DNA of 34,853 nt from Lewinellaceae bacterium (lineage in GTDB: Bacteria; Bacteroidota; Bacteroidia; Chitinophagales; Saprospiraceae): NCBI GenBank assembly GCA_947459655.1, contig CANHEE010000019.1:1-34853 (forward strand). Reading direction: 5' to 3'. This document shows, piece by piece, positions 1 through 34,853 of the stretch. A program made the position numbers and the translations under genes. The number at the start of each line of letters is the position of its first letter. Within the stretch, counting starts at the first letter, position 1. The notes under the pieces were generated by a model. The model had not been told where the DNA came from and made no database searches. It was given only the letters and a program-made list of their open reading frames with translations.

Positions 1-2367
1 GATTTTGTAACTACGGAAGACGGTACAGGAATTGTCCATACTGCCCCATCCTTTGGAGCTGATGACATGAAAGCAGGCCGTGCCAATGGTACGGGTACGC
101 TTACTTTGGTTGACAAACGCGGTAGATTTATCGACAACGTTGGTCCTTTTTCAGGAGAATTCGTCAAAGGAGACTATCTGTCGGAAGACGAAAAAGCTGC
201 CGAGGTAGAGCGACTAAAAAACCTTCCTGGTGAAGATGAACTTTCTACGCTGATTAGAAACATCGTAGGTAGAACAAGCACATACCTCGATGTAAATGAG
301 CGGATTATACTGAAATTACAACTAGAAAATAAGCTTTTCAAAAAAGAAAAATACGTACACAACTACCCGCATTGTTGGAGGACAGACAAGCCCGTATTGT
401 ACTACCCGCTCGACAGCTGGTTCATACGCGCCTCCGCAGTGAAAGAGCGGATGAGTGAACTCAATAAAACCATCAATTGGAAACCTGCCGCAACTGGCGA
501 AGGCCGCTTCGGCAAATGGCTGGAAAACCTCAATGACTGGAACCTGTCCAGAAGCAGGTACTGGGGAACACCACTGCCCATCTGGAGAACTGCGGATGGA
601 ACAGAGGAAATCTGTATCGGATCTGCGGAGGAGCTCAAAAAAGAAATCGACAAAGCAAACGCAACATTACAATTGAGCCAGCAATTGCCAGTCGATTTTC
701 ACCGTCCATACATTGATGATGTGATTCTTGTTTCCCCTTCAGGTAAAAAAATGATTCGGGAAACAGATCTGATTGACGTGTGGTTTGACAGTGGTGCAAT
801 GCCCTTCGCACAATGGCATTACCCAATGGAAAACCAGGAAAAATGGAAAAAAGCCTATCCGGCAGACTATATTAGCGAGGGAGTAGACCAGACCCGTGGC
901 TGGTTTTATACCCTGCACGCCATCAGTGTGATGGTCGAAGACAGTGTGGCTTTTAAAAATGTTGTATCCACTGGACTTGTACTGGATAAAAACGGACAGA
1001 AAATGTCCAAGCGACTGGGCAATGCCATTGATCCGTTTGAAACAATTGACAAGCACGGTGCTGATGTCACTCGCTGGTACATGGTATCCAACTCCCAGCC
1101 CTGGGATAACCTTAAATTTGATCTTGATGGACTGACGGAGGTTCGCAACAAGTTCTTCGGAACCCTTTACAACACCTACAACTTCTTCGCTCTTTACGCA
1201 AATGTTGACGGATTTGCATACCGTGAGGACAACATAATTATTGCAGAAAGACCGGAGATTGATCGGTGGATTTTATCTAAACTGAATTCTCTGATCAGCG
1301 AAATAAATGCACAATACGCTGATTATGAACCAACAAATGCAGCAAGATTACTTGAAAAATTTGTGGACGACCACTTGTCCAACTGGTACGTAAGGCTATG
1401 CCGCCGCCGTTTCTGGAAGGGTGACTATACAACTGATAAAATCTCTGCTTACCAGACGCTGTACACCTGTATGGAGGCGCTCTCCAAAATGATGTCCCCC
1501 ATCGCACCATTTTTTAGCGACTGGTTGTATAAAAACCTGAACACGGTAAGCGGTAGAGAGCAGTTCGAAAGTGTTCACCTGGCACTTTTTCCGGAGTCGC
1601 GGAGCGAATACATTGACCTTGGCCTTGAACAGCGCATGGAATACGCGCAGCAAATATCCTCTCTTATTTTAAGCTTGAGAAAAGGCCAAAACATCAGGGT
1701 TCGCCAGCCCCTTAGCCGTGTTCTGCTCCCGGTGCTCGACAACCAGTTTGAGGCCCAGATAGAAGCTGTGAAAGATCTTATTCTGGCTGAAACAAACATT
1801 AAAAAACTGGAATTCATCAAAGATACCAGCGGTGTGGTCAAAAAACGCTGCAAGCCAAACTTCAAGACACTCGGCAGAAAACTGGGTAAAGACATGAAAG
1901 CCGGAGGTGAAATCATTGAACAACTCAGCAATGAACAGATTTCAGAAATAGAGCAGACAAATCAGTACAAACTGACAGTAAATGGTAATGCATATGAACT
2001 TGCGCTCGAAGACCTCGAAATCATCAGCGAGGACATTCCAGGCTGGCTGGTCGCCAATAACCCTGAAAGCGGTTTGATCGTTGCGCTGGACATCAACCTG
2101 TCCGACGAACTCATTGCAGAAGGTGTTGCGCGCGAACTGGTCAACCGCATCCAGAACATCAGAAAAGACAAAGATTTTGACATCACGGATAAAATTTCAG
2201 TTAAAATCCAACGTCACGACCATATTGCGGGTGCCATAAGCAGTTTCAGCCCGTACATTTGTGCAGAGGTTTTGGCCACATCACTTGAAATGTCCGACCA
2301 GGTGGAGGGAGAAGAGGTCGAGATGACAGAGGACCTTCAGCTCAGAATCAGCGTCCAGAAAAATTAG
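1..2367 (+). CDS. ileS: Isoleucyl-tRNA synthetase, C-terminal 788 residues (5' end outside window)
   Basis: This enzyme charges tRNA-Ile with isoleucine in the cytoplasm. The reading frame is open from base 1, so the gene is cut by the window edge and the first ATG at 67 is internal. The visible part begins in the CP1 editing domain (GTGIVHTAPSFGADD at about residues 8-22). It continues through the second half of the Rossmann fold (SRSRYWGTPLPIW; WFDSGAMPFAQWHYP), the KMSKR ATP-binding loop at residues 334-338, the helical anticodon-binding domain, and a C-terminal region (IRVRQPLSRVLLP onward) of the kind found in the Bacteroidota/eukaryote-like IleRS type. Full enzymes of this type are about 1,100 residues, so roughly the first 330 are missing. 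A hairpin terminator follows the stop. Family assignment is seen directly; the clade is inferred from similarity of the C terminus. Confidence 0.97.
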   Translation, partial: DFVTTEDGTGIVHTAPSFGADDMKAGRANGTGTLTLVDKRGRFIDNVGPFSGEFVKGDYLSEDEKAAEVERLKNLPGEDELSTLIRNIVGRTSTYLDVNERIILKLQLENKLFKKEKYVHNYPHCWRTDKPVLYYPLDSWFIRASAVKERMSELNKTINWKPAATGEGRFGKWLENLNDWNLSRSRYWGTPLPIWRTADGTEEICIGSAEELKKEIDKANATLQLSQQLPVDFHRPYIDDVILVSPSGKKMIRETDLIDVWFDSGAMPFAQWHYPMENQEKWKKAYPADYISEGVDQTRGWFYTLHAISVMVEDSVAFKNVVSTGLVLDKNGQKMSKRLGNAIDPFETIDKHGADVTRWYMVSNSQPWDNLKFDLDGLTEVRNKFFGTLYNTYNFFALYANVDGFAYREDNIIIAERPEIDRWILSKLNSLISEINAQYADYEPTNAARLLEKFVDDHLSNWYVRLCRRRFWKGDYTTDKISAYQTLYTCMEALSKMMSPIAPFFSDWLYKNLNTVSGREQFESVHLALFPESRSEYIDLGLEQRMEYAQQISSLILSLRKGQNIRVRQPLSRVLLPVLDNQFEAQIEAVKDLILAETNIKKLEFIKDTSGVVKKRCKPNFKTLGRKLGKDMKAGGEIIEQLSNEQISEIEQTNQYKLTVNGNAYELALEDLEIISEDIPGWLVANNPESGLIVALDINLSDELIAEGVARELVNRIQNIRKDKDFDITDKISVKIQRHDHIAGAISSFSPYICAEVLATSLEMSDQVEGEEVEMTEDLQLRISVQKN

Positions 2368-2372
2368 CAATG

Positions 2373-2410
2373 AAAAAAGCCGCAGAGTTTAACACTCCGC
2401 GGCTTTTTTT
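2373..2410. terminator. Bidirectional rho-independent terminator between ileS and the phosphatase gene
   Basis: A GCCGC/GCGGC stem (2379-2383 with 2399-2403), extended by GAGT/ACTC after one mismatch, closes a TTAAC loop. It is flanked by an A-run on the left and a T-run on the right, so it can stop transcription from both strands. It sits between convergent genes and overlaps the last codons of the phosphatase gene. Confidence 0.85.
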
Positions 2411-2882
2411 ATTGCTTTCCGGCTTTGCTGGCATACACTTCAATTACTTTATCACAGGCCTGATCCAGCATTTCCCAAACCTTTTCATACCCCTCAATTC
2501 CACCGTAGTAGGGATCAGGAACGCTGACATCACGGTTTGGATACACCAGATCCATAATCAGCCGAATCTTGTTGCGCTGTTCCATGGTAGATGTCATTTC
2601 GTACATATCATCTCGATTGGCTGTATCCATGGCGAGAATTAGATCAAATTTGCTGAAATCTTCCCTGCTGATTTTTCTTGCCCGCTGGTTTGTGATGTCC
2701 ACACCATTTCTTCCTGCCACTTCAATAGACTTTTCGTGAGGCTGACTACCCTCGTGGTAACCACCTGTTCCAGCCGAGTCAATCTCCCATCCAAGTCCCA
2801 AAGCTTCAACTTTAGATTTTAATAACCCCTCCGCCAGTGGAGAACGACAAATATTCCCCAGACATACCACCAATACTTTCAT
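2409..2882 (-). CDS. Low-molecular-weight protein tyrosine phosphatase
   Basis: This is a 157-residue cytoplasmic phosphatase that removes phosphate from phosphotyrosine through a cysteine intermediate. The P-loop CLGNICRS gives the nucleophile Cys7 and Arg13 (C-X5-R) right at the N terminus, as is usual for the family, and the general-acid motif DPYY lies at residues 123-126. Length is normal for the family. In other bacteria such enzymes often act with tyrosine kinases that control exopolysaccharide export (Wzb/Etp type), but no kinase or polysaccharide gene is adjacent here, so the substrate is unknown. The arsenate-reductase branch is less likely because the DPYY acid loop is intact. A TATATTTG box lies upstream at 2936-2943. 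Confidence 0.93.
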   Translation of the reverse strand: MKVLVVCLGNICRSPLAEGLLKSKVEALGLGWEIDSAGTGGYHEGSQPHEKSIEVAGRNGVDITNQRARKISREDFSKFDLILAMDTANRDDMYEMTSTMEQRNKIRLIMDLVYPNRDVSVPDPYYGGIEGYEKVWEMLDQACDKVIEVYASKAGKQ

Positions 2883-2935
2883 AAAAGCCCTGTTTATTTT
2901 GTGGGCGCAAAGGTAAGGAAATAACCCTTCCCTGA

Positions 2936-2943
2936 CAAATATA
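2936..2943 (-). promoter_or_regulatory. Candidate Bacteroidota -7 box for the phosphatase gene
   Basis: Read on the minus strand this is TATATTTG, a full match to the Bacteroidota TAnnTTTG -7 element, about 55 bases before the phosphatase start. No clear TTTG at -33 is seen. The longer string TTATATTTGTCA recurs upstream of the 1883-aa surface protein. Confidence 0.4.
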
Positions 2944-3011
2944 AAAAATAATAATATAGACGTTCGTGAAATTTCTTTTCACTGGTCTTATACTTACTGA
3001 ATTTTATCCGC

Positions 3012-3028
3012 CAAAACCTCTCGGAGGT
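3012..3028 (-). terminator. Weak terminator-like hairpin after the 78-aa membrane protein gene
   Basis: ACCTC (3016-3020) and GAGGT (3024-3028) form a 5-bp stem with a 3-base loop. On the minus strand it is followed by TTTTGG. The stem is short and the U-tract poor, so termination is uncertain. Confidence 0.3.
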
Positions 3029-3055
3029 GACCATTCAGACAAGTCCGGATCTGTA

Positions 3056-3292
3056 TTATTTCTGAAGCTCCGCCTGCTCAGACCTACTGCCTGATCTGTC
3101 AATGGAATCTTTCGTAGCTTTTGCAGAAGCCTCAGCCTCCACTGCCTTCATTTCATTTACCTTGTCTCTACAACCCTTGAAATACCATAGGGAGGCAAGC
3201 AGCAACAGCACCCCGATAATCCAGGGAAGCCAGTTGATTTGCTCTTCAGTGGTTGGAACATCGTTTTGCATCTTGGTATTTTGTGTTTCCAT
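3056..3292 (-). CDS. Small single-pass membrane protein of unknown function (78 aa)
   Basis: I do not recognise a named family. The protein has a polar N-terminal stretch of about 20 residues, one strong hydrophobic segment (INWLPWIIGVLLLLASLWYF, about residues 19-38), then Gly-Cys-Arg and a charged Ala/Glu/Lys-rich tail of about 40 residues that could be helical. The Cys follows the membrane segment rather than forming a lipobox, so this looks like an inner-membrane anchor, not a lipoprotein. Short proteins with a TM segment followed by a charged tail are common in Bacteroidota. A 260-base ORF on the opposite strand lacks such features. The gene stands alone, with an intergenic stretch on each side and only a weak hairpin after it. 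Confidence 0.6.
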   Translation of the reverse strand: METQNTKMQNDVPTTEEQINWLPWIIGVLLLLASLWYFKGCRDKVNEMKAVEAEASAKATKDSIDRSGSRSEQAELQK

Positions 3293-3646
3293 ATTTTATA
3301 CCTTGTTTCAAATGAATACCATAGTCTGTTTAGAAAAAGGCTCTACTTCCGAGTGCAGCTGAGTAAATTCTCTAATAGGCATAGTAAACAAATTTTTGGG
3401 ACATTAAAACTGTAAAAGTACGACTTCGCATCGAGTTTTTTTTTGTCTTATTTGTAACAGCTCCTGAGAATGATTTTAACCATTTGATCGACTAAATAAA
3501 AACAAGTGTATATTTACGAATGCGTTTGCATGGCTATTCTAGAGCAAAGCAATCAAAATCCCTGAATTCGTGGGGTAAGCATGCAACCATCATCTCAAAT
3601 TGGTGCACTTGATTTAATGTAATTATAACAAAAACTATATCCTCTG
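3293..3646. other. Intergenic region between the small membrane protein gene and the CotH gene
   Basis: This is a 354-base divergent intergenic region, AT-rich, with a T-run near 3437-3445. I see no convincing gene or RNA. It contains a candidate promoter for the CotH gene (3483-3516) and presumably the unrecognised promoter of the 78-aa gene. Confidence 0.5.
3483..3516 (+). promoter_or_regulatory. Candidate promoter of the CotH-family gene
   Basis: TTTG (3483-3486) and TATATTTA (3509-3516, seven of eight matches to TAnnTTTG) are separated by 22 bases, close to the usual -33/-7 spacing of Bacteroidota promoters. This would give a 5' leader of about 120 bases. Confidence 0.3.
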
Positions 3647-5953
3647 ATGAATAAATTCTTTCTGCTGGGACTATGCTACATGGGCATATTTTCAGCCTCT
3701 GCCCAAAAAGGCCTGTACGACATCGACAAAGTACAGGAGATCAAAATTGTGTTCGGCTACAGCGATTGGAATGCCAAATTACAGGCTCAAAAAGCAGGTA
3801 ACCAGGACTACATTCTAGCCCAGTCCTGCACCATCAATGGTGTAACATTCGACAGCGTCGGCGTAAAGTACAAGGGAAATAGTTCCTACCGTGCAACCAA
3901 CCTAAAAAATCCGCTTCACATCAAACTGGACTGGAAAAAAGAACAGACCTACCACAATGTGAACAGCATCAAACTGGGCAATCTCTTTTCTGATCCAAGT
4001 TACATTCGCGAACAATTGTCATATAAACTCCTTAGCACTTATATGGACTGCCCGCGCGCCAACTACGCACGAGTATATATTGAGGGTAATTACTACGGAC
4101 TCATGAGCAATGTAGAGCCTATAAACAATAAATTTGTCAGCGACCATTTTGGCTCTTCAGAAAATGCATTTGTAAAATGCAATCCAAAATATGGTGCAGG
4201 AGCGCCGGGAGGAACGAGTATTCCCAATCTGGCATTTCTGGGCGGGGATTCCTCCCTGTATATGAACAGATACGAACTGGAAAATCCCTTTGGATGGAAA
4301 GAGCTTATCGAATTGACTGACACTATTGCCAATAATCCAAAAGGACTTTCAAAAATTTTGGATGTAGACCGCGCCATCTGGATGCTGGCTTTCAACAATG
4401 TATTTGTCAATTTGGATAGTTACACAGGTTCATTTGCACAAAATTATTACCTCTATAAAGACAACAACGGCAGATTTGCTCCGATTGTATGGGATCTCAA
4501 TATGTCCTTCGGAAGCTTCACGGCTACAGGTGCAGTAGGCGGTGGCGCAGGTGGCGGATCCTCAACTTCCCTAATAAAAATGGAATATGACCTGCACAGA
4601 AACAATGCAGCCAGACCACTGATCAAAGCCATCCTTTCCAACCCCACTTACGAGAAAATGTATGTCGCACATATGCGGACCATGTTGAAAGACTATTTCA
4701 GCAACAAGGAATACGAAAACCAGGCAAAAGCATTGCAGGCATTTATTGAACCCGAAGTGAAGACCGATGTAAATGCTCAGTCAACTTATGCATCGTTTCA
4801 GACAAGCATGACCGCCACTGGAACCAGCGGACCGGGAATGCCCGGACGCAATGTTATCGGTATTTCAACCTTGATGAACGGTCGCACTGTCCACCTGAAT
4901 GACCTGCCAAAATTTAAAGCACAGCCACCTGCTATTACTTCATTTGCTTACGCGCCCCAAGCAGCAAAAATCGGCGAAACAATATTCGTTACCGTTAAAA
5001 TAAGCGCTTTGAACAACGCCTTTCTTGCTTATAGAGAAGACAGTGATGACATTTTTGAGAAAACACCCATGTTCGATGATGGTCTGCATGGCGATGGCAT
5101 TGCAAACGACTCCGTTTTTGGCGCAGCAGTGGTGGTTAAAGACTATAAAATGTCCTGCTACATATACGCGGAAAACAGCGAAGCCGGAGCCTTTTCTCCC
5201 GAGCGTGCAGAGCATGAATTCCATACGCTGGCGTTTTCAAATTCGGGCTCCTCATCTGTGCTTCCGGGAGAATTGGTCATTAACGAGTTGATGGCATCCA
5301 ATCAAAATACCGTGCTGGACCCTTCAGATGGAAAAGCCGATGACTGGGCAGAACTTTACAACAACACCTCATCAACTATTTCTCTTGACAACCTGTATAT
5401 GACAGATGATTTCACCAACAAAGACAAGTGGCAATTTCCTGCCGGCCAGAGCATTCCACCAAAAGGCAGACTGGTGGTGTGGCTTGACGAGGACGGAAAA
5501 GCTACTACGGGTATTCATGCCTCGTTCAAGTTGTCTTCTACAGGTGAAGAATTGATGCTAACGAAGGCAGACGGAACAGTGCTGGATAGCATTGTATTCG
5601 GCGCTATAGCAGCCGACCAGTCCATGGAAAGATGCCCGGACGGAACAGGAAATTTCGTCCTGACACCCAACCCAACCTTCAATGCTATTAACTGCAAACC
5701 ACTGTCCGCAGAGGAAATTTTCACCGGTGAAACTTTCATCGTTTACCCGAATCCTGCAACTGAGTCCTTTACAATCCAAGGCCCAGAAGTGAATAGTGCT
5801 GCAATTTTTGATATGCAGGGGAATCTATGCTGGCAAACTGAAGACTTGATGACAGACCGCGTAAGCATTTCCACTGATCAGCTGCCCAATGGATTCTATT
5901 TACTGATCATCAACAGTAGGATACAGAAAAAACTTGTAGTACTAAGAAAATAA
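3647..5953 (+). CDS. Secreted CotH-family protein kinase with lamin-tail domain and T9SS type A sorting signal
   Basis: The 768-residue product starts with a signal peptide (MNKFFLLGLCYMGIFSASAQ). A CotH kinase-like domain covers roughly residues 25-400, with VKYKGNSS near residue 75 and the conserved YYLYKDNNGRFAPIVWDLNMSFG region around residues 265-290, whose Asp is the probable metal-binding residue. A glycine-rich insert (about residues 295-306) follows at once. Next come an Ig-like stretch, a lamin-tail domain (about 540-640, beginning GELVINELMASN) and a T9SS type A tail (VYPNPATESF to the end). CotH proteins in Bacillus spores are atypical kinases that phosphorylate coat proteins. Here the enzyme should act on extracellular or surface proteins after export through the outer membrane. 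The gene is monocistronic, and a shared terminator follows. Kinase activity is inferred from the family. Confidence 0.9.
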   Translation: MNKFFLLGLCYMGIFSASAQKGLYDIDKVQEIKIVFGYSDWNAKLQAQKAGNQDYILAQSCTINGVTFDSVGVKYKGNSSYRATNLKNPLHIKLDWKKEQTYHNVNSIKLGNLFSDPSYIREQLSYKLLSTYMDCPRANYARVYIEGNYYGLMSNVEPINNKFVSDHFGSSENAFVKCNPKYGAGAPGGTSIPNLAFLGGDSSLYMNRYELENPFGWKELIELTDTIANNPKGLSKILDVDRAIWMLAFNNVFVNLDSYTGSFAQNYYLYKDNNGRFAPIVWDLNMSFGSFTATGAVGGGAGGGSSTSLIKMEYDLHRNNAARPLIKAILSNPTYEKMYVAHMRTMLKDYFSNKEYENQAKALQAFIEPEVKTDVNAQSTYASFQTSMTATGTSGPGMPGRNVIGISTLMNGRTVHLNDLPKFKAQPPAITSFAYAPQAAKIGETIFVTVKISALNNAFLAYREDSDDIFEKTPMFDDGLHGDGIANDSVFGAAVVVKDYKMSCYIYAENSEAGAFSPERAEHEFHTLAFSNSGSSSVLPGELVINELMASNQNTVLDPSDGKADDWAELYNNTSSTISLDNLYMTDDFTNKDKWQFPAGQSIPPKGRLVVWLDEDGKATTGIHASFKLSSTGEELMLTKADGTVLDSIVFGAIAADQSMERCPDGTGNFVLTPNPTFNAINCKPLSAEEIFTGETFIVYPNPATESFTIQGPEVNSAAIFDMQGNLCWQTEDLMTDRVSISTDQLPNGFYLLIINSRIQKKLVVLRK

Positions 5954-5989
5954 ACACAGCCTTCTGCAGCAGCAGAATACGTGCAAAAT

Positions 5990-6023
5990 AAAAATGGACC
6001 ACAGTATTTTGCGGTCCATTTTT
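5990..6023. terminator. Bidirectional terminator between the CotH gene and the TapB-like gene
   Basis: An 11-bp perfect inverted repeat (AAAAATGGACC, 5990-6000; GGTCCATTTTT, 6013-6023) with a 12-base loop and A/T-rich flanks lies between convergent genes. Confidence 0.85.
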
Positions 6024-6026
6024 ATT

Positions 6027-6752
6027 TTACGGCTTTTCCAGTTTGGTGAGCAATGAGTAACCCATTGACTTTCCATCTTCGTCAAAAGTGGCCGTTTTAA
6101 CTGTGAGACCTTTATCCATCCAGATTGCGTAGCTGTACTGCTCTCCCATCCCCGTGCTGTTCATGATTTTATAGGTAATCTTGTAACAGTCAAATGTACC
6201 TGCACTACTGGTTATGGTTTCTTTTTTTTCTACTATCCGATCTTTCATTGTGCAGGACATGGTCATTAGCGGTGTGCCGTTCATAATCATCTGCATGTTC
6301 ATCGTGTTTTCCGGAAGTATCTGGCCGACCATCAACTTGTTGGGTATTTCCACATTATCGCCGGTAATTTTCATCTCCATGTTATTCATCTCACTGAATG
6401 AGGTCCTTGAACCCATCATATCTCTGAAATTCATGACAATACTCCCATTGTGACAACGCAATTTTGTAGTAAACTCATCTTTTTTAGACCTGGCAAACTT
6501 TTCATCAGTTGAAATCTTACAGGTCGCAACCAGATCACCATCTTCCTCTCCTACTTCGACTACTTCCTGGTTAACAATACTTGCAACCTGGTCTTTCTTG
6601 TCATAAGAGGTCATCTGTGTTTTAAATCCTTTTTTAAATTGACCGAGGCTCTTGCAGTCTGTCTGCCCTGAGGAAGAAACTGTTACCTGCTTTTGAGCAA
6701 TAATCCCGGTAGCAAAACTCCAGATGGCTATGAGTACAAATATTTTTTTCAT
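6027..6752 (-). CDS. Exported DUF3108/TapB-like protein
   Basis: The product is 241 residues from the ATG at 6752. An upstream in-frame ATG at 6800 would put 16 residues in front of a clean signal peptide (MKKIFVLIAIWSFATGIIAQ), so the inner start is preferred. The mature protein is predicted to be beta-rich and soluble. Its C-terminal part (SSAGTFDCYKITYKI, then YAIWMDKGLTVKTATFDEDGKSMGYSLLTKLE) resembles the DUF3108-like TapB family found in many Bacteroidota, whose molecular role is not established. There is no lipobox Cys after the signal and no T9SS tail, so it should stay in the periplasm. It is transcribed alone and shares a terminator with the CotH gene. Family placement is from memory of the motif, with moderate certainty. 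Confidence 0.75.
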   Translation of the reverse strand: MKKIFVLIAIWSFATGIIAQKQVTVSSSGQTDCKSLGQFKKGFKTQMTSYDKKDQVASIVNQEVVEVGEEDGDLVATCKISTDEKFARSKKDEFTTKLRCHNGSIVMNFRDMMGSRTSFSEMNNMEMKITGDNVEIPNKLMVGQILPENTMNMQMIMNGTPLMTMSCTMKDRIVEKKETITSSAGTFDCYKITYKIMNSTGMGEQYSYAIWMDKGLTVKTATFDEDGKSMGYSLLTKLEKP

Positions 6753-6878
6753 AAAAAACTTTTTTTTAGCATAAATAATAGCAGAAACATGACTTTGCAA
6801 GTGTTTTCGCGTTTGGACGGCTTATGATTTTAATGATTTCAGACCCCTGAATAACCATTATATTCCCATGGCAATATT

Positions 6879-7676
6879 CTAAAACCCGTCCCCATCAAGC
6901 AGATTGCCCAAGCCACCAAGCACCGAACCCTCTTCCTTGCGACCACCAACAGAACCGTAGGAAAGAATCCTGCTCGCCAGTCTGCTGATTGGTATGGACT
7001 GAATCCAAACCTTTCCCGGGCCTCTTAAAACGGCATAAAAAAGGCCCTCACCACCGAAAATCACATTTTTAATTCCTTTGACAAACTCAATATCATAATC
7101 AACATCTTTGGTGAATGCCACAATGCAACCGGTATCTATCCGCAGCAATTCACCAGCGCGCAACTCTTTTTCAATAACGTAACCACCCGCATGTACGAAA
7201 GCCATGCCATCGCCTTCCAATTTCTGCATGATAAAGCCTTCCCCACCAAACAGACCGGTACCCAATTTTCGCTGAAACTCAATACCAATGGAAACGCCTT
7301 TGGCTGCTGCCAAAAAAGCATCCTTCTGACAAATGACTTTGCCGCCCAAATGGTACAAATCCATGGGTATAATCTTTCCCGGGTAAGGCGCTGCAAAGGA
7401 AACCCTTTGCTTGAGGTTGCCGTAGTTGGTAAAGGCAGTCATGAACAAACTTTCACCGGTCAGGAGGCGTTTTCCCGCCGAAACCAGGGAACCCAAAAAG
7501 CCGCCACTCTGCTGCTTTGAGCCGTCGCCGAAAATGGTTTCCATACGGATGAATTCATCCATCATCATGAAGCTTCCAGACTCACCGATGGCTGTTTCCT
7601 GAGGATCCAGTTCTACTTCTACACACTGAAGCTCCTCACCATAAATTTTGTAGTCAATCTCGTGATTTGTAATCAT
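6879..7676 (-). CDS. AIM24/TIGR00266 family protein
   Basis: The product has 265 residues from the ATG at 7676. A longer frame to 7727 exists but adds a Lys/Phe-rich leader not typical of the family and would run into the divergent gene. The sequence shows the family's repeated glycine-rich beta-strand pattern: [54 protein letters not shown] and [24 protein letters not shown], ending in a Gly-rich tail. AIM24-like proteins form trimeric beta-sandwich assemblies, and the bacterial members have no firmly assigned function. No signal peptide or membrane segment is seen, so it is probably cytoplasmic. It is divergent from the methyltransferase gene, and their start regions are very close. Confidence 0.9.
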
Positions 7677-7842
7677 CTGCTTTTTGTTTTTCTTAAAGTT
7701 AACAAAGAAATTTGGGGCAATGGGCAAGGCTCCGATAATAAATCCTTTTCAAAAGGAAAGCGGATACCGCCCTAAAAAAGTCCGTAAAACTAACGATTCT
7801 TCAAAAAAATCTGAGTATCATTACCCTAAATTTTGTGAGGCA

Positions 7843-9009
7843 ATGAGATTAATAGCAAAAACGTTGCAGGGACTAGAGGAAGTACTGGCTGAGGAACTGG
7901 AGGGCATTGGAGCCGGAAACATACAAATTCAGAGCAGAAGTTGCAGTTTTGAAGGCGACAAAAGGGTTTTATACCGTGCTAACCTGGAATTGCGGACTGC
8001 ATTGCGGATTCTGGTTCCAATCTGGAGTTCGGAAGTACACCTCGAAAAGCACATTTATGAAGATGTACAAAAAATCGACTGGTCAAAATACCTGGATATC
8101 GATGGGACGTTTGCCGTTGACGCCACCGTTCATTCCGATAGGTTTTCTCATTCGCATTACATCGCCCTGCTCACGAAAGATGCCATCGTCGACCAGTTCA
8201 GGGAAAGGTACAATACCCGACCTGATATTGACACCGCTCAACCGGACTTGCGTATCCATGTGTACATCAGCAACGACATTTTTGAATTATCACTTGATAG
8301 CTCAGGCGAGTCTTTGCACAAAAGGGGCTACAGCAAGGGGATTCTCGTTGCTCCCATAAACGATGTACTGGCTGCCGGACTCATCAAACTGTCTGGTTGG
8401 AAAATGGATTGTGACTTTATGGATCCAATGTGCGGGTCAGGAACCATTCTGATTGAAGCTGCCATGATGGCGTACAATATACCTTCCCTCTGGAACAGGA
8501 CTTACTTCGGTTTTTTGCGATGGAAAAATTTCGACGAAAATTTATGGACGGAAATAAGGGAGGAAGCTTACCGGAAAATGAAAACGAGTTTTGCTTTTTC
8601 CATCAGGGGTTATGATATAGCATATGAGGCTGTACATACCGCAGAAACCAACTGCAAACTGGCAGGCCTGAAAGGTTATGTAAAAATTGAAAGATGCGCT
8701 CTCGAAAGACAAGCCGAGCTAACGCAAAAAACATTGATCATAACCAATCCACCATACGATGAACGCATCGGAATCGAAGATACCGATCGATTTTACGCAC
8801 TGCTGGGAGACACCATGAAAAAGAAATTCAAGGGAGTGGAAGCATGGATCATTACCGCAAACATGGCGGCAGCAAAGCACATCGGTTTGAGAACTTCCAA
8901 AAAGTTAAACCTGAACAATGGCGGACTGGAATGTAAGTTTTTGAAATTTGAACTGTACGAGGGTTCAAGAAAAACCAAAAGTACGGACAGCTACAATAAG
9001 GATAGTTAA
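7843..9009 (+). CDS. rlmL: THUMP-domain 23S rRNA (guanine-N2) methyltransferase, RlmL type
   Basis: This is a SAM-dependent RNA methyltransferase expected to make m2G in 23S rRNA (E. coli RlmL modifies G2445). From the ATG at 7843 the protein has 388 residues. An N-terminal THUMP region covers about residues 5-160. The SAM-binding motif DPMCGSGTILIEAAM starts at residue 194, and the catalytic motif NPPYDER is at 302-308. It corresponds only to the RlmL half of the E. coli RlmKL fusion; the RlmK domain is absent, as in most Bacteroidota. The frame extends upstream to ATGs at 7720 and 7684, adding a basic Lys-rich leader. I prefer 7843 because MRLIAKTLQGLEEVLA matches where the family normally begins, but a basic extension from 7720 cannot be excluded. 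Exact target base is inferred. Confidence 0.88.
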   Translation: MRLIAKTLQGLEEVLAEELEGIGAGNIQIQSRSCSFEGDKRVLYRANLELRTALRILVPIWSSEVHLEKHIYEDVQKIDWSKYLDIDGTFAVDATVHSDRFSHSHYIALLTKDAIVDQFRERYNTRPDIDTAQPDLRIHVYISNDIFELSLDSSGESLHKRGYSKGILVAPINDVLAAGLIKLSGWKMDCDFMDPMCGSGTILIEAAMMAYNIPSLWNRTYFGFLRWKNFDENLWTEIREEAYRKMKTSFAFSIRGYDIAYEAVHTAETNCKLAGLKGYVKIERCALERQAELTQKTLIITNPPYDERIGIEDTDRFYALLGDTMKKKFKGVEAWIITANMAAAKHIGLRTSKKLNLNNGGLECKFLKFELYEGSRKTKSTDSYNKDS

Positions 9010-9031
9010 GCTTTTATTTAAGAGTCGGACA

Positions 9032-9967
9032 TTAATCCATTAATCCCCTGCCCTCTTTGTGAACCAGATTTTCCTTCTGCATTTTTTTAAGGATGCGGTC
9101 AAGAATTCCGTTTACAAAATCCTTGCTTTTGTCCGTGCTATATACCTTGCTGAGTTCAACATATTCGTTGAGCGTCACCTTGGTAGGAATAGTAGGAAAT
9201 TCAGTGAACTCTATCATTCCCATTTTGATCAGCACCATATCAACAACTGCTACCCTATCGGCATCCCAATTTTTTAAATTGGGTTCAATGATTTCAAGCA
9301 ATTCCTGTTCACGGAGCGCGGTCTTTCGCAGTAATTGCTCTCCGAAATCATATACCACCTCCCGATCGTGCTCGTACTCTTTGTAAAAATCATCGGCGGC
9401 AGGAAGTGATTTGATCGTTTTCTTCATGGCACCTACAATAAGGGTCTTGTCATCATCCCAGGAATAATAGAAATCCTCCATTTCTTCATTAAAAGATTCA
9501 CTCCCCTGAATGGTCTTATACATTGCGAGGAGCATATCCCTGGTGTCCTCATCGGTAGATTTTTCATTGAGGATATACTGCTGGTATTCAACAGTCTTGG
9601 AAAACTCAGAATACAGTTTTTTTACAGCATCTTCATTGACCTTGGCAGCGCTATGGTTTTTTTTGAAAGCCTTCTGCAGCCAGTCATTGTTTTTCAGTGA
9701 TTTGATGAGGGAATTGTCGGCAAGTTTTGGCTTGAAAACGTGGTCCTCTGTGGTCCTAATCAGCTTTTTTGCCCGCAACTCTGCATCTTTATGGGCATAT
9801 TCCACAGTAGCTAGGAAGTAACACAGGTTCAGCAGGTAAAATTCAAAATTCTTCTCTACACCTTTTTGGTACATACTGATAATGTCCTGGGTAGTCAATT
9901 GAGGGTCACGGCTAATAGCGTACAATAATTGCATTACCTTGATGCGGACAACTCTTCTGCTGAGCAT
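9032..9967 (-). CDS. nusB: Transcription antitermination factor NusB, long Bacteroidota form
   Basis: NusB pairs with NusE (ribosomal protein S10) and binds boxA RNA to keep RNA polymerase elongating on rRNA operons. The protein starts MLSRRVVRIKVMQLLYA, the usual NusB opening. The conserved C-terminal half (about residues 210-300: ADRVAVVDMVLIKMGMIEF, then KVTLNEYVELSKVYSTDKSKDFVNGILDRI) is clearly NusB. At 311 residues it is about twice the size of the E. coli protein because of a charged, mostly helical insertion in the middle (about residues 50-200). That long form is usual in Bacteroidota. It converges on the rlmL gene 22 bases away without an obvious hairpin between them. Confidence 0.93.
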   Translation of the reverse strand: MLSRRVVRIKVMQLLYAISRDPQLTTQDIISMYQKGVEKNFEFYLLNLCYFLATVEYAHKDAELRAKKLIRTTEDHVFKPKLADNSLIKSLKNNDWLQKAFKKNHSAAKVNEDAVKKLYSEFSKTVEYQQYILNEKSTDEDTRDMLLAMYKTIQGSESFNEEMEDFYYSWDDDKTLIVGAMKKTIKSLPAADDFYKEYEHDREVVYDFGEQLLRKTALREQELLEIIEPNLKNWDADRVAVVDMVLIKMGMIEFTEFPTIPTKVTLNEYVELSKVYSTDKSKDFVNGILDRILKKMQKENLVHKEGRGLMD

Positions 9968-10169
9968 ATAAATCTGTATTACGGGATACTCTTAAAAACA
10001 GCACAAAGTAAACGTTTTTGTAAGTCATTTAATAGGGATTCGGAGATAAAAAAAAACATATTGATTTGCTGGTATTTATTTGAGCGGTTCTGCATCTGCA
10101 ATTTTTTAATAATTCACTACCTTGCATTCGATTTGTAAGGTTTTTAAACCATTAACACCCCTGCTGAAG

Positions 10170-10985
10170 ATGACCCTGCAGACGAGCGACAACATCAGAT
10201 TACAGTATGAGGCGCACCTCATCGAAAATCCGAAAGCAGTCATACTGCTGGTTCACGGCCTGGGCGAACACGGTGGAAGATACCTGCACGTGTGCAATTT
10301 TTTCAACAGGGCGGGAATCAGTGTTTACACCCTGGACCAGCGAGGACACGGAAAATCCGGAGGTAAAAGAGGATTTGTTCCCGGTTTTCAGAGCCTGGTG
10401 AGTGATCTTGACATGATGCTATTGCATGTGCAAAAGGAAAATCCGAACAAACCGCTGTTTCTCTATGGGCACAGCATGGGCGGATGCGTTGTTCTGTCTT
10501 ATCTTATTGAAAAAAATCCACTTCTGAGTGGAGTGGTAGTTACCAGCGCATTCATTAAACTGGCTTTTGAGCCAAATCCTGTTGTCCTGACATTGGGAAA
10601 ATTTATGAATCGCATATATCCTGCATTTACCCAGCCTAACCAGCTAAATCCCGACCTGATTTCAAGAGATAAAAATGTTGTGAATGCATACATCAACGAC
10701 CCCCTTGTCCACAATAAATTAAGCTCCGCACTAGGAATCGGTATGATTGAGCAGGGTAAAAAGCTTTCGGAGTTCAAAGGACAAATCAATTGTCCGCTAC
10801 TGCTGACGCATGGTACCGCCGACGGACTGACGTCTCCAGAGGGAAGCAAATTGTTCGCTGAGCATACAACAGGAGACATCTCCCTAAAATTATGGGAGGG
10901 TCTTTATCATGAAACGCACAACGAACCTGAAAAAGAAGAAGTATTACAGTACACGCTCAACTGGATAAACAAACACATCCGATAA
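10170..10985 (+). CDS. Alpha/beta hydrolase, monoacylglycerol lipase-like
   Basis: The product is 271 residues from the ATG at 10170; the frame also runs upstream to a TTG at 10122, but that adds residues not seen in the family. Features of the serine-hydrolase 12/monoacylglycerol lipase group are clear: the oxyanion region VHGLGEHGGRY near residue 28, DQRGHGKSGG near 56, the nucleophile elbow GHSMGG with Ser102, the acid Asp218 (THGTADGLTSP) and the base His247 (YHETHNE). It probably hydrolyses monoacylglycerols or lysolipids in the cytoplasm. There is no signal peptide. It lies 10 bases upstream of kdsA and is probably co-transcribed with it, which may only reflect packing. Substrate is inferred. 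Confidence 0.88.
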   Translation: MTLQTSDNIRLQYEAHLIENPKAVILLVHGLGEHGGRYLHVCNFFNRAGISVYTLDQRGHGKSGGKRGFVPGFQSLVSDLDMMLLHVQKENPNKPLFLYGHSMGGCVVLSYLIEKNPLLSGVVVTSAFIKLAFEPNPVVLTLGKFMNRIYPAFTQPNQLNPDLISRDKNVVNAYINDPLVHNKLSSALGIGMIEQGKKLSEFKGQINCPLLLTHGTADGLTSPEGSKLFAEHTTGDISLKLWEGLYHETHNEPEKEEVLQYTLNWINKHIR

Positions 10986-10995
10986 AAATTAAAGT

Positions 10996-11811
10996 ATGCA
11001 CTTAAAAGATATACCAAAAATAAAGTACCACGACACCAACAATTTTTTTCTGATTGCCGGTCCATGCGCGATAGAGAATGAAGAAATGGCATTTGAAATT
11101 GCCGAAAAAGTCTGCATCTTATCGGACAAGTTTAAAATTCCCTACATTTTCAAAGGTTCATACCGCAAGGCCAACAGATCGAGAGGCGACTCCTTCACCG
11201 GTATTGGTGATGAAAAGGCCCTTGAGATTCTGAAAAAAATAGGCCAGCATTTTAACGTTCCCGTCACGACAGACATACATACCGAGCCGGAAGCCGCGAT
11301 AGCAGCAAAATATGTCGATATCCTTCAGATTCCCGCTTTCTTATGTCGCCAGACCTCTCTGCTGGTTGCTGCTGCCACCACAGGCAAAATTGTCAATGTA
11401 AAAAAAGGACAGTTTGTCAGCGCAGGTGCCATGAAACACGCCTGTGATAAAGTTGCGGCCGCAGGGAATGACAAGATAATACTGACGGAACGCGGTACCA
11501 TGTTCGGCTACCAGGACCTGATTGTTGATTACCGGAGTATTCCGCTTATGCAGAAATTTGGTGCCATGGTGGTGCTCGATTGTACACATTCTCTGCAACA
11601 GCCCAATCAGTCGGTAGGCGTTACCGGTGGAAATCCTTCCATGATAGGTACCATTGCAAAAGCAGGAATTGCTGTCGGTGCAGATGGCTTGTTTATAGAA
11701 ACCCATCCGAAGCCGCAGGATGCCCTGTCCGATGGCGCAAACATGCTTCCACTTGAACAGCTCGAGGGATTGCTTGAAAAACTGGTGAAAATCAGAGCTG
11801 CAATTGTCTGA
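10996..11811 (+). CDS. kdsA: 3-deoxy-8-phosphooctulonate (KDO-8-P) synthase, metal-dependent class
   Basis: This enzyme condenses phosphoenolpyruvate and arabinose 5-phosphate into KDO 8-phosphate, the first committed step towards the KDO of the lipopolysaccharide core. The 271-residue product has all family blocks: LIAGPCAIE, SYRKANRSRGDSF, TDIHTEPEA, QIPAFLCRQTSLL, VNVKKGQFVSAGAM, LTERGTMFGYQDLIVDYRS and GLFIETHPKPQDALSDG. Cys24, His198, Glu235 and Asp246 align with the four metal ligands of the Aquifex-type enzyme, whereas E. coli-type metal-independent enzymes have Asn in place of that Cys. It is the second gene of a two-gene unit with the hydrolase, followed by a strong hairpin terminator. 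Its presence implies an LPS-bearing Gram-negative cell. Confidence 0.96.
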   Translation: MHLKDIPKIKYHDTNNFFLIAGPCAIENEEMAFEIAEKVCILSDKFKIPYIFKGSYRKANRSRGDSFTGIGDEKALEILKKIGQHFNVPVTTDIHTEPEAAIAAKYVDILQIPAFLCRQTSLLVAAATTGKIVNVKKGQFVSAGAMKHACDKVAAAGNDKIILTERGTMFGYQDLIVDYRSIPLMQKFGAMVVLDCTHSLQQPNQSVGVTGGNPSMIGTIAKAGIAVGADGLFIETHPKPQDALSDGANMLPLEQLEGLLEKLVKIRAAIV

Positions 11812-11860
11812 TGTAGAATTTCATTAAGTTATATCCTTGAATTATACCGTGGGTAAACAA

Positions 11861-11890
11861 AGAGCCTGAATTCGCACGAATTCAGGCTCT
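11861..11890. terminator. Terminator between kdsA and the 1887-aa surface protein gene
   Basis: A perfect 13-bp inverted repeat (AGAGCCTGAATTC, 11861-11873; its complement 11878-11890) has a 4-base loop and is followed by TTTTCT on the plus strand. The minus side has only a weak T-tract, but the hairpin lies right after the stop of the convergent giant gene and probably serves both. Confidence 0.85.
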
Positions 11891-11893
11891 TTT

Positions 11894-14800
11894 CTACTGC
11901 AAATCTTCAAATTTTCCGTTGTTTGATTCCCAGTCAATAGAATCATAAGCATCCACAGACCCATCCAGGTTGTAATCTGAATTGTAATTGTAGTCGTCAA
12001 ACAGTCCGTTAAAGGTCTCCCAGATAATCGTATCATTAGCATCAACAGAGCCGTCTGAATTGGCGTCTCCGGAATTCATGACGTACAAGGTTGAAGAACC
12101 ATTTGCCAATGACAATGGAAACAACCCGTAGACAGGAACCGAACCATTGCTGAAATCAAGTATAGTCGTAGTGGAACCCATCTGAATTGTACTCTCAGTT
12201 CTGAATCCGAGGTGATTTCTGTGTCTGATGGCAACGTAATAATTTCCAGGAGTCAAACCTGCAAAAGTCACCGGACTCTGTCCGTCAACATCAACTACAT
12301 CGCCATCTGCCTGCAGCAGCGCTGAAACCGTGCGAACAACACTTGTCGCGCCGGACATACCCTGTCTTAGTTCAACAAAAACCCAATCGACAATCGCGTT
12401 GTTACCGGTTTGCGAAAGCACAGCAGTGCTGGTTGTTGAAGCCGCAGCCGGAGGCACGTGAACGTAAATCGAATTGAATGCTGGCACAGAATAAGGGTCA
12501 CTCAATGGAAAATTAGGAAAAGCATTGATAGGATTGGTAAAGTAGTTGCCCATTAGACCGTTACCGTTTGCATTGCCCAATAAAACCCGTGCGGCGAGCT
12601 TTGGCTCAGAAAGATAATTTACCGAAAGGCAAAATGTACCTGTACTTCCCGAACTACCGTTCACCAAAATATAGTATTCTCCTGTCGTACTGAGGTTGAC
12701 GTTTATCGTATTGCTGTTACCCGGAGTGCCATTACATCCTGGAGTACAGGACAAAACTATTGATGAAGAGGGAATATTACAAGGATCAGGAAATGTGAGC
12801 AGCATTATCTGCGCTGACAACAAATTTGTTCCGGTGGCAGGATTGGAAACTGTCAATGCATATTGACCCGAATTCGCTGCCGTAAATTTATACCAAACAC
12901 TTCGACCTGTGCTTCCACAAGTACCGGAACCGGAAGGATCAAACTGGCTCACACTGGCAGCAATATTGCTACCGCAAACGGCAGGAGCATTGACATTCAG
13001 TGAAATTGCACCACAGGGCTCATCTTGAGCAGCAAAAGTCATAAAATCCACTGGTCCGACCCAATCAGAATAAACAGAGCCAGCACTACAAACCGCTCGT
13101 ACCCAAACCTCATATTGACTTCCGGCAAGCAGGCCTCCTGCCTGCAAAATAGTTTGTGTTATACCCGGATTTGATAAAGGCGAAACAGGCGCTAAGCCGC
13201 TTTTAGGCTGGATATGGACATCCCACATACTCTCTTGGCATCCTGCATTCCAGTTTAATTGAGCACTGTTTCCGGTCACGGAGGTAACTACAAGTGCAGT
13301 AGGTTTTGCACATAGCGGTGGCTGCGAAATACTGATAATATAATCCTCCGTTTCCCCCCCATCAACCAACCCGCAGGCATCTATTTGGGTACCAATTGTA
13401 CCTGAAGAACACCTGATCCGCATTGTATGCACGCCCGGCACCGGGTTACATGGTATGCCAAGTAAAAAGTCAAAAGGAGTACCTGCAACGCCGGTAATAC
13501 CACTACCCGTTGCAGTAGCAGTGGTGGCTGCAATGCGCTCTGACAATTCAAAAATTCCATTGTCATTGTAATCAATCCAAGCAGCAAAATGAACAGATTT
13601 GGCATCAGGCCAAATTTTACAGGTGTAACTTTTACCGGCCTCCAGTACTGTGGTCAGTACAACATTTCCCCGAAAATCGGAATATCCTGCGCCGCAGCTG
13701 TTTCCGGTATTATTATCAAGGGTACTCAACTGGACTCTGGCTATGACATCGCCATTGCTGCAACCAGATGTACTTTGTGGATTGCAATACGAAACCCAGT
13801 CTCCCGTCTTGAAACTATGCTCAGAACAATTCAGCGCATCGCCATTGGCATTGTATGCGACTACATTCCAGTAATATGTACTGTTTGAATTCAAATATGT
13901 GCTAACGGTATATGAGGTTACGCTCAGATCCGCCACCAGATTCACCTGCGGACTGCCGATCTGATAGGCTCCCGCAGATCCGGAAAGATAAATACGGTAA
14001 CCAACTGCATTTTGAACCGGCGACCAGGAGAAAGTCACGTTTCTCACTATGTTCACTGACTTGTCAGTAGGGGTATTTTTAGATGCACAGGATGGAGGCA
14101 GCAACGGATCGGTTGTAAATGAATTTACCGGACAACCGGTGGCATCTCCTGCAGCATTGGAGGCAACTACCTTCCACAAATATGTGGTTCCGTTGAGCAG
14201 AAATGGCACATAGCTAAGTTGTGTTTTATCGACAATATCGGTAGGCGAACCAGGCAAACTGGTACCGAAGTATACTTTGTAGCTGGAAACTGCTCCACCC
14301 GTCACCGGTGCAGACCAGCTGATTGCTGCAGAATTGCTGACCATGGTTGCCATGTCCGTTGGTGATATCAAAGTAGGACATGCCGGTGGTGCTAAATCAG
14401 TGGTAAACGTTAAAGGGCCACTCCATGCGGAATATTGTGCCCCTGGATTACAAACGGACCTCACCCAAACGTCGTAGGCTTTATTGTCTTGCAATCCTGT
14501 AATGGTAAATGGCCGTGAATTGGCGACAAAAGACGGTACCGCATTTAATCCGGGCGCATTTTGTCCCGACTCCTGGACGAAAATTTGCCACTGTGAGTTG
14601 TTACATCCCGCCGTCCAGTCGATGCTGCGTGCTGACCATGATGGTGAAGCAACGTTCTGGTTTAGGTTTATCGGTTCAGAACAGATTGCAGGCGCACTTA
14701 TAGTGATGAGATAATCTTCTATTTCTCCAAATGTCGTACTGGCACAGGGTAAAATAGCTGAGCCTACGGTATTGAACATGCACCTGACCCTCATGGTATG

Positions 14801-17557
14801 TATTCCAACTGGAGGATTACAGGGAATACTGAGCGGAAAAATGGCAGAGCCACCCGCAAGTCCGGGTGTACCACTTCCGGTGATAATCGATGTAGTATAT
14901 CCGATTCTTTCTGTTGCATTATCAAATACGCCATCGTCATTAAAATCAATCCAAGCGGCATAATTGTTGGCATAGACTCCTGCAGAAACAATACAATCGT
15001 ACGTAATTCCTGCCATCAAAGTAGTCGTCAACAGCGGATTGGATCTGTAATCTGAATAGCCACCATAGTTAATACAGTTTCCAACAGAACACCCCAAAGG
15101 AATCTGAGAAGGACAATCGGTTCCGGAAAAGTTGTCCAATGTATTCAGCTGAACACGAGCAACCACATCTCCCTCCGTGCATCCATACGTACTTTGCGGG
15201 ACACAATAAGATATCTGTGAGCCAGTGGTAAACTGAAATTCATTACAGGAAGTAGCTGAACTATAGTTGTTCTTCGAAACAACCGTCCAATAATAGGTTT
15301 GATTACTCTGAAGTACTGTAGATGATGCGAATGAATTTGTGGTTACACTAGCTACAAAGTTCTGAACTGGATTTGCCGGATTATATGCAGGACTTGTTGT
15401 TGATAAATATAGATTGTAACCATCAGCCCCTCCGGCTGGCGTATTCCACATAAATACCGGATTTCGTGTCACCCCTGTCAACAGAGATACAGGAGAAGTC
15501 AATTGTGGACAATTGGGAGTGGCAGCTGTGAAGGTTCTTTGTGTACAAGAAAGTGCGTATCCAAAATTGTTTTTTGCCACTACAGTCCAGTAATAGATCC
15601 CATTTGATGGAATATTGTATTGATAAGACAAAGAAGTCAAAGAGGCTACCCTATTCAATGTCGGGTTTTGTGCATTATAAGCCGGTGAACTTCCCGAAAC
15701 ATACAATTCGTAGCTGGTTGCATTGTTTACGGCAGTCCAGCTGAAAGTGGGACTCACATTGAGTATGGCACCATTGGCGGGATTACTTAGGGATACGCAA
15801 TTGGGTACCGTCGCCAACTCCGCGTATGTATAGCTGGCAGCCAGTGAGGTTCCCGCAATATTTCCAGTTGTTTGAACAAAGGCCACTGAGTAGGCTCCAG
15901 AAGTCGCAGCAGAATAAATAGTCGAGCCTCCAGTTTGTGCATATATACCATTAGACAATGGTGCAGTAACGATGACATTGATTGCAGTTATTGGTGCAGC
16001 ACCCAATCTTACCTTTAGTCCGGTGCCAGGGATGCCATTTGCACCAATTATTGATACATCCCACCTTTTGGCGGGCAAAACCGATACTCCGGATGCCGGT
16101 GTTCCCGGATTAACATCAAATGCTTCAGCTTGAATGGTAGTAGCACTGCCCGGGGCTGTTGCTATTCCGGTGAAAGAAATCGGGTTAAATGATCCGGCAC
16201 CAACAGGAAAACCAAGTACAAAAGTAGAGTTGTTGAAATTGGTACCTATAGTAATTTGTAACGGCCCTTTGACATAAGCATCATTGTCGCCATTGGTACC
16301 ACTGGTAACATCTGTTGACAAGGTCGAGGTACCTACACCGGTTCCAGCGCTACCAACGATTCTTAGTCTATTGCCAGAAGTGCTGTTGACGACTCCCTGA
16401 TATGAACCGGAAATGGAAATCCAACCCAATGAGCCGACATTTAACGGACAATCCAGCACAACCCCTGTAGGGTGACTATTGGCGATATTCAGGGTCGCTA
16501 TCTGAAGATTGGCTACAGCTGTGGCTGCACTTTTAATCGTTCCATTATTACTGATGGTTTGTGTAGTTGTAGACATTGCATTTCCGGACACGGATCCCGG
16601 ATTTGTATATGCGAGATTTAAAGTTGCAACTGTTAAAATGGCGCCTGAACTTACACTAATATTTCCAGCAACACACAATGTAGAAAATCTTCCTTCTCCG
16701 GACAACACGGTAAGGTCACCATTAATTGCGGGTGTATACAAATGTGTTGAAAAGCGGTTTGTAGCTGAACTGACCGCATTGAATACTACTGATCCCAGCC
16801 GAAGATAGCCTGAGTTCTGCCATAAATTCGTCCTGAAACCATTAATGCTACCCCCATTTTGAACACTGACCCCATCTCCAAATCTAATCTGGTGATTTTG
16901 CGGCAGATTGTAATGGTTTACGTTGTTGTAATAAATACAATCCTGTACCCCGGAACTTGTTGAATTATTTCCCTGCGGATCTGGAAAAGTCCATGAACCG
17001 CCGGTAATGTTGATTGGGGTAGCCGAATTCAGCCCAAGCAGCGCTCTCAGAGGATTTGTCGCTGAACCAATCGTTCCACTATTGCCGTCAATGTAAAGAT
17101 CTCCGCCACTTTGATTAAAAGCAGCAGAGCCCGAAAAGGACACAGAACCCTTTATCCTGATGGTGCCACCGTTCATGTTGAGCGTTCCACTGCTGTTTAC
17201 GTCTAACGTGGCCTGATTACCGGTAATTCTTTCAATGAACAAGGTACTGGAATGGATGGTAAGGGTCCCTGCAACAACCAATTGCCTGACTGCAACGTCG
17301 CCACTTAATACCATAGAGGAGCCAGCAAGTATTGTAAAATTATCTGTATTACCAATTACTGCTGGGGGATTAACACTGCTGCTTCCACTTACATCCGTGG
17401 TCCAGCTGAGCGGATTATTAAAATTACTTGCACCGGCAAGTGAATAATAGCTAACCTGCGCTTTTACTGTGGATGCCACTGCAAACAGTAGGAAAGCAGC
17501 AAGGTTAAAATGGAAATAACCACCAATTGGAAAATACTTTTTCATATTTTCATTCAT
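11894..17557 (-). CDS. Giant secreted FN3/GEVED-domain protein with C-terminal dockerin-like EF-hand pair (paralogue A, 1887 aa)
   Basis: A signal peptide (to about residue 34; MKKYF at residue 5 is an alternative start) leads into a Gly/Ser/Thr/Asn-rich region to about 580 that looks like beta-helix repeats (TLNMNGGTIRIKGSVSFSG type). Then follow two FN3-like domains (about 586-780), a GEVED domain (about 783-949; YAAWIDFNDDGVFDN, GEIEDYLITI), three FN3-like domains, a second GEVED domain (about 1256-1409), another FN3, a PPC-like beta domain (about 1512-1645) and a conserved region with NNAIVDWVFVELRQG and AIRHRNHLGFRT that recurs in Bacteroidota 'hemagglutinin' proteins. The C terminus has two 12-residue calcium-loop motifs, DANSDGSVDAND (1831-1842) and DYNLDGSVDAYD (1861-1872). 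No T9SS type A or B tail is recognisable. Adhesion or scaffold function is inferred. Confidence 0.88.
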   Translation of the reverse strand: MNENMKKYFPIGGYFHFNLAAFLLFAVASTVKAQVSYYSLAGASNFNNPLSWTTDVSGSSSVNPPAVIGNTDNFTILAGSSMVLSGDVAVRQLVVAGTLTIHSSTLFIERITGNQATLDVNSSGTLNMNGGTIRIKGSVSFSGSAAFNQSGGDLYIDGNSGTIGSATNPLRALLGLNSATPINITGGSWTFPDPQGNNSTSSGVQDCIYYNNVNHYNLPQNHQIRFGDGVSVQNGGSINGFRTNLWQNSGYLRLGSVVFNAVSSATNRFSTHLYTPAINGDLTVLSGEGRFSTLCVAGNISVSSGAILTVATLNLAYTNPGSVSGNAMSTTTQTISNNGTIKSAATAVANLQIATLNIANSHPTGVVLDCPLNVGSLGWISISGSYQGVVNSTSGNRLRIVGSAGTGVGTSTLSTDVTSGTNGDNDAYVKGPLQITIGTNFNNSTFVLGFPVGAGSFNPISFTGIATAPGSATTIQAEAFDVNPGTPASGVSVLPAKRWDVSIIGANGIPGTGLKVRLGAAPITAINVIVTAPLSNGIYAQTGGSTIYSAATSGAYSVAFVQTTGNIAGTSLAASYTYAELATVPNCVSLSNPANGAILNVSPTFSWTAVNNATSYELYVSGSSPAYNAQNPTLNRVASLTSLSYQYNIPSNGIYYWTVVAKNNFGYALSCTQRTFTAATPNCPQLTSPVSLLTGVTRNPVFMWNTPAGGADGYNLYLSTTSPAYNPANPVQNFVASVTTNSFASSTVLQSNQTYYWTVVSKNNYSSATSCNEFQFTTGSQISYCVPQSTYGCTEGDVVARVQLNTLDNFSGTDCPSQIPLGCSVGNCINYGGYSDYRSNPLLTTTLMAGITYDCIVSAGVYANNYAAWIDFNDDGVFDNATERIGYTTSIITGSGTPGLAGGSAIFPLSIPCNPPVGIHTMRVRCMFNTVGSAILPCASTTFGEIEDYLITISAPAICSEPINLNQNVASPSWSARSIDWTAGCNNSQWQIFVQESGQNAPGLNAVPSFVANSRPFTITGLQDNKAYDVWVRSVCNPGAQYSAWSGPLTFTTDLAPPACPTLISPTDMATMVSNSAAISWSAPVTGGAVSSYKVYFGTSLPGSPTDIVDKTQLSYVPFLLNGTTYLWKVVASNAAGDATGCPVNSFTTDPLLPPSCASKNTPTDKSVNIVRNVTFSWSPVQNAVGYRIYLSGSAGAYQIGSPQVNLVADLSVTSYTVSTYLNSNSTYYWNVVAYNANGDALNCSEHSFKTGDWVSYCNPQSTSGCSNGDVIARVQLSTLDNNTGNSCGAGYSDFRGNVVLTTVLEAGKSYTCKIWPDAKSVHFAAWIDYNDNGIFELSERIAATTATATGSGITGVAGTPFDFLLGIPCNPVPGVHTMRIRCSSGTIGTQIDACGLVDGGETEDYIISISQPPLCAKPTALVVTSVTGNSAQLNWNAGCQESMWDVHIQPKSGLAPVSPLSNPGITQTILQAGGLLAGSQYEVWVRAVCSAGSVYSDWVGPVDFMTFAAQDEPCGAISLNVNAPAVCGSNIAASVSQFDPSGSGTCGSTGRSVWYKFTAANSGQYALTVSNPATGTNLLSAQIMLLTFPDPCNIPSSSIVLSCTPGCNGTPGNSNTINVNLSTTGEYYILVNGSSGSTGTFCLSVNYLSEPKLAARVLLGNANGNGLMGNYFTNPINAFPNFPLSDPYSVPAFNSIYVHVPPAAASTTSTAVLSQTGNNAIVDWVFVELRQGMSGATSVVRTVSALLQADGDVVDVDGQSPVTFAGLTPGNYYVAIRHRNHLGFRTESTIQMGSTTTILDFSNGSVPVYGLFPLSLANGSSTLYVMNSGDANSDGSVDANDTIIWETFNGLFDDYNYNSDYNLDGSVDAYDSIDWESNNGKFEDLQ

Positions 17558-17731
17558 TCAAAATTTATTCCGCAATTACCCAAATCCAACTTTTCATCAG
17601 TTGTGTAATGAAATTGTAGCCTCATTCGAAAGTACTGTTTATCACCATCTGATTTTAATGTAAAGATATGAACACCTAAGTTAAATATTGATAAAATCAT
17701 AATGTTTTAAAGGTATTCTGCAAACAAGAAT

Positions 17732-17769
17732 AAAAAAAACCCACAGCCTTTAAATCAAAGCTGTGGGTT
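17732..17769 (-). terminator. Terminator of the 369-aa T9SS protein gene
   Basis: AACCCACAGC (17738-17747) and GCTGTGGGTT (17760-17769) form a 10-bp stem. On the minus strand the stem runs straight into a run of eight T residues, so this is a strong rho-independent terminator directed leftward. It separates the gene from paralogue A. Confidence 0.88.
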
Positions 17770-17800
17770 CGGTAGTTAAATCGCTTAGTAATCAGAAAAA

Positions 17801-18910
17801 TTATTGCTTAACAATTTTTTCAACTGATTGGTGATCACTTCCCTGTAATACGAGGTAATACGTACCCATCGGTAGTTCGCTGATGTCTACGATAGCATTG
17901 TTGTTTCCTTTAACAGCATCTATGCTGAGTGCTTTCACTACACGTCCCAACGCATCAGAGACCTGTATGCTATAGGCACCGTTTTGTGTTGCTTCATAAT
18001 TGATGCGCATCTGACCAGTTGTAGGATTTGGAGAAACTTCAACAATTCCAAATTTGCTCTCTCTACGGTCAACAGAAATTACTGCAGAGTAGGTAACACT
18101 GTTGTCAAGATCATAAGATGCCAGACGATAGAAACCACGAGAAATCGGAGATTTATCATCTGCAGTGTAGCTCATCAATTGATTGGTATTACCCGCTGCT
18201 TTAATATTGTCGCTCACTCTGCGAAATCCATTGACACCATCAATAGAACGCTCAAGAATAAAATGACTGGCATTCTTCTGAGAAGCAAGCTCCCAACGGA
18301 AAGTATTGACCGGGCCATTGGCTTTTCCAGTGAATGACTTAAATTCCACAGGCAGCGGTGCAAGATCGGGCGTAGAGGTATACGTGAGCGTACATCCAGC
18401 AGGACAACCGGTTGTTTGAGTAGATGTTACGATTGCGAGCCTTGGATTGGTATAAGTTGCCGGATTTCTCCACTGAAGTTTGTTAGCAGGGTCAGTCAAT
18501 CCAGCCAGATTAGTGATATTCCACTCGATGGTTAAAATATTAAATCCAAGGGATGCAACATCAGGAACAGCTTTACCAGCCTGACCTGATGGCAATGTAA
18601 TGTTATAACTCATTACACCAGTAGTTAGGTTTGAACCGGTAGTAGTTGGCGCTCCGTAACTAAAGCCTGAACCTGTCAGATTGTTGACAGCAATAATAGG
18701 AGTAGAAAGACAACTGACCGGATAATTAAAACGAAGGTTCATATTTCCCAACTGCCATGTATTGTTACCGCTGGTTGAGGCAATATTAAGTGTAACCCGA
18801 TACTTCATCGTAGCGGTATTAACATCCGCATTGCTAAAATTCATCTGACAGGACTGCGCAAACGCTCCAAAACCTGACAATAAAAACAAAAAGAATAAAA
18901 TTTTTCTCAT
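17801..18910 (-). CDS. T9SS type A secreted protein with N-terminal cohesin-like beta-sandwich region (369 aa)
   Basis: The start is taken at 18910 because it opens a clear signal peptide (MRKILFFLFLLSGFGAFAQ); the longer frame to 18979 only adds residues upstream. Residues about 20-190 are a beta-rich domain (YRVTLNIAS, WQLGNMNLRFNY, VMSYNITLPSG, LGFNILTIEWNIT) resembling the cohesin-like domains often found at the front of Bacteroidota surface proteins; this placement is tentative. The middle segment (LPVEFKSFTGKANGPVNTFRWELASQKNASHFILERSIDG and so on) is the common spacer preceding T9SS tails. The end (VEVSPNPTTGQMRINYEA to MGTYYLVLQGSDHQSVEKIVKQ) is a type A sorting domain, so the protein should be exported by the Por system and attached or released at the surface. 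It lies between two giant dockerin-bearing paralogues, all on the same strand, each with its own terminator. Confidence 0.85.
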   Translation of the reverse strand: MRKILFFLFLLSGFGAFAQSCQMNFSNADVNTATMKYRVTLNIASTSGNNTWQLGNMNLRFNYPVSCLSTPIIAVNNLTGSGFSYGAPTTTGSNLTTGVMSYNITLPSGQAGKAVPDVASLGFNILTIEWNITNLAGLTDPANKLQWRNPATYTNPRLAIVTSTQTTGCPAGCTLTYTSTPDLAPLPVEFKSFTGKANGPVNTFRWELASQKNASHFILERSIDGVNGFRRVSDNIKAAGNTNQLMSYTADDKSPISRGFYRLASYDLDNSVTYSAVISVDRRESKFGIVEVSPNPTTGQMRINYEATQNGAYSIQVSDALGRVVKALSIDAVKGNNNAIVDISELPMGTYYLVLQGSDHQSVEKIVKQ

Positions 18911-18979
18911 CGTAGATATTTTATTATTAAGATAATACACAATTAACGTATAAAATTTGGCTTTTGTTCCGTGTGGCAA

Positions 18980-19014
18980 AAAATTAACTACCGGATAAAC
19001 AGTGGTTTATCCGG
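18980..19014 (-). terminator. Terminator of the 1883-aa surface protein gene
   Basis: A perfect 10-bp inverted repeat, CCGGATAAAC (18991-19000) and GTTTATCCGG (19005-19014), has a 4-base loop. On the minus strand it is followed by TAGTTAATTTTTT. It lies between the stop of the 1883-aa gene and the start of the 369-aa gene, so these are probably separate or only partly linked transcripts. Confidence 0.8.
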
Positions 19015-19037
19015 CAGTCAATCAAAATCAATCAATA

Positions 19038-22000
19038 TTAATCCAATTCTTCGTATTTACCATTGTTTCTCTCCCACTCTATGGTATCAATAGCATCCAC
19101 AGAACCATCGAGGTTGTAGTCAGAATTGTAGTAGTAGTTGTCAAACAAACCATTATAAGTTTCCCAAACAACTGTATCAGTAGCATCCACAGAACCATCA
19201 GAGTTGGCATCTCCGGCATTCATCACCCACAAGGTGGTAGAACCTGAAGCATTCGTAACAGGGAATGAACCGTACAACAAGGTAGAACCATCGGTGAAAT
19301 TCAAAGGTGCCGTAGTCGGACTCACCGGCACATCAGCGTCTGTTCTGAAACCAAGGTGATTGCGGTGACGTACTGTTACAAAATAGTTGCCAGGTGTCAA
19401 ACCTGGAAATCCAAGTGGACTAACACCATCCATATCAACAATGTCACCATCTGCTTGTAGAAGTCCTGCAGCTGTACGCACAACAGTAGTTGCGCCGGAA
19501 GTTCCCTGACGAAGCTGAACAAACACCCAGTCAACGATTGCATTGTTACCAGTTTGAGCCAACACTGCCGGAGTTGTTGCCGCAGCAGGTCCACCCGGAA
19601 CATGTACAAATGTTGAGTTAAATTGTGCTGTAGCATATGGATCCGTAACTGGGAAGTTAGGGAAAGAGTTGGCAGGGTCAGTAAAGTAATTTGGCATAAT
19701 ACCCGTAGCAGAAGCATTACCCAACAATACTTTAGCGTTGACTACAGGAGGTGCGATATAATCTACATTTATACAGAATTTACCAAAACTTCCCGAAACG
19801 CCATCGATATAGACATAGTATTCACCAGGCTGTAGGTTGTTCACTACAATTGTACTCACGTTACCAGCGGTACCATTACAACCCACAGTACATGCTACAA
19901 CATCTGTAAATGTAGGTGCTCCGCAGGCATTGGAAACCTGTAATAACATTATCCATGAATACAATAGTGGAGTACCAGTTGTTGGGTTGGAGGTAACAAT
20001 ACGGTACTCACCCGCTGTAACTGCAGTAAACTTATACCAAACAGTATTATTTGCGGCACTACAGTTTCCGATACCCGCAGGTTCGTTGGCACCTGCCGTT
20101 GCTGGTGTATTGTCGCTACAAACAGGTGGAGCGTTAAGTACAAGCTGAACTGCACCACAAGGCTCGTCTTCTTCAAGTAATGTTGAGAAAGTAAATGGAC
20201 CTACCCAGTCACTCGTTACACCTGGAGAACAAATTGCCCGAACCCATACTTCATACTGAGTACTACCTGTTAATCCCGTAAAGGATACATTGGTGACAGT
20301 AACACCTGGATTAGAGATGGTTGTTGTTGGTGTAATACCACTCGCAGGCTGGATATGAACATCCCACTCGTTTTCAAGACAACCCGCAGCCCATGTGAAA
20401 TCAGCACTACTCTTGGTTACATTGCTGATCACTTGAGATTTAGGCTGAGGACATGGAGGTGGAGGAGCAACTGTTATCGCGTAATCTTCTGTCTCACTAT
20501 AGTAAATTGGAGCACATGGGTCAATATTGATACCAGCAGTACCATAACCACATCTTACGCGCATAGAGTGAACACCCACAGGCGGATTACATGGCAGACT
20601 CAACGGGAATGTAACCGGATTACCCAAAACACCATAAGTACCTGATCCAATAGCTGAGGTTGTGGTATAACCAAGTCTCTCGCTCGTTTCAAAGATTCCA
20701 TTATCATTGAAGTCAATCCATGCAGCGTAATCCTCTGTCCAGCGGTCTGGCCAGATCTTACACTGATAAGTGGTACCTGCATTTAATGTAGTTGTCAGCG
20801 TTGGGTTGTTTCTGAAATCGTGATAGCCCAAAGTTCCTGAAGGACAGCTGTTGTTGGTGGTATTATCCAAAGTGTTCAACTGAACACGTCCGATAACGTC
20901 ACTATCCGTACATCCCGCAGTCGTCTGAGGTGCACAATAAGCAACCAAAACTCCTGTTTCAAATGAATTCTCTGTACAACCTACTGCATCTCCCTTCACA
21001 TTGTAAGGTATTACAACCCAGTAGAACATTGTATTGGAAGCCAATCCTGTAGTCACCGTGTAACTTGTCGTCGTTACATCAGCAATCAGATTAGCCGTTG
21101 GAGCCAACGGGCTGTATGCGCCCGGAGTAGTGGACAAGTATACCTTGTATCCCGCAGCGCCAGAATTTGACGTCCAAGTAAATGTAGGGTTCTTCACTAC
21201 GCCAATGGAAGCATTTGCAGGGAAAGTCATCGAAACGCAAGGCGGAGCTGTAAGTGTATCTGTAGTATAAGTAAATGTAGGACAACCAGTCGCATCACCG
21301 GTAGAGTTGGATGCAATTACCTGCCATACATAAGTAGTGGAGTACGTTGTAACAGGACCATAACTGAAAACTGTACTTCCTACCGTAGCTGTTGGTGTAG
21401 CGGGAAGGCTTACATCTGTGTAGATTTTATAATTGGCTACCGCACCACCTGTAGTTGGTGCAGCCCATGTTAGCGGAGTACCTACCGGAACGGCAGTAGC
21501 CATATCCAAAGGAGTCAGCAAGGTAGGACAATCCGGAGGAGCTACCGGAGTGGTAAAGGTAACCGGACCTACCCAGTCGGAGTATACACCTGCACCACAA
21601 ACAGCTCTAACCCAAACTTCCTGTGCGGTGTTGTTTGGAAGACCAGTTGCCGTGTAAGGTTTGGCTGTAACACCAGGGTGTGTTGGAATCGAAGAAGTAT
21701 CAGGAGGTGTAGAACCAGCCGTCTGAACAAGAATGTCCCATTCGGTCTCAACACAACCTGTGTTCCAGTTGAAAGTTCTACTGGACCATGATGGAGTTGA
21801 AACTGCCTCAGTCAAGGCAGAGGGCTGAGGACACGGAGGCGGGGGAGCCACAGTAACGACATAATCCTCAACCTCACCGTAAGAGTTATTACCACAAGGA
21901 GTTATGCTACTACCTGATGTTGCGTACATAGCTCGTACCCTAAGCGTGTATGTGCCCGGTACAGGATTACATGGAAGTGAAAGTGGGAACGTGGCAGAGC

Positions 22001-24689
22001 CTCCCAAGACCCCAACCTGTCCACTACCTGCAGGAGAAGTCGTGGTATAGCCAAGACGCTCAGTAGCGTTGTCAAAAACACCATCGCTGTTGAAGTCAAT
22101 CCATGCTGCATATCCCTCAGAGTATTGACCAGCCCAAACCTTACACTGGTAGGTTGTACCAGCGTTCAAGGTAGTTGTAAGTGCTGGGTTTGATCTGTAA
22201 TCTGAATAACCCCCAAAATTAGTACAATTTGAAGTGTTACAACCCAGGGGTGAAGATGATGGACATCCTGTTCCAGAGTTATTGTCGAGGGTATTCAACT
22301 GCACACGGGCGATAACGTCACCATCAACACAACCATAAGTTGTTGTTGGCACGCAATAACCGAGCAGTGTACCTGTAGTAAACTGACCTTCAGCACAGCC
22401 AGTTGCCGAACTGAATGTATTTTTTGCCACAACTACCCAGTAATACAACTGGTTTGCAGGCAATAAAGTTGGATAGGTATAAGAAGTACCCGCCTGGTTC
22501 ACAACCAAATTATTAGCAGGATTCGCAGGGTCAAAAGCCGGACTTGTTGTTGAAAGATACAAATCGTAACCGGTAGCACCACCCGTTGGAGCTGTCCATG
22601 TAAAAGTTGGATTTCTCACCACATTCGTAGCAGCTGCTGATGGAGCAGTCAAAGTAGGACAACCCGGTGCAGAAGCTACAAATGAACTCTCTGTACATCC
22701 GCTTGCAGAGCCATAAAGATTCTTTGCTACTACTGCCCAGTAGTAAGTACCTGCTGCGGAAATGTTGTAAATGTATGACAGCGTTGTTACATTCGTCACC
22801 AGGTTACTCGCCGGATTGGCCGGATCGTAAGCAGGAGATGTCGTTGAAACATAGATGTCATAGCTGGAAGCACCAGTACCAGCCGACCAAGTTAGTGTTG
22901 GGTTCACTGTCACTGTGGCTCCGACTGCAGGAGCGGTAGGTGCGGCACATGACGGTGGAGCTGTGCTATCACCGAACGAGTAGCTGCCTGCCAGATTCAA
23001 AGCAGTGATATTTGACGATGTTGCAATAGATGAAACATTGTAAGTCGCTGAAGGGCTTCCTGTAAATGTTGCAGAACCACCAACAGCGGCGTAACTTCCA
23101 CCTGCAGTTGAAGATCCCAAAACGAGATTGGAACCACTTACGGCAACATCACTCAATCTCACTCTGAAACCACCTGCATTGAAACTATTCGTTCCCAGTA
23201 TGGACAAATCCCAACGCTTGGATGGAAGTGGACCGATACCAGAAGCAGGAGTTCCGCTGTTGGAGTCAAAAGCCTCTACCCTGATGGTTGTAGCAAGCGA
23301 TGGCGCACCGGTGATTCCGGTTAGTGAAAAAGGATTGAAACTGGAAGCTCCTACAGGAAAACCAGTGATATTCGCTGAAGAACTATAGCCTGTACCAAAC
23401 GTGATTTCAAGCGGACCCCTCACGAAAGCATCATTATCTCCGGTAGAGCCGGAAGTGGTCACAGTACTTAATGTAGAGGCCGTGATACCTGTACCGGCAG
23501 AACCTACAACCCTCAAACGATTGGTTGCAGTAGTATTGAGGATACCCTGCGGATTGCCCGGTGATGTAGACCATGTAAGTGATCCAACATTTAGTGGACA
23601 ATTTAGCGTAATACCCGCAGCGTTGTTGTTTGCAATGAACAAGTTGGTAATATTTAAGTTAGCAACTGCAGTTGCTGCACTTTTAATGGTACCATTGTTT
23701 GTGATGGTCTGTGCATTACCAGAAAAAGCGTTACCTGTTGAAGTACCGACATTCGTTGCAGCCAGGTATAGCGTACCTACCGTGAGAATAGCACCAGAGT
23801 TAACATTAATGTTACCTGCAACATAAGCAGTAGTGAACCTACATTCGCCTGACAGGACTGTTAAATCACCATTTATTGCGGGTGTGTAAGCATGAGTGGA
23901 ATGGCGGTTGGTAGCTGAATTCACACCATTAACGACCATACTTCCCAAACGAAGATAACCTGAGCTCCACCACAAATTGGTTCTGAAACCATTTGTTGTT
24001 CCACCATTGCTGGTAGATACACCATCTCCAAAATTGAGTACGTGGGCGGCAGGCAAATTGTAACTTATGCTGTTATTGTAAAAAACACACTCACCTACAC
24101 CGCCGGCTGTGGATGTATTTCCTTGTGGATCGGGAAATGTCCACGAACCGCCAGTGATGTTGATTGGGGTACTTGAAGCCAAACCGAGCAATGCTCTGGT
24201 TGGATTGGTACCTGCTCCTGTCGTTCCGCTGTTGCCATCGATGTATAGCTCTCCTCCACTCTGTATAAAGGAAGAAGTACCATTGAACCATACGGAACCT
24301 TTTACCCTTATGGCACCACCTGAGAGGTTAAGGGATCCGGAACCATTCATGTCCATGGTAGCCTGGTTGCCTGTAGCCCTCTCAACATAAAGTATGTTGG
24401 CACCGACACTCAGAGACCCTGACACAGACAATTGGCGTACCGTTGCATCGGCATTCAACGTCATGGCAGATCCTGATAGAATGATAAAGTTGTCCGCATT
24501 GCTCAAAGCTGCGGGAGGAGCCACACTGGTCGCTCCGGTTGCGTCAGTAGTCCAGCTCGCCGGACTAGCAAAGTCTGTTGCTCCACTAAGGGAATAGTAA
24601 TTAACCTGCGCATTCGTTATCGTAGCGAAGCACGCAGCCAATACAAACAACAGCATTTTAGGGAAAAATCTTCTCATGCTGGAAGTCAT
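19038..24689 (-). CDS. Giant secreted FN3/GEVED-domain protein with C-terminal dockerin-like EF-hand pair (paralogue B, 1883 aa)
   Basis: This is a full-length paralogue of the 1887-aa protein, co-linear in every domain: signal peptide (MRRFFPKMLLFVLAACFATITNAQ from residue 5), Gly/Thr/Asn-rich beta-helix-like region, two FN3-like domains, GEVED (about 776-940, YAAWIDFNSDGVFDN, GEVEDYVVTV), three FN3-like domains, second GEVED (from about 1250, YAAWIDFNDNGIFET), FN3, PPC-like domain (DEPCGAVQLVLNAPPVC), the NNAIVDWVFVQLRQG/VRHRNHLGFRTD region, and a C-terminal pair of calcium-loop motifs, DANSDGSVDATD (1827-1838) and DYNLDGSVDAID (1857-1868). As in its sister there is no recognisable T9SS tail. 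The two may bind related ligands or partners; that is inference. The upstream 831 bases hold a candidate promoter and a leader hairpin. Confidence 0.88.
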   Translation of the reverse strand: MTSSMRRFFPKMLLFVLAACFATITNAQVNYYSLSGATDFASPASWTTDATGATSVAPPAALSNADNFIILSGSAMTLNADATVRQLSVSGSLSVGANILYVERATGNQATMDMNGSGSLNLSGGAIRVKGSVWFNGTSSFIQSGGELYIDGNSGTTGAGTNPTRALLGLASSTPINITGGSWTFPDPQGNTSTAGGVGECVFYNNSISYNLPAAHVLNFGDGVSTSNGGTTNGFRTNLWWSSGYLRLGSMVVNGVNSATNRHSTHAYTPAINGDLTVLSGECRFTTAYVAGNINVNSGAILTVGTLYLAATNVGTSTGNAFSGNAQTITNNGTIKSAATAVANLNITNLFIANNNAAGITLNCPLNVGSLTWSTSPGNPQGILNTTATNRLRVVGSAGTGITASTLSTVTTSGSTGDNDAFVRGPLEITFGTGYSSSANITGFPVGASSFNPFSLTGITGAPSLATTIRVEAFDSNSGTPASGIGPLPSKRWDLSILGTNSFNAGGFRVRLSDVAVSGSNLVLGSSTAGGSYAAVGGSATFTGSPSATYNVSSIATSSNITALNLAGSYSFGDSTAPPSCAAPTAPAVGATVTVNPTLTWSAGTGASSYDIYVSTTSPAYDPANPASNLVTNVTTLSYIYNISAAGTYYWAVVAKNLYGSASGCTESSFVASAPGCPTLTAPSAAATNVVRNPTFTWTAPTGGATGYDLYLSTTSPAFDPANPANNLVVNQAGTSYTYPTLLPANQLYYWVVVAKNTFSSATGCAEGQFTTGTLLGYCVPTTTYGCVDGDVIARVQLNTLDNNSGTGCPSSSPLGCNTSNCTNFGGYSDYRSNPALTTTLNAGTTYQCKVWAGQYSEGYAAWIDFNSDGVFDNATERLGYTTTSPAGSGQVGVLGGSATFPLSLPCNPVPGTYTLRVRAMYATSGSSITPCGNNSYGEVEDYVVTVAPPPPCPQPSALTEAVSTPSWSSRTFNWNTGCVETEWDILVQTAGSTPPDTSSIPTHPGVTAKPYTATGLPNNTAQEVWVRAVCGAGVYSDWVGPVTFTTPVAPPDCPTLLTPLDMATAVPVGTPLTWAAPTTGGAVANYKIYTDVSLPATPTATVGSTVFSYGPVTTYSTTYVWQVIASNSTGDATGCPTFTYTTDTLTAPPCVSMTFPANASIGVVKNPTFTWTSNSGAAGYKVYLSTTPGAYSPLAPTANLIADVTTTSYTVTTGLASNTMFYWVVIPYNVKGDAVGCTENSFETGVLVAYCAPQTTAGCTDSDVIGRVQLNTLDNTTNNSCPSGTLGYHDFRNNPTLTTTLNAGTTYQCKIWPDRWTEDYAAWIDFNDNGIFETSERLGYTTTSAIGSGTYGVLGNPVTFPLSLPCNPPVGVHSMRVRCGYGTAGINIDPCAPIYYSETEDYAITVAPPPPCPQPKSQVISNVTKSSADFTWAAGCLENEWDVHIQPASGITPTTTISNPGVTVTNVSFTGLTGSTQYEVWVRAICSPGVTSDWVGPFTFSTLLEEDEPCGAVQLVLNAPPVCSDNTPATAGANEPAGIGNCSAANNTVWYKFTAVTAGEYRIVTSNPTTGTPLLYSWIMLLQVSNACGAPTFTDVVACTVGCNGTAGNVSTIVVNNLQPGEYYVYIDGVSGSFGKFCINVDYIAPPVVNAKVLLGNASATGIMPNYFTDPANSFPNFPVTDPYATAQFNSTFVHVPGGPAAATTPAVLAQTGNNAIVDWVFVQLRQGTSGATTVVRTAAGLLQADGDIVDMDGVSPLGFPGLTPGNYFVTVRHRNHLGFRTDADVPVSPTTAPLNFTDGSTLLYGSFPVTNASGSTTLWVMNAGDANSDGSVDATDTVVWETYNGLFDNYYYNSDYNLDGSVDAIDTIEWERNNGKYEELD

Positions 24690-24731
24690 TTTAAGAATTA
24701 ATTAATAAGATTAAATTATTTGTTCAGTGCC

Positions 24732-24749
24732 TGGCCTGTTTTTAGGCCA
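24732..24749 (-). promoter_or_regulatory. Leader hairpin in the 5' UTR of paralogue B
   Basis: TGGCCT and AGGCCA form a perfect 6-bp GC-rich stem around a 6-base loop, in otherwise AT-rich sequence about 43 bases before the start codon. A nearby GGGCCAG (24764-24770) can pair with the CTGGCC at 24731-24736 instead, so two mutually exclusive folds exist. Confidence 0.35.
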
Positions 24750-24823
24750 TACAATAGTGCAGAGGGCCAGAAACGTCGCAATAAAACCATCGCATCATCA
24801 ACCACACTGCAAGATATTCGTGA

Positions 24824-24831
24824 CAAATATA
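24824..24831 (-). promoter_or_regulatory. Candidate Bacteroidota -7 box for paralogue B
   Basis: On the minus strand this reads TATATTTG, a full match to TAnnTTTG, and is embedded in TTATATTTGTCA, the same 12 bases as upstream of the phosphatase gene. The implied leader is about 125 bases. No clear -33 TTTG is seen. Confidence 0.4.
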
Positions 24832-25185
24832 ATGAACCAAAAGCTATTTTTATCTTTTGTCATTTAAAAAAAAAAGTGCTTTTTATTATTTTCAGCAAGA
24901 CAAAATCCAATACACTGAAAATCAGCAGTATAGTTTTTTGATGACAAACTGTTAAAATTATGTTAAAATTTTAATAAAATTGGATAACAATTATATTCCA
25001 AAACTGGTGCGTGAGACCACCTTTTTTTTCATTGATTAAAATCAGAATAATATCTGATTTGAAAATGGCGTATTACCTCAATTGGCGGAATTTTATTTTA
25101 ATTTCGATCATTTTTCAGTTTATTATTTTACTTTAAGAAAGGAAGCTGTGCCAAATTTTATTAAATAACTTCTTACCCTGTCGGT

Positions 25186-25225
25186 ATAATATTTTATAAC
25201 ATATGGAATATTATACATATAATAT
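25186..25225. repeat. Interleaved AT-rich inverted repeats
   Basis: ATAATATT (25186-25193), AATATTAT (25207-25214) and ATAATAT (25219-25225) alternate in orientation, so the middle arm can pair with either neighbour. The right-hand pair is a perfect 7-bp palindrome with a 4-base spacer. It could be an operator or simply AT-rich chance. Confidence 0.4.
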
Positions 25226-25520
25226 CTCGCCTATTTCACAGCCAGAGCCTGAAATTGCTCGGTTAATCACCCAAATCATTCTTTCACAATGAAAACTTTT
25301 AAGACTTTTTAACAGTTTTCATTTTCAAAGTTAGTGATTTCGGCACTCTAGCGGTCAATCATTTGCAAAAAAGAAACTAAACCGCATTGCCTTTTTTGCG
25401 GCTTGTGGAGAAGATCTTCCGAACAATAATCCGAAACTTTCGTAGTCAAAGTTGCATACTTGAGGACACAATTATGCTATCATTAATTTCTCAATTCATG
25501 ACAGGCGCAGGACACTTACA

Positions 25521-26348
25521 ATGAGGGAAAAATTATATACAGAGGCATCTTCCAAACATCGGAATCTCGATAAAATGAGTACGTCAGAATTGTTGAAAAA
25601 CATGAACGATGAAGACAAATCTGTTGCCCTGGCCGTTGAGATGTCTTTAGGTCAATTGGAACTGCTCATAGATGCTCTCATCCCAAAAATACTGAAAGGC
25701 GGGAGACTTTTTTACATCGGTGCTGGCAGCAGTGGTAGGCTTGGCATACTCGATGCATCGGAATGCCCTCCAACATATGGAGTGGATGAAACATTGCTCA
25801 CTGGAATAATCGCAGGTGGTGATGCTGCGATACGCAAAGCAGTAGAAAATGCAGAAGATGATGATCAACAAGGTTTTGCAGATCTTTTAAACTACAATAT
25901 CAGCGACCTGGATTTTGTTATTGGGATTGCGGCCTCAGGTAAAACGCCATACGTTCTCGGTGCGTTGAAAGCTTGCAAACTCAATAAAATTGCGACCGGA
26001 TGCGTTGTTTGCAACCCCCACACCCCTATTACAGAGGCTGCAGATTACCCGGTGGAGATCATTGTTGGTCCTGAATTTGTCAGCGGCAGTACCCGAATGA
26101 AGGCCGGCACAGCCCAAAAGATGGCACTGAATATGATCTCAACCGCACTCATGATCAAGCTCGGCAGAGTGAAAGACAATAAAATGATAGATATGAAAAT
26201 CAGCAATGCAAAACTGAAAAGAAGAGGAATTCAAATGATATGCCAAGAGACAGGAATCAATACGGAAGATGCCACAAAACTACTTGAAAGGTTTGGTTCG
26301 GTGAGAATGGCACTTGACGCTTTTTCAGATTCGGACGGTAAAAAATGA
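25521..26348 (+). CDS. murQ: N-acetylmuramic acid 6-phosphate etherase
   Basis: This cytoplasmic enzyme cleaves the D-lactyl ether of N-acetylmuramate 6-phosphate to give N-acetylglucosamine 6-phosphate, part of peptidoglycan recycling. The 275-residue product begins with the usual TEASSKHRNLDKMSTSELL block. It has a SIS sugar-phosphate fold (FYIGAGSSGRLGILDASE), the catalytic Glu81 and Glu112 equivalent to E. coli Glu83 and Glu114, IAASGKTPYVLGAL and the closing signature PEFVSGSTRMKAGTAQKMALNMIST. It is some 20-25 residues shorter than typical MurQ, the loss being at the C-terminal helical end. No MurP transporter or AnmK kinase is nearby. It appears to be in an operon with the next gene (9-base gap). 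Confidence 0.95.
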   Translation: MREKLYTEASSKHRNLDKMSTSELLKNMNDEDKSVALAVEMSLGQLELLIDALIPKILKGGRLFYIGAGSSGRLGILDASECPPTYGVDETLLTGIIAGGDAAIRKAVENAEDDDQQGFADLLNYNISDLDFVIGIAASGKTPYVLGALKACKLNKIATGCVVCNPHTPITEAADYPVEIIVGPEFVSGSTRMKAGTAQKMALNMISTALMIKLGRVKDNKMIDMKISNAKLKRRGIQMICQETGINTEDATKLLERFGSVRMALDAFSDSDGKK

Positions 26349-26357
26349 ACAACATAA

Positions 26358-26753
26358 ATGAAAAAAGACATTAAAGTACTGGATGTTGAAGATATCGGAA
26401 TCGCTGCCGTACCGGGTGAAGATCCTGACTTCTGGGACGTATATATTCTGAACTTGCACGAAGAAGCCATTAAAAATGTACTAATTGTAGCCACTGGATA
26501 TGGAGAAATAGGTGGGGAACAGCGCCAATCAGCCCTGATGCGTTACTTTTACGAGGAGATACAGGCACTTGATATTCAAAAGATAGAGTCCATTCCTGTC
26601 TCTTTATTCGATCTGACAAACGAATACTGGGTAAGCTTTTCACTCAACAACTACCTGTTTGACAAGCGGTACATTTTTGTGGCAGGGGTACTGCATCCGC
26701 TCAATTTCATCAGAATACCTTTCATTGAGAAAAAAGGCGTGTTGATCAGGTAA
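26358..26753 (+). CDS. Small soluble protein of unknown function, probably conserved in Bacteroidota (131 aa)
   Basis: The product has no signal peptide or membrane segment. It alternates predicted beta strands and turns (FWDVYILNLHEEAIKNVLIVATGYGEIGGEQRQSALMRYFYEEI, then WVSFSLNNYLFDKRYIFVAGVL and a final GVLIR). It recalls a family seen in Bacteroidota that some databases have labelled as a phenylalanyl-tRNA synthetase subunit, almost certainly a propagated error: nothing of the synthetase is present. It begins 9 bases after murQ and is probably translated from the same mRNA. A role in cell-wall recycling is only a guess from position. The frame and normal codon use support a real gene. Confidence 0.75.
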   Translation: MKKDIKVLDVEDIGIAAVPGEDPDFWDVYILNLHEEAIKNVLIVATGYGEIGGEQRQSALMRYFYEEIQALDIQKIESIPVSLFDLTNEYWVSFSLNNYLFDKRYIFVAGVLHPLNFIRIPFIEKKGVLIR

Positions 26754-26850
26754 GTAAGGTCAGATGAACATCAGCCTCCACTGTTTCGCTGCCCTATTAG
26801 AGTGATGCCTATTTTCCCGACTAATGAAATCAAAGTCACTCGCTGGAATT

Positions 26851-26883
26851 AAAAAACACACTACGCAGTGCTGCATAGTGTGT
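26851..26883 (-). terminator. Long near-palindrome, terminator-like on the minus strand
   Basis: ACACACTA (26856-26863) pairs with TAGTGTGT (26876-26883), and after one mismatch GCAG pairs with CTGC. On the minus strand the stem is followed by six T residues. It could be a backup terminator for the giant gene or stop the murQ transcript from the other side. Confidence 0.55.
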
Positions 26884-27121
26884 AAAATATAATTTCGAGC
26901 ATGAAAAACGATCAATATTTCCTACCGGGGAGTATTTTTGAGTCGCTTGTGTGGGCAAACAAGATACGTGTGTGACCACCTCGCCTCATAGTAAACAACT
27001 AATAGTGTGTACACTAGCTACAGCTGCGAATAACTCATTTTATCGATTGCTTAATTAGTACTTTCAACAAAATTACTACGCTACTCTATTTTCTATAACA
27101 ACAACAATTTTCGCAAATAAT

Positions 27122-27158
27122 AAACAGGCCGGCAACGTTGTACATTGCCAGCCTGTTT
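27122..27158 (-). terminator. Terminator of the giant HYR-repeat protein gene
   Basis: AAACAGGC (27122-27129) with GCCTGTTT (27151-27158), extended by GGCA/TGCC after a mismatch, forms a 12-pair stem. On the minus strand it is followed by ATTATTTG. It lies about 20 bases after the stop codon. Confidence 0.8.
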
Positions 27159-27179
27159 GTTATCCATCTAATTCAACTT

Positions 27180-30100
27180 TTATCGTAGTATCTGTATGTA
27201 ACCCGCTTTGGCCTCTCCTCTGCCGTCATCATACAGGTAGTAGTATGTGCCGTCAGGTAGATTCCTTCCCTCCCAAGTTCCGTTCCAGTCGTTTTTGTAA
27301 CCTTCCTTGAAGTATACCTGGTTTCCGTATCTATTGAAAATGCTGAGCTTATTGTTGCTTTGATCAGCTGCACCCTCTATCACAAATGTATCATTGACAC
27401 CATCTCCGTTTGGCGAGAAACCTGTGTAAACCTTGATACCGCTACACTGGACTTTAATCAGCACTGGTGCTTCATCGCAACCTTCTTTAGTACAAATCTT
27501 ATAGACAAACTCTTCATCCTCATTGTCATCACAAAAATCGGCTGCAGGTGTAAATACAACCTTATTTTCCGGATTTACGAAAACAAATGCATTCTTAGGT
27601 TGCTTCACAATTCTGATTTCGGAGATGTTTGCTGAGCCAAGTTTGTCGTTTGACAGCACATCCAATATCATGACATCTCCCTGATTCATCTTCGCGCGGT
27701 CTTCGATGGCATCCGGTCCTTTGGCGTTTTTATCAACTACTGTAATTTCAAAGAAGGTCGTATCACGAACGCCATGCTCATCTGTAATTACAAATGCCGC
27801 TTTGTCCGTTCCACCTGCGTTTACACCCAGACACGTAATACAACTTGAGCCAGGTATAGTGCCGAACCGAGCATGCGTACCGGATTGTGTAGGCCAAATG
27901 TTTTCAATTGAGGCAAAGCTACCCAACAATTCAGCAAGATCGAGACATACCGTATCCTTCTGATTCAACTGTATCGTCTCAATGACATACTTTGCACTGG
28001 TGCAGGTAACTTTAGCTGTTAGGGTATCTTTGCAACCATTGGTACTGGTGAAGATAAGCACGTGAATACCATTAGTAAGGGTCAGACCAGTACCATTGCC
28101 ACAACTGGAAACAGAACCACTGTATGGGGCCCCATTATCCGAAATACTGTAACTACTGATGTCTGCAAAAGGCAAATCAGGAATACACAACCTTGAAGCG
28201 ACTCCACATGGACCAAAGACATTCTGAACCGTAGCACTAATGAAAGATGTGCATACCGGTGGCAATGGTTTGCATGTCACTGTTACCTTTATCGAATCCT
28301 GGCAACCATCCTTTGAAGTAGCCACAAGATGGTGGACGCCTTGGCTAAGTTCAATACCCAAAGTTCTCGCCGTTGCCTGAAGATCAGGATTTGACGTTTG
28401 AGCAAAATTTGGATATACTTTTGACCTGATTTCAATACTGCCGTAAGACACACCATTTCGTCCTCCATATATTTTACCTGACTGACTGATTTTCCAACCA
28501 CCAAGAGGATCAAATCCATTCATGAGCGCAAGCAAATCTGCCAGGGTATTAAATTCACCAGTAAGCACCTGTCCACCAACAGACCAGTTTTTCAACACAT
28601 AGTTTCCAGAACCAGGGATTAGTGTAAAACTGTAGTAGTAGACAGTATCAAATTTGCAACCTTTGAAGCTGCTGGTCAGCACTATTCCATTATCTGTAAC
28701 AGTAATTGCACCGGAAGTAAGGTCGGATGGCTTGATTTGGCTGCAAACCAATGCCTTTCCATTTGGACAATCATTGATTTCCACTGTAACATCGCTGACA
28801 TCAAATACATTTACGGACTGCTTTTCTCCGACAGTAAAGCTGAATTTTGCAGTACAGTTCGGATTTGCTTTTCTGCTGATCATTACACGGTAATCACCGG
28901 ATGTAAGACCATTTGCCCTGGTCTTATCACCGTTGGCTGTGCTCCATACATAAACGTAATCATCAACCACTCCGTCCTTCATTCCAAATTCAATGGATCC
29001 TACAGCGATTCCACCGCATCCCGCCGGAACGATAACTGTTGAGACGATTTCAGGTACCACGCAAGGGCACTCAGAACCAATATTGATGGAAATTACCTTT
29101 GACGCACACTGGTCGCTTACCGTAACCTGGTACTGTCCCGCTGTCAGATTATTTCTTTCAGAGCCGACAAATCCATCGTTCCAGGTGTAGGTGAAACTTG
29201 CAGGACTAAGTTTGGCTGTACCATTTTTTCCTCCGCACAATTCATCTGAAGTGATGACATCGATGGATGCCTGCAGGTCGGTAGACTTAAGCCTTGTGAC
29301 TGTGTAGACAGAAGTTGCGACATTGCCGCAATCATCGGTAGCTGTGTAGGTGTATGCGGTTATTTCAGCACAATTGGTTTCGGTCTTGATTGAACTTACT
29401 GTCAGCTGAACATCTGCATCACAGTTGTCAACAGCCTTCACGTTAAATTGTGGCTCTGTTTCTCCCGGATTGAGCGTAACATCGGCATGAACACCGATGA
29501 TGACTGGTTTTTGGTTGTCTGTAAATATTATCAGTTGTGTTTTTAAAGAGCTGTTTCCACAGTCATCGGTTGCTGTCCAGCTGCGCACCACTGATCCCGG
29601 AAGAACACATCCTGTCGAGGCGTAAGGTAACTCAGTGTATGTAACTGAAACATCTTTTGTACAGTTGTCTTTTGCAGATACCTGCGCAACCGGTGGCAGC
29701 GTAGCCTTACAATCAAGTGTGATATTGTCAGGAACACCACTGATGACCGGAGCCTTGGTATCTTTTGCAATTACAGTGAACTCATATACAGCTGTATTTC
29801 CACATTTATCTGTAGCAGTCCATCTGCAGGTGATGGTCAATACATAACCATCCTTTTTACAGTCACCTATTTTAGCGCCATATTCGTCAAATCTGACCTG
29901 AGGATTTTTATCACAATCATCTGTTACGATGACGTCGTTTTCGGTCATAACTACCAACTGGTCACACTCAATGGTAATGGTGCTACCGCTCGGCACACCA
30001 GCGAGCATCGGACTCTTAGGTACAATCACAGGACTTGAAAGATCCTTAACAGTTATGGTCATTGAGCGCGTTGAACTGTTTCCGCATTTATCGGTTGCAG

Positions 30101-33100
30101 TCCATGTTCTGACGACCAGATACTGACAGGAGTTAGGGTCTCCAATTACACTATCCTGCATACTAACCTGAGGGTTTTTGTCACAGATATCAGTTACTGT
30201 CACAACAGGTGGTGTCAGCGGATCTGAGCAATTGGTTGTAAAGTCAGTAGGTATTCCGCTGATTACAGGAGCCGTGGTGTCGTGAACTGTTATCGTTTTA
30301 ACTTTTATGGTTTCGTTACCACATTTGTCAGTAGCAATCCACTCTCTGACAATTTTGAAGTTGCAATCATCACCGAAGCTGGATTCTCTAAATTGTAGTT
30401 TGGGATTGGGATCACAGTTGTCTGTTACACTGGCCGGAGTGTCCGGAACGGGCTGACCACAATCAAGTACGAGACTTGTTGTATTCACGTTAATAACAGG
30501 TGCCTCTGTATCAATTATCAAGATTGACTGAATAGCAGTGCTTACATTTCCACAGGCATCCGTAGCAGTCCATGTACGAACCACAGTACCCACACAGCCT
30601 CCGTCAGTGCTAAAGTTATCCTGGTAGGTAAGCACAGGGTCTTTGTCGCAATTATCAGTTACTCCAGGACGAACGGAGTCGTCAGGTGTAACACCGCAAT
30701 TTACCGTCGCTGACTGAGGCACGTTGCTGATTACCGGTGCTGTTTTGTCTTCGATGGTTATGGTCTGTGTGGCAGAGCTAACGTTTCCGCAGTGATCTGT
30801 CGCAGTCCAAACCCTGGTAATGAGCCGATTTGCAGAACATTGTCCTGAAGCGATTGTCTCCGTATACACCACTTGTACATTTTTGTCGCAGTTATCAGTT
30901 ACCGTTGGTGAAGCAAACTGTGGAACAGCCTGATCACACTCAAGCGTGATATTGCCTGGTACGTTTGATATCACAGGTGCCTGAGTATCTATAACCTTCA
31001 GGGTAAATTCATAAATAGATGTATTTCCGCACTTGTCTGTTGCTGTCCAGCGGCAATTCAACAAGAACAGATATCCGTCTACCGGGCAATTTCCTTTTCT
31101 CAGACCATATTCATCAAAACGAACTACCGGATTTTTATCACAATCGTCCGTGACGATAACATCATTCTCATCCATCACCTGAACCTGATTGCACTCAACT
31201 GTAAGTGTTCCTCCATTTGGAATACCAGCCAACATTGGATTTTTAGGAGTAATAACCGGGGCAGTAACATCTTTAACCGTTATGGTCATTGATTGGCTTG
31301 TGCTGTTACCACATTTATCGGTCGCCGTCCACGTACGGATTATTTTGTATTCGCATGCAGTGGAGTCCCCGATAATAACGCTATGTATACTTACTTGCGG
31401 GTTTTTATCGCAGATATCAGTTGCTGTCACAACAGGCGGTGTTAGCGGATCGGTACAACTCGCAGTGAAATCTGAAGGTATGCCACTGATTTCAGGAGCG
31501 GTTTTGTCATGAACCGTGATTGTTTTTACTTTTATACTTTCGTTGCCGCATTTGTCAGTAGCGGTCCACTCTCTGACAATTTTGTAGTCACAGTCGTCTC
31601 CAAATCTTGTTTCTCTGAATTTAAGCACAGGACTCTGGTCGCAGTTATCGGTAACGCTTACAGGCGTATCCGGAATTGGCTGGCCGCAATCAAGAACGAC
31701 ACTGCTGGTATTGACATCAATAACCGGCGCCTGATTGTCGATGATCAGGATGGTTTGCGTAGCAGTGCTTGCATTACCACAAGCATCCGTAGCCGTCCAC
31801 GTACGTACCACAGTGCCTAGGCAACCCCCACTTCCGCTGATGGCATCCACATAGGATAGCACTGGGTTTTTATCGCAGTTATCAAATACATAAGGGCGAA
31901 CGGTATCATCCGGAGTTTCACCGCAATTGACCGTCGCTGCTTGTGGCACATTTGTTATAACAGGTGCAATATTGTCCTCTATTGTTATCTTCTGAGTGGC
32001 AGTACTAACATTACCGCAGTGATCTGTCGCGGTCCATCTTCTGGTAATTTCAAGATTACCATCACACTTGCCATTGACGATGTTTTCAGAGTACAGGACA
32101 CCAATATTTTTATCGCAGTTGTCGCTGACTTTCGGCGAGATGACCGGTGGCATTACCTGCCCACAATCTATCGTAATACTGGCCGGAACATCAGTAAATA
32201 CTGGAGCCTGCGTATCTATAACTTTTAATGTAAATTCATAAACCGACGTATTTCCGCACTTGTCTGTTGCAGTCCAACGGCAGTTCAGCAGAAACAGGTA
32301 ACCATCTACCGGACAATTTCCTTCTTTAACACCGTACTCGTCAAAAACAACTGTTGGCTTTGAGTCGCAGTCGTCAGAAACGACGACATCTCTTTCATCC
32401 ATTACAACGGGCTGATTGCACTCTACGGTAAGGGTGTCTCCATTTTCAATTCCGGCAAGTATAGGATTTAATGGTGTAATACGCGGACCTTTGGTATCTT
32501 TTACGGTGATTACCTGCGTTTTTGACCCTATATTTCCACAGTTATCAGTTGCTGTCCAAGTACGCAGCACCTGGTATTCACATGAATTCACATCTCCCTG
32601 AATACTTTGACTGTAGCCCAGAACAGCTCCGTTACCGCAAGCATCGATGGCTGTTGGATTGGCCGTCGGTGGTAGTGCATCAGAACACTCAATTGTCACA
32701 TCAGCAGGTACACCACTAATTAGAGGTGCGGTTTCATCCTTCACTAGAATCACCTGAAGTTTTGTTGTTACATTACCGCATTTATCAGTAGCAGTCCACG
32801 AACGGATCAGCTTGTAAAGGCATCCAGACCCCAATTTATCTTCAGAGAAGGTCAGTTTTGGATTGTTGTCACAATCATCTGAGGCTACTACTGACGGGTA
32901 TGGTATTACATCTGAACAATCATATGATGCATCCGCAGGTACACCACTGATTACCGGTGCTTTGTGGTCGCCCTCAACAATAATTTGTTGAGTCAGTACC
33001 GACTGGTTACCGCAAGCATCCATCGCAGTCCATGTGCGAATTATGCCGTAGCCACTGCAATTGTCTCCCGCGGTTTTCTGCTGATCAAACATAATCATAA

Positions 33101-34853
33101 CAGCATCCGGACAATTGTCTTTCACAGTCACTTTTGCCGGTGGAGGAACATTACCACAGTTCACTGTGATATTGGATGGTGTGTTGACAAACAGAGGTGC
33201 CTCATTATCTACGATATGGATTGTCTGCACAAACTGGGAGGTATTGCCACAGTTGTCAATTGCCGTGTAAGTTCTTGTAATTGTTCTACCTGTTATACAG
33301 TCACCTGCCGGTTGGGTTTCTGACACAGAGACTGCAACAATCTTGTCACAATTGTCACTGACATCAGGCATTTGTGCTGTATTATCGCCACAGTTAACGG
33401 TGACAGAAACAGGAGCATTTGAAAATACCGGTGCAGTGTTATCTATGACAGTTATGTGCTGAACCATCTTTGCTGTGTTTCCACAGTCGTCATTCGCCAC
33501 CCATTGACGAGTAATATGATAGCTATCGCTGCAGGTGCCTAGCTGAATATTTTCATTGAAGCTGATTTCCACATCCTGATCGCAGTTATCTGTAGCTGAA
33601 ACGAACGGCACCTTTGGTACATTTTCACAGGAAACCTGAATATCAGTCAAGTTCGCCGTGAACTGAGGAACAGAGCGGTCGTAAACTCTTATTGATTGAG
33701 ATTTCGTGGTCGAGTTACCACAGTTGTCTGTCGCAACCCAGGTTCTCAACAGGGTATAGCTGCCAGTGCAAGAACCATCAGTTCTCTCCTCTTTGAAAGT
33801 GATCTCCACATTTGTATCGCAGTTGTCCGATGCTTCGAAGCCGGTTGCAGGCTGCGGAATTTCATGGCATTCAACAGTTATATCAGCTAACTGTGGGCAG
33901 GAAATGAAAACAGGAGGTTTGGTGTCACGTACTGTAATCCGCTGGGTATGCTGCCTGCTGTTGCCACTGCTGTCCACGGCAGTCCAGGTTCTGATCACAA
34001 CATAATTGTCAGCACAATTCCCTGTAGTTATGCTTTCAGAAAATTGGACTTTTACAGCTTTATCTATTTCATCTGTTGCGGTTAGAGTTACAGGTTTTGG
34101 CACCGAATCACATTCAACCACCATATCTGACGCGTCTTCAGTTGAGTTAAAGACTGGCGCGATATTGTCCTGATAACCTGCATCAATTCCTGCATTTTGA
34201 CCTGCGATAAGAACTAAATGCGAAGATGAACCCGAAATGGAATCAACGTCGCTATCGATGGAGTCATTCATACCCTCATTGGATTTGGTGAAAACCAACG
34301 ATGCAGGAACACTGAAGGTAACCCAGTAAGTGCCAGGAGCAAGATTGTAGAAATGATACATGCCTGTAGCGTCAGTAACTGTGCTTGCTGAACTACTTCC
34401 GTGCAACGTTACAACAACTCCAGCGATTGGCCCTTCTCCAGTACTTAGTCCATCTTTGTTGCGATCGAGAAAGGCAACTCCGCTGATACTTGCAGGAGGG
34501 ATAATGGGTTCATAAAAACCAAAATCAATGTTGTTGTTGGTGCTTGGATCGTTATCGTCGTTAACTGGTTGCTGATCATAAACAAGATTTAGCAATCCAC
34601 TGGTTACACTACTACCCTGCTGGGTTCCGCAATCTTCATTTGGATTGAGGCCATTTTGACCAGGCTCATACGGCCCCGAACCATCAGTGTCGTTTATTCC
34701 GTCACCGGTAGAGCTGATATATCCCGCGGGAACACCCTGACCAACAATTTTGATGTAGTAGTTGCCCTCACCTGCCTTCAACGTAAAACTTCCGTTAGCA
34801 TCTGTGTAGGCAGTGTCCACTGCTACATCTGCCGAGTCTATACCATTCGATCC
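27180..34853 (-). CDS. Giant surface protein with SdrD-B-like domains, twenty HYR-like modules and T9SS type B tail (N terminus outside window)
   Basis: The frame is open to the last base, so the start is missing; a GTG at 34820 is internal. The visible 2557 residues begin in an SdrD-B-like domain (GDGINDTDGSGPYEPGQNG), followed by a second one (about 115-225; SGVAFLDRNKDGLSTGEGPIAGVVVTLHG). About 230-1857 are twenty HYR-like modules of roughly 77-95 residues, each usually with four cysteines (VxCG, DNCD, GxC, DxCGN) and the RTWTATDKCGN signature. Modules 9-13 and 14-18 are a tandem duplication of 409 residues. After these come several Ig-like or SprB-repeat-like domains, a cadherin-like segment (MNQGDVMILDVLSNDKLG, VVFTPAADFCDD) and a gliding motility-associated C-terminal (CHU_C/type B) domain from about 2475 (GFSPNGDGVNDTFVIEG). 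Surface display by T9SS is well supported; the ligand is unknown. Confidence 0.92.
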   Translation of the reverse strand, partial: GSNGIDSADVAVDTAYTDANGSFTLKAGEGNYYIKIVGQGVPAGYISSTGDGINDTDGSGPYEPGQNGLNPNEDCGTQQGSSVTSGLLNLVYDQQPVNDDNDPSTNNNIDFGFYEPIIPPASISGVAFLDRNKDGLSTGEGPIAGVVVTLHGSSSASTVTDATGMYHFYNLAPGTYWVTFSVPASLVFTKSNEGMNDSIDSDVDSISGSSSHLVLIAGQNAGIDAGYQDNIAPVFNSTEDASDMVVECDSVPKPVTLTATDEIDKAVKVQFSESITTGNCADNYVVIRTWTAVDSSGNSRQHTQRITVRDTKPPVFISCPQLADITVECHEIPQPATGFEASDNCDTNVEITFKEERTDGSCTGSYTLLRTWVATDNCGNSTTKSQSIRVYDRSVPQFTANLTDIQVSCENVPKVPFVSATDNCDQDVEISFNENIQLGTCSDSYHITRQWVANDDCGNTAKMVQHITVIDNTAPVFSNAPVSVTVNCGDNTAQMPDVSDNCDKIVAVSVSETQPAGDCITGRTITRTYTAIDNCGNTSQFVQTIHIVDNEAPLFVNTPSNITVNCGNVPPPAKVTVKDNCPDAVMIMFDQQKTAGDNCSGYGIIRTWTAMDACGNQSVLTQQIIVEGDHKAPVISGVPADASYDCSDVIPYPSVVASDDCDNNPKLTFSEDKLGSGCLYKLIRSWTATDKCGNVTTKLQVILVKDETAPLISGVPADVTIECSDALPPTANPTAIDACGNGAVLGYSQSIQGDVNSCEYQVLRTWTATDNCGNIGSKTQVITVKDTKGPRITPLNPILAGIENGDTLTVECNQPVVMDERDVVVSDDCDSKPTVVFDEYGVKEGNCPVDGYLFLLNCRWTATDKCGNTSVYEFTLKVIDTQAPVFTDVPASITIDCGQVMPPVISPKVSDNCDKNIGVLYSENIVNGKCDGNLEITRRWTATDHCGNVSTATQKITIEDNIAPVITNVPQAATVNCGETPDDTVRPYVFDNCDKNPVLSYVDAISGSGGCLGTVVRTWTATDACGNASTATQTILIIDNQAPVIDVNTSSVVLDCGQPIPDTPVSVTDNCDQSPVLKFRETRFGDDCDYKIVREWTATDKCGNESIKVKTITVHDKTAPEISGIPSDFTASCTDPLTPPVVTATDICDKNPQVSIHSVIIGDSTACEYKIIRTWTATDKCGNSTSQSMTITVKDVTAPVITPKNPMLAGIPNGGTLTVECNQVQVMDENDVIVTDDCDKNPVVRFDEYGLRKGNCPVDGYLFLLNCRWTATDKCGNTSIYEFTLKVIDTQAPVISNVPGNITLECDQAVPQFASPTVTDNCDKNVQVVYTETIASGQCSANRLITRVWTATDHCGNVSSATQTITIEDKTAPVISNVPQSATVNCGVTPDDSVRPGVTDNCDKDPVLTYQDNFSTDGGCVGTVVRTWTATDACGNVSTAIQSILIIDTEAPVINVNTTSLVLDCGQPVPDTPASVTDNCDPNPKLQFRESSFGDDCNFKIVREWIATDKCGNETIKVKTITVHDTTAPVISGIPTDFTTNCSDPLTPPVVTVTDICDKNPQVSMQDSVIGDPNSCQYLVVRTWTATDKCGNSSTRSMTITVKDLSSPVIVPKSPMLAGVPSGSTITIECDQLVVMTENDVIVTDDCDKNPQVRFDEYGAKIGDCKKDGYVLTITCRWTATDKCGNTAVYEFTVIAKDTKAPVISGVPDNITLDCKATLPPVAQVSAKDNCTKDVSVTYTELPYASTGCVLPGSVVRSWTATDDCGNSSLKTQLIIFTDNQKPVIIGVHADVTLNPGETEPQFNVKAVDNCDADVQLTVSSIKTETNCAEITAYTYTATDDCGNVATSVYTVTRLKSTDLQASIDVITSDELCGGKNGTAKLSPASFTYTWNDGFVGSERNNLTAGQYQVTVSDQCASKVISINIGSECPCVVPEIVSTVIVPAGCGGIAVGSIEFGMKDGVVDDYVYVWSTANGDKTRANGLTSGDYRVMISRKANPNCTAKFSFTVGEKQSVNVFDVSDVTVEINDCPNGKALVCSQIKPSDLTSGAITVTDNGIVLTSSFKGCKFDTVYYYSFTLIPGSGNYVLKNWSVGGQVLTGEFNTLADLLALMNGFDPLGGWKISQSGKIYGGRNGVSYGSIEIRSKVYPNFAQTSNPDLQATARTLGIELSQGVHHLVATSKDGCQDSIKVTVTCKPLPPVCTSFISATVQNVFGPCGVASRLCIPDLPFADISSYSISDNGAPYSGSVSSCGNGTGLTLTNGIHVLIFTSTNGCKDTLTAKVTCTSAKYVIETIQLNQKDTVCLDLAELLGSFASIENIWPTQSGTHARFGTIPGSSCITCLGVNAGGTDKAAFVITDEHGVRDTTFFEITVVDKNAKGPDAIEDRAKMNQGDVMILDVLSNDKLGSANISEIRIVKQPKNAFVFVNPENKVVFTPAADFCDDNEDEEFVYKICTKEGCDEAPVLIKVQCSGIKVYTGFSPNGDGVNDTFVIEGAADQSNNKLSIFNRYGNQVYFKEGYKNDWNGTWEGRNLPDGTYYYLYDDGRGEAKAGYIQILR
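29754..30980 (-). repeat. Tandem super-repeat copy 2 (HYR modules 14-18, 1,227 bp)
   Basis: This copy begins at the codon for Ala in APVISNVPGN and ends after KDTK. It is co-linear with the neighbouring copy: module order Xaa-NVP, NVP, INVNTTS, SGIP, PMLAGVP. The anchor encoding the SPMLAG...ECDQ segment lies exactly 1,227 bases from its counterpart in copy 1. Confidence 0.85.
30981..32207 (-). repeat. Tandem super-repeat copy 1 (HYR modules 9-13, 1,227 bp)
   Basis: This copy runs from APVFTDVPAS to KVIDTQ, 409 codons. Module order matches copy 2. A partial third copy lies upstream in the gene: module 8 (PLNPILAGIENG) is again 1,227 bases from the module 13 anchor, and module 7 resembles module 12. 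Confidence 0.85.

Follow-up and report, generated by a model that had tools for sequence, protein, structure and literature searches.

Three genes in head-to-tail order

The window, by which we mean the whole analysed stretch of 34,853 nucleotides, holds three minus-strand genes in head-to-tail order, namely a first giant gene, the small gene P0002 and a second giant gene. The genes and the parts of P0002 are as follows:

19038-24689, minus strand: giant 1 (P0003), an open frame of 1883 aa (ORF listing, Pfam, NCBIfam)
17801-18910, minus strand: middle gene P0002, 369 aa from the likely ATG, the proposed anchor or receptor
18351-18856, minus strand: N-domain of P0002, 168 residues, cohesin-like but unproved (profile, low-confidence model)
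17804-18037, minus strand: T9SS type A sorting domain of P0002 (TIGR04183, ORF residues 315-392)
11894-17557, minus strand: giant 2 (P0001), an open frame of 1887 aa, paralogue of giant 1

The two giants are 57% identical over 1891 alignment columns. Giant 1 starts with what appears by eye to be a signal peptide, followed by an N-terminal part without assignment, fn3, two GEVED stretches and a C-terminal module that we call XDoc-like (X module plus dockerin, see below); fn3 and GEVED domains were found by Pfam in both giants. Here and throughout, signal peptides were judged by eye, as were those T9SS ends for which no Pfam, NCBIfam or profile result is given. The first-pass annotation, made from the letters of the sequence, had described the giants as lacking a T9SS tail, and indeed no T9SS tail model in Pfam or NCBIfam, TIGR04183 included, matched P0001 or P0003 at E ≤ 1.

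P0002, on the other hand, has such a tail. Its open frame spans 17801-18979 on the minus strand, with the likely start at the ATG at 18910, and is laid out as a cohesin-like N-domain, a middle stretch and a T9SS type A tail. The tail, likewise proposed for the middle gene in the first-pass annotation, is borne out by scores above the cut-offs for both TIGR04183 (46.4 bits, cut-off 23) and PF18962 (46.5 bits, cut-off 27). Proteins with a type A tail are exported by the T9SS and fixed to the surface. Elsewhere in the window, judging by eye, a HYR-like repeat protein of 2546 or more residues runs up to the window edge (27180-34853, minus strand) and has a T9SS type B-like tail at its end, and what looks like a secreted CotH-like protein (3647-5953, plus strand) has a T9SS type A-like end.

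A recurrent C-terminal module with two calcium loops

The modules and loops at the ends of the two giants are located at:

19041-19742, minus strand: XDoc-like module of giant 1, last 234 residues (AF2 model, fold search)
19176-19211, minus strand: calcium loop 1 of giant 1, dockerin-like, DANSDGSVDATD (motif search)
19086-19121, minus strand: calcium loop 2 of giant 1, dockerin-like, DYNLDGSVDAID (motif search)
11897-12598, minus strand: XDoc-like module of giant 2, last 234 residues (profile match)
12032-12067, minus strand: calcium loop 1 of giant 2, DANSDGSVDAND (motif search)
11942-11977, minus strand: calcium loop 2 of giant 2, DYNLDGSVDAYD (motif search)

The motif D-x-N-x-D-G-S-V-D-x-x-D has exactly four matches in all six frames of the window, and all four are the loops listed here, which confirms the paired loops originally seen at the ends of both giants. 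A type I dockerin is defined by two calcium loops, D-x-[ND]-x-D-G-x-V-x-x-x-D, each followed by a helix. Both loops are present in the tail of giant 1, as are, in the predicted model described below, the two helices (model residues 187-196 and 219-226). Many of the more distant members of the tail family carry an insertion in each loop (DGxVxYxGPxND-like, by eye) with the repeat kept.

The loop repeat goes beyond chance, because one and the same module of about 230 residues stands at the end of 20 proteins in this genome. Searching with the last 234 residues of giant 1, we found 20 full or nearly full copies (both window tails counted) and one more partial match in this genome, the copy being C-terminal in 20 of 20 proteins. 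Among 78 related loci there were 113 good tail matches: 103 lay within 100 residues of the stop, 2 were cut by a contig end, and 8 were counted as internal, more than 100 residues from the stop, at least one of which (L132) looks C-terminal. In an even sample of the phylum, the tail was found in 52 of 395 genomes, three of them (G092, G116, G196) with weak matches alone; the survey scored at most seven tail candidates per genome, and per-genome numbers are thus lower bounds.

No Pfam or NCBIfam model reached its cut-off over the tail module in the two copies of the window. Dockerin_1 (PF00404) was the best Pfam hint for the tail of giant 1, with 18.0 bits (E = 0.0033) against a curated cut-off of 22.9, and giant 2 gave no Dockerin_1 match at E ≤ 1. 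Across 83 tails, 11 matched Dockerin_1 at E ≤ 1 (best E = 3.5e-4). As the curated cut-off was missed, we rejected a classification of the tail among ordinary type I dockerins. A search of the tail profile against PDB by sequence returned six weak matches, none from a cellulosome protein.

The tail is predicted to fold as a whole X-module-dockerin dyad

AlphaFold2 modelled the tail of giant 1 with pLDDT 88.3 and pTM 0.89 from an alignment of 83 rows (both window tails plus 81 of 100 listed related tails) and without templates. When this model was searched with Foldseek, ranks 1-8 were all cellulosome entries (E 3.0e-5 to 3.1e-3), and the top ten rows (E 3.0e-5 to 2.0e-2) were chains from eight cellulosome entries, described in their titles as X-dockerin, type II cohesin-dockerin or multimodular scaffoldin complexes. 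Re-alignment by VIA placed eight type II XDoc entries at Z 9.8-10.7 over 141-146 residues, with the next entry at 4.6. By both methods, the model has the fold of the whole X-module-dockerin dyad. The other VIA rows (transthyretin-like, CnaB and others) had Z < 5, and we took them to reflect the generic X part. Judged from the model, the likeness covers the entire XDoc dyad, beyond the two loops alone, and the best explanation for the tail of approximately 230 residues would be a divergent XDoc dyad in which a beta domain is packed against a two-loop dockerin. The dockerin-like tails put forward in the first-pass annotation are thus supported by AF2, Foldseek and VIA, with the refinement that an X module belongs to them.

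A different view of the tail is that it is a third T9SS C-terminal sorting domain, beside types A and B, and that the gene downstream of it (see below) is merely a co-regulated surface protein. Such a domain would be expected where T9SS tails are, at the C-terminus, which is the place that the tail occupies. It would also fit the distribution of the tail, which in our sample occurs only in genomes with T9SS type A matches: TIGR04183 matched in 309 of the 395 sampled genomes, and all 52 tail-positive genomes are among them (by eye). However, the predicted fold is that of an XDoc dyad with two calcium loops, whereas the T9SS C-terminal domain of mirolase (8qb1) aligned to the tail by VIA at only Z 3.6. 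The tails counted as internal (8 of 113, with the caveat of L132) also argue against a sorting role. We return to this view with the data on gene order.

A cohesin-like domain at the front of P0002

The N-domain of P0002 had been described as a beta-sandwich and as a possible cohesin. The beta-sandwich stands as a feature of a low-confidence model only, as structure prediction of the N-domain was poor (pLDDT 42.2, pTM 0.39). With this low-confidence model as query, Foldseek returned cohesin or cohesin-complex chains at ranks 1-6, 8 and 9 (best E = 0.0075). In VIA, the first 19 rows were cohesin-bearing chains with Z 6.4-7.1, values that are below 8 and tied with that of a non-cohesin, an integrin, which followed at 6.3.

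Sequence comparison gave a mixed picture. P0002 itself had no Pfam match to PF00963, while the PF00963 model matched 2 of 14 P0002-type domains of the same genome at E ≤ 1 (best E = 0.022), and a PF00963 scan of the genome gave weak matches at P0002-type places (E = 0.094 on C57 and 0.154 on C45). The P0002 profile had seven matches in PDB by sequence, none of them a cohesin. Nine stretches of this genome that are of PF00963 type were aligned with the P0002-type family by hhalign, which gave a probability of 0.3 on the percent scale, hence no support. The cohesin assignment is thus favoured by the best matches of the poor model and by the sub-threshold Pfam matches of the paralogues, and disfavoured by hhalign. 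Given the poor model, the hhalign value and the lack of a Pfam match, we did not accept P0002 as a proven cohesin, and regard its N-domain as probably a cohesin, albeit an unproved one. In a scan of viral contigs, no relatives of P0002 were found.

Putative receptors, scaffolds and cargo in the same genome

The first-pass annotation had pictured a system of three genes without a glycoside hydrolase; the system is larger than that, and putative enzymes belong to it. In addition to the 20 tails, the genome has at least 17 P0002-type domains, distributed as follows:

P0002: 1 domain
small T9SS-tailed protein on C41: 1 domain
181-residue protein on C50: 1 domain
C9: 1 domain
C68: 1 domain
C160: 2 domains
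C57: at least 4 domains
C45: at least 4 domains, in a protein with a T9SS-like end
C108: 1 domain, within a tail protein
C166: 1 domain, within a tail protein

Single-domain P0002-type proteins with a T9SS tail are two in number (P0002 and the one on C41), and two proteins (C45 and C57) have at least four P0002-type domains each; the ends of the C9, C57, C68 and C160 proteins fall outside the stretches or contigs covered. The multi-domain proteins on C45, C57 and C160 could be shared scaffolds, and the C108 and C166 proteins, which combine a P0002-type domain with a tail, could be adaptors. Together with the single pairs seen in other genomes (see below), the many tails and multi-domain proteins here suggest that one-to-one anchoring has been expanded to scaffolds in this genome.

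The cargo of the tails is varied. The Pfam families among the 20 tail proteins, which overlap, include GEVED (4), Ig_7 (3), SprB (3) and fn3 (3), with YHYH in one protein and no Pfam family at all in some; nine of the 20 were covered only in part, with the 5' end cut, so that cargo is under-counted. Three tail proteins are putative enzymes: one M36 fungalysin peptidase, one BD-FAE esterase and one alpha-amylase-like protein, the last with partial matches over the Pfam cut-offs. A cellulosome combines a multi-cohesin scaffoldin with dockerin-bearing enzymes that attack plant cell walls; at E ≤ 0.001, the 20 tail proteins (nine of them partial) matched 25 Pfam families, none of which is a cellulase family. 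The statement that no glycoside hydrolase is present therefore holds for the three genes of the window by Pfam, but not for the tail family, given the alpha-amylase-like member.

The genome also has cohesins recognised by Pfam, with 13 PF00963 places at E ≤ 1, of which 8 are over the cut-off, and it might be asked whether the tails dock onto these, specifically onto the PF00963-type cohesins of C8 and C134, instead of onto P0002-type domains. The cohesins there are plausible receptors in that they sit in proteins with T9SS-like ends (by eye). We nevertheless consider this very unlikely: no tail match was found on C8 or C134, the PF00963 matches on C16, C23, C24, C67 and C86 share an open frame with a classical Dockerin_1 match of their own, and the domain found after tails in other genomes is of P0002 type (the PF00963 comparison being confined to the own genome). 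P0002-type domains remain our preferred candidates for the receptors of the tails.

As separate observations on the PF00963 proteins, the T9SS-like ends on C8 and C134 (L182, L183, L184) are by eye mostly type B-like, and the cohesin genes there adjoin PorP/SprF-like genes (names given by eye). On C13, C16, C23, C24, C67, C86, C97 and C103, classical Dockerin_1 matches fall in proteins in which a cohesin-like stretch and, by eye, an end resembling T9SS type A come after the dockerin in one chain, an architecture that differs from that of the giants.

A T9SS-tailed gene recurs downstream of tail genes

We compared the genes downstream of tail genes with control genes from the same loci. The related loci gave 37 complete non-tail genes downstream of a tail gene on the same strand and at most 600 bp away; next genes that were cut at the end, were themselves tail genes or lay more than 600 bp away had been dropped. 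PF18962 was found in 21 of these 37, compared with 4 of 37 control downstream genes (Fisher p = 5e-5), the controls being a random 37 from those of 230 with at least 150 residues, while the tail neighbours were not filtered by length. The T9SS-tailed neighbours have 275-482 residues, apart from one of 856. In a second set of 60 tail matches (tails of other genomes from the top of the survey list, with G365:C207 and G014:C12:256612 passed over), 49 had a codirectional next gene within 300 bp, among them 3 that are tail genes themselves and 6 truncated by the stretch end, and PF18962 was found in 22 of the 49 (p = 8e-4 against the same 4 of 37 controls). The one control set was used repeatedly, and the Fisher values, like the hypergeometric value below, ignore kinship between genomes.

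The P0002 N-domain itself shows the same association. A profile built from five sequences of the own genome, and therefore narrow, matched in 6 of 395 genomes, all six of them tail-positive (hypergeometric p = 3e-5 without the own genome). Each of the five other genomes has at least one match that directly follows a tail in the same orientation (G249 C1, G190 C23 and C7, G132 C1, G014 C63, G294 C1). Adding sequences recruited from the related loci widened the profile, which then matched 14 of the 49 neighbours at E 4e-5 or better. From these recurrent neighbours in related genomes we conclude that the order of a tail gene followed by a P0002-type gene is a recurring unit. The check suggested in the first-pass annotation, whether the genes co-occur in relatives, lends support to the pairing, since the tail and a downstream T9SS-tailed gene are found together in many other genomes.

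The order is recurring but not universal. A home-made T9SS profile identified a codirectional type A neighbour within 300 bp for 18 of 105 tail genes in the related loci and a type A neighbour for 4 of 20 in the own genome; as this profile also labelled an ORF cut at a region end (L073), we prefer the Pfam counts given above. For 42 of the 105, there was no codirectional neighbour within 300 bp. In the own genome, a P0002-type gene lies directly downstream of 3 of 20 tail genes (C19, C50, C160), the partner on C50 (181 aa) has by eye no T9SS tail, and giant 2 has no P0002-type gene of its own directly downstream. The evidence from tails that lack a partner is accordingly mixed: 46 of the 52 tail-positive genomes have no match to the narrow P0002 profile and 17 of the 20 own tail genes no P0002-type gene directly downstream, and yet the pairing recurs elsewhere.

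These unpaired genes, and the fact that binding by the tail is something we infer, could be taken to mean that the calcium loops merely stiffen the C-terminus of proteins that have no docking partner. We give this hardly any credence, since VIA scores for the complete XDoc arrangement are far higher with a known binding dyad than with other folds, and stiffening would not call for the recurrent T9SS-tailed gene downstream. The same recurrence bears on the view of the tail as a sorting domain. In L071, the tail follows a P0002-type domain that elsewhere, as in P0002, bears a T9SS tail, which speaks for that view; the downstream T9SS-tailed gene, however, is left without explanation, and we judge a third sorting domain to be unlikely. 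Docking of the tail onto a partner remains the reading that we prefer.

Two further kinds of protein end were seen at these loci. Partner-type proteins in L126 (14468-16003), L133 (10741-13539) and L268 (3780-6305, with three P0002-type domains) share a CCPxxLCxPFxxKK-like C-terminus that is not T9SS type A, and the end of a protein in L245 (2895-3800) is similar; this C-terminus is possibly a further anchoring or sorting end. Of the 49 next genes, 12 encode proteins of 400-459 residues with a similar end like VELSRAVVKLQLLR (L234, L242, L244, L247-L250, L258, L261-L263, L265). They start at most 40 bp after the stop of the tail gene or overlap it, and the home-made profile found no T9SS type A tail in any of the 12.

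Discussion

Our analysis points to a probable docking system in which XDoc-like tails bind T9SS-anchored cohesin-like receptors, probably with the help of calcium. P0002-type proteins would be exported and fixed on the outer face of the cell through the T9SS, the N-domain of P0002 would act as a cohesin-type receptor, and the XDoc-like tails would bind such domains in a calcium-dependent manner. The giants, which lack a T9SS tail, would be held and displayed at the surface by docking of their tails, and the putative tail-bearing enzymes would be displayed likewise.

Docking at the surface would address attachment, and not how tail proteins devoid of a T9SS tail pass the outer membrane. As a signal peptide seems to be present in these proteins and a T9SS tail absent, we also considered docking in the periplasm, ahead of export or in the course of it. 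Tail proteins might bind their P0002-type partner there, and the T9SS tail of the partner might then carry both across the outer membrane together, an idea to which we assign a rather low probability. Just as tentatively, one sorting signal would then suffice for the secretion and the anchoring of numerous giants and enzymes that lack a T9SS tail of their own.

If docking as proposed here takes place, it would constitute a widespread non-cellulosomal route for surface attachment in T9SS-bearing bacteria, and would give a role to secreted giants that have no T9SS tail. Docking partners would be predictable from gene order, a tail gene being followed by its anchor gene, and there would be a natural gradation from one-to-one anchors (the single pairs elsewhere) to scaffolds (the multi-domain proteins here). 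The same pairing in related bacteria points to an overlooked mode of attaching proteins to cells.

Of the working systems known, the one that comes nearest is the pair of type II cohesin and XDoc through which cellulosomes are attached to clostridial cells, and we take PDB entries 2b59, 4u3s and 5g5d to be examples of this anchoring. The system described here shares with it a C-terminal XDoc-like dyad with two calcium loops on a large protein, a proposed receptor on a surface-anchored protein, and multi-receptor proteins in the genome. It differs from the clostridial cellulosome in that the tail sequence lies below the cut-off of the dockerin model, anchoring relies on a T9SS type A tail in a host from the Bacteroidota, the cargo is varied (adhesion-type domains and a putative peptidase, esterase and amylase), and the receptor is only cohesin-like, according to a low-confidence model. 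Compared with T9SS type A cargo (TIGR04183/PF18962), P0002 has the tail and the giants do not.

The titles, abstract openings and the parts of PMC8542988 and PMC6030884 that we consulted contain no description of XDoc-like tails in Bacteroidota. The nearest published proposal that we found, as far as the consulted parts of the paper go, concerns Candidatus Stygibacter (Cloacimonadota), for which a cellulosome-like complex is described with a cohesin scaffold that has a conserved C-terminal surface-attachment domain (PMC8542988). That organism belongs to a different phylum, its domains were found by InterProScan, its scaffold also has carbohydrate-binding domains, and those parts of the paper describe no pairing of tail and partner genes (PMC8542988). 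By score, the tail and P0002 fall outside PF00404 and PF00963, and we propose that the two work like a pair of that kind.
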